A stretch of DNA of 64,000 nucleotides from a virus. The stretch covers positions 57,820-121,819 of IMG/VR virus record IMGVR_UViG_3300013109_000495. One strand, given 5' to 3'. Every line of letters starts with the position of its first letter. Position 1 is the first letter of the stretch. The position numbers and the translations under genes are program-made. The notes beneath the pieces are model-generated. The model was not told where the DNA came from, made no database searches, and was given only the letters and a program-made list of their open reading frames with translations. Shown piece after piece: positions 1 to 64,000 of the stretch.

Positions 1-782
1 CTTAATTGATTTCCAGTAACTAATAATCCATAATTGTTTGGTGTTATATAACTTTTTGAAATCATAGAACCATCGATTAATCCTTTTACAATTCCGCCAT
101 CATCGTCATAAACGCTCATAATAATTTTTTGTATTACACCTAATTTTGATACTTTAACAGGTGGAGATAACCATATAGGAATAGAAAATTGTAATGTTGC
201 AATATCAATTTCAGTATCTGCGCCAATTGGAATTGTTCTTGAACTAAACGTTGTGCTTGTTAATTCAACATAACTTAAACTAGTCCAATCTATATAATTG
301 TCTGTTTTTTGTATTTCAAAATCTGGATTAAAAAGATATAATATTTGTTCCATTATTTGTAATTTTTGATCTGTATTAGTTGTCCAAATATCTGCTGACA
401 CCTCTAATCTAAAAGGAGATGGCATTACTTTTTCAACTGTATAACCAGCACCTAATTGGTTATCATATTGTTTTGTAACTTCGTTATAATTTCGTTCTTT
501 TAAATGTTGCTTTTGAATATGATAAGGATTTTGCATTCTATCTCTTTCATAATTTAATTCTCTTACATAACAAGCAATTCTTGGTGCATATTGTAATGCG
601 TTTTCAGAATTATTTCTAATAATATTTGCAACTTGTCTAGTTGGATCTCCATATACAACCGGTACCGCTCTTAAAGTAACTGTATCATCTTTAGCTCTTC
701 CTGTTTCCACCGAAAAATTACTCAAAATACGAATAAATTGAGTTATAAATTTTCTTATTTGTCCGTCGTAAAAATGTAACAT
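1..782 (-). CDS. gp15: Tail sheath stabilizer/connector gp15 (partial, C-terminus off window)
   Basis: This is the N-terminal ~260 residues of a T4 gp15-type protein, which caps the tail at the neck and completes the sheath end. The start MLHFYDGQIRKF and the later segment with VMPSPFRLEVSADIW and QIMEQILYLFNPDFE follow the family layout (T4 gp15: a Y-N/D-G start, then a polar N-P-SP-x-x-YELSI segment, then IVEQILPYFQP). The ATG at 782-780 overlaps the stop of gp14 as TAATG, so both are one transcript. The reading frame stays open to the window edge. The product acts in the virion neck. Confidence 0.85.
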   Translation of the reverse strand, partial: MLHFYDGQIRKFITQFIRILSNFSVETGRAKDDTVTLRAVPVVYGDPTRQVANIIRNNSENALQYAPRIACYVRELNYERDRMQNPYHIQKQHLKERNYNEVTKQYDNQLGAGYTVEKVMPSPFRLEVSADIWTTNTDQKLQIMEQILYLFNPDFEIQKTDNYIDWTSLSYVELTSTTFSSRTIPIGADTEIDIATLQFSIPIWLSPPVKVSKLGVIQKIIMSVYDDDGGIVKGLIDGSMISKSYITPNNYGLLVTGNQL

Positions 783-1942
783 TAATTGTCAGCCTTTGGT
801 TTTAATGCATCTGTTAATGATTGCCGCTGTTCTACTGTTAATCCATTTATTGTAGTTGAGCTTGACTGATTAACAAATTTAGTTTTCCAATTAGCTCTAG
901 TATCTGTATTTGTTGTAGTTAACCTAACTGAATCTTCAATCTTAACCCATCTGATTCCGTCAAAACGAAATAATCTATTTGGTAAAAAGTCTGTTCTTAA
1001 AAAATAATCACCATCGGCATAATTGTCTGGAAATGCTGTTCCAAATCCTGCTGGATGTCCGTTTGGTGCAACACCATCACCTCCCACATAAAAACCATAA
1101 TGTGAACCTGCAGGTGTATCTACTACTGCATTTATTGGTTTATCTGAGATTCTTTCTGTTGAATTTACATTATCGGTTCTAACATTTCCTCGTTCATCAA
1201 TTGGTGTAACATAATATTGTTTAAAATTAAATCCTGATTTAGGTGAATCTGCTTCTGCTTGTGCAACTATTTGATCACTAATTTCTTTTTCTTTATTATA
1301 TGTACTCATGTAACTTGCAAGAGAACCTGTATTAGTTGCATCACCAATTATATCTCTAAATTCTTGTGAATCTACTAACGTTTTCATTTTTAATCTTAAT
1401 AAATGTGGCCACCAAGTTTGTGAAAATCCTTCTGCCGCTCTGTTTACATCTTCTATTACATAATATCTTTTTAATGCAATTGGAATAGATGCATCTAACG
1501 AAAAATCTTCTTTCATGTGTGGAAATTCAATAACATCACCTGACATTGGTTTTCTACCTATTCTTTCAACAACATCATTCATATGCACAGTTAAAAATAT
1601 AGTATCATTTTGTAAAAACATACCAAATTGTGAAAGATTAAAATCTATATCTTGCACATTATAAATTCCACGAAACGTATAGATATCTGATGAGTATTTT
1701 CTATCTCTATTTTCTAAAAATAATAAGTCTTGTATAGTAGTTTCGTTAATATTGCTCTGAGCACGTTGTGGTTGGGATGGTGATGGTGCACCATCTTTAG
1801 TCTCATCACTTTGATCATATGGTCCTAAATATTTGTGGAAATGTAAATCAGTGCCTCCAACCGTAAACATCTCTTTAATAGTACGATCAAAGAATTTATA
1901 ATCATTTCCTTTTTCTGGTTTATATAGTGACAATCTTGGCAT
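782..1942 (-). CDS. gp14: Neck protein gp14
   Basis: A 386-residue protein beginning MPRLSLYKPEKGNDYKFFDR, the opening I associate with gp14 neck proteins of marine T4-like phages. The central part (LSQFGMFLQNDTIFLTVHM, then GDVIEFPHMKEDF) parallels T4 gp14 (FGMQVQDEVTLSIN, GDLIYFPMD). It is longer than T4 gp14 (about 256 aa); the extra length is C-terminal. gp14 forms the head-tail connector with gp13. It is transcribed with gp15 and divergently from gp13, which breaks the usual 13-14-15 co-directional order. A TATAAATA octamer lies 6 bases before the start. Confidence 0.8.
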   Translation of the reverse strand: MPRLSLYKPEKGNDYKFFDRTIKEMFTVGGTDLHFHKYLGPYDQSDETKDGAPSPSQPQRAQSNINETTIQDLLFLENRDRKYSSDIYTFRGIYNVQDIDFNLSQFGMFLQNDTIFLTVHMNDVVERIGRKPMSGDVIEFPHMKEDFSLDASIPIALKRYYVIEDVNRAAEGFSQTWWPHLLRLKMKTLVDSQEFRDIIGDATNTGSLASYMSTYNKEKEISDQIVAQAEADSPKSGFNFKQYYVTPIDERGNVRTDNVNSTERISDKPINAVVDTPAGSHYGFYVGGDGVAPNGHPAGFGTAFPDNYADGDYFLRTDFLPNRLFRFDGIRWVKIEDSVRLTTTNTDTRANWKTKFVNQSSSTTINGLTVEQRQSLTDALKPKADN

Positions 1943-1948
1943 ATACCT

Positions 1949-1956
1949 ATATTTAT
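1949..1956 (-). promoter_or_regulatory. Late promoter octamer for gp14-gp15
   Basis: TATAAATA on the minus strand, an exact match to the T4 late (gp55-dependent) promoter consensus, 6 bases before the gp14 ATG. It is one half of a divergent pair with the octamer at 1972-1979. Confidence 0.7.
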
Positions 1957-1971
1957 AGATAGTAAAAGAAC

Positions 1972-1979
1972 TATAAATA
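1972..1979 (+). promoter_or_regulatory. Late promoter octamer for gp13
   Basis: TATAAATA on the plus strand. It overlaps the first possible ATG of gp13 (1979) and ends 5 bases before the second ATG (1985), the same spacing seen at gp14. This favours the second ATG as the true start. Confidence 0.65.
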
Positions 1980-1984
1980 TGAGT

Positions 1985-2746
1985 ATGTCAGAACTACAAA
2001 CAGGTCAACAAGAAGTATTTGAGTACGTTAAAGCAAATCTCGGCGAGGGAATGATTGACGTTGAATTAGACCCTAAACACTACCAAATAGCACTCGAAAG
2101 AGCAATTAATAGATATAGACAGCGTTCTTCAAACGCAGTTGAGGAATCTTATGCTTTTTTAGTACTTAAAGAAAATCAAAATACTTACATTTTACCTGAC
2201 GAAGTAATTAATGTTAGAAAATTATTTCGTAGAACGGTTGGCTCTCGTACAGAAGGTGGCGAAGGTGGAACACTTTTTGAACCGTTTAATCTTGCATATA
2301 CTAACACATACTTGTTAAGAGCGGGAGCAACTGGAGGTCTTGCAACTTACTATGCTTTTGCATCTTATCAAGAATTAATTGGAAAACTATTTGGAAGTTT
2401 TATTCAATTTCATTTTGACGTAGCAACTAAAAAACTTACAATTACACAAAGACCACGTGCAGATAACGAAAGTGTTTTAATGCATACTGACAACTTTAGA
2501 CCGGATATAACACTCTTTAAAGACATCTATTCAAAACCATGGATTAGAGATTACACACTAGCAATATGCAAAGTAATGTTAGGTGAAGCAAGAGGTAAAT
2601 TTAATACTATTGCTGGTCCACAAGGTGGTACATCACTTAATGGTGCTGATCTAAAACAAGGCGGATTAGCTGATATGGAAAAACTTGACCAAGAAATTAA
2701 CAATTTCGCAGAAGGTGGCACACCACATAGTTTTGTTATAGGTTAA
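1985..2746 (+). CDS. gp13: Neck protein gp13
   Basis: About 253 residues, MSELQTGQQEVFEYVKANLG onward, with an ALERAINRYRQRSS segment and an NTYILPDEVINVRKLFRR segment typical of gp13 neck proteins in marine T4-like phages. The product joins gp14 to form the collar that seals the packaged head and accepts the tail. An ATG two codons upstream (1979) is possible, but it lies inside the late promoter octamer; the ATG at 1985 gives the same octamer-to-start spacing as neighbouring late genes. It is divergent from gp14/gp15. Confidence 0.8.
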   Translation: MSELQTGQQEVFEYVKANLGEGMIDVELDPKHYQIALERAINRYRQRSSNAVEESYAFLVLKENQNTYILPDEVINVRKLFRRTVGSRTEGGEGGTLFEPFNLAYTNTYLLRAGATGGLATYYAFASYQELIGKLFGSFIQFHFDVATKKLTITQRPRADNESVLMHTDNFRPDITLFKDIYSKPWIRDYTLAICKVMLGEARGKFNTIAGPQGGTSLNGADLKQGGLADMEKLDQEINNFAEGGTPHSFVIG

Positions 2747-2762
2747 TTCATTATCAATTCAT

Positions 2763-2770
2763 TTTAAATA
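2763..2770 (+). promoter_or_regulatory. Late-type octamer
   Basis: TTTAAATA, 8 bases before the ATG at 2779. It fits the NTAAATA pattern found before many genes in the window. Confidence 0.45.
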
Positions 2771-2778
2771 CCGATACT

Positions 2779-2979
2779 ATGCCGAAGATAAAAGTAGAAG
2801 TTACACCCGATAAACGTTATCGAAGTTATAAAGATTTATCTTATACCGAACTAAAAGAGTTGGTAAAAAGTTTAGAGTCTGACTCCAAACGAGCCAAACA
2901 AAATCCAACATTACGAAACCAAATTCTTGGTGCTGTTATTGAAGCAAAAACAGAGATTGCAAAACGTATTATAAAATAG
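2779..2979 (+). CDS. Small conserved-type phage protein, unknown function
   Basis: A 66-residue, lysine-rich, probably helical protein (KDLSYTELKELVKSLESDSK, then GAVIEAKTEIAKRIIK). I do not recognise a family. It has its own late-type octamer 8 bases upstream and no clear Shine-Dalgarno, and lies 12 bases before the dNMP kinase, so both are probably expressed with late genes. Confidence 0.6.
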   Translation: MPKIKVEVTPDKRYRSYKDLSYTELKELVKSLESDSKRAKQNPTLRNQILGAVIEAKTEIAKRIIK

Positions 2980-2991
2980 TATAATCATTTA

Positions 2992-3588
2992 ATGTTAATA
3001 GGATTAGTAGGACCAATTAATTCTGGCAAGGATACCGTTGCAGATAGATTAGTGATAAAACATGGTTATAAAAGAGATAGTTTTGCAAAAAGTTTAAAAG
3101 ATGCAGTTAGCTCAATGTTTAATTGGGACAGAGAAATGTTAGAAGGTAATACTGAATCTAGTAGACATTGGCGAGAACAACCTGATAAATTTTGGAGTGA
3201 AAAAATGGGTAAAGAAGTTACACCAAGAATAATATTACAGCAATTTGGTACTGAAATTATGCGTGGTCAAATGTATGATGGGATATGGGTTGATTCTGTT
3301 ATTGGAAGATACAAAGGTGAAAAAACTGTTATTTCTGATACACGATTTCAAAACGAAATTAAAACTATTAAAGCACATGGTGGTGTAATTGTTCTTGTAA
3401 AAAGAGAAGAAATACCTACTAGAGAAGAAATGCAAAAACAAGGCGCACACCAATCTGAATGGGATTGGATTGGGTCTGATTTTGATTATATTATTGATAA
3501 TACAAGTAGTTTAGAAGGATTAAATGCTCATATAGATCATTTTATTGATCAGCTACAAGGTCACCCATCTTCCAACGTAACTTCCTAA
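2992..3588 (+). CDS. Deoxynucleoside monophosphate kinase (T4 gp1-like)
   Basis: A 198-residue P-loop kinase. Walker A is at residues 7-15 (GPINSGKDT), followed by FAKSLKDAVSSMFNW, an ILQQFGTEIMR segment and an ISDTRFQNEIKTIK segment, all typical of phage dNMP kinases. These convert dNMPs to dNDPs in the cytoplasm so that recycled host nucleotides feed phage DNA synthesis. Its last 47 bases overlap the end of the convergent zinc-motif gene on the other strand. Confidence 0.85.
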   Translation: MLIGLVGPINSGKDTVADRLVIKHGYKRDSFAKSLKDAVSSMFNWDREMLEGNTESSRHWREQPDKFWSEKMGKEVTPRIILQQFGTEIMRGQMYDGIWVDSVIGRYKGEKTVISDTRFQNEIKTIKAHGGVIVLVKREEIPTREEMQKQGAHQSEWDWIGSDFDYIIDNTSSLEGLNAHIDHFIDQLQGHPSSNVTS

Positions 3589-3919
3589 CACTAGCTAATC
3601 GTTGACAGTTAGCACATACCGTTTTTAAATTGTGAAAAGCACAGTTATTTTTATTACCATCTACAAAAAACACATCTAGTTGTAAAGGTTCTTGTGCTTT
3701 AAATCCACATAATTCACAGTTACTTCTCTTTCTATAACCTGAACGTTGTAATGGCGTTACACCACCTATACGAAGCTTTTTCTTTTTTCGAATACAAGTA
3801 TCACATAAACTACGCCAATAAACTTTTTTTCCTCGTCTATAACCCATAGCTCTAACTTTTACTTTACACTGTTTACATAACGGCCTGGTGCCTATAAATG
3901 GTTTAATAGATCTTAACAT
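3542..3919 (-). CDS. Zinc-binding HNH-fold protein, catalytic histidines missing
   Basis: A 125-residue basic protein with several CxxC pairs (CKQC, CDTC, CELC, CANC) and an HNH-like region in which the usual H-x-x-D-G-x reads LDVFFVDGNKNN and the terminal CxxCH reads CANCQ. Zinc ligands are kept, but the metal-binding and general-base histidines of an HNH nuclease are replaced, so nuclease activity is doubtful and a DNA- or RNA-binding role is plausible. I chose the ATG at 3919 rather than the in-frame TTG at 3943. It is convergent with, and overlaps, the dNMP kinase. Confidence 0.65.
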   Translation of the reverse strand: MLRSIKPFIGTRPLCKQCKVKVRAMGYRRGKKVYWRSLCDTCIRKKKKLRIGGVTPLQRSGYRKRSNCELCGFKAQEPLQLDVFFVDGNKNNCAFHNLKTVCANCQRLASVRKLRWKMGDLVADQ

Positions 3920-4009
3920 TTGGTACCTATATATAATATACAATTGTATTTACGTAACCTATATAGGTACCAAAATTAGTAAAATAAAGTCATATTTTAC
4001 GTAAGATGT

Positions 4010-4017
4010 AATAAATA
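4010..4017 (+). promoter_or_regulatory. Late promoter octamer for the tail sheath gene
   Basis: AATAAATA, 38 bases before the gp18 ATG. Unlike most octamers here it leaves room for a leader with a strong Shine-Dalgarno (AAGGAG near 4040). Confidence 0.55.
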
Positions 4018-4055
4018 GTTCTAGTAATACACGACTTGCAAGGAGAATTGATAAT

Positions 4056-7000
4056 ATGGCATTAACATCACCAGGAGTAGAAGTTTCAGTAATAAATGAA
4101 AGTTTCTATGTACCATCAGATGCGGGTACAACACCACTTTTTATAGTAGCATCAGGACAAGATAAAGCACCAGGATCAGGATCAGGCACGGCGGATGGAA
4201 CAACAACTGCCAATGCCAACACTGCTTATCTAATTTCATCTCAAAGAGAATTAACAGAAACCTTTGGCGATCCAAAATTTTATACAGACTCTTCATCTAA
4301 TCCATTACATGGATATGAATTAAATGAATGGGGACTACAAGCGGCATATTCTTTCTTAGGACTTGCCAACAGAGCATACGTATTACGAGCAAATGTAAAC
4401 TTAACAGATTTAATCGGAAGTGCAACATCACCAACTGCAAACCCATCAGATGGAACATATTGGTTTGACCTTGCAACTTCTAGTTTTGGACTATTTGAAT
4501 GGTCACAAACAAATCAAAAATTTACAGCAAAAACACCAATTTTAATTACATCAGTATCTGACCTAGTTGAAAACTCTAGCACAGGTGCACCTAAAACTTC
4601 AGTAGGTTCACAAGGTGATTATGCTATAAACACAACACACGTTTCAAACAAAATTTATTATAAAAATGCCTCAAATACTTGGGTTCATCTAGGATCAAAT
4701 GCATGGCATAATTCACATCCAGTAGTTTCAGTTGCATCAGGAACAACTGTTACAGGTGGACAAACAATGTCAATTAACGGTATTACTGTAACACCTGGTG
4801 GAACAGCATTATCCGATGTTGCAACAGCTATCAACACTGCTAATGCAGGTGGAGTTACTGCAAGTGTAAACGGCACAACAGGTAACTTAGAAATATTCCA
4901 CAATGGTGGAGCATTTGGTGATTCAACTGCAGGTTTCAATACAATTAGATTTGAAGAAGGAAATGGAGTATTAGCGGCTTTAGGAATTACAGCGGCAACA
5001 TACAAAGGTCCAAGATTCCAACAATCAGCACACACTAGCAGACCAACTTGGAAAACCGCAGATCAAAACAGACCTAATGGTTCTGTTTGGGCTAAAACAA
5101 CATCAGCAAATAGTGGAGCAAACATGATTGCTAAACTTTACAGCACATCAAGTGGGGCTTTTGCAAGTGTAAGTGCACCATTATACGCAAACAATCATTC
5201 AGCAATTTACAATATAGATCCAACAAACGGTGGAACAACTATTGCAGTTGGATCACTTTATACACAGTACAACATAACTGAACAAAGTGTAGATGGACAA
5301 GCAGATAATACACCAAATGTAGGTGATTCACAATTATTTAGATATGAAGGTGGAACAACTAGTATTCAATCTAGAAATACTAATCCAAGTACCACAGCAG
5401 GTGAAACATTTACAGTTAGAGAATCATTAAAAAACCAAGAAGCATTAGATACTGCTAAAACAGTTACTATGGTTTCTGGAGATGGTTCAACACTAGGTGA
5501 TGCAGATGACTTTATAACAGCATTTGCGGCGGCTGGTTTTACAAACTTAACAGCAACAAAAATTACAGAAGGTGAATACACGGGTGCAATTAAAATTACA
5601 CACGCATTAGGTGGTGATTTTAGAATGAATAACACATCAGGTACTCCATTAGATGATGTTGGTTTTGGTACAGGTTCAGCACACGCATACGGAACTTATA
5701 CTGCAAACAGTACAACTTTAATTGATAACTTATATGTTACACCAACGGGTGATTCAGAAGATTCAACTGTAGGTAATGAAGTAATGGCTTCTAATTGGAA
5801 GAGATTATCTTACACAGCATCTATAAATTCACCAAGTAATGAACCAACAGATGGTACATTATGGTATGACACAAACATTGATTCAGCAGATATCATGACA
5901 CATAACGGAACGACTTGGAAAGGATATGCAACTGTATATACATTAACTGATCCAAATGGTCCTCAATTTTCAGCAACAGCACCAACTACACAATCAGATG
6001 GTACTGGTCTTGTTGATAATGACTTATGGATTGATACAAGCGATTTAGAAAATTATCCAAAACTTTACAAATATAACACTTCAGCAACATTAAGTTCAAC
6101 TAATACATCTAATAATGTAGCAGTTACAACAACTGGTGCGGCGTGGGTACTAGTAGACAAAGCAGATCAAACAACAGAAGATGGTATTGTTTTTGCAGAT
6201 GCTAGATGGCAAACAAGTACAGAAAAAAATGCAAATAATAGTACACAGGCGGGAACAGCATCTTCAATTAAAAATTTATTAAGTGATAATTTCTTAGATC
6301 CAGATGCTCCAAATCCAGCTTTATATCCACAAGGTATAATGTTATGGAATACAAGACGTTCTGGTTACAATGTTAAGGAATACAAAAACAGCTATATAAC
6401 AACTACAAAATATCCAAGTTCAGGATCAAATGGATTAGGTAACATTAGATACAACAACGAATCAGTTGCAGGTTACTTTCCTGATAGATGGATTACAAAA
6501 TCAACTAACAAACCTGATGGCTCTGGATGTTTTGGAAGAAAAGCACAAAGACAAGTTGTTATAAAACAATTAAAATCTGAAATAGATACTAACCAAGCAA
6601 TAAGAGAAGATCAAAGAGGATTTAACGTAATTGCTTGTCCTGGTTATCCAGAAGCGATACAAAATATGATCAACTTAAACATTGATCGAAACTATACAGC
6701 ATTTGTAATTGGTGATTCTCCAATGAGATTAGAAGGTACAGCAACAGCAATTCAAGATTGGGCAAATAATACTGCAGGAGCTACTGATAACGGTGAAGAC
6801 GGATTAATAAGTGCAAGTGATTACTTGGGTGTATTTTATCCATCAGGATATAGTACAGACAATTCAGGTAACAAAATTGTTGTCCCATCATCACATATGA
6901 TGATTAGAACATTAGCGAACAACGATAATCTTTCATATCCATGGTTTGCACCAGCAGGTACAAGACGTGGTGTAGTAGACAATGCAACAGCAGTTGGATA

Positions 7001-7481
7001 TATTGACACAAGTTCAGGTGAATTTAAAACAATATCTGTTACAGAGTCAATAAGAGATTCGATGCATACAGTCAAAGTTAATCCAATTACTTTCTTCTCA
7101 GGAGCAGGAATTGTTAACTTTGGTAACTTAACAAAAACATCAGCAAGTTCGGCATTAGATAGAATCAATGTTTCTAGATTAGCAGTGTATCTAAGAAGTC
7201 AATTAGACGCAATTGCTAAACCATTTATTTTTGAACCAAATGATGAATTAACTAGAAACGAAATTAAAGGTGCAATCGAATCATTCTGTTTAGAACTAGT
7301 TGGACAAAGAGCATTATATGACTTCTTAGTAGTTTGTGATGAAACAAATAACACAGCAACAAGAATAGACAGAAACGAATTGTATGTTGATATAGCAATT
7401 GAACCAGTTAAATCAGTTGAATTTATTTACATACCTTTAAGAATCAAAAACACAGGAGAAATAGCAAAATTAGGGAACTAA
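4056..7481 (+). CDS. gp18: Tail sheath protein gp18, enlarged
   Basis: An 1141-residue contractile tail sheath protein, against about 660 in T4. The N-terminus (MALTSPGVEVSVINESFYVP) and the C-terminal third (GFNVIACPGYPEAIQNMINL, FAPAGTRRGVVDNA, and the C-terminal KSVEFIYIPLRIKN) are the sheath core. Between them lie roughly 480 extra residues containing several short modules built on a P-x-D/N-G-x-x-W pattern near residues 130, 340, 597 and 646, rich in Thr, Ser, Asn and Gly. These probably form surface-exposed beta decorations. A strong ribosome site (AAGGAG) precedes the ATG, as expected for a highly made virion protein. gp19 follows 30 bases downstream. Confidence 0.92.
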   Translation: MALTSPGVEVSVINESFYVPSDAGTTPLFIVASGQDKAPGSGSGTADGTTTANANTAYLISSQRELTETFGDPKFYTDSSSNPLHGYELNEWGLQAAYSFLGLANRAYVLRANVNLTDLIGSATSPTANPSDGTYWFDLATSSFGLFEWSQTNQKFTAKTPILITSVSDLVENSSTGAPKTSVGSQGDYAINTTHVSNKIYYKNASNTWVHLGSNAWHNSHPVVSVASGTTVTGGQTMSINGITVTPGGTALSDVATAINTANAGGVTASVNGTTGNLEIFHNGGAFGDSTAGFNTIRFEEGNGVLAALGITAATYKGPRFQQSAHTSRPTWKTADQNRPNGSVWAKTTSANSGANMIAKLYSTSSGAFASVSAPLYANNHSAIYNIDPTNGGTTIAVGSLYTQYNITEQSVDGQADNTPNVGDSQLFRYEGGTTSIQSRNTNPSTTAGETFTVRESLKNQEALDTAKTVTMVSGDGSTLGDADDFITAFAAAGFTNLTATKITEGEYTGAIKITHALGGDFRMNNTSGTPLDDVGFGTGSAHAYGTYTANSTTLIDNLYVTPTGDSEDSTVGNEVMASNWKRLSYTASINSPSNEPTDGTLWYDTNIDSADIMTHNGTTWKGYATVYTLTDPNGPQFSATAPTTQSDGTGLVDNDLWIDTSDLENYPKLYKYNTSATLSSTNTSNNVAVTTTGAAWVLVDKADQTTEDGIVFADARWQTSTEKNANNSTQAGTASSIKNLLSDNFLDPDAPNPALYPQGIMLWNTRRSGYNVKEYKNSYITTTKYPSSGSNGLGNIRYNNESVAGYFPDRWITKSTNKPDGSGCFGRKAQRQVVIKQLKSEIDTNQAIREDQRGFNVIACPGYPEAIQNMINLNIDRNYTAFVIGDSPMRLEGTATAIQDWANNTAGATDNGEDGLISASDYLGVFYPSGYSTDNSGNKIVVPSSHMMIRTLANNDNLSYPWFAPAGTRRGVVDNATAVGYIDTSSGEFKTISVTESIRDSMHTVKVNPITFFSGAGIVNFGNLTKTSASSALDRINVSRLAVYLRSQLDAIAKPFIFEPNDELTRNEIKGAIESFCLELVGQRALYDFLVVCDETNNTATRIDRNELYVDIAIEPVKSVEFIYIPLRIKNTGEIAKLGN

Positions 7482-7487
7482 TTTTTG

Positions 7488-7495
7488 GATAAATA
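7488..7495 (+). promoter_or_regulatory. Late promoter octamer for the tail tube gene
   Basis: GATAAATA just after the gp18 stop, 16 bases before the gp19 ATG, followed directly by a Shine-Dalgarno (TAGGAG). Confidence 0.5.
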
Positions 7496-7511
7496 TTAGG
7501 AGATAAAAATT

Positions 7512-8138
7512 ATGGCAATATCAACACTTTCAAAATTTACAGTACCTTTAGCAAACGATCAAAGTTCAGCATCACAAGGCTTATTGATGCCAAAACTACA
7601 ATATCGTTTTAGATGTATCCTAGAAAATTTTGGAGTATCAACACCAAGATCAGAAATTACAAAACAAGTAATGGATGTTACAAGACCAAACTTAACTTTT
7701 GATAACGTAACATTAGATGTTTACAACTCAAGAGTTTATATGGCAGGTAAACACGTTTGGGATCCAATTACAATTACAATAAGAGATGACGTTAATAATT
7801 CAGTTACTAAACTTGTTGGCGAACAAATTCAAAAACAATTTGATTTCTTTGAACAATCAAGTGCGGCATCTGGTATTGATTACAAATTTACAACTAGAAT
7901 TGAAATGCTTGACGGTGGAGGTGGATCATCTACACCAAACGTATTAGAAACATTTGAATTATATGGTGCGTATGTTGAAAACGTAAACTATAATACACTA
8001 GCATATGCAACTTCTGATCCAGCAACAATTACAATGTCTATAAGATACGACAACTGTATACAAACACCACAAGGTACAGGAATTGGTACAGCAGTATCAA
8101 GAACAATCGGTACACTAGCAACAGGTGGTGGACAATAA
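7512..8138 (+). CDS. gp19: Tail tube protein gp19
   Basis: A 208-residue tail tube protein. The segment RPNLTFDNVTLDVYNSRVYM followed by HVWDPITITIRDD is the characteristic tube strand region, and YDNCIQTP lies near the C-terminus. It polymerises into the inner tube through which DNA is delivered. It lies between gp18 and a strong intrinsic terminator, so the sheath-tube pair forms a closed, highly expressed unit. Confidence 0.9.
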   Translation: MAISTLSKFTVPLANDQSSASQGLLMPKLQYRFRCILENFGVSTPRSEITKQVMDVTRPNLTFDNVTLDVYNSRVYMAGKHVWDPITITIRDDVNNSVTKLVGEQIQKQFDFFEQSSAASGIDYKFTTRIEMLDGGGGSSTPNVLETFELYGAYVENVNYNTLAYATSDPATITMSIRYDNCIQTPQGTGIGTAVSRTIGTLATGGGQ

Positions 8139-8164
8139 AATTTAACTTGCAATTATAATGAAAG

Positions 8165-8189
8165 AAGCGCCTTTAACGGCGCTTTTTTT
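8165..8189 (+). terminator. Rho-independent terminator after gp19
   Basis: The inverted repeat AGCGCC / GGCGCT (8166-8171 and 8178-8183) with loop TTTAAC is followed by a run of seven Ts. It is notably GC-rich in an AT-rich genome and ends the sheath-tube transcript. Confidence 0.9.
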
Positions 8190-8194
8190 ATGGC

Positions 8195-8202
8195 TATAAA
8201 TA
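8195..8202 (+). promoter_or_regulatory. Late promoter octamer
   Basis: TATAAATA, an exact consensus match immediately after the terminator, 7 bases before the ATG at 8210. It restarts transcription for the next tail gene. Confidence 0.7.
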
Positions 8203-8209
8203 CAAGGGT

Positions 8210-9592
8210 ATGCCAAGTATTAATAGTTTTCTTAAAGGATTTCAAGACGGCCTTCCAGGAATGAAGGATTTCCGTCATGCTTCACGATTATATATTGACG
8301 ATCATTTTAAACTTGCACCAAAACAAAAATTTCTCTTTCATGTAGTATTAACACTTAATGACGTTGTAACTCAAAGAAAATTTACTCCTAATGAATTAAT
8401 AGAATTGAATATGCTAGTAAAAAGCTGTGAACTTCCTCGTTACAATATGAACATAGAGGAAAAAACTCAATATAATAAAAAAATGTATACAGCAACACGT
8501 ATCGCATATGATCCTATAAACATTACATTTCATGATGATCATGCTGATACTGTAAATGCTTTTTGGAAAAAATATTATGAATATAATGTTGCAGATTCAG
8601 TACATCTTAATGAAGAACTTGCAGAAAAATATGCTAAAGATGATTATTATACAACAAATAGAAAAACTACAAAGTGGGGTTTAGATACTCCTAAACAAAG
8701 TAAACTTCCATTTATAAAAAATATTGAAATTTTTGTATTACACAAACAAAGATTTACATCATTTAGATTGATTAATCCTGTTATTGGTTCATTTAATCAT
8801 GACAATTTAGACCAAGCAGATGGAACTGGTATTATGCAAAATACAATGCAAGTTTTATATGAAACTGTAAGATACAAAGCAGGAGTGGTTGGAAAATCGG
8901 CAATAACAGGATGGGCTACATTACACTATGATAATGAGCCTTCACCTTTAAGTGTATTAGGTAAAGGTACAAATTCTCTTTTTGGTCCTGGGGGTGTTGT
9001 GGATGGCATTGGTTCTGTAATAGGTATGGCTAGAGAAGGAAATATTTTAGGTGCAATTATTGGTGCGTCAAACACATATAATAATGCTAAAAAAATGAAA
9101 AAATCAGCGGTCAAAGAAGAATTAAAAGGAATTGTTAAAGAAGGTGTTTTAGAAGTTGGCAAACAAGCAGGTACAATTACAAATCCTGTTGGTTCTTTTG
9201 CAGTTGGCGCCGTGGCGGCAACAGCACTAACTCTTGCAACTGCAAAAGGTACAGTCGATAATAAAAATCGACAAAATACAACAGTAATATCGGCTCCACA
9301 ATTAGATACTGTAAATTTTCTTACACCAGATGAATCTTATACTCTTATAACAACAAACACAACCGTAAGAGATGCAATCGCGGCAGGTATATATTATAAA
9401 GACATTGGTTCTCGAAAAGGTTTAACAGTAGCAGAAAGTGACATAGAATATTCAGGCTCTCTTGATACAACAAAAACAGTATATAGAGCTAAAGCAAATA
9501 CAGATATTCGTAAACTTGTAACAGAAGGATATATAAAAATTAATAGAGATACACAAAACGTATCTATTATAACTGAAAAGGCAAACTTATAA
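8210..9592 (+). CDS. Tail-tube-fold tail/baseplate protein (gp19/gp54-like)
   Basis: A 460-residue protein. Residues ~45-125 carry ELNMLVKSCELPRYNMNIEE and TATRIAYDPINITFHDDHAD, which parallel the gp19 tube strands, so I infer a tube-initiator or baseplate-tube role as for T4 gp48/gp54. The rest has a Gly/Ala-rich region (near GPGGVVDGIGSVIG and AVGAVAATALTLATAKG) and a beta-rich tail. The gene follows gp19 and overlaps the next gene by one base (TAATG). The family assignment is by pattern only. Confidence 0.55.
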   Translation: MPSINSFLKGFQDGLPGMKDFRHASRLYIDDHFKLAPKQKFLFHVVLTLNDVVTQRKFTPNELIELNMLVKSCELPRYNMNIEEKTQYNKKMYTATRIAYDPINITFHDDHADTVNAFWKKYYEYNVADSVHLNEELAEKYAKDDYYTTNRKTTKWGLDTPKQSKLPFIKNIEIFVLHKQRFTSFRLINPVIGSFNHDNLDQADGTGIMQNTMQVLYETVRYKAGVVGKSAITGWATLHYDNEPSPLSVLGKGTNSLFGPGGVVDGIGSVIGMAREGNILGAIIGASNTYNNAKKMKKSAVKEELKGIVKEGVLEVGKQAGTITNPVGSFAVGAVAATALTLATAKGTVDNKNRQNTTVISAPQLDTVNFLTPDESYTLITTNTTVRDAIAAGIYYKDIGSRKGLTVAESDIEYSGSLDTTKTVYRAKANTDIRKLVTEGYIKINRDTQNVSIITEKANL

Positions 9593-9969
9593 TGGCAAAT
9601 TCTTATACAAACCTACCTCCTAAAGATAAAAATCAGTTAGATAAAACAATTGAAAAATTAACTACATCAAATTATCAAGAAGAATTTCAATTTAACGTTG
9701 GTGAATATGACGCGGCAATTGCCTTTTTTGTTAAAAGAGGATTTTCAAGAAGTGCGGCCGAAACAACTGCTTATATAATTTTACAACAAGCAAAAATAGA
9801 TTCGGTAAGTCCTCAACAAATTTTAGATCAACTTACAGTCTCCTCTCCAGCTCAACTTTCTGAATTAATAACAATTATATTAAATGCCAATAGATATAAA
9901 TCAAGTAGATTAGGAGTAAGGCAAACTCGTACAACGAAAGATACTGTGTCTAGAAACATTCTAGACTAA
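9592..9969 (+). CDS. Unknown late-operon protein
   Basis: A 125-residue protein starting MANSYTNLPPKDKNQLDKTI. It has a helical middle (YDAAIAFFVKRGFSRSAAET) and a basic C-terminus. It is TAATG-coupled to both neighbours, between a tail protein and gp4, so a structural or assembly role is likely. I do not recognise a named family. Confidence 0.6.
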   Translation: MANSYTNLPPKDKNQLDKTIEKLTTSNYQEEFQFNVGEYDAAIAFFVKRGFSRSAAETTAYIILQQAKIDSVSPQQILDQLTVSSPAQLSELITIILNANRYKSSRLGVRQTRTTKDTVSRNILD

Positions 9970-10409
9970 TGATACCAAGATTTGCTAAAGGAAAATTTTC
10001 ATTAAAAAATCCAGAAAAATATGTTGGACTAAAAACGCCAACTTATAGAAGTAGTTGGGAACACGGATTTATGAGATTATGTGATGAACATCCTAACGTA
10101 TATAAATGGGCTAGTGAATCAATAAAAATACCTTATAGGCACCCATTAACAGGCAAGTATACAATCTATGTACCGGATTTTTTCATTGTTTACATGGACA
10201 AAGAAGGGCGTAAACACGCCGAAATGGTTGAAGTTAAGCCATTGTCCCAGACTTCTCTAGAATCTGCTGGTAAAAGTATGGGCAAAAAGAAACAAGTTAT
10301 AATTAATCGTGCTAAATGGGAGGCCGCTTCTGCCTATGCTCGACAAAATAAAATGATATTTAGAGTAGTATCAGAAGACCAATTATTCCATCAAGGTACA
10401 CGTAAATAA
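9969..10409 (+). CDS. gp4: Head completion nuclease gp4
   Basis: A 146-residue protein matching T4 gp4 (also called gp50), which is needed to finish packaged heads before tail joining. It shows a restriction-like nuclease pattern: E31 in SSWEHGF, D70 in YVPDFFIVYM and E88/K90 in VEVKP. The length is close to T4 gp4 (about 150 aa). It is TAATG-coupled to the preceding gene and followed after 5 bases by the small terminase gene. Confidence 0.85.
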   Translation: MIPRFAKGKFSLKNPEKYVGLKTPTYRSSWEHGFMRLCDEHPNVYKWASESIKIPYRHPLTGKYTIYVPDFFIVYMDKEGRKHAEMVEVKPLSQTSLESAGKSMGKKKQVIINRAKWEAASAYARQNKMIFRVVSEDQLFHQGTRK

Positions 10410-10414
10410 TCAAA

Positions 10415-10963
10415 ATGACTAAAAAGTTAGAAGACATATTAAATTTACCAAACGTTAAAGAAGCATTTGCTAAAGTAGATGCAAAAGAAAAAGAAAAAGA
10501 AACTAAACAAATAAATGGTACTGTACCTAAAAATGTCGATCCAATTACTGCAAAAAATTTAGAAAAAACATATGCTGAATTTGATAAAATTGCGGCCTCA
10601 TTACCTCAAGTAAAAGGACTAGGAGAACTGTCAGATTTAGAATTAGATAAATTAGCAACCGAGGCAGAAGAATCATATAAGAATTTAATGGACTTGGGTA
10701 TGAACGTAGACTCACGTTATTCAGGACGTATTTTTGAGGTTGCAAGTACTATGTTACGTAATGCCATAGATGCAAAAGGCTCTAAAATAGACAAAAAACT
10801 AAAAATGGTGGAATTACAACTTAAAAAGCTAAAAATAGACAAAACAGGTAAAGACGACTTGGGTACTATTGAAGAAAGTGACGGATTTGTTATATCAGAT
10901 CGTAACGAATTAATGAAGAAGTTGCTTAAAACAGATGACGCCAAGAGTGAAGATAAAGACTAA
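10415..10963 (+). CDS. gp16: Small terminase subunit gp16 (probable)
   Basis: A 182-residue, highly charged helical protein. The core (YKNLMDLGMNVDSRYSGRIF, EVASTMLRNAIDAKGS, KMVELQLKKLKI) resembles the central helices of gp16-type small terminases, where a repeated-unit segment is followed by R-x-x-E-V-x-x-x-M and a K-x-x-x-L-Q tail. Small terminases recognise DNA and regulate gp17 during packaging. Position agrees: it lies between gp4 and gp17 in the packaging operon. Sequence divergence keeps this below certainty. Confidence 0.65.
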   Translation: MTKKLEDILNLPNVKEAFAKVDAKEKEKETKQINGTVPKNVDPITAKNLEKTYAEFDKIAASLPQVKGLGELSDLELDKLATEAEESYKNLMDLGMNVDSRYSGRIFEVASTMLRNAIDAKGSKIDKKLKMVELQLKKLKIDKTGKDDLGTIEESDGFVISDRNELMKKLLKTDDAKSEDKD

Positions 10964-10966
10964 ATA
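10959..10966 (+). promoter_or_regulatory. Late-type octamer
   Basis: ACTAAATA overlapping the gp16 stop, 8 bases before the ATG at 10975. No Shine-Dalgarno lies between. Confidence 0.4.
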
Positions 10967-10974
10967 GTACTAAT

Positions 10975-11574
10975 ATGAGCACGTTTACAAAATATCTAAC
11001 AGAATCAGTTAAGACCTATGAATATAAAATCAAAATAGCGGGTGATATTGAAAAAGGCTTCGCTAATCGTTTGGAAACTGCTTGTCAAAAATTTGAAATA
11101 CAAAAATTATCAGCAGGAAAGAAAACTCCAATACAATCGCTACCTTTAGACTTTCCAACAATAAAAAATGAATCTGTTACAATTTTCGATCTTCAAACTT
11201 CTTATCCAGTTGCAGTAAATGAATTAAGAGAATATATTGCTGATTATATGAGAATTTCTCCAGCTTGTGTAGTTGTAAGAAAACCAGGAGAACCATCAGA
11301 AGAATATCAAGAAACAATTGCAAATGCAACTAAATCAGAATACAAAAATAAACTTCATGACATAGAATATAAAGACGCACCTAAAGTAAATGCAGAAGAT
11401 TTTCATTCTACGAAAGCAAACATGAGTTTGTTAAAAGAATTATTAAAAGACAGAGATCTTAATAAGGAAGAAACTCCAAAAGAAAAAGAAAATATTACAA
11501 CTAAAGAAGACTCACCAGCAGATTCTCCATTTACAAAAACAACAAATCCACATCCGGATCCAAAGAGAAAATAA
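10975..11574 (+). CDS. Unknown late protein with capsid-targeting-like N-terminus
   Basis: A 199-residue protein. The first residues, MSTFTKYLTES, resemble the T4 capsid targeting sequence of internal head proteins (MKTYQEFIAE) and contain L-T-E, a fit to the gp21 protease cleavage rule (I/L-x-E). A folded middle (YEYKIKIAGDIEKGF, YMRISPACVVVRKPG) is followed by a disordered Lys/Glu/Pro tail. The setting is late and packaging-related. Packaging of the product inside the head is inference. Confidence 0.6.
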   Translation: MSTFTKYLTESVKTYEYKIKIAGDIEKGFANRLETACQKFEIQKLSAGKKTPIQSLPLDFPTIKNESVTIFDLQTSYPVAVNELREYIADYMRISPACVVVRKPGEPSEEYQETIANATKSEYKNKLHDIEYKDAPKVNAEDFHSTKANMSLLKELLKDRDLNKEETPKEKENITTKEDSPADSPFTKTTNPHPDPKRK

Positions 11575-11576
11575 TT

Positions 11577-11645
11577 ATGCCTTGTAATAATCCAAATTGT
11601 CAGTGTGAAAATTGTACTTGTGAAAATTGTACTTGCAGAGAATAA
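11577..11645 (+). CDS. 22-residue cysteine-rich microprotein
   Basis: An ATG-TAA frame encoding 22 residues with seven cysteines, at positions 3, 8, 10, 13, 15, 18 and 20, giving a CxCxxCxCxxCxC pattern with repeated ENCTC units. It starts 3 bases after one late gene and ends 4 bases before the next, so it is fully embedded in a late operon. The pattern suggests metal binding (metallothionein-like). No ribosome site stands out, so translation would be by coupling. Confidence 0.5.
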   Translation: MPCNNPNCQCENCTCENCTCRE

Positions 11646-11648
11646 ATT

Positions 11649-13142
11649 ATGGAAATGGTTGACGTTTTACAAAAACTAAAAGAAATTACTAACAAATCTC
11701 CAGAAGTTGCAAAAGCAATTAAAAGTGTAGAATCAACAACTAATCCAAAAACCGAAGTTGCACCTCCAGGAAGAGAAAAACAAGTAAAAGCATTAAAAGG
11801 AAAAGTAGACAATCCTTATGCAGTTGCTTGGTCATCTTATAATAAATCTAAAGGCAAAAAAGAATCAATAAAAGAAGGCGGAATGTCAGACGTACATATT
11901 GGTGCACAAGAAAAAGTTGGTGAATATGTTGATCAAGACGGCAATCTTTCGGCACCTAAACAAGATGTATTACAATCATTAGAACAACAAAGAGCATCAG
12001 CTCCTTTTCCAGAATCATATGAAATTGAAACTGCAATAAAAATGGTACAAGATGATTTTGATGACAACGGTCAAGCAAAAGCAGAATATGAACCTGATCC
12101 AGAAGACAATATTCCACACGATGTAGATACACAAATGAATATGGACGCACCAGCAGAAGAACAACCAATAAAAGAAGCACCAAATCCTAAAAGAGAAGCT
12201 ATACAAACTCTTGAAGCATTAAGAGATATGGTTATGGAATTACCTATATCCGATGATGCTAAAACTTCGGCCCATACAGCATTAGATCAAGTGTCAGACG
12301 ATATCATGATGGACACAGCTACTGATGAAGAAGCAACTGCAGAAGAACCAAAAATTGAAGAAGATACTCTTAATATAAATGGAATGACAACTGAAGAAGA
12401 TGTTATTAGCATGATTCAAGATACTATAAGTGCTGGAAAAGGTGACGATGCAAAAGATTACCTAGAACAGTTTAAACAGTATCTATTTGTAAAATCAGGT
12501 GGACGAGCGGAGTCAAAAGAACTAAATACAGAAACAATGAAAAAAGAAGATAAAAAACCCCTTAAAGAAGCAATTACAATGTCTGCAGACACACCTCAAG
12601 AAGCAGGTATGTTAATGCAAATTTTAAAACTTGCAGGTGTACAACAAGTAACACCTGATATGATTGGTGCAGAAGAACCAACAGCAGATGTACCAACTAA
12701 TGATGCCGATCACGATCATAACAACGACGGCGAACAAGATCACGCACCACAAGATTGTAATGTTTGCTCTGGTGACGATGCAATTGGCTCACAAGGAATG
12801 GGTAATATGAGAGATATAATCTCTAAAAATGATAATGATGAACAAGCAGAAGAAACTTGGGATAATGCACCAGATGAAAAAGTTGACGACCTTGACACAT
12901 TAGTGAACGTTCATTCAGGTGGCTTAAACAAACAAAAACAACAAGTAAGAAAAGAATATCCAGGTGACAATCCACTTGCCGCCGAAGATAAAATTAGCGA
13001 AGAAGATTTAGCCAATAGTTTAAGAACACAATACGAAGGCTTTAAAAAATCTTACCAAGAAGCAACAAAAGTTGCTGAAACAAAAGCAGAACCAAAAGAA
13101 GAAGAAGAAGTAAAGAAAGAAGCTGTTGCTGACAAAAAATAA
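11649..13142 (+). CDS. Acidic late protein, unknown
   Basis: A 497-residue, very acidic protein rich in Asp, Glu, Gln and Ala. An N-terminal PPGREKQVKALKGK stretch leads into VDNPYAVAWSSYNKSKGKK, a motif I associate with marine phage virion-region proteins of unknown role. A His/Asp/Cys-rich patch (DHDHNNDGEQDHAPQDC) lies in the C-terminal half. Low complexity and charge resemble scaffold or internal head proteins, but I cannot name a family. It lies in the packaging operon. Confidence 0.6.
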   Translation: MEMVDVLQKLKEITNKSPEVAKAIKSVESTTNPKTEVAPPGREKQVKALKGKVDNPYAVAWSSYNKSKGKKESIKEGGMSDVHIGAQEKVGEYVDQDGNLSAPKQDVLQSLEQQRASAPFPESYEIETAIKMVQDDFDDNGQAKAEYEPDPEDNIPHDVDTQMNMDAPAEEQPIKEAPNPKREAIQTLEALRDMVMELPISDDAKTSAHTALDQVSDDIMMDTATDEEATAEEPKIEEDTLNINGMTTEEDVISMIQDTISAGKGDDAKDYLEQFKQYLFVKSGGRAESKELNTETMKKEDKKPLKEAITMSADTPQEAGMLMQILKLAGVQQVTPDMIGAEEPTADVPTNDADHDHNNDGEQDHAPQDCNVCSGDDAIGSQGMGNMRDIISKNDNDEQAEETWDNAPDEKVDDLDTLVNVHSGGLNKQKQQVRKEYPGDNPLAAEDKISEEDLANSLRTQYEGFKKSYQEATKVAETKAEPKEEEEVKKEAVADKK

Positions 13143-13154
13143 AAACAATCAAAT

Positions 13155-13373
13155 ATGAGCATAAACGGAAAAGTAAAATGGTATAATGGAACCAAAGGAT
13201 TTGGTTTTATTGCCAGAGAAGACAACGAAAAAGATGTATTTGTTCACAGAACGGCTCTTCAAGCCGCAGGTATACCCAACCTGAGAGAAGGTGAACAATT
13301 AACATTTGATGTAGATATAGCGGCAAAAGGACCTTGCGCCGTTAATTTACAAAAACCTGACATAAACAGTTAG
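13155..13373 (+). CDS. Cold-shock domain protein (CspA-like)
   Basis: A 72-residue cold-shock domain. RNP1-like KGFGFIA and RNP2-like DVFVHRTAL motifs, plus the N-terminal GKVKWYNGTKG, match CspA-type single-strand nucleic-acid chaperones (usually 65-70 aa). Its start is 12 bases after the acidic late protein, and the terminase gene follows, so it is probably made with late genes; it may unfold viral or host mRNA. Likely acquired from a bacterium. Confidence 0.9.
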   Translation: MSINGKVKWYNGTKGFGFIAREDNEKDVFVHRTALQAAGIPNLREGEQLTFDVDIAAKGPCAVNLQKPDINS

Positions 13374-13393
13374 TTTTCTTAACATAAAATAGC

Positions 13394-13401
13394 CTTAAAT
13401 A
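13394..13401 (+). promoter_or_regulatory. Late-type octamer before gp17
   Basis: CTTAAATA, 7 bases before the gp17 ATG, with no Shine-Dalgarno between. Confidence 0.5.
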
Positions 13402-13408
13402 CAACACT

Positions 13409-15004
13409 ATGGCGTATGTATCGTTAGACAGTGAACAGGTAAAACGTGCCCATAAAAAGCACAAATATACCAAAGAACAAGTCTTACAACTCGAACAGTG
13501 TATGAACACAAAGACTGGACCGTTGTATTTCATGGAAACATTTATGAGAATACAACATCCAACTAAAGGTGAAATGGCTTTTCATCCTTATTCTTTTCAA
13601 AAAAGATTAATTGAATCATATAACAATTATCGATTTTCTGTATCAATGCTACCACGACAAACAGGTAAAACAACCTGTGCGGCAGGATATATTATTTGGT
13701 ATGCTATGTTCCATCCAGATTCATCTATATTAATTGCGGCACACAAATACGCAGGTGCGTCTGACATTATGTCACGTGTAAGATTTTCATACGAAATGTT
13801 ACCTGAATGGATTAAAGCTGGAGTAACGCAATACAATAGAAATTCTATAGAATTTGACAATGGTTCAAAAATAATAGCAACTACTACAACTGAAAATACT
13901 GGGCGGGGTATGTCTTTAACAATGATATATTGTGATGAGTTTGCATTCGTGCAACCACCAGATAAAGCAAAAGAATTTTGGACGTCACTATCTCCTACCT
14001 TGTCAACAGGAGGTAAGTGTATGATTACATCAACTCCAAACTCTGATGAAGATCAATTTGCGTTAATTTGGAAAGAAGCTAATAAAAAATTCGATGAATA
14101 CGGCAATGATAAAATTGTAGGAACTAATGGCTTCTATGCCATGAAAGCTCACTGGTCAGAACATCCTGAACGAGATGATAAGTGGGCAGAAACTGAAAAA
14201 GCAAGAATAGGTGAGGAAAGATTTAGACGAGAACACGAATGTGAGTTTATAATCTTTGATGAAACATTAATTAACTCTACAACATTAGCAGAAATGGAAG
14301 GTACTCTTCCTATAGAAAGTACAGGACAGGTACGTTGGTATAAAAGACCCACACCAGGACATACATATATGGTATCATTAGATCCAAGCATGGGTACAGG
14401 TGGCGACTATGCGGCTATACAAGTATTTGAATTGCCAACATTTGAGCAAGTTGCAGAATGGCGTCATAATGAAACACCAATGAATCAGCAAATTAGAATA
14501 TTACAAGGAATTACCAAACATATACATGACACTATAATAGAGAAAGATGCAGGTGCTACTCCACAAATATTTTATTCAATGGAAAATAATGCAATTGGTG
14601 AGGCGGCACTTTTAAGAGTTATGGATATTGGCGAAGAAAATATTATAGGTATGTTCTTATCAGAACCTATTAGAAGAGGACATAGACGAAAATTTAGAAG
14701 AGGATTTAATACTACTGCAAAACATAAAATTGATGCTTGTACAAAATTTAAAGAACTTGTAGAAAATAACAAACTACAAATTAACTCTAAATTGCTTATA
14801 ACAGAATTAAAGGATTTTGTTGCAATAGGTATGAGTTATAAAGCTAAACCAGGACAACACGACGATTTAGTTAGTGCTTGTTTATTAATGACACGTATGA
14901 TAAAAGTACTTGCAGATTTTGATCCTAAAATATTCGAAAAATGGACTGATAGAACATCTGAATGGACTGCACCAATGCCAATCTTCGCAAACCTATACGG
15001 ATAA
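13409..15004 (+). CDS. gp17: Terminase large subunit gp17
   Basis: A 531-residue packaging motor. The N-terminal ATPase shows Walker A at 82-89 (PRQTGKTT), Walker B with D176-E177 (MIYCDEFAF) and coupling segment MITSTPNS near 205-212. The C-terminal RNase-H-like nuclease shows SLDPSMGTGGDYA from residue 323 and a late D in PGQHDDLVSACL. It cuts concatemers and drives DNA into the prohead. It is a little shorter than T4 gp17 (610 aa), mostly at the N-terminus. Confidence 0.95.
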   Translation: MAYVSLDSEQVKRAHKKHKYTKEQVLQLEQCMNTKTGPLYFMETFMRIQHPTKGEMAFHPYSFQKRLIESYNNYRFSVSMLPRQTGKTTCAAGYIIWYAMFHPDSSILIAAHKYAGASDIMSRVRFSYEMLPEWIKAGVTQYNRNSIEFDNGSKIIATTTTENTGRGMSLTMIYCDEFAFVQPPDKAKEFWTSLSPTLSTGGKCMITSTPNSDEDQFALIWKEANKKFDEYGNDKIVGTNGFYAMKAHWSEHPERDDKWAETEKARIGEERFRREHECEFIIFDETLINSTTLAEMEGTLPIESTGQVRWYKRPTPGHTYMVSLDPSMGTGGDYAAIQVFELPTFEQVAEWRHNETPMNQQIRILQGITKHIHDTIIEKDAGATPQIFYSMENNAIGEAALLRVMDIGEENIIGMFLSEPIRRGHRRKFRRGFNTTAKHKIDACTKFKELVENNKLQINSKLLITELKDFVAIGMSYKAKPGQHDDLVSACLLMTRMIKVLADFDPKIFEKWTDRTSEWTAPMPIFANLYG

Positions 15005-15010
15005 TAAATA
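15003..15010 (+). promoter_or_regulatory. Late-type octamer
   Basis: AATAAATA overlapping the gp17 stop, 6 bases before the ATG at 15017. Confidence 0.5.
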
Positions 15011-15016
15011 CACTAT

Positions 15017-17065
15017 ATGAACCCAAAAACATCATCTGACTTGTTTAACAAAATACGATCGCAATTTTCTAACATAGAAATAGGTGATCCTACAGGTCAA
15101 CCTACAGCAGATCCCAGTCAAGCTGTATTCTTTGATTTTGAATTTAAGGAAGATGCTGATACATATGGACGTGTAAGTATATCACTTGCTGATGAAGAAA
15201 ATATGAAGGTGTTTTATAACCGTGATTTAGTAGAAAAAATCGACGATGACAGCAGAGATGAATGGTATGCTTTTTTAAAAGAATTAAAAGACTTTGCAGT
15301 GGAACATTCATTAAGATTTGATGTTAGAGATATTACTAAATCGAACCTAACGAAGCAAGATTATAAGAACCTAGCAGATACGAACGCAACGGTAAATACT
15401 GATACAATGTCAGAAGAATTAAACAGAATTACAACATTAGCAGGTGTTAAAGAAACCGAAGACAAACAAAAACCTACTGATAAAGAAATTAAACAAGCAA
15501 AAGGTATTGCTTTTGATAAACGATACAAAGGTGGCAACTACACCGGAGCATCAAACACTATTGATAAACTTAAAAAAGGATTATCACAACATCCAGATGT
15601 TGCTGATGCATTAAAAAGAGCAAACGAGGCAGTTAAAGAAGGTATGACTGGTACAACTCGATCTTCATACGAAAACCTAGATAAAACAAGATTAATAATT
15701 AGACATTCAGGACCAGTTGACGAAAACGTACCTGGTGCAAGATCAAGACATATTAATTCATTATACATTGAAAATGAAGATGGTGAAAGATTTAAATATC
15801 CAATTACTCATTTAGCAGGTGCAAGAGCAATGACTAGGCACGTTGCTAACGGTGGAAGACCACATGATGAATTTGGGCAACACATTGTCAAAACATCAGA
15901 AAATATTGCACAATTAAATTCGTTTTCTAGATATGTTTCTCATAAAGATCAATTAAATGATAATGCTGGTGACATAATTGAACAAACAAAATTAAAATTA
16001 GAAAATTTAAGACAATATATGAGAAGCCTAAACAAACAATCACACTATGATGAAACTTTTAAAAACTTTAAACCATCAGCAGTTGCAGAATTAAGTGATG
16101 ATGAACGAAGTGCATATAGAGAAAAATTTACAATGAAACATCTTGACAACAGAGTTGAAGATGTTTTACCATTAATTCACAACATTATGCAAGAATATGA
16201 ACCAGATCCAACTGATAAAGATGCAAAAGTAGAACCAATTGTAGACCACGGAGCAATAGTACAAGGATTTTTAACTGATCCAAACAAAAAATTAATTTTA
16301 AGAAAAGACGAATCGGCAGATAAAATGTTATCTGTAACAAAATTTACTAATAATAACACAATGTTAGGTTCAATACTTTCAGACATAGCGTCTAGAATGC
16401 TTACACAAGATGCCAACGAAGAAAGAGTTGCCAACTTTGCATCTAGAGTTGCTGACGGTTTAGAAAGAGAAGGTGAATTGTTTAATGATCCAGATAGCGA
16501 TTGGCCAAAAAATAAATCAATTGCGATTCAACTTGCACGAAGATATATTGACGATTATAAAAAAATGCAAAAAGATCCTGCATATGCAGAAGAAGTAAGA
16601 ATGGATGCTGGTGCATTTAAACCAAAAGCACATCCAAAATTAGACAAAAAAGCAAAAGGTGAAACAGCAGAATTTGAAGAATGGGTTGATGATACAATTA
16701 ATCCTAAACAAGAACCAGCACCTAAAGAAAAAGCATTTGCAGGAGAAGACTTAAAATTTGAAGATATTAAACCTTATGTGTCTATGTACAAAGGTGACGA
16801 TGGCAAGACAGTTCATGATGTATTAGACAAAGATGGTAAATCGACATATAAAACAAATAATCCTAAAGACGCAATGAATTATTTGTCAAAAAACTTTAGC
16901 AAACTTCGAGGAGATTCATCTAAGAAACAAGAATCATTAAACGAATCAAGAACTAAAATAGTAGAAGCAATTAAATCTAAAGTAGCAAAAGAAGATACAG
17001 GGTTTAATATTGCTGGTGTTGAAGGCGAAGTCGAAAGAATAACTCAACTAGCAAATTACCAATAA
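15017..17065 (+). CDS. Large conserved-type late protein, unknown
   Basis: A 682-residue protein directly after gp17. It has a folded N-terminal part (AVFFDFEFKEDADTYGRVSI, then SLRFDVRDITKSNLTKQDYK), a helical middle and a Lys/Pro-rich tail. A short motif E-x-x-R-I-T-x-L-A occurs twice, at SEELNRITTLAGV near residue 142 and at the C-terminal end (EVERITQLANYQ). The late octamer and position suggest a virion or morphogenesis protein. No enzymatic motif is visible. Confidence 0.6.
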   Translation: MNPKTSSDLFNKIRSQFSNIEIGDPTGQPTADPSQAVFFDFEFKEDADTYGRVSISLADEENMKVFYNRDLVEKIDDDSRDEWYAFLKELKDFAVEHSLRFDVRDITKSNLTKQDYKNLADTNATVNTDTMSEELNRITTLAGVKETEDKQKPTDKEIKQAKGIAFDKRYKGGNYTGASNTIDKLKKGLSQHPDVADALKRANEAVKEGMTGTTRSSYENLDKTRLIIRHSGPVDENVPGARSRHINSLYIENEDGERFKYPITHLAGARAMTRHVANGGRPHDEFGQHIVKTSENIAQLNSFSRYVSHKDQLNDNAGDIIEQTKLKLENLRQYMRSLNKQSHYDETFKNFKPSAVAELSDDERSAYREKFTMKHLDNRVEDVLPLIHNIMQEYEPDPTDKDAKVEPIVDHGAIVQGFLTDPNKKLILRKDESADKMLSVTKFTNNNTMLGSILSDIASRMLTQDANEERVANFASRVADGLEREGELFNDPDSDWPKNKSIAIQLARRYIDDYKKMQKDPAYAEEVRMDAGAFKPKAHPKLDKKAKGETAEFEEWVDDTINPKQEPAPKEKAFAGEDLKFEDIKPYVSMYKGDDGKTVHDVLDKDGKSTYKTNNPKDAMNYLSKNFSKLRGDSSKKQESLNESRTKIVEAIKSKVAKEDTGFNIAGVEGEVERITQLANYQ

Positions 17066-17075
17066 TTTTTTACAC

Positions 17076-17104
17076 TCGACGATTTAATTTAAATACTGTA
17101 TAAT
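17076..17104 (+). promoter_or_regulatory. Sigma70-type promoter for the B12-type radical SAM gene
   Basis: -35 TCGACG (17076-17081), 17-base spacer, perfect -10 TATAAT (17099-17104). The ATG at 17113 is only 8 bases past the -10. A late-type TTTAAATA (17088-17095) lies inside the spacer, so both polymerase forms could use the site. Confidence 0.6.
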
Positions 17105-17112
17105 TAGGTATA

Positions 17113-18633
17113 ATGAACTATCACGCAGTATTTGTTTTTAATCCATTTTCAAAAATTGATGCTATGCCCATGGCGCCTGCATTATTAAAAGCTATATGTG
17201 ATGCAAATGGCCTCAAAACTACAACATTAGATTACAATATAGAATTACAAATCGCATATTTTAATAAAAAAATTGCTGTTGATGTGGAACAATATCTAAT
17301 GCATTTTTCTAAAATGTCTATTGAAGCATATGACTGGTATCATCAATGGGTGGAAGAAAAAGCAAAAGAATTAATAAATTTAAATGCTAATTGGATAGGA
17401 TTTTCATTATTAAGTTATCAAAGTTTAACATTTACACACGATATTTGTTATTATATAAAAAAAAATAAACCCGAACAAAAAATTATACTTGGTGGACAAG
17501 GTATTAGTAAAGATGATAATACTAACGGTTCTTACAGAAATAATAAAAAAATGCCAGATGTACTACTAGAAACTGGACTATGTGATACTATTATAATAAA
17601 CGAAAGTGAAAGTTTGTTAATTGATATTCTACTTAATAATAAAAAAGGAAAATTTAATACTAAAGTACAATTAACAGCCGAAGACCTAAACCAATTACCT
17701 ACTCCATCATATATTGATTATAAATTAGATCTTTATAAAAACGCTTCAAATGATTTTCTCTCAGCTGAACAAAAATCAGTTTTGTATAAACAAGGTGTTG
17801 CGGCTACTATAACTGGTTCTAAAGGATGTGTGAGAAGATGTACATTTTGTGATGTATTTTCATTTGAACCGAAATTTGTTTTTAAAGACGGTAATAAAGT
17901 TGCTGAGGAAATGATTGAAATATATGAAAAACAAGGAATAACAAATTTTATGTTATCTGATTCATTAATAAACGGATCAATGAAAGCATTTAGACAAATG
18001 AATACAGCACTTGCAAAAAAACTACCACGAACAATAAGTTATTATGGTGAATATATAGCACGACCGGAAGGACAAACTACTAACGAGGATTATCATCTTA
18101 TGGCCGAAGCAGGTTGCAAACACGTTATTGTTGGTGTTGAATCTGGCAGTGAAGCTGTACGAAATCATATGAGGAAAAAATTTACAAACGATGATTTACA
18201 TTTAATGATTGAAAGTCTTTATAACGTTGGTATCACTCAAGAATGGAATATAATGACTGGCTATATTACTGAAACAAGAAAAGATTTTGAAGATACACTT
18301 GCGTTAGTAAAAAAATATAAAGATATTCCATTTCCAAAAATGATCGTTAATCCAGTTGGGGTATTACATTTATTACCAGGATCTCCATTATATGATACTC
18401 ATGCTAGACAACTAGAAATTACCTGGGAAGATATAAAACCCGGAGTAGGATTAATATATGATTATTGGTATAGTAAACAAAATCCAACTAACACGTTTGT
18501 TAATAGGATAACTTGGTGGACTGAATTAATCGAATATTGTCATGATCACGGATACATGACAGAATATAGATATAATACAAAGAAGGCAACTGCTAATCGA
18601 TTAATCCAGGCCTGGAACGAAAATAAAAAATAA
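17113..18633 (+). CDS. Cobalamin-binding-domain radical SAM enzyme
   Basis: A 506-residue protein of the B12-binding radical SAM class. The N-terminal half has the Rossmann pattern (WIGFSLLSYQSLTF, KIILGGQGIS); the radical SAM core has C239, C243 and C246 in GCVRRCTFCDV, then FMLSDSLINGS and VGVESGSEAVRNHMRKKF. The cobalamin domain shows no DxHxxG motif, so the lower His ligand seems absent. Members methylate or rearrange unactivated carbons; the substrate here is unknown. It has its own sigma70-like promoter, between the packaging genes and gp32. Confidence 0.8.
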   Translation: MNYHAVFVFNPFSKIDAMPMAPALLKAICDANGLKTTTLDYNIELQIAYFNKKIAVDVEQYLMHFSKMSIEAYDWYHQWVEEKAKELINLNANWIGFSLLSYQSLTFTHDICYYIKKNKPEQKIILGGQGISKDDNTNGSYRNNKKMPDVLLETGLCDTIIINESESLLIDILLNNKKGKFNTKVQLTAEDLNQLPTPSYIDYKLDLYKNASNDFLSAEQKSVLYKQGVAATITGSKGCVRRCTFCDVFSFEPKFVFKDGNKVAEEMIEIYEKQGITNFMLSDSLINGSMKAFRQMNTALAKKLPRTISYYGEYIARPEGQTTNEDYHLMAEAGCKHVIVGVESGSEAVRNHMRKKFTNDDLHLMIESLYNVGITQEWNIMTGYITETRKDFEDTLALVKKYKDIPFPKMIVNPVGVLHLLPGSPLYDTHARQLEITWEDIKPGVGLIYDYWYSKQNPTNTFVNRITWWTELIEYCHDHGYMTEYRYNTKKATANRLIQAWNENKK

Positions 18634-18634
18634 A

Positions 18635-19039
18635 ATGATTAATTTTAATATTGAAATTGGTAAAAAAACCAATAAATGTCCTGCAGGCAAAATTATTTTT
18701 AATAACAAAATAATTCATACTGGAGAATATAATAAGAATTCTTTTGAGTTAAAACCTGTTATAGGTACAAACACATTATCGATTAGTTTAGAAAACAAAA
18801 ATGATGGCGATACTGTGTTAAAAGGAAATAAAATTACAGAAGATATATTTATTATTGTGAAAGATATACAATGTCAAATTACCAAAGACTCTACTAATCA
18901 ATTTGATACAATAGGATCTTACATTACTGACGACGGAAAAGCTGAAAAAACTCATGGCTATTTGTCATATAATGGTACCTATACTTTTAAATTTGATTAT
19001 CCATTCTTTATTTTCAATAAAAATAAGATTTTTTACTAG
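18635..19039 (+). CDS. Unknown beta-rich protein
   Basis: A 134-residue protein starting one base after the radical SAM stop, so the two are translationally linked. Alternating polar and hydrophobic strands (IIFNNKIIHTGEY, YLSYNGTYTFKFDYPF) suggest a beta sandwich. It has no signal peptide and no recognised family. Tight coupling suggests it assists or is acted on by the upstream radical SAM enzyme; this is inference. Confidence 0.55.
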   Translation: MINFNIEIGKKTNKCPAGKIIFNNKIIHTGEYNKNSFELKPVIGTNTLSISLENKNDGDTVLKGNKITEDIFIIVKDIQCQITKDSTNQFDTIGSYITDDGKAEKTHGYLSYNGTYTFKFDYPFFIFNKNKIFY

Positions 19040-19048
19040 ACATTATTA

Positions 19049-19056
19049 GATAAATA
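19049..19056 (+). promoter_or_regulatory. Late-type octamer upstream of gp32
   Basis: GATAAATA, 68 bases before the gp32 ATG, ahead of a leader containing a hairpin and a strong Shine-Dalgarno. Confidence 0.4.
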
Positions 19057-19062
19057 TAGTAG

Positions 19063-19083
19063 TATATTAAGAAGCTTAATATA
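19063..19083 (+). promoter_or_regulatory. Hairpin in the gp32 leader, candidate translational operator
   Basis: A perfect 9-base inverted repeat TATATTAAG / CTTAATATA (19063-19071 and 19075-19083) with an AAG loop, followed by an A-rich single-strand stretch and the AAGGAGG ribosome site at 19110-19116. T4 gp32 represses its own mRNA by binding a structured leader plus an unstructured AT-rich run; this leader has the same kind of layout. Confidence 0.45.
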
Positions 19084-19124
19084 TTTAGGCAAAACAAACA
19101 TAGGCAAATAAGGAGGCTTACATT

Positions 19125-20093
19125 ATGGCTACATTGGCTGAAATAAGAGCGAAGTTAAAATCCCAAGAAGTGAATCGCTCCACTTCTTCAACAGGTGGCG
19201 ACAATGCCATCTATCCACACTGGAACATACAGGAAGGACACGAAGCAGTTATTAGATTCTTACCCGATAAGGATACTACTAACACTTTTTTCTGGACTGA
19301 GAGAAATATGATCAAACTACCTTTTGCAGGTATTAAAGGTCAAAGTGATTCTCGACCAATCCAGGTGCAAGTACCGTGTATGGAAATGTACGGAAAAACT
19401 TGTCCGGTTCTAACAGAAGTTAGACCTTGGTTTAAAGACAAATCAATGGAGGACATGGGCAGAAAGTATTGGAAGAAAAAAAGTTATATATTCCAAGGCT
19501 TTGTTGTACAAAATCCATTAAACGAAGATGCAACTCCAGAAAACCCAATTAGAAGATTTATAATTGGACCACAAATCTTTAATATAATTAGATCGGCATT
19601 ACTTGATCCAGAAATGGAAGAGTTACCAACTGATTATGTAAAAGGTGTAGACTTTAGAGTTAACAAAACTTCTAAAGGTGGATATGCTGACTACTCAACA
19701 TCAAAATGGTCACGAAGAGAAAGAGCTCTAGACGAAACGGAAAGAGCATCTATTGATAAGTTTGGTTTACATAACTTATCAGACTATAGACCAAAAGAAC
19801 CATCTGAAGCAGAAGTAAAAATAATTAAAGAATTATTTGAAAAATCTGTTGAGGGTGAGTCTTATGATCTTGAGAAGTATGGACAATACTTTAGACCTGC
19901 AGGTGTAGGTAGAGTATCTATACCAACAGCAAGTAGACCTGCTCCAGTTGAGAAGACTGCTAACCCGGTAAATGCAGAAGTAAAAGTTGCAGAAACGGTA
20001 ACAGCGTCGGCTCCAACAGCACAACCAACAGGTGATAGTGCCAAACGAGCAGAAGACATCTTGAAATTAATCAGATCAAGACAGGCAAAATAA
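19125..20093 (+). CDS. gp32: Single-stranded DNA-binding protein gp32
   Basis: A 322-residue gp32-type protein. The N-terminus MATLAEIRAKLKSQEV carries the basic cooperativity segment; the OB-fold core includes YPHWNIQEGHEAVIRFLPDK and RKYWKKKSYIFQGFVV; the C-terminal end is Pro/Ala-rich and then charged (EDILKLIRSRQAK). Only two close cysteines (CMEMYGKTC) are seen in the core, so the full T4 zinc site (His plus three Cys) does not appear to be kept. It coats single strands and coordinates replication with uvsX/uvsY. It has a strong AAGGAGG ribosome site. Confidence 0.93.
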   Translation: MATLAEIRAKLKSQEVNRSTSSTGGDNAIYPHWNIQEGHEAVIRFLPDKDTTNTFFWTERNMIKLPFAGIKGQSDSRPIQVQVPCMEMYGKTCPVLTEVRPWFKDKSMEDMGRKYWKKKSYIFQGFVVQNPLNEDATPENPIRRFIIGPQIFNIIRSALLDPEMEELPTDYVKGVDFRVNKTSKGGYADYSTSKWSRRERALDETERASIDKFGLHNLSDYRPKEPSEAEVKIIKELFEKSVEGESYDLEKYGQYFRPAGVGRVSIPTASRPAPVEKTANPVNAEVKVAETVTASAPTAQPTGDSAKRAEDILKLIRSRQAK

Positions 20094-20101
20094 TAACCAA
20101 A

Positions 20102-20142
20102 ATACAAGGTCTTAATTTATATTGACGATTAGGACCTTGTAT
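20102..20142 (+). repeat. Inverted repeat spanning the uvsX promoter
   Basis: A perfect 10-base inverted repeat ATACAAGGTC / GACCTTGTAT (20102-20111 and 20133-20142). As RNA it extends to about 15 pairs with one U-G, leaving an 11-base loop that contains most of the -35. No U-tract follows, so it is a poor terminator on its own. It could be an operator for uvsX or a 3' stabilising hairpin of the gp32 mRNA. Confidence 0.7.
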
Positions 20143-20150
20143 GCTAAAAT
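20122..20150 (+). promoter_or_regulatory. Sigma70-type promoter for uvsX
   Basis: -35 TTGACG (20122-20127), exactly 17 bases, -10 TAAAAT (20145-20150), 11 bases before the uvsX ATG. The -35 sits in the loop of a strong inverted repeat. Confidence 0.7.
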
Positions 20151-20161
20151 AGAAAGTGATT

Positions 20162-21223
20162 ATGGTTAAACCGTTTGACGTAACAAAATTTAGAAAAAGC
20201 ATAACAAAGTCCATACAAGGACTTGGCATAGGATTTAATGATCCAACGGATTGGATAAGCACAGGAAACTATGCGTTAAATTATTTAATAAGTGGAGACT
20301 TCAACAAAGGTGTTCCGCTAGGCAAAGTAACAGTACTAGCAGGTGAGTCTGGCTCAGGTAAATCATTTATAGCATCAGGCAATTTAGTGCGTAATGCACA
20401 AAAACAAGGCATCTATGTAATACTAATCGATTCTGAAAATGCATTAGACCAATCATGGCTTGAAGCCCTTGGTGTTGATACTAGCGAAGATAAACTTTTA
20501 AGATTAAGTTTATCAATGGTAGATGACGTAGCAAGAACTGTTTCAGACTTTATGAAAGGTTATAAAGACGAACACGCCGACGATAAAGAAAATGCACCTA
20601 AAGTATTAATTGTAATTGATAGTTTGGGTATGTTATTAACACCAACCGATGTTGATCAGTTTGAAAAAGGTGAAATGAAAGGTGACTTAGGTAGAAAACC
20701 CAAAGCCTTAACAGCATTTGTAAGAAACTGTGTTAATATGTTTGGTAGTTGGAACGTAGGACTTATAGCAACTAATCACACTTATGCATCACAAGATATG
20801 TTTAATCCTGATGATAAAATATCTGGTGGACAAGGATTTATATATGCATCAAGTATTGTGATTGCAATGAAGAAATTAAAACTTAAAGAAGACGAAAAAG
20901 GTAATAAAATTACTGACGTTAGGGGTATTAGAGCGGCTTGTAAAGTAATGAAAACACGTTTTTCAAAACCGTTTGAATCAGTACAAGTTAAGATACCGTA
21001 TGACACGGGTATGGATCCATTTTCGGGATTAGTTGAATTATTTGAGAAAAAAGGGGTACTAGTACAAACAGGAAACAGGTTAAAATACGTAGATTCTAAA
21101 GGAAAAGAACATATTGAGTTCCGAAAATCCTGGGTTGGAGATAAATTATTGATGTTGATGGACAACTATGATAAATTATCAACAAACCTTAAGGAAGAAA
21201 TTGATGATAGACATGACGCATGA
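20162..21223 (+). CDS. uvsX: UvsX RecA-like recombinase
   Basis: A 353-residue strand-exchange protein. Walker A GESGSGKS is at 61-68, a Walker B-type strand is in VLIVIDSLGMLLTP, and the DNA-binding loop area reads NHTYASQDMFNPDDKISGGQ. It forms filaments on gp32-coated DNA for recombination-dependent replication. An in-frame GTG at 20156 exists, but the ATG at 20162 has a purine-rich site (AGAAAG) at a suitable distance. It overlaps the next gene by 20 bases and starts the uvsX-ORF-uvsY operon. Confidence 0.93.
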   Translation: MVKPFDVTKFRKSITKSIQGLGIGFNDPTDWISTGNYALNYLISGDFNKGVPLGKVTVLAGESGSGKSFIASGNLVRNAQKQGIYVILIDSENALDQSWLEALGVDTSEDKLLRLSLSMVDDVARTVSDFMKGYKDEHADDKENAPKVLIVIDSLGMLLTPTDVDQFEKGEMKGDLGRKPKALTAFVRNCVNMFGSWNVGLIATNHTYASQDMFNPDDKISGGQGFIYASSIVIAMKKLKLKEDEKGNKITDVRGIRAACKVMKTRFSKPFESVQVKIPYDTGMDPFSGLVELFEKKGVLVQTGNRLKYVDSKGKEHIEFRKSWVGDKLLMLMDNYDKLSTNLKEEIDDRHDA

Positions 21224-21455
21224 AGACATTGAACGTATTTGGAACTCATTTTCTCTTTACATACCAGACAGACAAAAATCGGATGCCGCAGTTGACTTTG
21301 TTAGTACATTAAAGTTTCTTGATGTTGACACTGATCAAATTAAAGCATCATCCGATCATGATCCAAAATTAGAAGAAGCAGTAGAATCTGTGTATGGTGG
21401 AGAAGAAGACGAAGACGAAGACGAATACGGAGATGATGGTGAATTGGTATACTGA
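21204..21455 (+). CDS. Small acidic protein between uvsX and uvsY
   Basis: An 83-residue protein, MIDMTHEDIERIWNSFSLYI onward, ending in a run of Glu/Asp (residues ~62-78). The start at 21204 is set by AAGGAAG at 21191-21197; a longer frame exists but lies deep inside uvsX. It overlaps uvsX at its 5' end and uvsY at its 3' end, implying coordinated translation. The acidic tail suggests a DNA-mimic or protein-contact role; no family recognised. Confidence 0.65.
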   Translation: MIDMTHEDIERIWNSFSLYIPDRQKSDAAVDFVSTLKFLDVDTDQIKASSDHDPKLEEAVESVYGGEEDEDEDEYGDDGELVY

Positions 21456-21897
21456 AGTAAGCAAAAACATACAACAAATACCAGACTGTATTAAACACTT
21501 TGAAACTGAATTATTACAAGCAAAAAAAGAATGTTCTATTTGGGGTAATTTAGAAAAAGCATCTGCAACAATGCCCGGAGTAGTTGAACACCGATTTAAT
21601 CAATTACAAGAAATCGAAGCAATCCTAGAATATTTAAATATTGAATATCGTAGGTTAAGATCTAAAACATTTCGAAATTTTTTAGAAAGTTATAATAAAA
21701 AGCTAACCAGCAGAGATGCTGACAAATATGTTGACGGTGAAGCCGATGTTGTTGATATGGCAAAAATTATAAATGACTTTGCACTTTTAAGAAACCAATG
21801 GTTAGGCATTACCAAAGGACTAGACCAAAAACAATGGCAACTTACAAACATTGTTAAATTGCGTGTAGCAGGGATGGAAGATGCCAATATCAAATAG
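21436..21897 (+). CDS. uvsY: UvsY recombination mediator
   Basis: About 153 residues. The central helices (LEKASATMPGVVEHRFNQLQ, EYLNIEYRRLRSKTFRNFLE, LTSRDADKYVDGEADVV) and the C-terminal LRNQWLGITKGLDQKQWQL are as in UvsY-type mediators, which load UvsX onto gp32-covered DNA. The start is chosen at the ATG after ACGGAG (21427-21432); ATG 21433 and GTG 21439 are alternatives. It overlaps the acidic ORF by 20 bases and the HAD gene by 17 bases. Confidence 0.8.
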   Translation: MVNWYTEVSKNIQQIPDCIKHFETELLQAKKECSIWGNLEKASATMPGVVEHRFNQLQEIEAILEYLNIEYRRLRSKTFRNFLESYNKKLTSRDADKYVDGEADVVDMAKIINDFALLRNQWLGITKGLDQKQWQLTNIVKLRVAGMEDANIK

Positions 21898-22513
21898 AAT
21901 AATCCTTACAGACGTAGACGGCGTATTACTAGAATGGGAAAATCATTTTACTAAATGGATGATATCTCGTGGACACAAATTAAAAGAAAATTATAAATCT
22001 GAATACGATATGGGAAAAAGATTTGTATATTATGCAAAAATCTTTGAATCTACCAAACATTATAGCGAGGCGTCTGATGATATTAAAATTGCAATTCGAG
22101 AATTTAATAAAAGTGCTTGGATGGCAACACAACCCCCAATGCCTGACTCGCAAACTTGGGTAAAACTATTACACGCAGAGGGCTGGACATTTATACCAAT
22201 TAGCTCACAAACATCTGATGTTCCTGCACAAGAATTACGTAAAAGAAGATTAGAAGAACTATTTGGTAAGGATACTTTTTATAACTTTCATATACTCGAC
22301 ACTGGACAAGATAAAGACGATGTTCTTGCAGAATTCCATGGTACAGGATTATATTTTGTAGAAGATAAATGGACAAATGCATTAGCAGGTTTAAAATATG
22401 GCTTAAAAGTATTATTCATTAGTCATCCTTATAACAAAAAATATAGACACCCCAACATTACCAGAGTAAATAATTGGCAAGACATACATAAAATTGTTAA
22501 AAAGGGAAAATGA
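21881..22513 (+). CDS. HAD-superfamily 5'-nucleotidase-like phosphatase
   Basis: A 210-residue HAD protein. Motif I is ILTDVDGVLLEWE (two Asp at about residues 11 and 13), a motif II-type segment is FIPISSQT, and the acidic C-terminal motif is LYFVEDKWTNALAG. The family covers deoxynucleotidases and sugar-phosphate phosphatases. Placement between uvsY and the first glycosyltransferase leaves both a nucleotide-pool and a sugar-nucleotide role open. It is ATGA-coupled to the next gene. Confidence 0.75.
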   Translation: MPISNRIILTDVDGVLLEWENHFTKWMISRGHKLKENYKSEYDMGKRFVYYAKIFESTKHYSEASDDIKIAIREFNKSAWMATQPPMPDSQTWVKLLHAEGWTFIPISSQTSDVPAQELRKRRLEELFGKDTFYNFHILDTGQDKDDVLAEFHGTGLYFVEDKWTNALAGLKYGLKVLFISHPYNKKYRHPNITRVNNWQDIHKIVKKGK

Positions 22514-23184
22514 AAATTTACGTAGGCTACGACACTCGAGAAGATATAGCATATCAAGTTTGCGAACATTCGATTAAAAGACGTAATGGACAAATCGAAG
22601 TTATCCCTTTAAAACAAAAAGATTTGAGGGAAAAAGGTGTCTATACAAGAGAAGTTGACAAACTTGCCTCAACAGAATTTACATTTACAAGATTTTTTAT
22701 TCCATATCTAAACAACTACAAAGGTTGGGCAATTTTTTGTGACTTAGATTTTGTTTGGCGTATATCTCCTACAGAACTAGAACAATATTGTGATGATTCT
22801 AAAGCAGTTGTTTGTGTGCAACACGATTATAAACCTAAAGAAGGGTTAAAAATGGATGGCCAAGTACAATTAGTTTACCCAAGAAAAAACTGGTCAAGTA
22901 TGGTACTTTGGAATTGTGGACATCCTAAAAACAAAGTACTAACACCCGAACTATTAAACAAAGAAACAGGAAAATTTTTACATAGATTTTCTTGGTTAAA
23001 TGATTCTGACATAGGAAATTTACCTCCTATATACAATTGGCTAGTAGGTTGGTACAAAGAACCTAAAGACGGCATACCTAAAATACTTCATTATACTGAA
23101 GGCGGACCATGGTTTGAAAATTATAGAAACTGTGAGTATGCTGATGTGTGGAAGAAAGAATTAATTAATTTATTCAGTGCCTAA
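22510..23184 (+). CDS. Glycosyltransferase (GT-A, GT8-like)
   Basis: A 224-residue protein starting MKIYVGYDTREDIAYQVCEH, with FTRFFIPYLNNYKGWAIFCD followed by DLDFVW, a D-x-D metal/nucleotide-sugar motif, and a C-terminal ILHYTEGGPWF. These are hallmarks of GT8-type sugar transferases working in the cytoplasm. It is the first gene of the long sugar-modification cassette, coupled to the upstream HAD phosphatase. The acceptor is unknown. Confidence 0.8.
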   Translation: MKIYVGYDTREDIAYQVCEHSIKRRNGQIEVIPLKQKDLREKGVYTREVDKLASTEFTFTRFFIPYLNNYKGWAIFCDLDFVWRISPTELEQYCDDSKAVVCVQHDYKPKEGLKMDGQVQLVYPRKNWSSMVLWNCGHPKNKVLTPELLNKETGKFLHRFSWLNDSDIGNLPPIYNWLVGWYKEPKDGIPKILHYTEGGPWFENYRNCEYADVWKKELINLFSA

Positions 23185-23190
23185 TATGTT

Positions 23191-23625
23191 ATGTTCAATA
23201 AAATACTTAAATCACATTTACAATACTATCCTGTAGAACACATATACAGTAATAATCTTCTTGACATAAACGAATTTGATAGATTATATGAAAACCAATC
23301 TAGGTTTAATGGCGAACGTTGGACAGAATTTAAAAACAAACACAAATTAGATTGTACTTTTTTAAATGATCTAAACAATATTAATATGCAAGTAAAGGTA
23401 CTCTGCTTATTATTTTTTAAAGAAAGAGCAGATAATAAAAAATCTCAAGATATTAAAATAGGCGTCAAGGAAATAAAATATATTCAAAATGCACTTTTAA
23501 TTTTACCAAATAATCTTTCAACCTTTAATATTTTAACACGAAAAAAACCATACATACGCAGACCTTGTTTACAAATAAACTTGTCATTAAAACAATATAA
23601 CCATATTATAGGAAACTTAAAATGA
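23191..23625 (+). CDS. Unknown protein in the glycan cassette
   Basis: A 144-residue protein (MFNKILKSHLQYYPVEHIYS start) with aromatic and charged residues and no recognised motif. It lies 6 bases after the glycosyltransferase and overlaps the next gene by 4 bases (ATGA). By position it belongs to the same operon. Confidence 0.55.
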   Translation: MFNKILKSHLQYYPVEHIYSNNLLDINEFDRLYENQSRFNGERWTEFKNKHKLDCTFLNDLNNINMQVKVLCLLFFKERADNKKSQDIKIGVKEIKYIQNALLILPNNLSTFNILTRKKPYIRRPCLQINLSLKQYNHIIGNLK

Positions 23626-24230
23626 TTGGGCAACAATTTGTAAACAAGTGTCTTAACACAGAAATTATTACAACTCCATGGGCTCATCAATATATTGACG
23701 ATACATTTGATAAATCTACATTTAAAAAATTACAAGCACAATGTATTGAAAAATTAAATTTTCCAACAACAGAATTAGTACAAATACATCCAGAAAATTA
23801 TAAAGAATATGGAATAGATTTTTATAATGAAACTTTGAATATTTGTGAAAATTTATATGAAAATATGAAAGTGTTATGTGGACGATATCCAAAATATCGA
23901 TGGTTTAAAAACTTAGGAGTCAATGTACATATATCTGTTACTCCACCGTTACCGTGGCAATTTTATATACACCAAGAGGGTATCGAAAAAATTTGGAGTT
24001 CGGTAACATATATTGCTCCTGAAAGTAACGTAGGAACCAAAATGTATACAGAACAAAAAGAAGATGCTTTTGTTAAAGAGGCAAAATGGAAGCCTAACAG
24101 CACTTTTATATTTTGCGGACAGCAAGGTAAGACTTGGCACAGTTACGAAAGTAATCAAACTAAAAACAGAATTACATTTAATCTTTTTATAATGAAATAT
24201 CGTGCAAAAAAATGCTTTTATAGTGAGTGA
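23622..24230 (+). CDS. 2OG-Fe(II) oxygenase-like jelly-roll protein
   Basis: A 202-residue protein with a probable double-stranded beta helix. FYIHQEGIEKIWSSVTYIAP provides a possible H-x-E iron pair, and TWHSYESNQTKNRITFNLF supplies the distal His and the Arg expected to bind 2-oxoglutarate. Many marine phages encode such hydroxylases; the substrate is unknown. Its 3' end overlaps the convergent sulfotransferase gene by 13 bases. Confidence 0.6.
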   Translation: MIGQQFVNKCLNTEIITTPWAHQYIDDTFDKSTFKKLQAQCIEKLNFPTTELVQIHPENYKEYGIDFYNETLNICENLYENMKVLCGRYPKYRWFKNLGVNVHISVTPPLPWQFYIHQEGIEKIWSSVTYIAPESNVGTKMYTEQKEDAFVKEAKWKPNSTFIFCGQQGKTWHSYESNQTKNRITFNLFIMKYRAKKCFYSE

Positions 24231-24802
24231 TAAAGTTCTAAATCTTCTTTGTAAAGACTATCCCAAACACTTTTAGTGTCGTTATCTAACAAATCAATTG
24301 TAGGCAATTTATAATCTATTCTTTTTTGTTTCCAATATTTTGTAACAAACTGCTCTATTCCTAGTTGTTCTCCAACGTATTCGCAAATACCAACCCAATT
24401 ATCATATGAAAATATTTTTACATTGTTGTCTATAAACATTTTTTGAGGTAAAAAATGATTTTGATATAATTCGTGTCTTATATTTGTTAGTATATCTTTT
24501 ACCCACTTGTTTAAACTATTGAATTCATTTATTCTTTTACGCCATACAAATTCACTTACTGTTCTTTGCCACGGATGCCGAACAACTGCAAACGAAGTAA
24601 TTTCATTAAGATTAAAAAATTTTTTAATATATGTAATGTCCATATGTTGTGGTGGCACGCCTCCATACTGTTTATGAGATGCTTTTGTAATATAAGATAC
24701 ATCAACTTTTCTATCTTTTAAATCATGCATGATTGTTGTGCCGCCAGTTTTAGGTATATGTATGTGCAAGAGTTCTTTATTACCGTTTTTATAAAGAGGC
24801 AT
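24218..24802 (-). CDS. Sulfotransferase
   Basis: A 194-residue protein with the PAPS 5'-phosphosulfate loop LLHIHIPKTGGTTIMH and the 3'-phosphate motif FAVVRHPWQRTVSEFVW, both diagnostic of carbohydrate sulfotransferases (Sulfotransfer_2 type). It would move sulfate from PAPS to a sugar hydroxyl. The ATG at 24802 is preferred over the TTG at 24805. It is the last gene of a minus-strand run that includes a glycosyltransferase, a methyltransferase and an SGNH protein. Confidence 0.85.
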   Translation of the reverse strand: MPLYKNGNKELLHIHIPKTGGTTIMHDLKDRKVDVSYITKASHKQYGGVPPQHMDITYIKKFFNLNEITSFAVVRHPWQRTVSEFVWRKRINEFNSLNKWVKDILTNIRHELYQNHFLPQKMFIDNNVKIFSYDNWVGICEYVGEQLGIEQFVTKYWKQKRIDYKLPTIDLLDNDTKSVWDSLYKEDLELYHSL

Positions 24803-25487
24803 CAAACATTTCCTTTGCTTTAATTAACATTTCATAATTTGGTTTAAATTTTTGGTAACCACTTGCATGGCCAAAATAAGAATTTACACCATTTTTTTTA
24901 TTATAAGACCAATCTAACCATTCAATATCTACTCCGGATTCTAACATAGCATATATGAGCATCTCATTATCATCACCTTTTAATGTTTTATAATCCAAAT
25001 GTTTTTTCATTTTATCTACTGAATTTTTTGTTAACATAAACACCCCTGCATTAAATCTATTTTTTTGTAATGTTTCAGGTTTAAATTTTTCTAAACAAGT
25101 ACCTTTTGCATTATTTTTATGCAGTCTTAAACTGTGTCTTAAAGCTATTCTATCTCGTACAGGCTTAAAAGTATCGGTACTCCGATACTCATCAAATACA
25201 TTTGGTGCTTTAGGCCAGACAATTACATCAGTATCTAAATATAAAATATGCGTATAATCTTTCCACCATTGATCATTAAAAAATAAATCAAACCGTTCAA
25301 ACGTAGGATGTATCCAATTTATTTTTTGATCTGTAACTAACTTATAATCTAAATTATATTTTTTTGCATATTGCTTAACTGACTTAACTGAATACTCATA
25401 TAATTCTTCACTTACTCCAATTTGATTATAAGTTGGATCTTTATATTGTTTTGCAGGAACAAAAAATTGAACAATTAAAGGTTTCAT
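24789..25487 (-). CDS. Glycosyltransferase (GT-A, DTD motif)
   Basis: A 232-residue protein. WIHPTFERFDLFFNDQWW and ILYLDTDVIVWPKAPN give the D-T-D nucleotide-sugar motif, and GDDNEMLIYAMLESG is a typical C-terminal acceptor region. It is closely similar in layout to the gene at 28715-29446 (MHPTWERFDLWFN, ILYVDTDVFALDHAP), so the two are paralogues. It overlaps the sulfotransferase and the FkbM gene by a few bases. Confidence 0.8.
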   Translation of the reverse strand: MKPLIVQFFVPAKQYKDPTYNQIGVSEELYEYSVKSVKQYAKKYNLDYKLVTDQKINWIHPTFERFDLFFNDQWWKDYTHILYLDTDVIVWPKAPNVFDEYRSTDTFKPVRDRIALRHSLRLHKNNAKGTCLEKFKPETLQKNRFNAGVFMLTKNSVDKMKKHLDYKTLKGDDNEMLIYAMLESGVDIEWLDWSYNKKNGVNSYFGHASGYQKFKPNYEMLIKAKEMFDASL

Positions 25488-26179
25488 TTATTAAAAATAT
25501 AATTAAATTCTTCGTTGTTTCTTTTATGTTTAGAATCTAAACGCAACCCTAAATCGATTATTTTACCAACAATATGTTCGTGCTTTTGATCAACTTCAAT
25601 TAATACAGACTTGGCTTGTTGTATTGTTGATATTGCACCTTTAAAAACTCTGTCCTCAAATCCGTCAACATCAATTTTTATATAATCTGGTTGTGGTAAT
25701 ATTTTTTTACCTACAAGATAATCTAAATGTATTTCAACACACCCGTGATAATAATTTCCTTTAGTATCTACAACATTATCCGCTACTCCTTCGTACATAT
25801 TTTTTACACCTATATGAGATAATGCAATTCTATTGCTTACTGCAACACACCAGGCTTGACAATTATTAAGTTTATTGAGATTAATACTGTCTAATAAATT
25901 TTTATAATTTGCTGAATGTGGCTCAAATGCATACACATCATTTCCAGTTTTAATTGCACTATACAAAGAATATATTCCTATGTTTGCACCAATATCAAAA
26001 AATACTGATTGTTTTTCAAATGCATTTAACCATTTAATAGTTTCTGGCTCTTTTGATAACAACCTATCAACTCTATTTTTTATATACGTTTTTTGTTCTG
26101 TATTGTTAGCAAAAATTATTTTCTTTTCTCCAATCGGAAAAACAAATTGTTTATTATTAAATTTTTTAAGTTTTGGCAT
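25484..26179 (-). CDS. FkbM-family SAM methyltransferase
   Basis: A 231-residue methyltransferase. SAM motif I is VFFDIGANIGIYSLYSA, followed by DVYAFEPHSANYKNLLDSIN and the FkbM-type IKIDVDGFEDRVFKGA. FkbM proteins O-methylate sugars and polyketides. Here the neighbours (glycosyltransferases, sulfotransferase) point to sugar methylation. It is ATGA-coupled to the downstream glycosyltransferase and TAATG-coupled to the upstream GT-B-like gene. Confidence 0.87.
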   Translation of the reverse strand: MPKLKKFNNKQFVFPIGEKKIIFANNTEQKTYIKNRVDRLLSKEPETIKWLNAFEKQSVFFDIGANIGIYSLYSAIKTGNDVYAFEPHSANYKNLLDSINLNKLNNCQAWCVAVSNRIALSHIGVKNMYEGVADNVVDTKGNYYHGCVEIHLDYLVGKKILPQPDYIKIDVDGFEDRVFKGAISTIQQAKSVLIEVDQKHEHIVGKIIDLGLRLDSKHKRNNEEFNYIFNK

Positions 26180-26988
26180 TATAATATTCCTTTATCTAAA
26201 AGTATTTCAACTGCAACACCGTTTGCAAATTCTTCTGGTGTAAATTGTTGGTATGCTAATGAATATAACCAGTCTTCGGCCCCCACAAAATACGGATTCT
26301 CAATATCCGAAAAATGATTAGCTGAAACAGATTCCGCAAAACTTTTTACATCACATATAGTAGGTATACCCATACATTGAGCCTCCACAGCACTAATGGA
26401 ACAAGATGTTACACACACCCAGGCATCTTTTAAATCTTCTGCAAGTGAAACTTTAGCTTCGCTTGGTCCTGACGTTCCTCTACCGCGTGGTTTATGTCTT
26501 ATCTTAATAGGCCTGTCTGTATGTTTTTTAATCTCGTCAACTGTTTCATTTATCCAGTTGGGTCTACCTAAATATTGGTGAATTCCGGCAGAACTTGGAC
26601 AAATTAAAATATTTTTTCCTTTAAAATTTGGTGCTTGAACTTTCATTCCAAATTTCTCAAATCTATCAGCTTTACACCCTTTTATAAAAGGAACGTGTAT
26701 TCTATTTTTACAAATACGCCAATAATGATTATCAGATTTTAAATTATTATTGTCAAATCTTCCAAAATATGGAGTATCAGTAAACCAATATGTTTGTTTA
26801 CGTGCTTCTAATTTTTTAACTAATTGTAAATTATTATTAACAAATCCCCAAAACATTGAATTAGATAATACTTCAATAGCAGTATTATCAAGCACCTTAA
26901 CTTGTTCTGGCCAGGACTTTTTAACTCCATTAAAAACTTCCCAGGCTTTACTGTTTTTATTATTGTATGGTGCGTAAATTGTTAACAT
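26179..26988 (-). CDS. GT-B/capsule-synthesis-like protein, paralogue A
   Basis: A 269-residue protein with QTYWFTDTPYFGRF, IKIRHKPRGRG, CSISAVEAQCMGIPTICD and the terminal signature WLYSLAYQQFTPEEFANG. The order (sugar- or lipid-phosphate-binding R-H-K/R-P, then a Ser-rich strand with E-A, then G-x-P) resembles capsule polysaccharide GT-B enzymes. Three relatives in this window (29488, 30293, 34241) share the same C-terminal signature. Confidence 0.6.
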   Translation of the reverse strand: MLTIYAPYNNKNSKAWEVFNGVKKSWPEQVKVLDNTAIEVLSNSMFWGFVNNNLQLVKKLEARKQTYWFTDTPYFGRFDNNNLKSDNHYWRICKNRIHVPFIKGCKADRFEKFGMKVQAPNFKGKNILICPSSAGIHQYLGRPNWINETVDEIKKHTDRPIKIRHKPRGRGTSGPSEAKVSLAEDLKDAWVCVTSCSISAVEAQCMGIPTICDVKSFAESVSANHFSDIENPYFVGAEDWLYSLAYQQFTPEEFANGVAVEILLDKGIL

Positions 26989-27628
26989 CTATAAATTCTT
27001 TCAATTCGTTTGCCCATTTTGTATGCCCTTCGACTGATGGGTGTGGGTCTTTAACACTTACAATCGTATTCTCTTTCATTATAAAATCATAATGATTATT
27101 ATTAAATTTAAAAAATCTTTTTTTATCTATACTTTCAACTATTTTATTAAAATCGGGATTACTTAAATTAACTGCATTAGGTAAAGCATTATACATTACA
27201 TATGGAATTTTGTTTAATTTAAAATACGTTTGTAAATTAAAAACATGATCTAAATATTTCATTGTAGCATTATCGTCAATAGCCCATCCAGGATTTGAAT
27301 TAATAAATTTAAGATGATCTACAGTTTTCCAAGTACGCCAAGTTAAATCCATATTAGGTATTCTCTTCCATTTCCATCTATCATTTGTAACATAATCGTT
27401 TCTAAATGAACTAGACCATCCTATAACTGCAAAAGTACTAGCCGAACCGTTCTGTTCAAACCATAATTTTGTAGTAAAGCTGATCCGATCATTTCCTCTA
27501 CCACCCATAGCAAGATTAAATAATTGTAAATTATATTGTTTGGCAAGTATTTGTGTTACAAAAGTGTTAACACCGTCTTTAGGACGGGGAGTAAGAAAAC
27601 TACAACCATTTGAAAACAATTTAGACAT
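26960..27628 (-). CDS. SGNH/GDSL-type hydrolase-like protein
   Basis: A 222-residue protein. The N-terminal block LFSNGCSFLTPRPKDG stands where the GDSx Ser motif lies, GGRGNDRIS gives the Gly-Asn block and DPHPSVEGHTKWANEL the D-x-H catalytic pair. The nucleophile would be the Ser in GCSF. Such proteins add or remove acyl groups on glycans. It overlaps paralogue A by 29 bases and is the first gene of the minus-strand glycan operon. Confidence 0.65.
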   Translation of the reverse strand: MSKLFSNGCSFLTPRPKDGVNTFVTQILAKQYNLQLFNLAMGGRGNDRISFTTKLWFEQNGSASTFAVIGWSSSFRNDYVTNDRWKWKRIPNMDLTWRTWKTVDHLKFINSNPGWAIDDNATMKYLDHVFNLQTYFKLNKIPYVMYNALPNAVNLSNPDFNKIVESIDKKRFFKFNNNHYDFIMKENTIVSVKDPHPSVEGHTKWANELKEFIDVNNLRTIQ

Positions 27629-27649
27629 ACTGCTATTTTATAGTATAAT
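27621..27649 (+). promoter_or_regulatory. Sigma70-type promoter for the GT61-like gene
   Basis: -35 TTAGAC (27621-27626), 17-base spacer, perfect -10 TATAAT (27644-27649), 8 bases before the ATG at 27658. It overlaps the start of the divergent SGNH gene. Confidence 0.6.
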
Positions 27650-27657
27650 TATTTAAA

Positions 27658-28731
27658 ATGCAAACAGTGAAAAATATTACCAGCTTAAAATACTTTCTAG
27701 ATCGTTTTGATACTCTAGATCAAGGATTTTCATATAATGTAAACTACCATTCTATCGCATCTAAAACTCATTTTAATAGTCTGCCAACATTTGTTGCTGA
27801 TTTTTATAACTGTTCTACACACAGTTTGCCTCTACTTGTTACTGAAGATAAACATTTAATCACCGAACACGTGTGGCCATTGATACACAAATATAAAAAT
27901 AAACCTCAAAAAGTTCATAACCTTTTTACTAAATGGGGTGAAACAATTAGTATAGATATGCCACTAGTTACTAAACAATTTAATGAAACTTACAGATATG
28001 TTTGGTTGCCTATTGACGAATATAGTGCTGAGAATCCATGGCACATATGGATTGATGTAATATCAAAATTCCGTTTACTTGAAAAAAAGAACGGCTTACC
28101 TTTTGCAAAATATGTTTATATTATGTCTAATCCTAGCAAGTATTTTGATAAAGTTGCTAAAGAATTATTTCCTAATGTAAAATATTACGTTATGCCAAAA
28201 AATTCAGTATGGCGATTTTCACATTTACTTGTTCCTTCAACAAGCAATTATCTCGATGGAATTACAACACCAAGTATGCCACCATGGTTAAGACATTTTG
28301 GTTACAAAAATAAACAAAAACCGTATAGAAAAATTTTTATTACAAGAAAAGGTGCTAGTAATCGAAATATTACAAATCAAGAACAATTATTATTAGCATT
28401 AAAAGGCTGGGAAACCGTAACACTTGATAACCTCTCTATAAAAGAACAAATTAGAACTTTTGCAGAAGCAACACATATCTTATCACCACATAGTGCCGGA
28501 CTTATAAATTTATTATGGTGTGCTAAAGATACAAAAATAATAGAAATACAACATAAAGAATGGATAGATAAAAAGGTATATCCAATCCTTTCACATCATT
28601 TAGGATTAAAACATATAGTCTATCTTGCTGAAACTGAAAAAGTTACAATTAAAAAACCTAAAAATAAAAAATTAAAAGATATGGTTAATTTGAAAGTTAA
28701 TATTCCTCTTCTACTTAAACATTTAGACTAA
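27658..28731 (+). CDS. GT61-family (DUF563) glycosyltransferase
   Basis: A 357-residue protein. The C-terminal third has the GT61 signature: KIFITRKGASNRNITNQEQL, EQIRTFAEATHILSPHSAGL and INLLWCAKDTKIIEIQ. GT61 enzymes transfer xylose or other sugars and occur in capsule and O-antigen clusters. It is divergent from the SGNH gene with its own sigma70-like promoter, and its 3' end overlaps the convergent glycosyltransferase by 17 bases. Confidence 0.85.
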   Translation: MQTVKNITSLKYFLDRFDTLDQGFSYNVNYHSIASKTHFNSLPTFVADFYNCSTHSLPLLVTEDKHLITEHVWPLIHKYKNKPQKVHNLFTKWGETISIDMPLVTKQFNETYRYVWLPIDEYSAENPWHIWIDVISKFRLLEKKNGLPFAKYVYIMSNPSKYFDKVAKELFPNVKYYVMPKNSVWRFSHLLVPSTSNYLDGITTPSMPPWLRHFGYKNKQKPYRKIFITRKGASNRNITNQEQLLLALKGWETVTLDNLSIKEQIRTFAEATHILSPHSAGLINLLWCAKDTKIIEIQHKEWIDKKVYPILSHHLGLKHIVYLAETEKVTIKKPKNKKLKDMVNLKVNIPLLLKHLD

Positions 28732-29446
28732 CAGCAGGAAAAGTTTCTTTTAAAAAATTATATATTTTATTTCCTGCTCTATATTTTTTTCCACCTGCTA
28801 CGTGTAAAAACCATACATCTTTAGGATTAAAAGATATTTTCAACCCATTATTTTTAAAATTAAATCGAGGATCCATATCTTGATACTTAACTCCACTTTC
28901 AATTACAGACCAATTTAAAAACTGCCCATCATCACATTTAAACTCTTTATAACGTTTTATCCATGGCATCATTTGATCTCTTACACTACGAGTAACCATC
29001 CATACACCTGTTTGAAAAAATATATCTCTTACTTTTTGTGAATTACAATCTTTTATTATAGTATCTTTAAAATTATTATTAATATTAAACAACGTCATTC
29101 TTCTATATTTTTTGTATGCTGGCGATTTAAATGCATCTAAATCAGTGTATTGTGCAAATATATCTGGAGCATGATCTAATGCAAACACATCAGTATCTAC
29201 ATATAATATTTGATCGTATTCGTCTAACCATTCTTTATTAAACCATAGGTCAAATCTTTCCCATGTTGGATGCATATAACCAAACTTTGGTTCAGTAACT
29301 CTTAAAAAATCATGTCCGTATTTGTTACAATACTTTTTAAAACTGTATTCAGAATACTTTTCAACATCTGTTGGACCAATACCATTAAACTCTGGTTGTG
29401 AATAAAGGTTAATGTCTATATAATATTGAATAATGAGATTTTTCAT
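28715..29446 (-). CDS. Glycosyltransferase (GT-A, DTD motif), paralogue of 24789
   Basis: A 243-residue protein with GYMHPTWERFDLWFNKEW and ILYVDTDVFALDHAPD, then CDDGQFLNWSVIESG, in the same order as the 24789-25487 gene. It probably uses a nucleotide sugar and a metal ion. It is monocistronic on the minus strand with an exact TATAAATA 6 bases before its ATG, an unusual late signal within the sugar cassette. Confidence 0.8.
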   Translation of the reverse strand: MKNLIIQYYIDINLYSQPEFNGIGPTDVEKYSEYSFKKYCNKYGHDFLRVTEPKFGYMHPTWERFDLWFNKEWLDEYDQILYVDTDVFALDHAPDIFAQYTDLDAFKSPAYKKYRRMTLFNINNNFKDTIIKDCNSQKVRDIFFQTGVWMVTRSVRDQMMPWIKRYKEFKCDDGQFLNWSVIESGVKYQDMDPRFNFKNNGLKISFNPKDVWFLHVAGGKKYRAGNKIYNFLKETFPAVSLNV

Positions 29447-29452
29447 TTTTAA

Positions 29453-29460
29453 TATTTATA
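29453..29460 (-). promoter_or_regulatory. Late promoter octamer on the minus strand
   Basis: TATAAATA (minus strand), exact consensus, 6 bases before the start of the glycosyltransferase ending at 28715. Confidence 0.65.
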
Positions 29461-29487
29461 AACTGGAAATTACATAATTAAATTTAA

Positions 29488-30303
29488 ATGATCTATTGCG
29501 TTAAAACTGACCGACATAACACAGAAAAATATATAGAAAGTGCTAGTAGAGGAATTCGTGGTTCAAAAATAGTACCGTACAACGAAGCAATACAATCTAA
29601 AGATTGTGAAAAAGTTGTATTCATGGGATTTTTACGAGGAGGTAATTTAGTATATAGATGGGCAGAACTAGTCGGTATAGATTTTTATTACATCGATCGA
29701 CCATATTGGGGTGAAAGTAGACGAACACCTTATTTTATGAGATGTACAAAAAATGCTCATGTAAAACTTTTTAATGACAATCGTCCCGACGACCGATTTA
29801 AAAAATCGTTTAAAAACCCAATACTACCATATCATAAAAATGGCAAATACATTTTAGTCATACCTCCTAGCCATTCAGTAGCACTTATGTTTGGTGCTCA
29901 GTCATGGTTAGATGACACATTAAAAATTTTAAAAGCAAATACCGATAGAGAAATTATTATAAGAGAAAAACCATACAACCCTAAATCATTTTTAGATAGT
30001 AAAGGTAAAATGATGCCTGGCAAAAGTGAAAATAAACAACCACAAAAGCCATTTGAATGGGATCAAGTTCATGCAGTTGTAACATTTAATTCATCAATTA
30101 CAATAAAAGCATTAACAAATGGAGTACCATGTTTTGCTAATTTTGAAAATCCGTGCCAACCAATATGTGAAATGGATTTCGCAAAAATCGAAACACCCAA
30201 ATATGAAGATAGAGAACCTGTATTTTATTCACTAGCTTATGGACAATTTACACAAGAAGAATTTAGAAATGGATACTACATGGAAATACTAGATGGATAT
30301 TGA
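29488..30303 (+). CDS. GT-B/capsule-synthesis-like protein, paralogue B
   Basis: A 271-residue protein. IDRPYWGESRRTPYFMRC parallels TDTPYFGRF of paralogue A, IIIREKPYNPK the basic block, SITIKALTNGVPCFANF the E/K-A-x-x-x-G-x-P block, and VFYSLAYGQFTQEEFRNG the terminal signature. It overlaps paralogue C by 11 bases, so the two may form one complex or act in sequence. Confidence 0.6.
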   Translation: MIYCVKTDRHNTEKYIESASRGIRGSKIVPYNEAIQSKDCEKVVFMGFLRGGNLVYRWAELVGIDFYYIDRPYWGESRRTPYFMRCTKNAHVKLFNDNRPDDRFKKSFKNPILPYHKNGKYILVIPPSHSVALMFGAQSWLDDTLKILKANTDREIIIREKPYNPKSFLDSKGKMMPGKSENKQPQKPFEWDQVHAVVTFNSSITIKALTNGVPCFANFENPCQPICEMDFAKIETPKYEDREPVFYSLAYGQFTQEEFRNGYYMEILDGY

Positions 30304-31276
30304 AATTTTTAGAAGAACAGTAAAAGACCGTAGACGCGGTGCTAGTTGGGAACTTCTACAACATATGGCCGAAGGTATTCGTGCTTGTGGAGATAATCCT
30401 ATTATAGTTAACGAACATAAAACTGGAGATTGGTCAGCTAACGAAATGGAACCTACTGCAAAAATTGGTTGTATGTTTGGCTATGGAGGTACAAATCAAA
30501 TGCATCATACTAAAGGACGTAGACGAGATTTAGTTGAACGTGCAAAGAAAAAAGGCATTTACATTATTACATTTGACGGTGGTATATTATCTAGTTTTGG
30601 AAATACAATAACAGATCCTAATCACCACTGGCGTGTAGCATTGTACTCTCCTATGAGAAATGGAAATTTTTTAAGTGATAATAGCCCGCCTGATAGGTGG
30701 GAACATATGAAAAAAATATGGAATATAAAATATGAACCATGGAGAAAATCTAATCCAGAAGATCCTATATTATTTGTATTACAACCAAAAGATAATTGGA
30801 GTATGAACGAATTAGATCCAATTGATTGGTTTAACGATGTATATAAAAAATTAAGACCTTTAACAAAAAGAAAATTTTTAGTACGTCCCCATCCAAATCA
30901 TATGGCGGCAATGGACAACAGAAAAGAAGAGTTTCCAAAAGATGTTGAAGTTATAATAGGACAAAAATTCTTTAGTGGCGACGAGAAAAAGTACTACAGA
31001 TTTAATTTTCAAAATGCATTAAATAATTGTCATGCTGTTATATCTCACAACTCTACTGCTACCATTGATTCCTGCATCCGTGGCGTCCCTACCTTTGTTA
31101 CATCAGATCTTGCTATTTGTTGGCCTGTTGCAAACACTGATCTTTTAAAAATAGAATCACCTATATATCCAGATAGAACACAATGGGTTTATGACTTAGG
31201 TTATAAACAATGGACAGAAGAAGAAATTAAAAATGGTACAGTGCTTAAACGTTTTAAAGAAAAATTAGGATTATAA
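30293..31276 (+). CDS. GT-B/capsule-synthesis-like protein, paralogue C
   Basis: A 327-residue protein, the longest of the four relatives. It has [51 protein letters not shown] and the terminal [18 protein letters not shown]. The R-P-H-P block followed by a Ser/Thr strand is typical of capsule-polymerase-like folds. It overlaps paralogue B at its 5' end and shares one base with the ferredoxin gene (TAATG). Confidence 0.6.
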
Positions 31277-31611
31277 TGACTTATATTATTAACGACAAAT
31301 GTATTAAATGTAAACTAATGGATTGTGTAGAAGTATGTCCTGTCGATTGTTTCTACGAAGGAGAGAATATGTTGGCCATTAATCCCAACGAGTGTATAGA
31401 CTGTGGGGTATGTGAACCTGAATGTCCAATAGATGCAATAGAACCAGATACTAATGAAGATGCAAGTAGCTGGGTTGACCATAATCAAAAATATAGTGAA
31501 ATATGGCCACGAATTACTAAAAAAGGAAAGCCGCCCGAAGATGAAGCAAAATGGCGAGACGTTCCGGATAAGTTTAAACACTTTAGTGAAAAACCCGGAC
31601 AAGGAAGTTAA
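31276..31611 (+). CDS. fdxA: 7Fe bacterial ferredoxin (FdxA type)
   Basis: A 111-residue ferredoxin. The N-terminal [17 protein letters not shown] (C9, C12, C17, C21, C25) and the second [12 protein letters not shown] carry the ligands of one [3Fe-4S] and one [4Fe-4S] cluster, followed by the long C-terminal extension typical of proteobacterial FdxA (about 107-112 aa). It carries electrons in the cytoplasm. Its place between a sugar-enzyme paralogue and asparagine synthetase is unusual; radical SAM enzymes elsewhere in the window would need such a donor. Probable bacterial origin. Confidence 0.93.
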
Positions 31612-31613
31612 TA

Positions 31614-33338
31614 ATGTGTGGAATATACGGCATAACTGAAAAAAATTATGGATTTATAAATCAATATATTCAAATATGTAAACATCGAGGACCAAACGGA
31701 GAAGGTATTTGGAATGATGATGATGTTACTTTAGGACATAATCTTTTAAGCATCATGGCTGAACCAAATAAATCTACACAACCTTGGATAACACCTAAAG
31801 GAAATATACTTGTATACAACGGAGAAATTTTTAATTACTACGAACTTAAAGCAAAATACAAACAATTTATAGACACTACAGGTTGCGATACCGAACTACT
31901 TGCTTGGGGATTAGATAACTTTGATTTAAATTTTATAGACGAAATTGATTCTATGCATGGCTTTGCATATTACAACATAAAGAAAAAAGAAATTATTCTT
32001 AGCAGAGACCATGCAGGAATTAAACCTGTATTCTATGCTGAAATAAAACAAGGATTAGTGTTTGGTTCTGAAATAAAAGGTATGTTGAGTAAAGTACCTA
32101 ATGCAAGAAAAATGGATAAACTTGCTCTTAGTTTCATGAGTAGAACCGGAATTAATGCTTTGCGTAATACTTTCTTTACAGGAATTAAAAAATTACTTGC
32201 CGGAGAAACAATTGTATATGACATTACAAATAAAAAAATAAAACAACGACATCGAATATTTGTAAAACCAAACAGCAATAAAAAATTTAATCCCAACGAA
32301 TTTAGACAAATGGCACATAAAACAGTAAAAATGTGTAGTATCGGACGAAGAAAAATTGGTGTATTTTTAAGTGGTGGACTGGATTCTAGTTTAGTTGCAT
32401 ACGAATTAGGAAAAGTAAAAGATAAAGTTAATTCATTTACAAACAAAATGTATCCAAATGTTAAAGTAGATGAAGATTATAATGAAGATGCAAATTGTGC
32501 CTTAATACTTGCAAAAAAAGAAAACTTTAACCACGTCGAGATACAAATTACTCCTGAAAATTTTATGGAGTCATGGGATGATTCAATATACTATATGGAA
32601 CAACCTGTTTATAATCCAAGTATGTCTATGTATTGTTATACAAATAAATTTTTATCTAATAACGGTATTGTAGTAACCATGGCAGGTGATATGGGAGATG
32701 AAATACTTGCAGGATATCCAAAATATTGGAAAATGAAAAAAATATTAAATTCACTATCGTCTTGGGACGACATTTTAAAACACTGGTTAAAAAGAATTAA
32801 AAGACCATTACAATTAACTGATACACCAGTTAATGATGAAGAATTACTTGCTGAATTTAAAAAATGTTATAGCGGAGAATTGTGGAATCCTGACGATCCT
32901 ATTGCATCTTATATGGCTTTAGATTGTGTTGCACAAGTTCCAGAAGAAATGTTTAATCGAAATGACAAGTATGGAATGGCATATAGTATGGAAGGTAGGT
33001 TTCCTCTTGCTACAAAATTATTCATGCAATATTGTTTGGACATTCCGTCTACAATAAAAATGGGTGTAGACAAAAGCGATACAAAAATTTTAACAAAAAT
33101 TGCATATAAAGGACTTATGCCTGACGCAATAATTAATAAAGGAAAAACCGGATGGACGGTACCTGTAGGACACTGGTTAACAACAAATGTTAATGAGAAC
33201 CTTAAAAGTTTTTATGTAAATGCTATTGGGGACAACAGTAAATTAAATATTATTAAAGCAAGTCAAAAAGCTGGAAAGGCGATTGTACCTGCATGGATAG
33301 TTAAAGACTGGATTAAAAAATACAAAATGTATTTTTAA
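31614..33338 (+). CDS. asnB: Asparagine synthetase (glutamine-hydrolysing)
   Basis: A 574-residue AsnB-type enzyme. The N-terminal class II glutaminase has Cys2 (MCGIYGI), RGPNGEG and YNGEIFNYYEL; the synthetase half has the PPi loop SGGLDSS at 253-259. Homologues sit in many O-antigen clusters and amidate sugars or amino acids. All visible catalytic residues are kept, in contrast to the degenerate relative at 49606. It starts 2 bases after the ferredoxin stop. Confidence 0.9.
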   Translation: MCGIYGITEKNYGFINQYIQICKHRGPNGEGIWNDDDVTLGHNLLSIMAEPNKSTQPWITPKGNILVYNGEIFNYYELKAKYKQFIDTTGCDTELLAWGLDNFDLNFIDEIDSMHGFAYYNIKKKEIILSRDHAGIKPVFYAEIKQGLVFGSEIKGMLSKVPNARKMDKLALSFMSRTGINALRNTFFTGIKKLLAGETIVYDITNKKIKQRHRIFVKPNSNKKFNPNEFRQMAHKTVKMCSIGRRKIGVFLSGGLDSSLVAYELGKVKDKVNSFTNKMYPNVKVDEDYNEDANCALILAKKENFNHVEIQITPENFMESWDDSIYYMEQPVYNPSMSMYCYTNKFLSNNGIVVTMAGDMGDEILAGYPKYWKMKKILNSLSSWDDILKHWLKRIKRPLQLTDTPVNDEELLAEFKKCYSGELWNPDDPIASYMALDCVAQVPEEMFNRNDKYGMAYSMEGRFPLATKLFMQYCLDIPSTIKMGVDKSDTKILTKIAYKGLMPDAIINKGKTGWTVPVGHWLTTNVNENLKSFYVNAIGDNSKLNIIKASQKAGKAIVPAWIVKDWIKKYKMYF

Positions 33339-33345
33339 TTAAATA
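33338..33345 (+). promoter_or_regulatory. Late-type octamer
   Basis: ATTAAATA just after the asnB stop, 5 bases before the ATG at 33351. Confidence 0.35.
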
Positions 33346-33350
33346 TTTTT

Positions 33351-34244
33351 ATGAAAATTAAAATAATCACATCATACAAACCAGGTACCTGGGATTCGTT
33401 TTCTAAAAGAGGAATTGAATCCATGGCAAAACATTTACCTAAAAACGTTGATATTGTTGTATACAACGAAGAACCAAAACCCGATTATAATTCAGATAGA
33501 ATTAAATGGATTGACTTGAATACTGCTGAACCAGAACTATTTAAATTTAAAAATAAACATAAGAACGATCCTGTTGCTTGTGGAGAAACTACACCAATTG
33601 AAGGTGGCGTAAGACGTCTACCTAATGCTGGAGGTAGGGATAGAGGTAAAGGCTCGTACTTATGGGACGCTGTAAGATTTTCAAATAAAGTATTTTGTGT
33701 TATTAATGCTGTAAAAAATTCGCCAGAATATGATTATGTTGTATGGATAGATGCTGACACATATACATTTAGACCAATGCCAATTAAATTTTTAGAAACC
33801 CTATTACCTATAGACACAATGCTAACTTACCTAGGACGAGAAAGATTTGAATTAAAAGACGGAGGCAAATATCCAGAATGTGGATTTGTTGGATACAATT
33901 TACGACATCCTGAAGTACAAAACTTTGTTAACGAATGGGAACAACTGTACACTACTAACAATGTTTTTAAATTGTTAGAATGGCACGACTCTTTTATACT
34001 TTGGCACCTTGCTAAAAAATTTAAAAAAGAAAAAAATATCAAAATAAACGATATTGGCTATGCTAAAGGAGTAAAAGGACATCATGTTTTTGTTAACAGT
34101 GAACTTGGCTTATACATGGACCACATGAAAGGCAAACGAAAACAACGCGGAACATCTGCCAAAAATGATTTACGTCCTCCTAGACCTGACGCTCCTGCTG
34201 ACGTTTCAAAAATTGACTATTGGAAAGAGAGACCAGCATCATGA
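33351..34244 (+). CDS. Glycosyltransferase-like protein (DAD motif)
   Basis: A 297-residue protein. YDYVVWIDADTYTFRPMP gives a D-A-D nucleotide-sugar/metal motif, followed by CGFVGYNLRHPEVQNFVNEW and LLEWHDSFILWHL. The layout is that of GT-A transferases. The C-terminus is basic and Pro-rich. It is ATGA-coupled to the next gene. Confidence 0.7.
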   Translation: MKIKIITSYKPGTWDSFSKRGIESMAKHLPKNVDIVVYNEEPKPDYNSDRIKWIDLNTAEPELFKFKNKHKNDPVACGETTPIEGGVRRLPNAGGRDRGKGSYLWDAVRFSNKVFCVINAVKNSPEYDYVVWIDADTYTFRPMPIKFLETLLPIDTMLTYLGRERFELKDGGKYPECGFVGYNLRHPEVQNFVNEWEQLYTTNNVFKLLEWHDSFILWHLAKKFKKEKNIKINDIGYAKGVKGHHVFVNSELGLYMDHMKGKRKQRGTSAKNDLRPPRPDAPADVSKIDYWKERPAS

Positions 34245-35113
34245 AAATAAGCGTATTTCAAAAATATGGACCATTAAATTCTAAACCTATTCTTGATGCT
34301 TTTATAAAAAGTTTAAAAGATACTAATGAAGAAGTATTAATTAATGACGAAGGAAATTCTGATGTTGCAGTAATTTGGTCTGTATTATGGCGTGGAAGGA
34401 TGCATAGCAATAAAAGAATATGGGATAAATTCAAACAACAAAACAAACCAATTATTGTTTTGGAAGTTGGCGGACTACAAAGAAACGGAACTTTTAAAAT
34501 TGGTATTAATGGTATTAACAGAGATGCAGATTTTGTTAATCAAGAAGTAGATGATAAACGTTGGCCTTTATTTAAAAAAGAATTAAAACCATGGAATCAA
34601 ACAGGAGATAAAATTATAATATGTGGACAACATGATGCAAGTGAACAATGGAAAGGCCTTCCACGAATGCAAATGTGGATTGAGCAACAAATAAAAGAAA
34701 TAAGAAAGCATACTACACGTCCTATAATAGTACGACCACATCCTCGAAATCCATTTAATATCGACAGAGACAAATATCAAAATGTAAAAATAAGACAACC
34801 TAAAAGAGACTGGGCAACAATTGATGATACTGATTTTAGATCAACATTAAATGATGCTTGGGCAGTTATAAATCACTCATCTAATCCTGCAATGGAGGCT
34901 GTATTCGCAGGCATTCCTGTTTTTGTATCTAAATCCAGTTTATGTTATGAAGTTGGTAATGCAGAATTAAATGCAATTAATAATCCTGTAATGCCAAATA
35001 GAGAAGCATGGGCAAATAAATTAGCATATACCGAATGGTGGCCTAAAGAAATAAATGCTGGTATACCATGGCGTAGAATTAAAAAACGTTTAGAAGAAAA
35101 ATATTTAATATGA
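34241..35113 (+). CDS. GT-B/capsule-synthesis-like protein, paralogue D
   Basis: A 290-residue protein with RPIIVRPHPRNPFNID, NPAMEAVFAGIPVFVSKS and the terminal WANKLAYTEWWPKEINAG, matching the signature of paralogues A-C. The ATG at 34241 overlaps the upstream stop (ATGA) and follows AGAGAG; an in-frame TTG at 34220 is less likely. It is also ATGA-coupled to the following gene. Confidence 0.6.
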   Translation: MKISVFQKYGPLNSKPILDAFIKSLKDTNEEVLINDEGNSDVAVIWSVLWRGRMHSNKRIWDKFKQQNKPIIVLEVGGLQRNGTFKIGINGINRDADFVNQEVDDKRWPLFKKELKPWNQTGDKIIICGQHDASEQWKGLPRMQMWIEQQIKEIRKHTTRPIIVRPHPRNPFNIDRDKYQNVKIRQPKRDWATIDDTDFRSTLNDAWAVINHSSNPAMEAVFAGIPVFVSKSSLCYEVGNAELNAINNPVMPNREAWANKLAYTEWWPKEINAGIPWRRIKKRLEEKYLI

Positions 35114-35862
35114 CTATTCAACCGGATCAATTAGAAAAAGAAATTAAATGGGAACCTTATGCTGGCGAAACAGTTAATACTAATCTCATAATTCGTGGTG
35201 GGAAAAAATATCAAGAAACTGCATTTTACAAAGATAGAGTTAAAGCCATACCTCGAGGTAATGCCTATATTATAGGAAACGGTCCATCACGAAAAGATTT
35301 TGATTTAAACACACTTAAAGCAACAGGACAAACTTATGGTTGTAATGCTTTATACCGAGACTTCATCCCTGATTATATTTTTTCTGTTGACGCAAAAATG
35401 ACTGCTAAAATGATAAAGGATAAAGTTTATGAAAAATGTATTCACTATGCACCGGCTTTAGAAGTTAACAGATATCCAAAAGGCGGGCCTTCGTTATTAC
35501 ATTTAATTCCAAACAACCCACACTGGATTTCAGGTAATGCCGCATTCTGGACCGCAGGAGTTCATGGACACAAAAATATATATCTTATTGGTTTTGATTT
35601 TAAAGAATACGGAAAAGATCAGCTGAACAACATTTATCAAGATACTGAAAACTATGGACCACGACACGATCATAAAATATTTGAGGCATGGCTTAAACAA
35701 TTTAGAGATTATTTAAAAATGAGACCTTATTGTAATTTCTTTGTAGTACATGACGATCCGCCCGACTACCTTAACTATCTTCAAACGGGTACTGATTTAA
35801 AAAATTCTAAACTAATAACTTACAAAGAATTTACTGATACAGTCTTAAACCGTGCAATTTAA
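35110..35862 (+). CDS. DUF115/MptE-like Rossmann protein, possible sugar-cassette enzyme
   Basis: A 250-residue protein with AYIIGNGPSRKDFDL, YGCNALYRDFIPDYIFSVDA and NIYLIGFDFKEYGKD. The G-N-G-P-S loop, the C-N-x-x-Y strand and the D-Y-I-F-x-x-D strand are the pattern of DUF115/MptE-like and sialyltransferase-like folds in flagellin and LPS glycosylation loci. It closes the plus-strand sugar operon; its last 32 bases overlap the convergent SprT-like gene. Confidence 0.65.
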   Translation: MTIQPDQLEKEIKWEPYAGETVNTNLIIRGGKKYQETAFYKDRVKAIPRGNAYIIGNGPSRKDFDLNTLKATGQTYGCNALYRDFIPDYIFSVDAKMTAKMIKDKVYEKCIHYAPALEVNRYPKGGPSLLHLIPNNPHWISGNAAFWTAGVHGHKNIYLIGFDFKEYGKDQLNNIYQDTENYGPRHDHKIFEAWLKQFRDYLKMRPYCNFFVVHDDPPDYLNYLQTGTDLKNSKLITYKEFTDTVLNRAI

Positions 35863-36295
35863 AATAGTTTCTCCAACTATAAAAATTAGAATTGTGATTT
35901 GAGTATGGATCTTTCCATACTTGCATTTGATATAAATGTACCATTTCATGTGCAAGAGTTTCAATAAAATCTTTCCATTTAGGAAATTTGTTGTGTAATT
36001 CTATTTTATATTTGATAGGAACGTGATACGGAATTATTTTTTGATTAAATCTTCCTGCTCTACATTTTCTATTATCCCAGTCCGCAATACATAATCCCCA
36101 ATCAAATTTCATGGAACGTACAGTAATTTCTGGCTCAATTAAGTTACCACCAAACATACCTCTATTCAATATTCTAAACCAACTCTGACATTGTTCAATT
36201 GTTGGCATAAATTTTTTAACATTTTTACGTTTTTCCAAGGCTTTTTTAACTCTAAGTCTTAGTGTTTTATTACGTTTTTGTACTGTTCTTTTCAT
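35831..36295 (-). CDS. SprT-like zinc metalloprotease
   Basis: A 154-residue basic protein. FIETLAHEMVHLYQMQVW holds HExxH (zinc ligands plus catalytic Glu), and the C-terminal HNSNFYSWRNYFKLHG gives the third-ligand region; the N-terminal WFRILNRGMFGGNL is typical of SprT/Spartan-type proteins. Relatives cut DNA-bound proteins. It is monocistronic on the minus strand, between the sugar cassette and the uvsW operon. Confidence 0.8.
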   Translation of the reverse strand: MKRTVQKRNKTLRLRVKKALEKRKNVKKFMPTIEQCQSWFRILNRGMFGGNLIEPEITVRSMKFDWGLCIADWDNRKCRAGRFNQKIIPYHVPIKYKIELHNKFPKWKDFIETLAHEMVHLYQMQVWKDPYSNHNSNFYSWRNYFKLHGLRLYQ

Positions 36296-36298
36296 AGG

Positions 36299-36327
36299 TT
36301 GACCGTTTTTACCAAGTATGTTATACT
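36299..36327 (+). promoter_or_regulatory. Sigma70-type promoter for the uvsW/replication operon
   Basis: -35 TTGACC (36299-36304), exactly 17 bases, -10 TATACT (36322-36327), 11 bases before the ATG at 36339. Confidence 0.7.
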
Positions 36328-36338
36328 AGTATTTAATC

Positions 36339-37700
36339 ATGAATATGCCAGAATTAACACCCGTTGAAACGCCAAAAACAATTAACGAAGCGATCAATAT
36401 ATTAGCATATAACGATTATTTTTACCGACAAGACCCAAACGATCCAAAAACACACGTTAACCCACATCCAAAAGATAAAGAGACTGTACGTTCTTTAGCT
36501 GAGTCACAATATCCGTGGACTGAAAAACAGGGTAAATTAGCCGTAATAATCTTAAAAAGATACCTAACAAAATTTCAAAAATTTAAATTAGACATTAAAG
36601 AATTATTAGATGCTCCAATATATAAAGACCCTTTCCGTAAAATAGATTTTGAAAAAAGTATAGAAAAATATATTAACGAAAACGAAGAACCTAAGATTGA
36701 TTTAAAATTTCCCTACAACAAAAAACTTGTAACACTTATAAGATGTTTAAAAGATAAAAAAGGTTTACCAATGGGCTTTACTCATTATAATGGTGAATCT
36801 AAAGTTTGGTCTTTTAAACAAACAGATCTTACAACATATTATCTTACACTAATTGCTATACGTTATGATTTTAAATTTATTGACGTTACATTATTGGATG
36901 ATTACGATGAAGTTAAAAAAGAAATTGAACCATATAAACAGCCATCGGCAAACTTAATTGCAGGAGAAATTGTATTGAACAATGCTCCAGACTCTTTGCT
37001 AGAATATTGGAATAAAAATTTAAAAAATAAAAAACCTTTAATACAACTCGATGCTCTTAAAAACTTATGTATATCTACACGTTGTATAGATATTAAGGCT
37101 GACACTATACTTGGTAAAAAAATTGCACATAATAATTCTAATAAACTTTGGCTAAACAAAAAAGAATACAGCAAGAATGAAGTTATTGCAGGACTCATAG
37201 AATTAGACTGTTTTCCAATTATAATGCCGGTAACAGGCGAAATAAACACACTGGAAGACATAAAAGAATATTGGAGTTGGATAAATGCATTTGAACGCAG
37301 TGGCATAAACATATTAAAACAACTTTCGTTTGGCTTTGAAATTAAAGAACCTGTAAGAGAAAATAAAGTTATTGCTAGTGACTTTGGAAATATTTTTCCA
37401 GTTGACAAACTAGATGACGAAAATTTTGGAAACTTATTTGAATTACATCAAATGAGTAAACAATTTAAATACATTGACAATACTACTAAAGTAATTTTTG
37501 TAAGAAATAGAATACCACGAACATTAATAAAATCTAAAATTAAACCACGTGCTTCGTTAGTTACATTAGGTGGTGGGTTTTTCTCAGGAGGTAATGATAA
37601 TCTTAAAAGATTTCTTGAAAATTTACCTAAAAAGTTGTATTATAGTGATAGTCAACCATCCAACTGGGATTGGAATGACAAAATTATAATAAAGCTATGA
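36339..37700 (+). CDS. Unknown protein upstream of uvsW
   Basis: A 453-residue protein, MNMPELTPVETPKTINEAIN onward, then a helical, charged body. It shows no Walker motif or recognised catalytic signature. It is the first gene after a good sigma70-like promoter and is ATGA-coupled to uvsW, so it is probably an early replication or recombination factor acting with the helicase. I cannot name a family. Confidence 0.6.
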   Translation: MNMPELTPVETPKTINEAINILAYNDYFYRQDPNDPKTHVNPHPKDKETVRSLAESQYPWTEKQGKLAVIILKRYLTKFQKFKLDIKELLDAPIYKDPFRKIDFEKSIEKYINENEEPKIDLKFPYNKKLVTLIRCLKDKKGLPMGFTHYNGESKVWSFKQTDLTTYYLTLIAIRYDFKFIDVTLLDDYDEVKKEIEPYKQPSANLIAGEIVLNNAPDSLLEYWNKNLKNKKPLIQLDALKNLCISTRCIDIKADTILGKKIAHNNSNKLWLNKKEYSKNEVIAGLIELDCFPIIMPVTGEINTLEDIKEYWSWINAFERSGINILKQLSFGFEIKEPVRENKVIASDFGNIFPVDKLDDENFGNLFELHQMSKQFKYIDNTTKVIFVRNRIPRTLIKSKIKPRASLVTLGGGFFSGGNDNLKRFLENLPKKLYYSDSQPSNWDWNDKIIIKL

Positions 37701-39151
37701 GTTCATGTAAATTGGTAATTAAAGATGAAGTTAATGTTAAATTTGAAAATTTAGATTTAAAGTGGCGTCAAAAACTTTCTAATAAATTTAAATATCAAGT
37801 TCCTTATGCTTATCATTTGCCGGCTGTAAAGCTAGGTAGATGGGACGGCAAGATAAGTTTTTTTAGTTTAGGTGGCACTACATATCTTAACCTAGTAGAC
37901 CAAATACTTCCAATACTTGAAGCAGGTGGAGTATATGTTGAACTTGACGATAAAAGAACAAAACATAATTTTGAATTTAAATTAATAGATAAAAATTATC
38001 TATCAGATATAACATGGCCAGACAATCATCCTTGTGCTGGACAACCAATTGTTTTACGTGACTACCAAGTAGAAACAATTAATAAATTTTTAGAAGCACC
38101 ACAAAGCCTACAAGAAATTGCCACTGGTGCAGGTAAAACAATTATTACTGCCGCACTTTGTAAGTTAGTTGAACCTTATGGACGTACACTAACAATTGTA
38201 CCTAATAAAAGTTTAGTAACACAAACAGAAGAGGATTTTCTTGCGTGTAATTTAGATACAGGAGTTTATTTTGGTGACAGAAAAGAAGTAGGTAGATATA
38301 ATACAATTGCAACCTGGCAATCAATTAATGTTCTTGAGAAAAAAGATAAAATAGAATTTAAAGAAGTAATGCAAGGAATTCAAACAATAATAGTTGACGA
38401 GGTACATATGGCAAAAGCAGATGTACTAAAAAGATTACTAACAGGAGCATTTGCAAATGCAGGTATACGTTGGGGATTAACAGGAACAATACCAAAAGAA
38501 GATTATGAATTTTACGGAATAAAATGTTCTTTAGGAGACGTAACACATAGAATTCCTGCAAAGGAATTACAAGACAAAGGTGTATTGGCTAAATGTCATG
38601 TTAATGTTTTACAAACACAAGACCATCCAATGTTTAAAAGTTACCCAGAAGAATTAAAATGGCTTACAACTGATGATACTAGAATAACTTGGGTAGCACA
38701 AACAATTAGTGATATTGCAAGTTCAGGCAACACACTTATATTAGTCGATAGAATTTCTGCTGGGAATTTACTTGAAACGAAAATAAAAGATTCAGTTTTT
38801 ATATCCGGAGCAACTAAAACATTAGACAGAAAGGAACATTATGATGAAGTGTCTATTGCAAAAAGTAAAATTATTATAGCAACATACGGAGTTGCTAGTG
38901 TTGGAATTAATATTCCTAGGATATTCAATCTTGTTCTTATTGAGCCTGGTAAATCCTTTGTACGTGTAATACAAAGTATAGGACGAGGCATTCGTAAAGC
39001 AGAAGACAAGGATCATGTACAAATTTGGGATATAACTAGTAGTTGTAAGTTTGCAAAAAGACATTTAACCCAAAGGAAAAAGTTTTACAAAGAGGCAAAT
39101 TATCCGTATACTATAGAAAAAATAGATTATGAAAATCCTTACATTAGATAA
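37697..39151 (+). CDS. uvsW: UvsW helicase
   Basis: A 484-residue superfamily 2 helicase. An N-terminal substrate domain (KFKYQVPYAYHLPAVKLGRW) is followed by Walker A ATGAGKT at 142-148, DEVH at 234-237, the motif III-type GLTGT, and motif VI in VIQSIGRGIRKAED. UvsW unwinds R-loops and branched DNA and switches T4 from origin- to recombination-primed replication. The length is close to T4 (503 aa). It overlaps the next gene by 23 bases. Confidence 0.93.
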   Translation: MSSCKLVIKDEVNVKFENLDLKWRQKLSNKFKYQVPYAYHLPAVKLGRWDGKISFFSLGGTTYLNLVDQILPILEAGGVYVELDDKRTKHNFEFKLIDKNYLSDITWPDNHPCAGQPIVLRDYQVETINKFLEAPQSLQEIATGAGKTIITAALCKLVEPYGRTLTIVPNKSLVTQTEEDFLACNLDTGVYFGDRKEVGRYNTIATWQSINVLEKKDKIEFKEVMQGIQTIIVDEVHMAKADVLKRLLTGAFANAGIRWGLTGTIPKEDYEFYGIKCSLGDVTHRIPAKELQDKGVLAKCHVNVLQTQDHPMFKSYPEELKWLTTDDTRITWVAQTISDIASSGNTLILVDRISAGNLLETKIKDSVFISGATKTLDRKEHYDEVSIAKSKIIIATYGVASVGINIPRIFNLVLIEPGKSFVRVIQSIGRGIRKAEDKDHVQIWDITSSCKFAKRHLTQRKKFYKEANYPYTIEKIDYENPYIR

Positions 39152-39632
39152 TCGAACATATGCGTTAGAAAAAATCCCGGAATGGGTCGATGAAAAATTA
39201 AGATTTGCAGTATTAGATAATTCAAACCCAGAAGAGCCCGATTTCTTTTACATACCTTTAATATTTTTAGAATCATTTAATGCTCCTGCGGCAGTATTAC
39301 AAATAGGTGATCACAAAATAAAAATGCCATTAGATTGGAAAATGTTAATAGGAGAACAAGGACAACCCGAAATGCACGTACTACCAATTACAAGTTTAAA
39401 TGATAGAGGCTTTGATGCATTTACATTTAATCCTTTATCTAGTAGTAAACCCGATTTCTATCCAATTGATGTTATTGATATCTACACTGAAGTAAAATGG
39501 TACTTTCCTAAAATGAAATCAGGACAACTACTTGCGGTACCATTACAAAATGGCAAAAAACCTATATGTGCTTATTTTGTAAAAGATATTTCAAGACAAT
39601 GTGAACAAATTGATTATGGCTCAGTATGGTAA
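39129..39632 (+). CDS. Unknown protein in the replication operon
   Basis: A 167-residue acidic protein (MKILTLDNRTYALEKIPEWV start), with FFYIPLIFLESFNAPAAVLQ and a C-terminal LLAVPLQNGKKPICAYFVKD. It is probably a compact alpha/beta fold without recognisable catalytic residues. It overlaps uvsW by 23 bases and the next gene by 7 bases. Confidence 0.6.
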   Translation: MKILTLDNRTYALEKIPEWVDEKLRFAVLDNSNPEEPDFFYIPLIFLESFNAPAAVLQIGDHKIKMPLDWKMLIGEQGQPEMHVLPITSLNDRGFDAFTFNPLSSSKPDFYPIDVIDIYTEVKWYFPKMKSGQLLAVPLQNGKKPICAYFVKDISRQCEQIDYGSVW

Positions 39633-39889
39633 AAGGAACTAAGGTAAAAATAAAAGCACCGTTCATGGATATACCTGTAGGTGAAGGAGGTAAAGAATTA
39701 CCAATACTAATGGATAGAAATTTTATGAACAACCTTATGGAGTACATACAAAAAAAAGAATTAAAAATGATTCATTGTGATGTTGTAAAACATCATGTAG
39801 TATTAGAGTTTATAGATAAACTTGAAGCAACAAGATTTGCATTAGGATACGCAGAAATATATGCCAAAACAGAACCGGAAATTTTTTGA
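39626..39889 (+). CDS. Small unknown protein
   Basis: An 87-residue protein starting MVKGTKVKIKAPFMDIPVGE, with an alpha/beta pattern and no known motif. It overlaps the preceding gene by 7 bases and gp62 by 29 bases, so it is translationally coupled to clamp-loader synthesis. Confidence 0.55.
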   Translation: MVKGTKVKIKAPFMDIPVGEGGKELPILMDRNFMNNLMEYIQKKELKMIHCDVVKHHVVLEFIDKLEATRFALGYAEIYAKTEPEIF

Positions 39890-40316
39890 ATTAAGAAACG
39901 GATTAAAAGCCGTAGATTTTCGTAATAAAGACTATTATGATAGAATAGATAACCTTGAAAAATCTTTGTATTCACCTTATATGTTAATGAGATATGCATC
40001 TTGTGTAAGTTCTAAAGATAAATTTTATGTAGAACATTATGTTGAAATGATTAATGAATGTGTAAACAAACATTGTTTTACTCTCGGATCAAAGCATAAA
40101 AAATTATTATGGATACTAACTGCTATGTGTGGAGCATTAAAACAGCAATTTCATCCATGGATAAAACCTATGAAACGTGTACCGAACAAATCTTTAAAAC
40201 AACTATTAACATTATATCCTAATGCTAAAGAAAATGATTTAGAAACACTAGACATTGTTATAACAGACAGAGAACTAGAAGAATTATTAGAAGCACATGG
40301 AATCGAACCAAAATAA
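39861..40316 (+). CDS. gp62: Clamp loader small subunit gp62 (probable)
   Basis: A 151-residue helical protein. EKSLYSPYMLMRYASCVSSK, VEMINECVNKHCFTLGSKHK, and the WIKPMKRVPN and NDLETLDIVITDRELEELL regions follow the gp62 layout of marine T4-like phages (a Y-M-x-x-R/N-R-x-x-S block, an H-K-x-L-W block, K-W-x-K, then Y-x-x-N/S-x-x-D). gp62 works with gp44 to load the gp45 clamp. gp44 and gp45 are not in the window. Confidence 0.65.
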   Translation: MPKQNRKFFELRNGLKAVDFRNKDYYDRIDNLEKSLYSPYMLMRYASCVSSKDKFYVEHYVEMINECVNKHCFTLGSKHKKLLWILTAMCGALKQQFHPWIKPMKRVPNKSLKQLLTLYPNAKENDLETLDIVITDRELEELLEAHGIEPK

Positions 40317-40983
40317 ATGCACCTATTGTGGTAAGACATTTGCACGTGAACGAACATTACAAGTTCATTTATGTGAGCCTAAACGTAGACATTTACAAAA
40401 AAACGAAAAATGGGTGCAAAATGCTTTCATGGTATATCAAAGATTTTATGAGATACATCAGCACACAGGCAAAACAAAAACATATGACGAATTTTGCAAG
40501 TCTTCTTATTACAATGCATTTGTAAAATTTGGCAGATACGTTATGCATATTAATCCATTATATCCCGAAAAATATATTGACTATGTAATATTATCAAAAG
40601 TTAAACTAGACCACTGGGCTCGTGATGATTTATATGAAGCATACCTTATTAATGCTCTTAAAAATGAACCAGTTGAAGCGGCACTACAAAGAAGTATTGC
40701 AACTATGATGGATTGGGCAGAAGAACAAAATGCACAATGGTCTGATTATTTTAGACTTGTGAATACTACTCGAGCTGTACAACATATTCAACAAGGAAAA
40801 ATATCTCCTTGGCTGTTACTTGGTTGCTCTGCAGGTAAAAAAATGTTAAACTTATTTACAGACGAACAATTACAAATGACGCAAAGGTATATTAATCCAG
40901 AATATTGGGCAAATAAATTTAGGAGTTATCCAGCAGATCATTTGTTTGTACAAGAAACAGCCAAGGAGGCTCGCATTGAGTAA
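40297..40983 (+). CDS. Zinc-finger protein, unknown function
   Basis: A 228-residue protein. The N-terminal CTYCGKTFARERTLQVHLCE is a C2H2/C2HC-like finger (residues ~8-28), followed by a helical domain with aromatic residues (YDEFCKSSYYNAFVKFGRYV) and SPWLLLGCSAGKKML. It overlaps gp62 by 20 bases. The finger suggests DNA binding within the replisome. Confidence 0.65.
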   Translation: MESNQNKCTYCGKTFARERTLQVHLCEPKRRHLQKNEKWVQNAFMVYQRFYEIHQHTGKTKTYDEFCKSSYYNAFVKFGRYVMHINPLYPEKYIDYVILSKVKLDHWARDDLYEAYLINALKNEPVEAALQRSIATMMDWAEEQNAQWSDYFRLVNTTRAVQHIQQGKISPWLLLGCSAGKKMLNLFTDEQLQMTQRYINPEYWANKFRSYPADHLFVQETAKEARIE

Positions 40984-41200
40984 ACTAGATATCGAAGTAA
41001 CAGATGAATTAAAATTTGAAGTTGGTGATTGTTGTATTATAATAAAACCCAACGGAACAATAAGAAAAGTAATTTTACCAGAAATGAATAATAGAGTACC
41101 ACAAACTGCAGGATATAAAAAAATGTTGAAAGTAATTGATATATTAAAACCTGGTGCAAAGAAAAATTTTACTGATTACAATAAAAGGAAATTACACTAA
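40976..41200 (+). CDS. Small unknown protein, TTG start
   Basis: A 74-residue protein SKLDIEVTDELKFEVGDCCI onward. The start is TTG at 40976: a full AAGGAGG (40963-40969) lies 6 bases upstream, whereas no ATG is suitable. It overlaps the zinc-finger gene stop and shares one base with the DnaE-like gene (TAATG). It is alpha/beta, with basic C-terminal residues. Confidence 0.6.
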   Translation: MSKLDIEVTDELKFEVGDCCIIIKPNGTIRKVILPEMNNRVPQTAGYKKMLKVIDILKPGAKKNFTDYNKRKLH

Positions 41201-41790
41201 TGCCTGATGTAGACATAGATTTTTTTGATAGAGACGGTGTGTTAAAACTTTTTAAACACGCACCAGCATCTATTATTAAAAATGAAAAAATTGAAAAACA
41301 TAAAACTGGAGTTTATTTTCATGCAGTTCCAACTGATCCTATTAATGGACACGCAACACTAGATTATAAAAAAGCCGATGATAGAGGTTATTTTAAAATT
41401 GATTGTCTTAATGTAAACATCTACAAAAATATAAAATCTGAACAAGAACTTGTAGAATTAATGATACAAGAACCCGATTGGGATATATTAAAAGATCAAA
41501 AAATTGTAGATCAACTATTTCATTTAAATGGACATTTTAATATTGTATCCAAACTAGAACCTAAAAACATTGAGCAACTTGCGGCTGTATTAGCAATTAT
41601 ACGTCCAGCAAAAAGAGGACTAATGTATAAAGACTGGAAAGAAATATTAAAAGAAATTTGGGTTAAACCAACTGATGGTAGTTACTTTTTCAAAAAATCA
41701 CACGCAGTTGCTTACGCTCATGCAATCGTAGTTCAGATGAATTTGATTAAAAGAGCTAAATATAACTTTAGTGCAACACAGGAAACGTAA
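41200..41790 (+). CDS. Compact DNA polymerase III alpha (DnaE, C-family) palm-like protein
   Basis: A 196-residue protein that follows bacterial DnaE in order: MPDVDIDF (residues 1-8; E. coli MPDFDVDF with catalytic D401/D403), TGVYFHAVPTD (HAGGVV region), DRGYFKIDCLN with D68 (E. coli GLVKFDFLG, D555), EQLAAVLAIIRPAK (EDMIALVALFRPGP) and FFKKSHAVAYAHAIV (GFNKSHSAAYALVS). The three catalytic Asp positions are present. The PHP domain and the fingers with the R-x-x-G-K-K nucleotide site are absent. It lies in the gp62-gp61-gp41 neighbourhood. It is either a minimal polymerase relative or a non-catalytic accessory. Confidence 0.75.
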   Translation: MPDVDIDFFDRDGVLKLFKHAPASIIKNEKIEKHKTGVYFHAVPTDPINGHATLDYKKADDRGYFKIDCLNVNIYKNIKSEQELVELMIQEPDWDILKDQKIVDQLFHLNGHFNIVSKLEPKNIEQLAAVLAIIRPAKRGLMYKDWKEILKEIWVKPTDGSYFFKKSHAVAYAHAIVVQMNLIKRAKYNFSATQET

Positions 41791-42082
41791 AAGTACTAAA
41801 AAAATCAAACCACAAACTGAAACTCTACCCACTGAATTTACTGACGTTGAATTAGTTAGATTAATGGATCGAACTATTAAAACTAGACGTCCAGCAAAAG
41901 TACTGTGCCGTGGCACAGAAATTGACGAAGATTGGCTTTGGGATATTTTTCCAACATGGAAAAGTAACTGGCAGAAAAAAGGTTTGAAAATGAGATACAA
42001 TAAAAGACAACATTGTATTTTTTTGAACTACTCTAAAGAGTTAGCAAATGCTTATCAGGTGTTTTTAAAATATACTAGGTAG
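41771..42082 (+). CDS. Small basic protein, unknown
   Basis: A 103-residue protein with a GTG start inside the DnaE-like gene (20-base overlap). It has a Lys/Arg-rich N-terminus (HRKRKSTKKIK), then EFTDVELVRLMDRTIKTRRP and WLWDIFPTWKSNWQKKGLKM. It may bind nucleic acid. Its 3' end overlaps the convergent gene by 8 bases. Confidence 0.55.
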   Translation: MQHRKRKSTKKIKPQTETLPTEFTDVELVRLMDRTIKTRRPAKVLCRGTEIDEDWLWDIFPTWKSNWQKKGLKMRYNKRQHCIFLNYSKELANAYQVFLKYTR

Positions 42083-42449
42083 GTCTTCTTACTAATTGGA
42101 TTGTTCTTCGTTTTACCCGTTTCTTCGAAATTTCAGAAAGTCGTACAGTTGGGCCATGCACAATTTCAATATCTTTAGCACTTAAAGTAATTAACGTAGA
42201 ACGGAAATATTTAAAATCTCCTTTAAGAAATATATTAATTGGTATTTTTCTATTAGATTCATGCCACCAAATTTCACCAGACTTAAGATATCTCATCTTA
42301 TCTTGTGGACTCATGATTCTACCATAGTCATAGAAACTTATGACATGGTTATCTTGATTTTGTACAATACCAACAAATTCCATGTCGCCTTTACGAATAA
42401 GGCTTAAAAATGGAAATTTATCCTTCAATGTGTTAAAAATTTCATTCAT
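42075..42449 (-). CDS. Conserved-type marine T4-like protein, unknown
   Basis: A 124-residue protein with KDKFPFLSLIRKGDMEFVGI, GEIWWHESNRKIPINIFLKG and a basic C-terminal KKRVKRRTIQLVRRPT. I associate this pattern with a conserved unassigned gene of marine T4-like phages. A RegA assignment was considered and dropped. It is divergent from the structural-type gene at 42482 and convergent with the upstream replication operon. Confidence 0.65.
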   Translation of the reverse strand: MNEIFNTLKDKFPFLSLIRKGDMEFVGIVQNQDNHVISFYDYGRIMSPQDKMRYLKSGEIWWHESNRKIPINIFLKGDFKYFRSTLITLSAKDIEIVHGPTVRLSEISKKRVKRRTIQLVRRPT

Positions 42450-42457
42450 CGTGTATC

Positions 42458-42475
42458 CATAAATACTGTTAAATA
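42458..42475 (+). promoter_or_regulatory. Two late-type octamers
   Basis: CATAAATA (42458-42465) and GTTAAATA (42468-42475); the second ends 6 bases before the ATG at 42482. A late promoter here sets this structural-type gene apart from the replication genes on both sides. Confidence 0.5.
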
Positions 42476-42481
42476 TGTACT

Positions 42482-43282
42482 ATGCAAACAGTCTCAAGGT
42501 ATTTACTATCAAACTTGGTAATTGGTTATATAAATGGTTACCATGGAAGGAATTCAAAAGTGTACGATAGACGTATAACACTACATAAAGGGGTATCTAA
42601 TCCGGTAAGTTTTACTTTTAAAAACGAGGATCAGAAAGCTCAAGATATTACTACCAAAACATATGAATTTAACATAATTGATTCTGAAACTAAAAAATCA
42701 GCATTAACACGAAATTTAAGCATATTAGACGACGGTTCTACAGTATCAACCAAAGGTACAGCATCGATTACAATATCTGAGGGCGATCTTTTAGATTTAG
42801 ATGCTAAATTTTACAACTTTTCAGTTAGAGAAGTTAAGTCAGATAATTCTCGAGAAATTACATATGCTGACACTGGCTACAATGCCGCAGGTACTTTGGA
42901 AATACTTGATGGTGCATATCCTGATGCTGTTAATAGCACAAGTATATCTTCTTTTACAGTTACAGACGGACCATTAGCAAAAACTTCAAGTTCAATTGAT
43001 GCTAAACCAGGAATAAACAATAACAAAGCATTACACACAATTGCAGTATATACTAAAAACTTTTCAGGTGCTTTAAGAGTACAAGGTACAATGGCTTCAT
43101 CTCCTACAGGTGCAGACTATTTTGATATTACCTTGGATGGACAATCATCTCCTGTAACTTTTTCTAGTTCTACCACTGTTACCAACTATAACTTTTATGG
43201 TGTTTACACAAACGTAAGATTTAGTTGGGGTAATGATACTGGTAATAACGGAATCATTGACAAAATCCTATATAGACAGTAA
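42482..43282 (+). CDS. Putative virion protein (BppU/fibre-like N-terminus)
   Basis: A 266-residue beta-rich protein. VYDRRITLHKGVSNPVSFTF and KNEDQKAQDITTKTYEFNII resemble the N-terminal domain of baseplate/fibre-associated BppU-like proteins, and the rest is Ser/Thr/Gly-rich. The late-type octamers agree with a structural role. It lies immediately before primase gp61, so late and early genes are interleaved here. Confidence 0.6.
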   Translation: MQTVSRYLLSNLVIGYINGYHGRNSKVYDRRITLHKGVSNPVSFTFKNEDQKAQDITTKTYEFNIIDSETKKSALTRNLSILDDGSTVSTKGTASITISEGDLLDLDAKFYNFSVREVKSDNSREITYADTGYNAAGTLEILDGAYPDAVNSTSISSFTVTDGPLAKTSSSIDAKPGINNNKALHTIAVYTKNFSGALRVQGTMASSPTGADYFDITLDGQSSPVTFSSSTTVTNYNFYGVYTNVRFSWGNDTGNNGIIDKILYRQ

Positions 43283-43293
43283 AATAGTAAAGT

Positions 43294-44307
43294 ATGAACC
43301 TGATCCAGAATACAATTCTGAATTCGTTACCTGCGAATAAAAAGAAAACACCTTCCGGGTGGCTATCTTTTAATGCACCCTGTTGTATACACAACGGGGA
43401 AACCCAAGATAAAAAGAAACGTGGCGGAATAATGACATCAGCTGATGGCACATTATCTTACCATTGTTTTAATTGTGGTTATAAAGCATCTTATGTCATT
43501 GGGCGAAAACTATCTCAAAAAATAAAACAATTCATGGCGTGGCTTGGCATAGCCGACGACACAATTAAAAAACTTGCCATGGAGGCTATGCGTCACGAAG
43601 AATCTAACATAACACAACCACGAAGAAGATTTGTAACATTTAAAAAAACAGAAATGCCAAAAAATGCACACCAATTATCTTTTTGGTTAGAAAAATATGT
43701 TGCAAAAGATTTAACACAACCACAATGGGAAAAAATAGATACTATATTAAATTATTTAAAAAGTAGAGGCATTGGTGCTGATTGGTACGATTTTATGTAT
43801 TCTCCTGTTTCAATTTGGGATATAGATAAAAGATTATTAATTCCATTTTATTGGAAAGGAGATATTGTAGGCTATACAGGTAGAATATTTGAACAATCAA
43901 ACAAAATAAAATACTATACTGATGTACAACCAGGCTACGTGTTTAATATAGATGCACAGGATTGGACAAGAAAATTTGTTATTGTAACTGAAGGACCGTT
44001 TGATGCTATTGCTGTTTCTGGTATTAGTATATTAGGATCAGAAATAAATGATGTACAGCGAGAAATAATAAACGGACTTGGTCGTACAATTATTGTTGTC
44101 CCAGATCGAGACAAGCCTGGAGAAAAATTAGTTAATCAAGCAATTGAATTTAATTGGAACGTAGCATTTCCTGAGTGGGATAATTCTATTGACGATGTTG
44201 CTGATGCAGTTAAAAAATATGGAAGATTGTTTACTATACAAACTATTTTACGATCTACAGAATCAAATAAATTAAAAATAGAATTAAAAAGGAAAATGTA
44301 TGGCTAA
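43294..44307 (+). CDS. gp61: DNA primase gp61
   Basis: A 337-residue primase. The N-terminal zinc site has C30, C31, H33, C58 and C61 (APCCIHNG, YHCFNCGYKA); the TOPRIM region shows IVTEGPFDAIAVSG with the catalytic Glu near residue 233 and VVPDRDKPGEK from about 268. It makes RNA primers for lagging-strand synthesis with gp41. The length is near T4 gp61 (342 aa). It overlaps the following oxygenase-like gene by 8 bases. Confidence 0.9.
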   Translation: MNLIQNTILNSLPANKKKTPSGWLSFNAPCCIHNGETQDKKKRGGIMTSADGTLSYHCFNCGYKASYVIGRKLSQKIKQFMAWLGIADDTIKKLAMEAMRHEESNITQPRRRFVTFKKTEMPKNAHQLSFWLEKYVAKDLTQPQWEKIDTILNYLKSRGIGADWYDFMYSPVSIWDIDKRLLIPFYWKGDIVGYTGRIFEQSNKIKYYTDVQPGYVFNIDAQDWTRKFVIVTEGPFDAIAVSGISILGSEINDVQREIINGLGRTIIVVPDRDKPGEKLVNQAIEFNWNVAFPEWDNSIDDVADAVKKYGRLFTIQTILRSTESNKLKIELKRKMYG

Positions 44308-44950
44308 AGAAATAAAAAATTTTATTTCAGAAATCGAACTAGAAAAAATTGTAAAGATTATGTCTAAATTGCCTACAGGATGGAAATATAAAGATACTGT
44401 TGGCACAAGTATCGGTATAGGTCATCCCTTAAGAAATTGGTTTAACAAACTTGTTTTTAAGAAAGTACAGAAAATTTTTGGCGATAAATGTAAAATGCTT
44501 TTTTCGATGTACTTAGACGAAGATGATCCATTCAAGATACATAGTGATTATTTTCATAAAAGGATAGGAGAGCCATTTATAACTTTTCTTATTCCGTTAA
44601 GTGTAGACAACAATAAAAATAAAGTACATCTAGCAAAATCAATAGTTTTTGACCAAATTGATACGTTTGTTGACAACGATATTCACACTAAAAAATCTTA
44701 TACTCATGATTTTAAAAAAATATATAACAAACCTTTAGATAACAACGCTTCTTATCTCCATGAAACGGAATTAGCTCATCTTGATAAGAACGATTTAAAA
44801 TTCTTATCAGTCAAAAAAGTTTTACCGTGGACAAGGGGTAATGCCATATACTGGGAGGCAAAATCATTACATTGTAGTAATGATTACAAACAAAAAGGAA
44901 TGACAAGTAAGCAGGCAATTGTAATTCACACATATAAGGAAGAAGAATAA
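44300..44950 (+). CDS. 2OG-Fe(II) oxygenase-like protein
   Basis: A 216-residue jelly-roll candidate. DPFKIHSDYFHKRIGEPFIT supplies an H-x-D iron pair, and AKSLHCSNDYKQ the distal His, with a Lys/Arg strand after it (SKQAIVIHTY). This is the clearest H-x-D...H triad of the oxygenase-like genes here. It is inserted between primase and a radical SAM gene and is directly coupled to the latter (the stop abuts the ATG). Confidence 0.65.
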   Translation: MAKEIKNFISEIELEKIVKIMSKLPTGWKYKDTVGTSIGIGHPLRNWFNKLVFKKVQKIFGDKCKMLFSMYLDEDDPFKIHSDYFHKRIGEPFITFLIPLSVDNNKNKVHLAKSIVFDQIDTFVDNDIHTKKSYTHDFKKIYNKPLDNNASYLHETELAHLDKNDLKFLSVKKVLPWTRGNAIYWEAKSLHCSNDYKQKGMTSKQAIVIHTYKEEE

Positions 44951-45892
44951 ATGATTAGTTGGCATATTGAACCTACTAGTAAATGCACGTTAGAATGTCC
45001 TTTGTGCGATCGTACTTGGTTTTATGAAACATTTAAAAAAAGATTAATACACGAAATAAATGTTGATAACCTTGTAAATTTTTTAGGACAAAATGCAGAC
45101 ATTTCATTTTGTGGAAATAATGGTGATCCAATTTATCATAACAAATTTATAGAATTATGTTCAAAATTAAAATCCAATAATTGTAAAATTTCAATTACAA
45201 CAAACGGTAGTTATAGAACAATCGATTGGTGGAAAAAACTTGCACAAATACTAAATGAAACCGATAAAATTACATTTAGTATAGACGGTTTAGAAGACAC
45301 AAATCATTTATATAGAAAGAATTCTGATTGGAAAATGCTAATGGATGCTGTTCTTATTATGGCCAATTCTAATACACCCATTGTTTGGAAATTTATAGTT
45401 TTTAAACATAATCAACATCAAATAGATGAGGCCAAACAAGCAAGTAAAGACCTTGGCTTTGTTGATTTTATGTTAGAATATAGTGATCGGTGGCTTGATC
45501 AAAAAGATTTAATGCCCGATAAAAAATACGTGAACCAACATCTTACACATCAAGAAAAAGTTTTATCAGATAGCAATTATACGTTTTCTATGCGACCTAA
45601 ATGTTTAAAAAATGATTTACCAAACAACCATTTATACATTGACGCTGAAGGTAATTTTTATCCTTGTTGTTGGTTTGGTACATATAGATATAAGTTTAAA
45701 AGTTTGTTCTCACCTAAAAACGGTGATTTTAACATAGCAAAATATTCTAGTGCAGACATTTTAAACAATGAGAAAATAAAAGATTTTTTTAATACAACAA
45801 AAGACTTTAACTCTGCTCACGAATGTTGTAAAATACAATGTGGAGGAAAATATTCGAAGAAGATTTGGGAATATGGAGTAAACAATGGCTGA
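44951..45892 (+). CDS. Radical SAM protein with C-terminal SPASM-like cysteines
   Basis: A 313-residue protein. C12, C16 and C19 form the radical SAM triad (CTLECPLCDRTW); TTNGSYRTIDWW and FSIDGLEDTNHLYRK are core strands; the C-terminal YIDAEGNFYPCCWF and HECCKIQCGGKY supply auxiliary cluster cysteines. This is the usual SPASM order (core first, auxiliary cluster last). It is coupled to the oxygenase-like gene and overlaps gp41 by 8 bases. Confidence 0.85.
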   Translation: MISWHIEPTSKCTLECPLCDRTWFYETFKKRLIHEINVDNLVNFLGQNADISFCGNNGDPIYHNKFIELCSKLKSNNCKISITTNGSYRTIDWWKKLAQILNETDKITFSIDGLEDTNHLYRKNSDWKMLMDAVLIMANSNTPIVWKFIVFKHNQHQIDEAKQASKDLGFVDFMLEYSDRWLDQKDLMPDKKYVNQHLTHQEKVLSDSNYTFSMRPKCLKNDLPNNHLYIDAEGNFYPCCWFGTYRYKFKSLFSPKNGDFNIAKYSSADILNNEKIKDFFNTTKDFNSAHECCKIQCGGKYSKKIWEYGVNNG

Positions 45893-47312
45893 ATATACAT
45901 TTGACGTACAAAAACTTTATTTAGAAATGCTATTAGCAGATGCTGAAGCATTTGCTAGAGCACAAAATATTTTTACTCCTACGAGTTTTGATAGACGATT
46001 ACAACCTATTGCAAAATTTATAAAAGATTATGTTGACAAATATAAAGTTATGCCAGAGGTTAACCAAGTTAATGCAAAATTTGATATTAAATTAAAATCA
46101 GCAAAAGATTTAGATCCATCTCACTTCACATGGTTGTTAGATGAATTTGAAACGTTTTCCAGACACAAGGCACTAGAAAGTGCAATACTTCAATCCGCGG
46201 ACTTACTTGAAAAGGGCAACTATGCTCCAGTAGAGGATATGATTAAAGATGCAGTAAGCATTGGATTGACTCGTGATCTTGGTACAGACTACTTTGAGGA
46301 TCCGAAAGGTAGACTTGAGTTCTTAAAGAACTCTCACGGACAAGTCAGTACAGGTTGGCCAGCAATAGACAGAAAACTCTTCGGAGGATTTAGCAAGGGA
46401 GAACTAAACATCTTTGCAGGTGGATCAGGCGCAGGCAAAAGTTTATTTTTACAAAACCTTGCTCTTAACTGGGCACTGGCTGGCTTGAACGTAGTTTATA
46501 TTTCTTTTGAATTATCAGAAGAATTAGCGGCAATGAGAATGGATGCAATGGTAACAAACATACCAACAAGGCAAGTTATGAAATCAATGTCTGATGTTGA
46601 GATGAAAGTTAAAATGGTTAGTAAAAAATCCGGTCATTTACAATTAAAATATCTTCCGGCAAGTTCAACTATAATGGACATTAGAACTTACATTAAAGAA
46701 CTTGAACTTAAAAATAAAAAGAAAATTGATGCTGTACTAATTGATTATTTAGATCTCATGATGCCAAAAAGCAAAAAAGTATCTCCAAGTGATTTGTTTG
46801 TAAAAGACAAATATGTTTCAGAAGAATTAAGAAATTTTGCAGTAGGAAACCAATGTTTATTAGCAACGGCATCACAATTAAACAGAGCTAGTGTAGAAGA
46901 AATGGAATACGATCATTCACATATAGCAGGTGGTTTATCTAAAGTACAAACAGCAGATAACGTAATTGGAATATTTACAAGTAGAGCGATGAGAGAACGT
47001 GGCAGGTATCAAGTGCAATTTATGAAAACAAGATCAAGTTCTGGTATGGGACACAAAGTTGACTTAGAATTTGATGTGGATACATTAAGAATACGAAACT
47101 TAGAAGAGGAAGAAGACCAGGGACAATTCCATTATAAAACATCAGAAGTATACAAAACACTTAAACAAAAATCTAAAATAACACCAACTGATGCAACACC
47201 TGAACTAGATCCTACTAAAGGCGAAACTATGGGTGTTAAACAAAAAGCAGAAGTCGAAGGTGGCAAACTAAGAAAACTACTATTAGATTTACACTCAGAC
47301 GAAGAGCAATAA
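45885..47312 (+). CDS. gp41: Replicative DNA helicase gp41
   Basis: A 475-residue DnaB-type hexameric helicase. Walker A GGSGAGKS is at 179-186, the Walker B strand is AVLIDYLDLMMP, and YISFELSEELAAMRMDAM and ATASQLNRASVEEM are further DnaB motifs. It unwinds the fork and couples to gp61. The length is close to T4 gp41 (475 aa). It ends the replication operon. Confidence 0.93.
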   Translation: MAEYTFDVQKLYLEMLLADAEAFARAQNIFTPTSFDRRLQPIAKFIKDYVDKYKVMPEVNQVNAKFDIKLKSAKDLDPSHFTWLLDEFETFSRHKALESAILQSADLLEKGNYAPVEDMIKDAVSIGLTRDLGTDYFEDPKGRLEFLKNSHGQVSTGWPAIDRKLFGGFSKGELNIFAGGSGAGKSLFLQNLALNWALAGLNVVYISFELSEELAAMRMDAMVTNIPTRQVMKSMSDVEMKVKMVSKKSGHLQLKYLPASSTIMDIRTYIKELELKNKKKIDAVLIDYLDLMMPKSKKVSPSDLFVKDKYVSEELRNFAVGNQCLLATASQLNRASVEEMEYDHSHIAGGLSKVQTADNVIGIFTSRAMRERGRYQVQFMKTRSSSGMGHKVDLEFDVDTLRIRNLEEEEDQGQFHYKTSEVYKTLKQKSKITPTDATPELDPTKGETMGVKQKAEVEGGKLRKLLLDLHSDEEQ

Positions 47313-47363
47313 TCCATTATAAACGCATTTATCCACTATTTTTTTACCATACCTTATGTTTTT

Positions 47364-47371
47364 GGTAAATA
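47364..47371 (+). promoter_or_regulatory. Late-type octamer for the DctP-like gene
   Basis: GGTAAATA, 42 bases before the ATG at 47414, with a strong AAGGAG ribosome site just upstream of the start. Confidence 0.45.
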
Positions 47372-47413
47372 CAAGCACGTTTTAAAATAAATTGAAATAC
47401 AAGGAGTGATTCA

Positions 47414-48343
47414 ATGAAAAACATCAAATGGTTAATCGCACACCAACCGGAATATTTGTTTCTTAGAACTGCGAAAGCATTTGCAAAAATGCTTGAAAAG
47501 GTACTCCCAGAGTACAAAATAGAGATATTGACAACTGAGCAATATCTAAAACAATCTCCAGAATTCAAAAGAGAAGATATTGTGAATTTAGTTGAAAAAA
47601 ACGAAATCCAAATGTCTCAAACTGAAGTATGGGAATTAGAAAATCATACGTATGATAAAAACTTTTTAGTTTTTGATATGCCATGGTTATTCAAAGACCA
47701 CGGTCATGCTAGAAGAGTTTTAGAAGGACCAATTGGACAAGCAATCAACTCTAGACTTGTAAAACAAACAGGTGTTAGAGGATTAGCATACACATACTCA
47801 GGTGGTTACAGAACAGTTGGTATGGAAAACACACCAATTAAAAACTTATCTGATTTAGCAGATAAAACAATCAGAGTAAACGGAAACCCAATTACTCAAG
47901 AATTTTGGGCAAACTTTACAAATACTACGAGAGTTAAAACACCAAGACTAGGTGGAGAATTAAGTGATCTAGAACTTCCAAAAGGCGTTGACGGAAAAGA
48001 TACAACATATATTAGATTCCAAAATGCTAAAAGTTTCTTGAAGTCAGAACACTCTTTATTCTTAACAGACATTCTTATTAGTGATGCGTTCTTCCAAAGT
48101 TTATCTAAAGAAGAACAAGATATCTTTACTAACACTGCCTACAAAGCGGCAAGATTAGAAAGAAAATGGTCACAAGAAGATGCTGAACAGTTTGAAAAAA
48201 CTGCTAAAGAAAGAGGTTGTGAAATTGTTGAATTAAGCGAAGAAGATAAAACAACAATGAAACAAGAAGCCGAAGAAATTTATACTAAATGGGATAAGAA
48301 ATTTAGCCCAGGTCTTTTAGACGGTATAGCAAAATTACAGTAA
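47414..48343 (+). CDS. DctP-like TRAP transporter substrate-binding protein homologue without signal peptide
   Basis: A 309-residue protein with the DctP fold pattern: RTAKAFAKMLEKVLPEYKIE, FLVFDMPWLFKDHGHARRVL, GLAYTYSGGYRTVGMENTPI, LSDLADKTIRVNGNPITQEF, then LSKEEQDIFTNTAYKAARLE. Normal DctP proteins are exported by a signal peptide; this one begins directly at the mature-like sequence MKNIKWLIAHQPEY, so it should stay in the cytoplasm or enter the virion. A late-type octamer, a strong ribosome site and a dedicated terminator make it monocistronic and probably abundant. Confidence 0.75.
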   Translation: MKNIKWLIAHQPEYLFLRTAKAFAKMLEKVLPEYKIEILTTEQYLKQSPEFKREDIVNLVEKNEIQMSQTEVWELENHTYDKNFLVFDMPWLFKDHGHARRVLEGPIGQAINSRLVKQTGVRGLAYTYSGGYRTVGMENTPIKNLSDLADKTIRVNGNPITQEFWANFTNTTRVKTPRLGGELSDLELPKGVDGKDTTYIRFQNAKSFLKSEHSLFLTDILISDAFFQSLSKEEQDIFTNTAYKAARLERKWSQEDAEQFEKTAKERGCEIVELSEEDKTTMKQEAEEIYTKWDKKFSPGLLDGIAKLQ

Positions 48344-48358
48344 ATTAATTTACAAATT

Positions 48359-48384
48359 AAGGCGGCTTTATGTCGCCTTTTTTT
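48359..48384 (+). terminator. Rho-independent terminator after the DctP-like gene
   Basis: AAGGCG / CGCCTT arms (48359-48364 and 48374-48379) with a short loop, followed by a T-run to 48384. Confidence 0.85.
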
Positions 48385-48403
48385 GTGGCGGTGGCTAATT
48401 GCA

Positions 48404-48411
48404 TTTAAATA
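48404..48411 (+). promoter_or_regulatory. Late-type octamer
   Basis: TTTAAATA, 5 bases before the ATG at 48417, directly after the terminator. Confidence 0.45.
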
Positions 48412-48416
48412 TCCAT

Positions 48417-49061
48417 ATGCAATTACAAACGTTATGGTCAGATTTTTCTACAAAGCAACTAGACTATATTACCAACATTATTAAGAACAGTGATGCTAAC
48501 TCCATATGTGAACTTGGCACATTTGTTGGTACTAGTGCTAAACATATTTGGGATGGTATTAAAGACACCGACAAAAAATTATACCTTGTTGACAACTATT
48601 TTTTCCTACCTAAAAAATATAGATCGCATTTTTTTAACACTGTAAAGAATTCTATAGACAAAGACACAAAAAACATTATTCCTATATTACAAAGTAGCCA
48701 CAAGTACGATTGGACACAACACGATTTTATAATTTTTGGTCATCATGATTACGATCATATGCTACCTGACTTTAATATACTTTTACAAAGTAATGTAAAA
48801 TACGCAATAATTGATATTAATTCTAGGTGTTTTGATAGATTTAATTTATTATTACACTCGGTTGTAACACAAGAATCTAATTTAAAATTACAATATTATA
48901 TTGATGGCATTTTTGTTTTAGGTAGAGAAAAATTAAAGTGTACATTACCTACTAAAAATAAATTATTTTTTCATCAACAAATTAAGTGTATGCCAAAAGG
49001 AACCGGAACATATTTACAAGCCATCAAAGATATACAAAATATGTTAGGAATTGAAAAATGA
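48417..49061 (+). CDS. Class I SAM methyltransferase-like protein
   Basis: A 214-residue protein. NSICELGTFVGTSAKHIWDG is a SAM-binding motif I of the methyltransferase 24 type and KKLYLVDNYFF the acidic motif II. The rest is a degenerate Rossmann fold. The ATG at 48417 is preferred to an in-frame TTG at 48399, which lies upstream of the octamer. ATGA overlap with the next gene. Confidence 0.7.
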   Translation: MQLQTLWSDFSTKQLDYITNIIKNSDANSICELGTFVGTSAKHIWDGIKDTDKKLYLVDNYFFLPKKYRSHFFNTVKNSIDKDTKNIIPILQSSHKYDWTQHDFIIFGHHDYDHMLPDFNILLQSNVKYAIIDINSRCFDRFNLLLHSVVTQESNLKLQYYIDGIFVLGREKLKCTLPTKNKLFFHQQIKCMPKGTGTYLQAIKDIQNMLGIEK

Positions 49062-49609
49062 TATTAAAAGAATATATCGAATGGACTAAAACTATAAACG
49101 ATTATGAAACTGCACCCAACGTTGCAAATACAAAGGCCTGGGGTTTTAAAAAATTAAAAAAAGTAAATATTCCGGAAATAAAAATAGAAAATGCTACAGA
49201 AGGAGATGAAGGCTATTGGAGTTTTAGAAACGAAAAACTAACAGAATGGGCAAGAGAACAATGGGAAGATTTAACATTTCTCGAGGCAAAAATACAGATA
49301 CAAACCCCCGGGCAAGTCTGTAAACCACATTTAGATTTTTTAGGATATTACTTAGAAGATATATGTATGGCACATCCAGGTTTACTAAAACTAAAACATT
49401 CATTAGATGCTCCAGCAATAGATATATGGCGTATGTTTATTGCCGTAGAAGATCGGGTTTGGGGACAACGATTTGTAATTAATGACTGGGATTGGATATG
49501 GAAAGCAGGAGATTGTATACGATTAAACAACTGGCAAGCACTCCATTGGACGAAAAATACAAGTTCGGTCGACAGAACAATTATTAAAGTAACAGGAGTT
49601 AAATTTTGA
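49058..49609 (+). CDS. 2OG-Fe(II) oxygenase-like protein
   Basis: A 183-residue protein. QVCKPHLDFLGYYLED gives H-x-D; ALHWTKNTSSVDRTIIKVTG gives the distal His and the Arg for 2-oxoglutarate; AGDCIRLNNWQ is the strand before them. This fits aspartyl/asparaginyl-hydroxylase-like phage proteins. It is coupled to a methyltransferase upstream and the asparagine-synthetase-like gene downstream. Confidence 0.7.
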   Translation: MILKEYIEWTKTINDYETAPNVANTKAWGFKKLKKVNIPEIKIENATEGDEGYWSFRNEKLTEWAREQWEDLTFLEAKIQIQTPGQVCKPHLDFLGYYLEDICMAHPGLLKLKHSLDAPAIDIWRMFIAVEDRVWGQRFVINDWDWIWKAGDCIRLNNWQALHWTKNTSSVDRTIIKVTGVKF

Positions 49610-51186
49610 AATTTTTTATTTCTAATAAAGAAAAATTAACTAACAAACACGGACAGTGGTATTGGTGGGCAGATAAAAAGTGTAATGTAACACAAAACGA
49701 AGAACACCTTGTAATTTACTCTGGATATGTTATTGAAGAACCTATAGATGAAATTGTTTTTCGAGATCCCCATTTATTAGAAAATTCAAACGGTACATTT
49801 TGGGCAGTAATTTTAACAAAAACATCTGTAAAAGTTATAGTTGATTACTTCTGTCAATCTAAAATTTTTTATCGACAAACAGACAGAATTGAAATTACAA
49901 ACGCAATACATTTGTTTCCGTTTAATTCAAAAGATATTGATATGCCGGAAGTAATGAATAGACTTAATGTACCAGAAAAAGAACGAAATTATAAAGCATT
50001 AACAACGTTTGAACGTTGGGAACCATTTATTTTAGACTGGGCCTCATACACTGACATAGCTCCTAGTTTAGGAATAAGACAATATTCTCCGTCCAAATGT
50101 AAAACTATTTTTAAAAATACTTTTATATTAGAACCCGATCATTGTTTAGAAATTGTTGATAATATTCTTAAGATTAAAAGAATTCATAACACACACAAGT
50201 CAATTCTTAATGCATTAAGTCCAACGATACCGGCATTTAATACAAGTACAGAAATTGAAGAATATATTCATTTTTGTATGGATAGTCATGCATCAGTTAT
50301 CAAACAAAATTATAAAAATATTACTAGCAGTATAAGTGAAGGCATTGATTCTGTTTTACAGGATCAATATTTTCCTGATTCTAAAAAAATTATGTATCAC
50401 TTTGCTCCTTCAAATGGACCGTTTGATTACAAGCAAAAAACTAACAATAAAACAAAAAATAAAAATATACAAGTTGACCATTTTCCTTTAGACAAAGATA
50501 GCATAAGCAAAATTGCTAGTGAAGTTATGAACGACCCTAGTTGTTTTTATTGGGATACTCTTCCCTCACAATGGCAACTTGCAAACATGAAAAGTAAACC
50601 TGATGTTTTATTATTTGGGCAAAACGGAGACAATATGTTTATGCACAAACCGTTTTTCTATTACGAATATATGTTTGCTAAACAGATTCCAAAAAAAATA
50701 TCTATACAACAAAAATTAGAAGAATTTAACAAAACACTTGACGATTTTAAGGATTGTTATTCGTCTAGAGATAATTTGTGGAGTCAACCTGTAAAAACTT
50801 GGCGAGAAGCATTCCACGACATGACTGAAGAAGAATTAATAAAAGAATTAGAATCTGACAAAGAAGATGCATGGAAAGATGATTTTGCAAGAAAAAATAC
50901 GCCTGGTTTATATAATAGAGAAATTTCACACGCAGGAGATACACTAGTTACGTCTTTATATTGTGATAAAAGAATATTTTATAAAGTAATGAGTATGCCT
51001 GAGAACATTATGCTTGAAAGTATTAAAGAAGCACAAATACAAAAAAATATTTTAAAATCTAAATTTAATTACACATTTGAAACACCGTATAAAGATCAAG
51101 CAGAATTTAATGCAGTACATATAATTAAACCAATGTATATGAACGGTATGAAACACTGTTTAAAAAATCATTTACCAGATGCGTAA
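49606..51186 (+). CDS. Degenerate asparagine synthetase-like protein
   Basis: A 526-residue protein with the two-domain AsnB layout, but the N-terminus (KFFISNKEKLTNKHGQWYWW) lacks the catalytic Cys2, and the PPi loop reads SISEGIDS (242-249) instead of SGGLDSS. Later parts (PDVLLFGQNGDNMFMHKP) are in the expected place. It may be an ATP-dependent amide- or ester-forming enzyme using another nitrogen source, or an inactive relative. The TTG start is supported by AGGAG 7 bases upstream and overlaps the preceding stop. Confidence 0.65.
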   Translation: MKFFISNKEKLTNKHGQWYWWADKKCNVTQNEEHLVIYSGYVIEEPIDEIVFRDPHLLENSNGTFWAVILTKTSVKVIVDYFCQSKIFYRQTDRIEITNAIHLFPFNSKDIDMPEVMNRLNVPEKERNYKALTTFERWEPFILDWASYTDIAPSLGIRQYSPSKCKTIFKNTFILEPDHCLEIVDNILKIKRIHNTHKSILNALSPTIPAFNTSTEIEEYIHFCMDSHASVIKQNYKNITSSISEGIDSVLQDQYFPDSKKIMYHFAPSNGPFDYKQKTNNKTKNKNIQVDHFPLDKDSISKIASEVMNDPSCFYWDTLPSQWQLANMKSKPDVLLFGQNGDNMFMHKPFFYYEYMFAKQIPKKISIQQKLEEFNKTLDDFKDCYSSRDNLWSQPVKTWREAFHDMTEEELIKELESDKEDAWKDDFARKNTPGLYNREISHAGDTLVTSLYCDKRIFYKVMSMPENIMLESIKEAQIQKNILKSKFNYTFETPYKDQAEFNAVHIIKPMYMNGMKHCLKNHLPDA

Positions 51187-51245
51187 ATTTTTATAAATGC
51201 GTAAAATTAAAAATACGCGAAGCGTAAAATAATAGCGTAAAAAGG
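51181..51245 (+). repeat. Four GCGTAAA repeats and a small hairpin
   Basis: GCGTAAA occurs at 51181, 51199, 51222 and 51235, the first within the last codons of the preceding gene. The third is the right arm of a TACGC-GAA-GCGTA hairpin (51214-51226). This may be a binding-site cluster controlling the small-gene operon that follows. Confidence 0.6.
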
Positions 51246-51297
51246 TTTCTCCCTCCTCTGATCTAGATAATTAAGTATAAATTATGAGGACAATACC

Positions 51298-51504
51298 ATG
51301 GGTATACATCACACATATAAGTCACAAGCCGGCGAACGAAAAGCTAAAAAACAAGCTAAACAAATGGAACGCCAACGACTTTCTCGTAATAGACAACTCT
51401 TAAAACAACAACAACAAACAAATAATGACTCGTATGTCGTGCCTGATGGTGTTACACTAACACTAGATATGATAACAACTCCTAATAAAAATGGCAAAAT
51501 TTAG
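51298..51504 (+). CDS. Small basic protein, unknown
   Basis: A 68-residue protein MGIHHTYKSQAGERKAKKQA onward, with Lys/Arg/Gln-rich helices and a Q-run. GAGGACAATACC precedes the ATG. It overlaps the DUF1289-type gene by 14 bases. It probably binds nucleic acid; no family recognised. Confidence 0.55.
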   Translation: MGIHHTYKSQAGERKAKKQAKQMERQRLSRNRQLLKQQQQTNNDSYVVPDGVTLTLDMITTPNKNGKI

Positions 51505-51679
51505 TATTAGCAGTCATGAAATTTATCGATTTCCTTGTATTGGTGTGTGTAGCATTGACGACGATAGTGGCTACTGTTTTGGGTGCAGTCGCACTGAAGA
51601 AGAAGTATATAAGTGGGAAGACCCAAACACTACAGACGAATGGAAAAAGAAAAACGAAGAAGAATTAAAAAATAGATGA
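51491..51679 (+). CDS. DUF1289-type small cysteine protein
   Basis: A 62-residue protein with PCIGVCSIDDDSGYCFGCSR followed by TEEEVYKWED, the DUF1289 signature (C-x-x-x-C, then C-x-x-C-x-R-T-x-x-E). Bacterial homologues are small proteins of unknown role with possible Fe-S or zinc binding. It is ATGA-coupled to the next small gene. Confidence 0.8.
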   Translation: MAKFSISSHEIYRFPCIGVCSIDDDSGYCFGCSRTEEEVYKWEDPNTTDEWKKKNEEELKNR

Positions 51680-51852
51680 TAAGCAACTACACAACAAGCC
51701 TCGCCACGTATCTATATGAACGTATAGATGAACACCAAGCAAACCAGGAAGTAAGGCGTACACACCCAATGGCATGGCCAACAGGTTTGTACTTTACTAC
51801 GCAACACTTGGCAAAATGGATAGAGGAGCATGATAAATCAGAGACTATTTGA
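51676..51852 (+). CDS. 58-residue unknown protein
   Basis: An ATG that overlaps the DUF1289-type stop (ATGA) opens a 58-codon frame: MISNYTTSLATYLYERIDEH through HLAKWIEEHDKSETI. It overlaps the following radical SAM gene by 23 bases. Coupling on both sides supports it as a real gene. Confidence 0.6.
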   Translation: MISNYTTSLATYLYERIDEHQANQEVRRTHPMAWPTGLYFTTQHLAKWIEEHDKSETI

Positions 51853-52861
51853 TTGGTATAAAATAGATACTAACAAAAATTTACAAATTAAAAACATATG
51901 CCCTCGACCATATGATACTCTTCTTATAGATAAAAACGGATCTTGTTATGCTTGTGAGTGTACATCTTGGTTGCCACAAAGCATAGGAAACTTACAATTA
52001 AAATCATTAAACGAAATAATTAATTCCAAAACACACAAACACTTACAAGAGTCTGTTGCAGACGGAACTTATCGTTATTGTAATGAGCATCAATGCTCTT
52101 ATATGAAGTCTGGTGCTGTATTGCATGGCCAGCCGGAACGCATACAGCATTTAAGACTTGCTATAGATGATAGTTGTAATTTAAGATGTCCTAGCTGTCG
52201 TAAAGGTTTAATATTTCATAAAGAAGGTTCAGCATATACATTAGGAATTAAACTTGCAGACAAAATAAACGATTGGTTATACAATTATAAACATCCAATC
52301 CAAGTCCACATAGGATCAGATGGCGATCCTTTTGCTTCACACGTATATAGACACTTCATGGAACAAACTCCAGAGCGAGATAATATAAAGTATTCCATAT
52401 TAACTAATGGACTTATGTTTAAAGAGTTTCATACTAAAGTACCTTACGTTATTAACAATTTACAAGAACTAGGTGTTAGCATAGACGGTGCAAGTAAAGA
52501 AACATATGAAAAATTAAGACTAGGCGGCAATTGGAATAAAATTAATGAAAACCTAGACTGCATATCTGAATTAAAAGAGAAACACAATTTTAGATTTACA
52601 TTATACTTTGTTGTACAAAAAAACAACTATCACGAAATGGAAGATATTACACTGCTAGGTAAAAAATATAATGCTGATAGGGTTTGGTTGAGTCGAATAC
52701 AAGACTGGAATACATTTGAAAATTTTGAAGAACATAACATATTCAACACTGCACATCCATTAAATTCTGAATATCTAAAACAACTAAACAAGTTAGAAGA
52801 ATTTTCTAAAACTTCAAACGGTGATATTTTAGAAGAAGCAACCTTAAGACAACTTCATTAA
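51830..52861 (+). CDS. Radical SAM protein with N-terminal auxiliary-cluster module
   Basis: A 343-residue protein. The N-terminal half has SPASM/twitch-like cysteines (C24, C39, C42, C44, C84, C89; LLIDKNGSCYACECTSW) before the radical SAM triad C116, C120 and C123 (SCNLRCPSCRKG). Core strands are VHIGSDGDPFASH, YSILTNGLMF and LGVSIDGASKETYEKLR. The auxiliary module precedes the core, the reverse of common SPASM proteins. It overlaps a small gene upstream and converges with an oxygenase-like gene downstream. Confidence 0.8.
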   Translation: MINQRLFDWYKIDTNKNLQIKNICPRPYDTLLIDKNGSCYACECTSWLPQSIGNLQLKSLNEIINSKTHKHLQESVADGTYRYCNEHQCSYMKSGAVLHGQPERIQHLRLAIDDSCNLRCPSCRKGLIFHKEGSAYTLGIKLADKINDWLYNYKHPIQVHIGSDGDPFASHVYRHFMEQTPERDNIKYSILTNGLMFKEFHTKVPYVINNLQELGVSIDGASKETYEKLRLGGNWNKINENLDCISELKEKHNFRFTLYFVVQKNNYHEMEDITLLGKKYNADRVWLSRIQDWNTFENFEEHNIFNTAHPLNSEYLKQLNKLEEFSKTSNGDILEEATLRQLH

Positions 52862-53467
52862 ATTAAACGGGTCTTTTAATGGCATAGTAGCCAACATAAT
52901 TCTTGGATACTTTGCTTGTGGACCTGGCATCACGCGATGTGGTAGATAACTGTTAAACACTATAGGACACGTATGCATATGATAACGTTCACGCAACGGA
53001 TATAAATTAGCTACGGTATTATGTATTGCATCGAGATTATAACAATACTCTCCGTCGGTAAATTCATTTAAAATTTCAGGAAACTCACGCAACTTCTCAT
53101 CAGGTATATCATACCATTCAGTATATACATCCTCAGTATTGTATATAGGAAAATTTATTTTAAAGTTTCTGTCGGGTGCTCCATGATGCAAAACAAATCC
53201 TTGTGTCATTGCTTCTGTAAGAACTCCTACTGTGATTTCTTGAATTGGTATTTTTACGTATTGAAAATATTCAATTAAAGCTGGAGCACTGCGAGCCAAG
53301 TCTTTGTAATCAATTTTCATCCAGAACCCTTTTGACGTGCGGTCTTCGAGAAAGCCAGTATTAGTGCGTATCCATTGCATTACTTGTTGTTTTATATCTT
53401 CGAGATTGTATACAGGTAACTCATGAACTGCTTTGTATTGTGTTTGATTTCCAAGGTAATCTATCAT
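52844..53467 (-). CDS. 2OG-Fe(II) oxygenase-like protein
   Basis: About 207 residues from MIDYLGNQTQYKAVHELPVY. FVLHHGAPDRNFKINFPIYN, DVYTEWYD and NSYLPHRVMPGP followed by R-I-M-L resemble phage 2OG oxygenases in which an Asn-rich strand and a distal H-R-V...R form the site; the first iron His is uncertain. The start at 53467 is chosen because AATAAATA ends 8 bases upstream; the longer frame (to 53551) crosses the divergent gene. Confidence 0.55.
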   Translation of the reverse strand: MIDYLGNQTQYKAVHELPVYNLEDIKQQVMQWIRTNTGFLEDRTSKGFWMKIDYKDLARSAPALIEYFQYVKIPIQEITVGVLTEAMTQGFVLHHGAPDRNFKINFPIYNTEDVYTEWYDIPDEKLREFPEILNEFTDGEYCYNLDAIHNTVANLYPLRERYHMHTCPIVFNSYLPHRVMPGPQAKYPRIMLATMPLKDPFNLMKLS

Positions 53468-53475
53468 AAAAAAAA

Positions 53476-53483
53476 TATTTATT
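53476..53483 (-). promoter_or_regulatory. Late-type octamer, minus strand
   Basis: AATAAATA (minus), 8 bases before the start of the oxygenase-like gene, and divergent with the octamer at 53499. Confidence 0.4.
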
Positions 53484-53498
53484 GCACTACATTTGACA

Positions 53499-53506
53499 AT
53501 TAAATA
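53499..53506 (+). promoter_or_regulatory. Late-type octamer, plus strand
   Basis: ATTAAATA, 10 bases before the ATG of the dehydrogenase-like gene. Confidence 0.35.
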
Positions 53507-53516
53507 TTCAGCAATC

Positions 53517-54029
53517 ATGAAAATAGCAATAACAGGACATAAACGCGGCATTGGTAAAGCATTTGCGGAACAATTATCTACCCGTGGACACGAAATAATT
53601 GGTATATCGCGAAGTGATGGAGAGAATATACGTAGAACAATTCACACAGCATCTATAATAGAACCTTGCGATTTTTTTATTAACAATGCAATAAGTTTTT
53701 ATGCTCAGACTGAATTGTTATTTGAAGTTTGGCACCGGTGGCAACCTTACAAAGATGTTCATTATATCTGGAATATATCAACAAAAATATGTGCTGAGTC
53801 ACGTGATTTTGAAATAAACGGACTAACCATGAGAGAGTCAATGCAATATCGCAATCAAAAAATGAGCTTGGAACTTGCTCATGAACAATTAAATGCACAG
53901 GCCAGCAATATAAAGATGTCTTTGATCCGTCCTGGCAGTGTCAACACACAAAAGTTTAGTCCTTCTGACAGTATTTCGGCTGAGGCATACGTCAAGCAAG
54001 TGTTAGAAAACCAAGGAATATTATTATAA
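53517..54029 (+). CDS. Short-chain dehydrogenase/reductase-like protein
   Basis: A 170-residue compact SDR. MKIAITGHKRGIGKAFAEQL is the TGxxxGxG cofactor loop, FINNAISFY the NNA motif, YIWNIST the catalytic Ser, and YRNQK the YxxxK pair; IRPGSVNT follows. It would oxidise or reduce a sugar or other small alcohol with NAD(P). It is shorter than typical SDRs (about 250 aa). It abuts the sulfotransferase-like gene. Confidence 0.8.
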   Translation: MKIAITGHKRGIGKAFAEQLSTRGHEIIGISRSDGENIRRTIHTASIIEPCDFFINNAISFYAQTELLFEVWHRWQPYKDVHYIWNISTKICAESRDFEINGLTMRESMQYRNQKMSLELAHEQLNAQASNIKMSLIRPGSVNTQKFSPSDSISAEAYVKQVLENQGILL

Positions 54030-54572
54030 ATGTTGTCTAGTTGGGGCAATTTATTAAACACGGATTGTCATGTTATAAAAATTAAAGGCTTATACGTTTA
54101 TCCAATATTTAAAAATGGATCAACGCAACTACTTGCACAAAAAGATAAACTAATTGTTAATAGTAATATTAAAAAATTAAAAAATATTGTTGTTATTTTA
54201 AGAGATCCTACAGAAAGATTTATAGCCGGAGTCAACAAAGTAGCTTTTGTTAAAAAAACAACAGTTACTAAAACAATGACAAAAATAAAAAACAACAAAC
54301 TAATTGATAGACATTTTATTCCACAATTTATTTGGTTGTTACATTTAAAAAAATATTTTGATGGTGATGTAGAATTAACACCAATGTATACATTAGACAG
54401 ATTATTAACAAACAAAACTAGAGACGAAAGCTGGCCGAAAAATAAAATTACTGTTAATCCTATAAAAAAATTTATCAACATCGACGAAAAAATGATACAA
54501 AAATATATGCATAAGAATATAAAACTAAAAACTATTATAAAGGATTTAATAAATGTTTTGCCCAAGAATTAA
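54030..54572 (+). CDS. Sulfotransferase-like protein
   Basis: A 180-residue protein. LYVYPIFKNGSTQLLAQK fits the PAPS 5'-loop (P-K/x-x-G-S/T-T) and IVVILRDPTERFIAGVN the 3'-phosphate motif (R-x-P-x-x-R). It is more divergent than the sulfotransferase at 24218. Its ATG directly follows the SDR stop, and it overlaps the radical SAM gene by 20 bases, so these three form one unit. Confidence 0.65.
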   Translation: MLSSWGNLLNTDCHVIKIKGLYVYPIFKNGSTQLLAQKDKLIVNSNIKKLKNIVVILRDPTERFIAGVNKVAFVKKTTVTKTMTKIKNNKLIDRHFIPQFIWLLHLKKYFDGDVELTPMYTLDRLLTNKTRDESWPKNKITVNPIKKFINIDEKMIQKYMHKNIKLKTIIKDLINVLPKN

Positions 54573-55632
54573 TCATTTTGTTAGATTAAATGACAATGGC
54601 ACAATTGGTAAATGTGGGCATATGACAAATGCAAAGGGATTTAAAACTTTTAAAGACTTACATAAAAGCCAATGGCTTAAAAAAATTGAACTTGATATGA
54701 CGTTAGATGCTTGGCCAGAAGAATGTATAAGATGTAAACAAACCGAAGAAGTAACTGGAGAAAGTATTAGAACTAAAAGTATCGAACGACATAAAATATT
54801 ACATCCACTTAAAGAAGATTATCTAGTTGTTGGTGGAGTATTAGATAACGTATGCAATAGTGCTTGTCAAACTTGTAATGCAAATCTTTCAACTAAAATA
54901 GGAAGTTTAGAAAAAAATTATATAAAAACAAACAATCTTCAAACGTTTTTTGGGTTACCACAACACAGAATTTTAGAAGTAGATGTTAATGGCGGAGAAC
55001 CTACTGCTAGTAAAAATTATAAAATTTTATTAAAAAACTTACCATCTAATACAAAAATAGTAAGAATGAATACTAACGGTTCAAGAATGATTAATGAATT
55101 AATTGATTTATTAGAAAATAAAATTATGGTTATTGTTACAATAAGTTTTGATGGTACTGAAAACGTGCATGATTACGTACGGTGGCCAATTAAATGGGAA
55201 AAATTTATAAAAACAGTTGCAAAATATAAAAAACTACAAAAACAATACAAACTACTTAAATTAGATTTCTGGACTACTGTAAGTTGTTTAAATGTTGGAG
55301 ACTTTCCAAATATTATAAAATATGCATCAGATAATAATATTAATCATGCATGGGCATTTTTAAACACGCCCGACGTATTAAATGTAAAATATAAAAATCC
55401 ATTTACTGTTGATGCAAAAATAGATTTTTTATCAAGCAACAATAAAATGTTACACGAAATGGCTACACATATAGCAATCGAATCCGATAATACAAATGGT
55501 GGTGTAATTGATGAACAACCTAACTTAGAACTGTTTATTAAAAAACAAGACTATCTTAGAAAAATTAATATTAATGATTATTTTAATTTTGATGAGAATC
55601 TATTCAATAGCAATTCAGCAAACCCTTTATGA
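54553..55632 (+). CDS. Radical SAM protein with N-terminal twitch-like module
   Basis: A 359-residue protein. N-terminal cysteines C3, C21, C58 and C61 (RINHFVRLNDNGTIGKC, then ECIRCKQTEE) precede the radical SAM triad C101, C105 and C108 (VCNSACQTCNANL). VDVNGGEPTASK and TISFDGTENVHDYVRWP are core strands. It has the same architecture as the genes at 60442 and 61676. Its end overlaps the convergent SGNH gene by 55 bases. Confidence 0.8.
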   Translation: MFCPRINHFVRLNDNGTIGKCGHMTNAKGFKTFKDLHKSQWLKKIELDMTLDAWPEECIRCKQTEEVTGESIRTKSIERHKILHPLKEDYLVVGGVLDNVCNSACQTCNANLSTKIGSLEKNYIKTNNLQTFFGLPQHRILEVDVNGGEPTASKNYKILLKNLPSNTKIVRMNTNGSRMINELIDLLENKIMVIVTISFDGTENVHDYVRWPIKWEKFIKTVAKYKKLQKQYKLLKLDFWTTVSCLNVGDFPNIIKYASDNNINHAWAFLNTPDVLNVKYKNPFTVDAKIDFLSSNNKMLHEMATHIAIESDNTNGGVIDEQPNLELFIKKQDYLRKININDYFNFDENLFNSNSANPL

Positions 55633-56291
55633 TGTTTTTCTCCATAATGTATACCATCTTGTGCTATATTTGGATCAGTAATTCTTTCTCTGCGTGATCC
55701 TTTTCCAAAATATTGATCCCATGGTGGCCAGCAACTCCTAAGCGTAGCATAATCCATTACATTTAAATTAGCTGGAAGAATAGGTATCTCTTCTGCAAAA
55801 CAGTGAAATACTTTTGCATGATTATGGTCAGCAAATTTTTGTACAAAAAAAAGATTTTTTAAAAAATTTTGATGATCTGTAATATCTGTTTCGTATCTTA
55901 ATTGTTTGTCTCGACCAAATAAATGGATTGGAATTTTATCTAAATGTTCTCTTCTACTAACACTTGGCCAACAACAAATAATAATTTTAGGAAATAAAAC
56001 TTTTTCTGTTCCATATAAAATACGAACCATTTTATCTGCCGAACACCCTGGTACCGCTAGATTCCAGTACCTTAATAATTTTGTATTATGTTTTGATAAG
56101 TGGGATACCCAATATGTTTCTTCTGCATGACCAACTCCAAAGGTATGTGAACATCCTAATATAACTACATTCTTTTTCCCTGCGGGTAAAGGAGCAAATT
56201 CTGGACAACGATAGCCAAACGAATTTACTTTCATTCCTTCAGCATTATTGTTTACAGGAATTTCTTTATCTGAAAAATGCCCAATATTCAT
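55578..56291 (-). CDS. SGNH-hydrolase-like protein
   Basis: A 237-residue protein. NVVILGCSHTFGVGHAEETY gives the nucleophile block (Ser in GCSH), LAVPGCSADKM the Gly block and DGIHYGEKHHKGFAELLL the D-x-x-H block. It is a possible glycan O-acyl esterase or transferase. It is TAATG-coupled to the small gene at 56291 and overlaps the radical SAM gene by 55 bases. Confidence 0.75.
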   Translation of the reverse strand: MNIGHFSDKEIPVNNNAEGMKVNSFGYRCPEFAPLPAGKKNVVILGCSHTFGVGHAEETYWVSHLSKHNTKLLRYWNLAVPGCSADKMVRILYGTEKVLFPKIIICCWPSVSRREHLDKIPIHLFGRDKQLRYETDITDHQNFLKNLFFVQKFADHNHAKVFHCFAEEIPILPANLNVMDYATLRSCWPPWDQYFGKGSRRERITDPNIAQDGIHYGEKHHKGFAELLLNRFSSKLK

Positions 56292-56587
56292 TACGTACTT
56301 CCTCGTGACAATTCCATTTTACGTTTTAATTGATGTTGTATGAATACTTCAATAAAGCTCATTTTACCGGGCAATACCTTACCATATTTTATTCTTGCTA
56401 TGGTAAGATGTTTTGCTTTAGCATAACATTCCATAAGTGCTCTTGTTTTGATATAACGTATTTTTAAAGCATTGTTGTCATGCAAATATTTTACAAATGG
56501 GGATTCATCTATTATAAGATTCTTTGCTAATTCTATTGGACAATGTTCGTTGTAACCTTTTAACTCCATTGTAAAGAACCATTTCAT
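56291..56587 (-). CDS. Small basic protein, unknown
   Basis: A 98-residue protein with MELKGYNEHCPIELAKNLII and YIKTRALMECYAKAKHLTIA. A second Met (56569) could be the start. It is TAATG-coupled to the SGNH gene and lies just downstream of tRNA-Asp on the same strand. No family recognised. Confidence 0.55.
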   Translation of the reverse strand: MKWFFTMELKGYNEHCPIELAKNLIIDESPFVKYLHDNNALKIRYIKTRALMECYAKAKHLTIARIKYGKVLPGKMSFIEVFIQHQLKRKMELSRGST

Positions 56588-56609
56588 ATACGTAATTATA
56601 AAGAGATCA

Positions 56610-56685
56610 TGGCGGTCTGTACGGGAATCGAACCCGTGATCTTCTCCGTGACAGGGAGACGTGTTAACCGCTACACTAACAGACC
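56610..56685 (-). tRNA. tRNA-Asp (GTC)
   Basis: 76 bases including an encoded CCA. Acceptor arms GGTCTGT / ACAGACC, T-arm GGGTTCGATTCCC, anticodon stem TCTCC / GGAGA with loop CTGTCAC, giving anticodon GTC. Confidence 0.95.
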
Positions 56686-56693
56686 GTTATGGT

Positions 56694-57092
56694 CTATTCA
56701 GTTACCACTGGACAGTTTGGATTTGCAATTGCATCTTCCAAAGCTGAAGCACTAGCATTCAGTTGTGATTCTAAATTAGCAACTGTACTTTCTAATTCTC
56801 CTCTTAGAGCATCAGAGTCGTTCAGTCTAGCATTAACCGCCACTGAATCGGCTTCCAAACCTGCAATTACAGATTCTAATCCTGCTATTGCGTCATTGCG
56901 AACTGCTATTTCGTCTGACAATGATTCAGTTAGAGTTGCTGACGCCGAAATTTCATCGTTAGCATTAGACAAGTCTGCTTCTAAATCTTTAACTGTTCCT
57001 GCTTGATTTGTTACAATAATCAACAAAACAACAACGAGGATAAAATAAAGCCACGGTGCCGGTTTTGCAATTAATTTTTTGATTGTTTCCAT
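56694..57092 (-). CDS. Membrane-anchored coiled-coil protein (spanin-like candidate)
   Basis: A 132-residue protein. METIKKLIAKPAPW is followed by one transmembrane helix (YFILVVVLLIIVTNQAG), then a long Ala/Ser/Glu/Leu heptad-rich coiled coil (LEADLSNANDEISASATLTE onward) and a Cys near the C-terminus. An N-in anchor with a periplasmic coiled coil matches inner-membrane spanins. I chose the Met at 57092 because the longer frame runs into tRNA-Ala. The gene sits between tRNA-Asp and tRNA-Ala. Confidence 0.6.
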   Translation of the reverse strand: METIKKLIAKPAPWLYFILVVVLLIIVTNQAGTVKDLEADLSNANDEISASATLTESLSDEIAVRNDAIAGLESVIAGLEADSVAVNARLNDSDALRGELESTVANLESQLNASASALEDAIANPNCPVVTE

Positions 57093-57141
57093 AATAATAT
57101 TATTATATAGTACTATTATATAACAATACAAGAATAATCTT

Positions 57142-57217
57142 TGGTGGACCGAATGGGATTCGAACCCACGACCCCCTGAATGCAAATCAGGTGCTCTCCC
57201 AACTGAGCTATCGGCCC
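57142..57217 (-). tRNA. tRNA-Ala (TGC)
   Basis: 76 bases with encoded CCA. Acceptor arms GGGCCGA / TCGGTCC, D-arm region GCTCAGTTGGGAGAGC, anticodon stem CCTGA / TCAGG with loop TTTGCAT. Confidence 0.95.
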
Positions 57218-57242
57218 GTAGTATGTATCCAAATCGTATATT

Positions 57243-57278
57243 ACCAAAATCACCAAAATCACCAAACGTACCAAACAG
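57243..57278 (+). repeat. Four 9-base tandem units between two tRNAs
   Basis: ACCAAAATC, ACCAAAATC, ACCAAACGT and ACCAAACAG in direct succession in the tRNA-Ala/tRNA-Thr spacer. No coding function is seen. Confidence 0.6.
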
Positions 57279-57313
57279 CTACCATGCCTGGACATGGTAC
57301 AAATCTGCGTGTG

Positions 57314-57389
57314 TGGTGCCGACACAGGGACTCGAACCCCGAACCTACTGATTACAAATCAGTTGCTCTACCAATTGAGCTATGTCGGC
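57314..57389 (-). tRNA. tRNA-Thr (TGT)
   Basis: 76 bases with encoded CCA. Acceptor arms GCCGACA / TGTCGGC, anticodon stem ACTGA / TCAGT with loop TTTGTAA, giving anticodon TGT. Confidence 0.95.
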
Positions 57390-57398
57390 TATCTATAT

Positions 57399-57426
57399 AT
57401 TATACTATAACTCCTAGAAAAATCAA
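57399..57426 (-). promoter_or_regulatory. Sigma70-type promoter for the tRNA cluster
   Basis: On the minus strand: -35 TTGATT (57421-57426), 16-base spacer, perfect -10 TATAAT (57399-57404), 9 bases before the first base of tRNA-Thr. Confidence 0.7.
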
Positions 57427-57486
57427 CCGTTTAAAGCGTTATAGAGCGGCGTACACGCATGGTAAAGGCTTATCAAGTGTCTTTAT

Positions 57487-57556
57487 ACATAAGCAATATT
57501 ACCATGCAATCCTTACATATCTGAGTTGTAAAAAACACATAAGTAATACTACCATG
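57487..57556 (+). repeat. Duplicated start-region repeat
   Basis: ACATAAGCAATATTACCATG (57487-57506) and ACATAAGTAATACTACCATG (57537-57556), 18 of 20 bases identical, spaced by exactly 50 bases. Each ends in ATG. The first ATG opens only a six-codon frame; the second starts the gene at 57554. Confidence 0.7.
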
Positions 57557-57739
57557 AGAGATAAAATACATTTAATTAAACATTCAGAACAACTTGCTGA
57601 AACTAAAAAAGAAAAAATACTATTCAGAACTCAACGTCAACCCGTTGAAGCAGGTGCTCATGGTACTTTAGATTACACAATTAAAAAAGGTGTAAACAAA
57701 AATAAAATCGCAGACGACAGAATCATTAAAAGCAAATAA
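57554..57739 (+). CDS. Small basic protein, unknown
   Basis: A 61-residue protein MRDKIHLIKHSEQLAETKKE onward, rich in Lys/Arg, ending DDRIIKSK. A longer upstream frame would cross tRNA genes on the opposite strand, so the ATG at 57554 is preferred. No recognised motif. Confidence 0.55.
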   Translation: MRDKIHLIKHSEQLAETKKEKILFRTQRQPVEAGAHGTLDYTIKKGVNKNKIADDRIIKSK

Positions 57740-57770
57740 AAGTCTTAAACTATTAGTTGTAAATAATAGC

Positions 57771-57929
57771 ATGAAACAGATGTTAAAGAAATTTTGGAAT
57801 TGGAAAATAAAACTAATTCGTGACTACCCAGTGTGGTGTGCATATGCGGCCTGGCTGGAAGGAATTATAATCGGAATATTAATCTATCATTTTTGGATGA
57901 TGGATGTATTAAGTTGTTGCAATGGATAA
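57771..57929 (+). CDS. 52-residue single-pass membrane protein
   Basis: MKQMLKKFWNWKIKLIRDYP is a basic N-terminus, followed by a hydrophobic helix (GIIIGILIYHFW) and a C-C-rich end. It overlaps the lipoprotein gene by 8 bases. It may be a membrane partner of the lipoprotein or a lysis accessory; the function is unknown. Confidence 0.6.
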   Translation: MKQMLKKFWNWKIKLIRDYPVWCAYAAWLEGIIIGILIYHFWMMDVLSCCNG

Positions 57930-58149
57930 AAAAATAGAACGAAATATAATATGGACTCTCGCCGTAATATTAATTTTAGTTGGCGTACTTGGTTGCGTTT
58001 CTATTCCAACAACTAATTTAAATCCTAAAAAAACTACTCCACTTGATACTATAATAATAATGAAAGATCTTGGTACTGCACTTGGTTGTGCGTTTGTTCC
58101 AAATGATCCTGCTTGTCAAAGAGAACCACTCGAATTACATACAAGGTAA
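57922..58149 (+). CDS. Small lipoprotein (outer-spanin-like candidate)
   Basis: A 75-residue protein with a charged N-terminus (MDKKIERNI), a hydrophobic helix (WTLAVILILVGVLGC) ending in a lipobox-type V-L-G-C, then a Pro/Thr-rich mature part with further Cys. The size and lipobox match outer-membrane spanin subunits, and a candidate inner spanin lies at 56694. It overlaps the membrane protein gene upstream. Confidence 0.55.
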   Translation: MDKKIERNIIWTLAVILILVGVLGCVSIPTTNLNPKKTTPLDTIIIMKDLGTALGCAFVPNDPACQREPLELHTR

Positions 58150-58150
58150 T

Positions 58151-58465
58151 TTAAATTGCTAATCGATTTTCTGTAAAATCTAAACCTTCTAACTCTTTAG
58201 GTTTACCCAATGGATACGATGGCTCTAGTCTGAACTCTTCGCCTGTATCGTCGTTCTTGCAACCAGCAACTAGCCAATCCCATTTAAACTGACCGTCTAC
58301 AACAAATTCCCACATAACATCATAGGTTCCGTTATTCCTTGTCTGTAAAGTAAGTTCTGTTTTACAGGCTTCCATTGTATCATATGTTTGTTGCATTTGA
58401 AACGTTTGTTGTGTTGCTATTGGATCTTGTGTTATAAGATAAGCAAGAATTAAAATTTTATACAT
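58151..58465 (-). CDS. Secreted small protein, unknown
   Basis: A 104-residue protein with an N-terminal signal-peptide-like stretch (MYKILILAYLITQDPIA), then two cysteines (EACKTEL, VAGCKND) that could pair in the periplasm. It is convergent with the lipoprotein gene and lies 4 bases after the stop of the lipoprotein gene upstream of it on the minus strand. Confidence 0.55.
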   Translation of the reverse strand: MYKILILAYLITQDPIATQQTFQMQQTYDTMEACKTELTLQTRNNGTYDVMWEFVVDGQFKWDWLVAGCKNDDTGEEFRLEPSYPLGKPKELEGLDFTENRLAI

Positions 58466-58469
58466 ATAA

Positions 58470-59093
58470 TTAAAAAACTATATCTTTACCTTCTGACTTA
58501 TTACAATATTGCATATTCAAAACGAAATTTAACCCTGACGATTTAAAACAATGTGAATATGATTTTTGTTTTATTTTATGTTTAAAATTTGGTGCGAATT
58601 TGTCTAATGTTGTGTAATTTGTTAATTTTACATAATGTACCGGTGACTCATTAATATGCGTTGCTATGCTTGGTTCATTTTTGTGAATTGGTGTATAAGG
58701 TCTAATTGATTCTTTTTCAACATGAATTTTCTTTTTACCTAGGAACCAGTTTCCTTTATCTTTTGGTAGGAACCCTCCAAAATCATTTAAAGATTTATTT
58801 GCAATTTCGAAACTAGTAATCGATAATTCTTTATTTTTAAAGTGTTTTTTAAGACGTTTTTCTGTATATTTGTTTTCAACAGCCGCGTACATATGTTGAC
58901 TTATTGTTTTACCAGTTGATTTATGTGATGCTAAATTAACAAGAGCACTTGCCGCCTGATGCTCATATTTTCCAGTAGCTGTTGCTATTGCACCATTAAT
59001 TGAAAGACTACCTTCAAGGGTAGATACCAGTGGAAGACCCGAACATCCATTTAAAAACGTTACTAATAGTATTGCGCCTAATAACCGTTTCAT
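58470..59093 (-). CDS. Lipoprotein, unknown
   Basis: A 207-residue protein with a lipoprotein signal, MKRLLGAILLVTFLNGC (lipobox F-L-N-G-C), then GAIATATGKYEHQAASALVN, and a basic helical stretch near YTEKRLKKHFKNK. It would be anchored to a membrane in the periplasm. The ATG at 59093 is preferred to the TTG at 59099. The function is not recognisable. Confidence 0.6.
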   Translation of the reverse strand: MKRLLGAILLVTFLNGCSGLPLVSTLEGSLSINGAIATATGKYEHQAASALVNLASHKSTGKTISQHMYAAVENKYTEKRLKKHFKNKELSITSFEIANKSLNDFGGFLPKDKGNWFLGKKKIHVEKESIRPYTPIHKNEPSIATHINESPVHYVKLTNYTTLDKFAPNFKHKIKQKSYSHCFKSSGLNFVLNMQYCNKSEGKDIVF

Positions 59094-59136
59094 AGTCAAT
59101 TATTTAAACTCCTATTAAATTAGTTATAACTATATA

Positions 59137-59343
59137 TTACTCTGCAATTTGATTGCATTGTTCTTTTGTTGCCTTCAATCCATCTTCAGAATTAAATAAC
59201 CAAACATAAGAATAAACAACCTGATCCCCATCAATCACACACTTCTTACCATAAGAAAGTGTTGGATTTTTTACAGAACAAGCTGTTAGCAAAACAGTTG
59301 CAAATAATATAACAACTAATCTTTTTATAAATGTATTTATCAT
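59137..59343 (-). CDS. Small lipoprotein, unknown
   Basis: A 68-residue protein with the signal MINTFIKRLVVILFATVLLT followed by A-C (lipobox L-L-T-A-C), then two further Cys in KKCVIDGDQ and KEQCNQIAE. The Met at 59343 fits signal-peptide length better than the upstream start at 59364. It is the first gene of a minus-strand run of three exported proteins. Confidence 0.6.
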   Translation of the reverse strand: MINTFIKRLVVILFATVLLTACSVKNPTLSYGKKCVIDGDQVVYSYVWLFNSEDGLKATKEQCNQIAE

Positions 59344-59411
59344 AATATACACACATAATAACACATATCACGATACAGTCAACCACGAAAAATAGCAAAT
59401 AATTAACAATA

Positions 59412-60458
59412 ATGCAACCATTTGAACAATCTCCTTACTGGAAAACCTTACAACCTATCATTGAGAGTGGAGCAATTCGGGCCGCTATTGACGGCGTTTA
59501 CAAATATCCTTATAGAATAAATTTATATCCTGGCGCTAGTTGTATGTTCAAATGTTTATATTGTGGACGAAATTATGATGCTGTTATAAAGAAAAGTGAA
59601 AATGTATACAAACAAATTATAGAACAAGACGATGGTAAAGATAAGAATCGATTCGGTATTACCGGAGGATTAGAGCCTCTTACCAGTCCTTACATTAATG
59701 ATATATGTAAAGATTTAGTTGATAAAGGATATAAATCTAGAATGATTACTAATGGTTTTTTATTAAATGATAAAATACTATCAAAAAATCCTTACATAAA
59801 TTCCTTAGATCATTTAAGAATATCTTTATATGGATTAGATAACGAAGAATACGTAGCAACGACCAGACATAACAAAGGGTGGCAAATTGTAAAAGAAAAC
59901 TTAACCAAGTATAATAAACGAGATGACAAAACTAAATTATTTTTAAACTATGTTCTATTACCAAAACATTTTGAAAATTTACAAAGCATTATAAATTATA
60001 TACAAGATATAGGCGGTACAAATAATTTGTCGTTAAGAGAAGACTATACATTCCAATATGAAATAAATGAACGAAATAAAATCCAGGATACACTATTGAC
60101 ATTTGACGAACGTATTAAAAAAATGAACACAACTGTTGATTACGGCTACGCTCTTCAAGACGCTATGAATGGTAAAGACACGCATCTAATGAGAGTAACC
60201 TATAATGAATTGAGTCCAAAACAAGCTCCACAAATAAAAATCTGTGTAGTTCCTAATGGTAACATTTATTCATACATGGCGGCTGGATTTCCGGATAGGC
60301 CGGGAGCATTACGTCATGCATTAGGTAATGTTAATAATAGTTCTATTGAACAAGAATTGAAGAAGCAAGTTGAGGTTGCACCTAGAGAAGATGATATGCA
60401 ATACTTAGATGCATACAATCATTTAATTTTAAAATATATTCATGAGAAAAGTTCCTAA
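59412..60458 (+). CDS. Radical SAM protein
   Basis: A 348-residue protein. The triad is C44, C48 and C51 (GASCMFKCLYCGRN); GITGGLEPLTSPYI is the SAM-contact strand and RMITNGFLLND and LRISLYGLDNEEYVATTR are core strands; a later Cys is in IKICVVPNGNIY. The layout recalls DesII-like deaminating or sugar radical SAM enzymes, but the assignment is open. It overlaps the next radical SAM gene by 17 bases. Confidence 0.8.
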   Translation: MQPFEQSPYWKTLQPIIESGAIRAAIDGVYKYPYRINLYPGASCMFKCLYCGRNYDAVIKKSENVYKQIIEQDDGKDKNRFGITGGLEPLTSPYINDICKDLVDKGYKSRMITNGFLLNDKILSKNPYINSLDHLRISLYGLDNEEYVATTRHNKGWQIVKENLTKYNKRDDKTKLFLNYVLLPKHFENLQSIINYIQDIGGTNNLSLREDYTFQYEINERNKIQDTLLTFDERIKKMNTTVDYGYALQDAMNGKDTHLMRVTYNELSPKQAPQIKICVVPNGNIYSYMAAGFPDRPGALRHALGNVNNSSIEQELKKQVEVAPREDDMQYLDAYNHLILKYIHEKSS

Positions 60459-61674
60459 AACATATTGCCGAATGCCTTTTAAACAAGTTATTGTAGACAA
60501 ATCTGGCCTAATGAAATTTTGTTATTATAATTTTTTTCCATGGAGAACTAACGCAAAACACGACTATACTTTTCCTGACGATAAAAAACATATTAACGAT
60601 GTTGACGACATTAATGATTGGTTTCATGGTTCATATATGAACCAAGTGCGTAAATCAATGCTAGAAGGTAAACCTTTAAAAGAATGTATTGGTTGTTATC
60701 AATGTGAGGAACGCGGTGAACAATCAATTAGACAAGAAACTAATTACAAATATTTTGAAAAAAATAAAGATGAACCACTAGACAACGTCAAATTAGAAAC
60801 TTTAAACTTAAAATTTGGAAACAAATGTAACTTGAAATGTAAAATGTGTGACCCGTGGACTAGTAGTAAATTACAAACAGAGTGGGAAGAAATAGGTTGG
60901 GAATACAATGATCCAATTGTAAAAAGTTCAACTAAAGATAAAGTTGATTATAACTGGCCAACAAAAGAAAAAAATATTGAAAAATTAAAAGCCATGGCTA
61001 AACATTACAAACATATTCATTTCTCTGGTGGCGAACCACTATTACATAAAACGTTATTTGATTGGATGCAACATTGTATTGACAACAACTATGCAAAAAA
61101 TATTGATTTTGAGATTGTAACAAACGGAACAGTTATACCTCCTCAATTCATTACAATGGCTGAAAAGTTTAATTCTGTTGCAATAATTTTGGGTATAGAT
61201 GGTTTGGATAATACATTTAACTATATTAGATATCCCGGAAACTTTGATATTGTTGAACGGAACGCAAACTTTTATCATAACTGGTTAAGAAATAAACCTA
61301 ACTCTAGATTTACTATTAATTTTTGTTTACAAGTTTTTAATTTGCACCACCTTAGTAATTTTATAGAACGATATACTCCTCTTTGTATTAATTCTAAACC
61401 CGGAATAATTTACTTAGAAGATCCAGCTTATATGTCTTATAATCTATTAAATGCCAACGATATTAAACAACAAATAAAAAAATTATTAATATTAAAACAA
61501 TCATCTAACAACGAACCCATGAACGAAATTATACAAGAATGTTTAACTAAACTATCTACTACAAAACAAAACTGGGCCGGCTGGAAAGAATTAAAACAAT
61601 TTATTACAACGCAAGACAACCACAGGAGTATTAATATTGCAAATTATATTCCCGAACTAGCTCATTATTTTTAA
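60442..61674 (+). CDS. Radical SAM protein with N-terminal twitch-like module
   Basis: A 410-residue protein. The N-terminal YCRMPFKQVIVDKSG and FCYYNFFPW, with C9, C27, C82 and C85, form an auxiliary cluster-type module before the radical SAM triad C129, C133 and C136 (NKCNLKCKMCDPW). HFSGGEPLLHKTLF and ILGIDGLDNTFNYIRYP are core strands. It is paralogous over its whole length with the next gene (61676). These proteins lie within a three-gene radical SAM operon. Confidence 0.85.
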   Translation: MRKVPKTYCRMPFKQVIVDKSGLMKFCYYNFFPWRTNAKHDYTFPDDKKHINDVDDINDWFHGSYMNQVRKSMLEGKPLKECIGCYQCEERGEQSIRQETNYKYFEKNKDEPLDNVKLETLNLKFGNKCNLKCKMCDPWTSSKLQTEWEEIGWEYNDPIVKSSTKDKVDYNWPTKEKNIEKLKAMAKHYKHIHFSGGEPLLHKTLFDWMQHCIDNNYAKNIDFEIVTNGTVIPPQFITMAEKFNSVAIILGIDGLDNTFNYIRYPGNFDIVERNANFYHNWLRNKPNSRFTINFCLQVFNLHHLSNFIERYTPLCINSKPGIIYLEDPAYMSYNLLNANDIKQQIKKLLILKQSSNNEPMNEIIQECLTKLSTTKQNWAGWKELKQFITTQDNHRSINIANYIPELAHYF

Positions 61675-61675
61675 T

Positions 61676-62920
61676 ATGAAGGAAGTTTCTAAATCTTATT
61701 GTAGAGTACCATTTGATAGTATTACTGTTACGCCAACAGGACGTATGCAAATGTGTTGTGAGGCACAATGGACTGCTTTACTTTCAACAGAGAAAACTTC
61801 AATTAAAGATTTAGATAGTATTGACAAATGGTTTAACAGTGATTATCTTAACAACGTAAGAAAATCTATGTTAAAAGGTAAGCTATTACCTGAATGTGTA
61901 ACCTGTTATAAAAATGAAAAGCTATATGGTAGTTCTATTCGAACTGCTATTAATAAAGAATATTTTGCTAAAAATAATAATACAACAGAATACAGCATTA
62001 AAAAAGTAGATTTTAAACTCGGAAACAAATGTAATTTAAAATGTAAAATGTGTTTTCCTTATGCATCTAGTGAGCTTTGGAAAGAATGGAAAGCACTTGG
62101 ATGGAACAGTAAAGAAAAAGATCCAAACAAAGATACATCATGGAAATATTATGATGGATATTTTAAAGAAGACTATGCATGGCCAAAGAATAAAACCAAC
62201 ATGGACAAAATAAAAAAGGTAGCGGTAAAGAGTAAACTTATTCACGTTACTGGAGGTGAGCCAACATTAAATCCAGAGTTCTTTGATTTATTACGACATT
62301 GTATTGATACTGGCGTTGCAAAAAATATTATGCTCGACATTACTACCAATGCAACAAAAATTCATCCAAAATTTTTTGACATGGTACGACAATTCAAAAA
62401 ACTTGATCTTATTATTAGTATGGATGGTATTGATAAAACGTATGAGTATGTAAGATATCCAGCAGTATATAATACTGTCTACAAAAATATTTTAAAATAC
62501 AATGCGTTTGTAAAAACATTAAACAAAGATTCAACATTAAGATTTAATTTTGTATTACAAATGTGGAACATACACTCAACTCTAGATGTTATAAAAACAC
62601 TTACTCCTTTAGCTGTGAACGAAACACAAGTACCTGTAATGATTGAAGTTCTAAACGATCCACGTTTTATGCATTGGGATATTCTTCCAGAATGGTATAT
62701 TAAAAAAATTGTAGCAAATATTCACAAAGAGAAACAAGCAAACCACCCAGAATTAATTAGATATGGAATATTTGCTTTTGCTGAAAAACTTACAGCATAC
62801 AAAGAAAGAGACGTAACAGAACTTAAAAAACAGCTATTAGAGTTCACTACTATACAAGATAAACACAGAAGAATCAATTTAAAGGATTATATACCAAATT
62901 TGGAGTATTTTTTCCGATAA
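61676..62920 (+). CDS. Radical SAM protein with N-terminal twitch-like module, paralogue
   Basis: A 414-residue protein with the same layout as the preceding gene: C9, C27, C28, C74 and C77 (YCRVPFDSITVTPTGRMQMC, ECVTCYKNE), then C119, C123 and C126 (NKCNLKCKMCFPY), HVTGGEPTLNPEFF and ISMDGIDKTYEYVRYP, and a matching C-terminus (KHRRINLKDYIPNLEYFF against NHRSINIANYIPELAHYF). It probably acts on the same or a related substrate. It starts 1 base after the previous stop. Confidence 0.85.
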   Translation: MKEVSKSYCRVPFDSITVTPTGRMQMCCEAQWTALLSTEKTSIKDLDSIDKWFNSDYLNNVRKSMLKGKLLPECVTCYKNEKLYGSSIRTAINKEYFAKNNNTTEYSIKKVDFKLGNKCNLKCKMCFPYASSELWKEWKALGWNSKEKDPNKDTSWKYYDGYFKEDYAWPKNKTNMDKIKKVAVKSKLIHVTGGEPTLNPEFFDLLRHCIDTGVAKNIMLDITTNATKIHPKFFDMVRQFKKLDLIISMDGIDKTYEYVRYPAVYNTVYKNILKYNAFVKTLNKDSTLRFNFVLQMWNIHSTLDVIKTLTPLAVNETQVPVMIEVLNDPRFMHWDILPEWYIKKIVANIHKEKQANHPELIRYGIFAFAEKLTAYKERDVTELKKQLLEFTTIQDKHRRINLKDYIPNLEYFFR

Positions 62921-62924
62921 ATAC
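62917..62924 (+). promoter_or_regulatory. Late-type octamer for the microprotein operon
   Basis: ATAAATAC at the end of the radical SAM operon; the next ATG (62953) follows a full AGGAGG ribosome site. Confidence 0.5.
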
Positions 62925-62952
62925 GCACATATATAATTGAAGGAGGAATACT

Positions 62953-63066
62953 ATGTTTTTTACATTAGGATTAATTATAGGATTTGTTCTAGGATGGTGG
63001 GTTAATGAGAAAGTTGAAAATCTCGCTGACAAGGTAAATCCTTTGAATTGGTTCAAGAAAAAATAA
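62953..63066 (+). CDS. 37-residue membrane microprotein
   Basis: MFFTLGLIIGFVLGWWVNEK is one transmembrane helix, followed by a basic/amphipathic tail (KVNPLNWFKKK). AGGAGG is at 62941-62946. It is the first of six closely packed tiny genes. Confidence 0.65.
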   Translation: MFFTLGLIIGFVLGWWVNEKVENLADKVNPLNWFKKK

Positions 63067-63078
63067 GGAGAAAACGTT

Positions 63079-63252
63079 ATGCTAGAAGAACTAAAAAACT
63101 GGATCTTTAGTATTGCTAGAGATTTCATTGATGGTGCAACTGCTGGTGCAGGAGAACTATGTGATGAAACTGTCGAAACTGCAGGTACAATTTGCGATGA
63201 AACTAAAAAAGCAAATGCCAATTTCGTAAAAGCAATCATGGACAGTGTATAA
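63079..63252 (+). CDS. 57-residue unknown protein
   Basis: MLEELKNWIFSIARDFIDGA onward, with an amphipathic helix and two Cys in C-D-E-T repeats (ELCDETVETAGTICDETKKA). TAAGGAG precedes the start. Tandem CDET-type units suggest a short internal duplication. Confidence 0.6.
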   Translation: MLEELKNWIFSIARDFIDGATAGAGELCDETVETAGTICDETKKANANFVKAIMDSV

Positions 63253-63279
63253 TAGTAAGTAACAGAAGGAGAAAACTAT

Positions 63280-63441
63280 ATGTGGAAACCAAATCTTAAA
63301 GGACTTACTGATAAAGTTAAACAAGCAGGATCAAAAACTGCTGGCTTTGGTAAGGGTCTCGGAACTAAGGCTAAAAATCTTGGTAAAAGTTCTGTAGGTA
63401 GAGTTAAAAGACTAAATCCGTTTAAAAAAAATAAGGAGTAG
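63280..63441 (+). CDS. 53-residue basic protein
   Basis: MWKPNLKGLTDKVKQAGSKT onward, Lys/Gly-rich, ending NPFKKNKE. AAGGAG lies upstream. The Lys-Gly repeat pattern suggests nucleic-acid or membrane binding. Confidence 0.6.
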   Translation: MWKPNLKGLTDKVKQAGSKTAGFGKGLGTKAKNLGKSSVGRVKRLNPFKKNKE

Positions 63442-63444
63442 TTT

Positions 63445-63669
63445 ATGTGGAAGTGGCTAGAAAAGTTAGTCGGTGTAAACGACGAACCTTTGGTTTTAAC
63501 TAAAGAAATCAAACGTGCAAGAACAAAAAAAGGTAGATACAAAGGCGACGATAAATCTACAGACGATTATAATGAAGCATGGGTAGGTGGTAAAGCGCCT
63601 AAAAAAAGAGTATATAAAATAAAAGGCAAAAAATACGTGCTCAAAAAAAGAATTAAAACAAATAAATGA
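63445..63669 (+). CDS. 74-residue basic protein
   Basis: MWKWLEKLVGVNDEPLVLTK onward; the C-terminal half is Lys/Arg-rich (YKIKGKKYVLKKRIKTNK). AAGGAG ends the previous gene and precedes this ATG. ATGA overlap with the next gene. Confidence 0.6.
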   Translation: MWKWLEKLVGVNDEPLVLTKEIKRARTKKGRYKGDDKSTDDYNEAWVGGKAPKKRVYKIKGKKYVLKKRIKTNK

Positions 63670-63818
63670 AAATAAGCGACCAAACTTCTATATCAATGCC
63701 AATGAGAAACTTGCTGTCTATTGTGGCGGCAGTTGCGGTAGGAGTTTGGGCAGACACGAAAAAGCATACAGAGAAAAGAAATCCTGGGAATAACACATCA
63801 TTAAGTACTACTATATGA
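63666..63818 (+). CDS. 50-residue membrane protein
   Basis: MKISDQTSISMPMRNLLSIV, then AAVAVGVWADTKKHTEK: one hydrophobic segment. The N-terminal half resembles small membrane proteins of marine T4-like phages that I recall as longer, so this copy may be shortened. It is ATGA-coupled on both sides. Confidence 0.6.
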   Translation: MKISDQTSISMPMRNLLSIVAAVAVGVWADTKKHTEKRNPGNNTSLSTTI

Positions 63819-64000
63819 AGGAAGAGAACAAAGTACCATTGTTAGCGGTAGCAATATTAATAGTTTTCTTATTACTATGTGTTGCTTGTACAAAAACAAA
63901 TAAAACTTTTATATTGGACCCTACAATTACATATCCCGAAGAAAGAAATGTATTAGTTGCAGTACCGATAATTTCTGTTGACATTATTCCTCTAGAATAA
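63815..64000 (+). CDS. Small lipoprotein
   Basis: A 61-residue protein, MKEENKVPLLAVAILIVFLL then L-C-V-A-C, a lipobox, followed by a short mature part. The stop codon is the last three bases of the window, so it is complete. It is ATGA-coupled to the preceding membrane protein. Confidence 0.65.
   Translation: MKEENKVPLLAVAILIVFLLLCVACTKTNKTFILDPTITYPEERNVLVAVPIISVDIIPLE

Follow-up and report, generated by a model that had tools for sequence, protein, structure and literature searches.

Radical-SAM proteins with an auxiliary-cluster domain ahead of the core in a marine phage, and their relatives in phages and Bdellovibrionota

Background

SPASM/twitch enzymes share the cysteine signature C-x(9-15)-G-x4-C, and those that have been characterised are mostly peptide maturases. 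In the BtrN-type sugar dehydrogenases, anSME and SkfB, the auxiliary-cluster domain comes after the radical-SAM core. The opposite order, twitch cysteines first and core second, is that of the NCBIfam model NF033640 (N_Twi_rSAM), which bears the title 'twitch domain-containing radical SAM protein' and whose description names neither a reaction nor a substrate. N_Twi_rSAM is a large family for which, to our knowledge, no reaction is known. Many radical-SAM genes can be found together in a single phage: in 2017, 12 of them were reported in the T4-like marine viral genome TARA_ERS488813_N000010 (PMC5332604).

Results

Radical-SAM genes of the window

The window analysed here is a stretch of 64,000 nucleotides corresponding to bases 57,820-121,819 of a 121,819-base viral contig (IMGVR_UViG_3300013109_000495). 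Its terminase is up to 54% identical to those of large myophages, and the host of these genes is a marine phage. Seven radical-SAM genes, named below by their first base, are found in the window (Table 1), as a sequence-only reading of the same DNA had counted. Six Pfam radical-SAM matches exceed their cut-off in the whole contig, every one of them inside the window; with 29.3, 51830 stays just under the cut-off of 29.5. That reading had called this density high for a virus. It is high when compared with phages in general but not unique, since viral loci with up to nine members of radical-SAM families per about 17 kb were recovered in our study, and density as such is not new because the 12-gene genome had already been published (PMC5332604).

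Table 1. Radical-SAM genes of the window and one neighbouring gene, with the cysteines of the four proteins carrying an N-terminal motif
Feature	Position	Strand	Evidence	Cysteines
N-terminal-twitch radical-SAM enzyme (N_Twi_rSAM)	61676..62920	+	NF033640 278.7 bits; AlphaFold mean pLDDT 92.1, pTM 0.92	twitch C9, C27/C28, C74, C77; core C119/C123/C126
N-terminal-twitch radical-SAM enzyme (N_Twi_rSAM)	60442..61674	+	NF033640 267.7 bits; core-tree sister of 61676	twitch C9, C27, C82, C85; core C129/C133/C136
Diverged N-terminal-twitch radical-SAM protein	54553..55632	+	NF033640 130.5 bits, below cut-off; in N_Twi clade	twitch C3, C21, C58, C61; core C101/C105/C108
SPASM/twitch-first radical-SAM protein, separate family	51830..52861	+	PF13186 at residues 24-89	N-terminal C24, C42, C84, C89; core C116/C120/C123
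Ordinary-order radical SAM-SPASM/twitch protein	44951..45892	+	PF04055 then PF13186	
DesII-like radical-SAM protein, directly upstream of 60442	59412..60458	+	TIGR04426	
B12-binding radical-SAM protein	17113..18633	+	PF04055; PF02310 under its cut-off	
Short SDR/epimerase-like protein, upstream of 54553 by two genes	53493..54029	+	weak PF01370/PF00106 matches	

The protein encoded by 59412 was matched to TIGR04426 (rSAM_desII) with an E-value of 2.3e-66 and 224.5 bits, against a cut-off of 450. The 17113 protein is closest to the PhpK (P-methyltransferase) subfamily (E 3e-31). Relatives of it are present in some of the bacterial loci that contain N_Twi genes; with the proteins of two such Bdellovibrionota loci, L114 and L136, it shares 32% identity (about 239 bits). 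Just ahead of the radical-SAM region there is a gene for a solute-binding protein of the DctP type (47414-48343; PF03480, E 2.5e-30), and 3 tRNA genes (Asp, Ala and Thr; 56610-57389, minus strand) are located between radical-SAM genes. No A-type iron-sulfur carrier (PF01521) was found when searched for in the contig.

Cysteine motifs and domain order

In 51830, 54553, 60442 and 61676, a C-x12-G-x4-C motif is followed by a second pair, Cx2C in the last three and Cx4C in 51830, all of these cysteines being located ahead of the CxxxCxxC core. The reversed order proposed for these four genes by the sequence-only reading is thus borne out, their open reading frames being present where it had placed them. 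When the N-terminus of each of the four genes was shuffled 20,000 times, the motif reappeared in 0 to 18 shuffles. The canonical SPASM/twitch order, with the auxiliary domain C-terminal to the core, is observed in 44951 (Radical_SAM at residues 6-153, SPASM at 223-297) and in none of the four genes; both orders consequently coexist in one phage, as had also been proposed. The four genes are, on strong grounds, proteins in which a twitch-type/SPASM-like domain has been permuted to the front of the radical-SAM core.

Family membership and origin of the reversed order

The reversed order already bears a name, NF033640 covering three of the four genes. Its cut-off of 170 bits is passed by 60442 and 61676, whereas 54553 matches over its full length (E 8e-38) with a score below the cut-off, and 51830 reaches only 44.1 bits in a match led by the core. 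As judged from these profile scores, 60442 and 61676 firmly belong to the N_Twi_rSAM family and 54553 loosely so. The four genes, listed together earlier, are better described as three plus one, because 51830 matches NF033640 in the core alone and has a SPASM-first family of its own. The PF13186 match to 51830 is above its cut-off (E 6.6e-6), and the same model matches 61676 weakly. The alignment of the 51830 family comprises 7 sequences, in which the four N-terminal cysteines are invariant; a search of reference phages with the 51830 protein returned no match. From its sequence, 51830 is assigned to a separate SPASM-first (Cx4C) family devoid of a named model.

In a tree of the core domains, N_Twi proteins form one group (97/98) within which 60442 and 61676 are sisters (98/92) and 54553 occupies a long branch. 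The 51830 family falls outside this group; it is placed next to the 44951 family, though weakly (80/66). An AU test did not reject the topology uniting N_Twi with 51830 (p 0.396), and the data are therefore compatible with a reversed order that arose once or twice.

Conservation, domain homology and fold

Conservation of the N-terminal cysteines in homologues had been set beforehand as a test of the sequence-only reading, which withstood it. Among 188 non-redundant viral homologues (less than 80% identity, including a few members of the 51830 family), the four N-terminal cysteines are conserved at 98, 97, 100 and 97% and the core cysteines at 100%, a CC doublet being frequent at the second N-terminal position. 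The N-terminal twitch cysteines are also invariant or nearly so in alignment A2, and NF033640 is matched by all 80 of the 80 aligned viral homologues.

The C-terminal domain of the 44951 family exhibits the layout C ... CC ... CxxxC found at the N-terminus of N_Twi proteins, with cysteines conserved at 91-100% over 64 rows. Using hhalign, the N_Twi N-terminus was aligned with this C-terminal twitch domain at 94.8% (E 4.9e-8) and with the N-terminus of 51830 at 97.3%. As controls, 20 other families were compared: 19 gave values of at most 2.3%, and the twentieth, at 94.7%, was the 51830 family itself. According to these profile alignments, the N-terminal domain of N_Twi and the twitch domain at the C-terminus of 44951-family proteins are homologous.

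For 61676, AlphaFold gave a model of high confidence over the whole chain (Table 1). The 51830 model is less reliable (mean pLDDT 78.8), and confidence is low near its second cysteine pair (84-96). Neither model found a whole-chain structural match among solved structures; the matches listed had query-normalised TM-scores of at most 0.40 for 61676 and 0.50 for 51830. The best solved fold matches were SkfB, the sactipeptide maturase 5why/5wgg and SuiB, all peptide maturases. No solved structure with the same reversed domain order was found. Searching solved structures with single sequences gave no significant match, and searching with a profile gave matches to the core only.

Distribution in viruses and bacteria

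At least 571 relatives were detected in viral contigs by an alignment-based scan. Some of the viral proteins consist of two N_Twi units in tandem; in locus L067, for instance, one such tandem protein, 1412 residues long (5094-9329), is accompanied by an 820-residue N_Twi protein whose C-terminus is weakly similar to aminotransferases (9319-11778; PF00155, E 0.011). Within annotated phages (50,697 records), a match to 61676 was obtained for only 41, and all but one of these are Vibrio phages. A first genome scan with 61676 recovered no relative. The majority of the 77 cellular loci analysed belong to Bdellovibrionota. With a threshold of E 1e-40, N_Twi proteins were detected in 30 out of 114 genomes in the phylum of a genome whose record is titled Bdellovibrionia (G001), versus 3 out of 200 in the phylum of a Poseidonocella genome (G002), a contrast with p 3e-12 once the centre genomes are excluded. 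None of the 14 control genomes passed the cut-off. Some of the cellular loci outside Bdellovibrionota may be phage contigs in metagenome bins. N_Twi_rSAM is present in many marine phages and in the predator-rich phylum Bdellovibrionota, usually in the company of other radical-SAM genes.

Three N_Twi subtypes, recognised by the motifs AKW...SCHHP, APWTHTYxSPQxERRxCCASRE and LPWIHL, co-recur in a Bacteriovoracaceae bacterium and in a phage (L160 2821-14817 and L043 1216-8799), as if they were steps of one pathway.

Gene neighbourhood

In the cellular loci, counting those of a same genome separately, a relative of 44951 was at most three genes away from N_Twi in 19 cases and far from it in none (p 7e-6), and a third radical-SAM type was found near N_Twi 16 times and far from it 0 times (p 5e-5). 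The 44951 type is present in 27 viral loci and the third type in 15.

Other families were also encountered, some of them with a possible link to sugars. A carbamoyltransferase, confirmed with Pfam, is present in 35 viral loci; SGNH-like proteins occur in 34, and two glycosyltransferase-like families in 38 and 32, the SGNH-like and glycosyltransferase-like types being named by eye from sequence. In viral locus L043 a DesII-like gene adjoins a DegT aminotransferase, and in bacterial loci N_Twi is found alongside NDP-hexose 2,3-dehydratase and FdtA. The DesII-like 59412 and the glycosyltransferase-annotated gene beside the Vibrio phage KVP40 relative are further hints of this kind. The window itself contains a Glyco_transf_61 gene and, at 31614-33338, an asparagine-synthase-like amidotransferase gene (PF00733, PF13537) amid glycosyltransferase-like genes. 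In cellular loci, neither carbamoyltransferases (p 0.30) nor glycosyltransferase-like genes (p 0.14) were significantly closer to N_Twi. Pfam tallies of the nearest neighbours comprised few sugar families (GT2, 3 out of 109) and mostly unannotated proteins, a weak functional signal. Glycan-gene islands are frequent in marine phages, and proximity alone is for that reason weak evidence for a role in sugar chemistry.

What looks new in this organisation is the arrays themselves, which comprise up to nine genes in 17 kb and, in Bdellovibrionota as well as in phages, recur together with the 44951 type and the third radical-SAM type, in some cases accompanied by deoxysugar, carbamoyl- or glycosyltransferase genes. 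A literature search retrieved no description of this combination recurring in phages and Bdellovibrionota, and nothing on an N-terminal twitch or on the N_Twi family name.

Discussion

Proposed function and alternatives

We favour, with about even weight for and against, an interpretation in which these proteins are radical-SAM enzymes that carry a permuted auxiliary-cluster domain and modify glycans or small molecules. A single-cluster twitch-type domain would have been placed ahead of the SAM-cleaving core by permutation of the usual order. Judging from the cysteine pattern and profile homology, the N-terminal domain probably binds a single auxiliary [4Fe-4S] cluster, while the SAM-cleaving cluster would be bound by CxxxCxxC in the core. 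If twitch/SPASM enzymes are a guide, the auxiliary cluster might take an electron from the substrate, or anchor it, after hydrogen abstraction, and the chemistry is presumably oxidative or epimerising. The phage would most likely use these enzymes with the 44951-type, DesII-like and B12 radical-SAM enzymes to build or edit a sugar-containing molecule, for example a surface glycan; a sugar or glycan is the favoured, putative substrate. More tentatively, and with the balance against it, phages and Bdellovibrionota may share a cassette encoding a multi-enzyme radical-SAM pathway (several N-terminal-twitch enzymes, a 44951-type and the third type) that makes a new glycan or small molecule, the permuted order having arisen at least twice, in N_Twi and in the 51830 family.

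The main rival to a sugar is a peptide, because the characterised twitch/SPASM enzymes are mostly peptide maturases. The proteins would then cross-link or epimerise residues of a small peptide (RiPP) encoded by the phage or its host, which we regard as rather unlikely. The cores show weak matches to named SPASM/twitch families, the majority of which mature peptides, and the best fold matches point the same way, but the core matches are no more than any radical-SAM domain would give. Short conserved proteins do lie nearby in places: one family of 101 residues is found in 13 viral loci, and KVP40.0273 neighbours the relative in Vibrio phage KVP40. The latter, however, is acidic, 89 residues long and without obvious core repeats, and no precursor-like peptide was recognised, ORFs of at least 90 residues being those covered systematically. 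Moreover, up to nine divergent enzymes per array would require many peptides.

It is improbable that the enzymes, instead of acting on a surface molecule, serve phage DNA or translation in the manner of QueE, MoaA or viperin, by modifying nucleotides, tRNA or a cofactor. The cores distantly match the QueE-like PHROG 2076, MoaA and viperin models, and some annotators call the KVP40-type relatives QueE, but these matches are restricted to the shared core and far under the curated cut-offs, and no other nucleotide-modification genes recur in the cassettes. Finally, since a four-cysteine pattern by itself does not separate zinc from iron-sulfur, the N-terminal cysteines could be imagined as zinc-binding or structural, with no auxiliary cluster. 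The C-x12-G-x4-C signature makes this highly improbable, together with the homology to SPASM/twitch domains that PF13186 (for 51830) and hhalign bring out.

The abundance of N_Twi_rSAM in marine phages and its common occurrence in Bdellovibrionota matter for a family with no reaction known to us, and its conserved gene company yields testable guesses at the substrate. A permuted auxiliary domain would mean that the cluster can reach the active site from the N-terminal as well as from the C-terminal side of the core.

Comparison with known systems

The four phage proteins share the cysteine signature, an auxiliary-cluster domain and the radical-SAM core with BtrN-type sugar dehydrogenases, anSME and SkfB, but carry the auxiliary domain ahead of the core; among the matches listed, the query-normalised TM-score of 61676 to solved structures was 0.40 at most. 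The order of 60442, 61676 and 54553 is that of NF033640, of which 51830 is not a member. The 59412 protein matches DesII (dTDP-4-amino-4,6-dideoxy-D-glucose ammonia-lyase) over most of its length, but is shorter and scores half the curated cut-off; a DesII-type substrate is only putative. The genome TARA_ERS488813_N000010 resembles ours in carrying many radical-SAM genes in one T4-like phage, domain order not being described in the available text of that report (PMC5332604); a point of difference is that our contig shows no A-type iron-sulfur carrier.

A relative in a cultivated phage, and a possible model for N_Twi-type enzymes, is KVP40.0272 (PHROG 14086) of Vibrio phage KVP40, which likewise exhibits N-terminal cysteines (C14, C31/C32, C68 and C71) before the core and, like 54553, scores under the N_Twi_rSAM cut-off (134.6 bits). 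Together with KVP40.0273 and a gene whose annotation is PF00534 (glycosyl transferase, group 1), it makes up a three-gene unit (L176 4713-7035). The N_Twi-like gene is thus present as a single copy in a small unit, in contrast to the arrays of the other loci.
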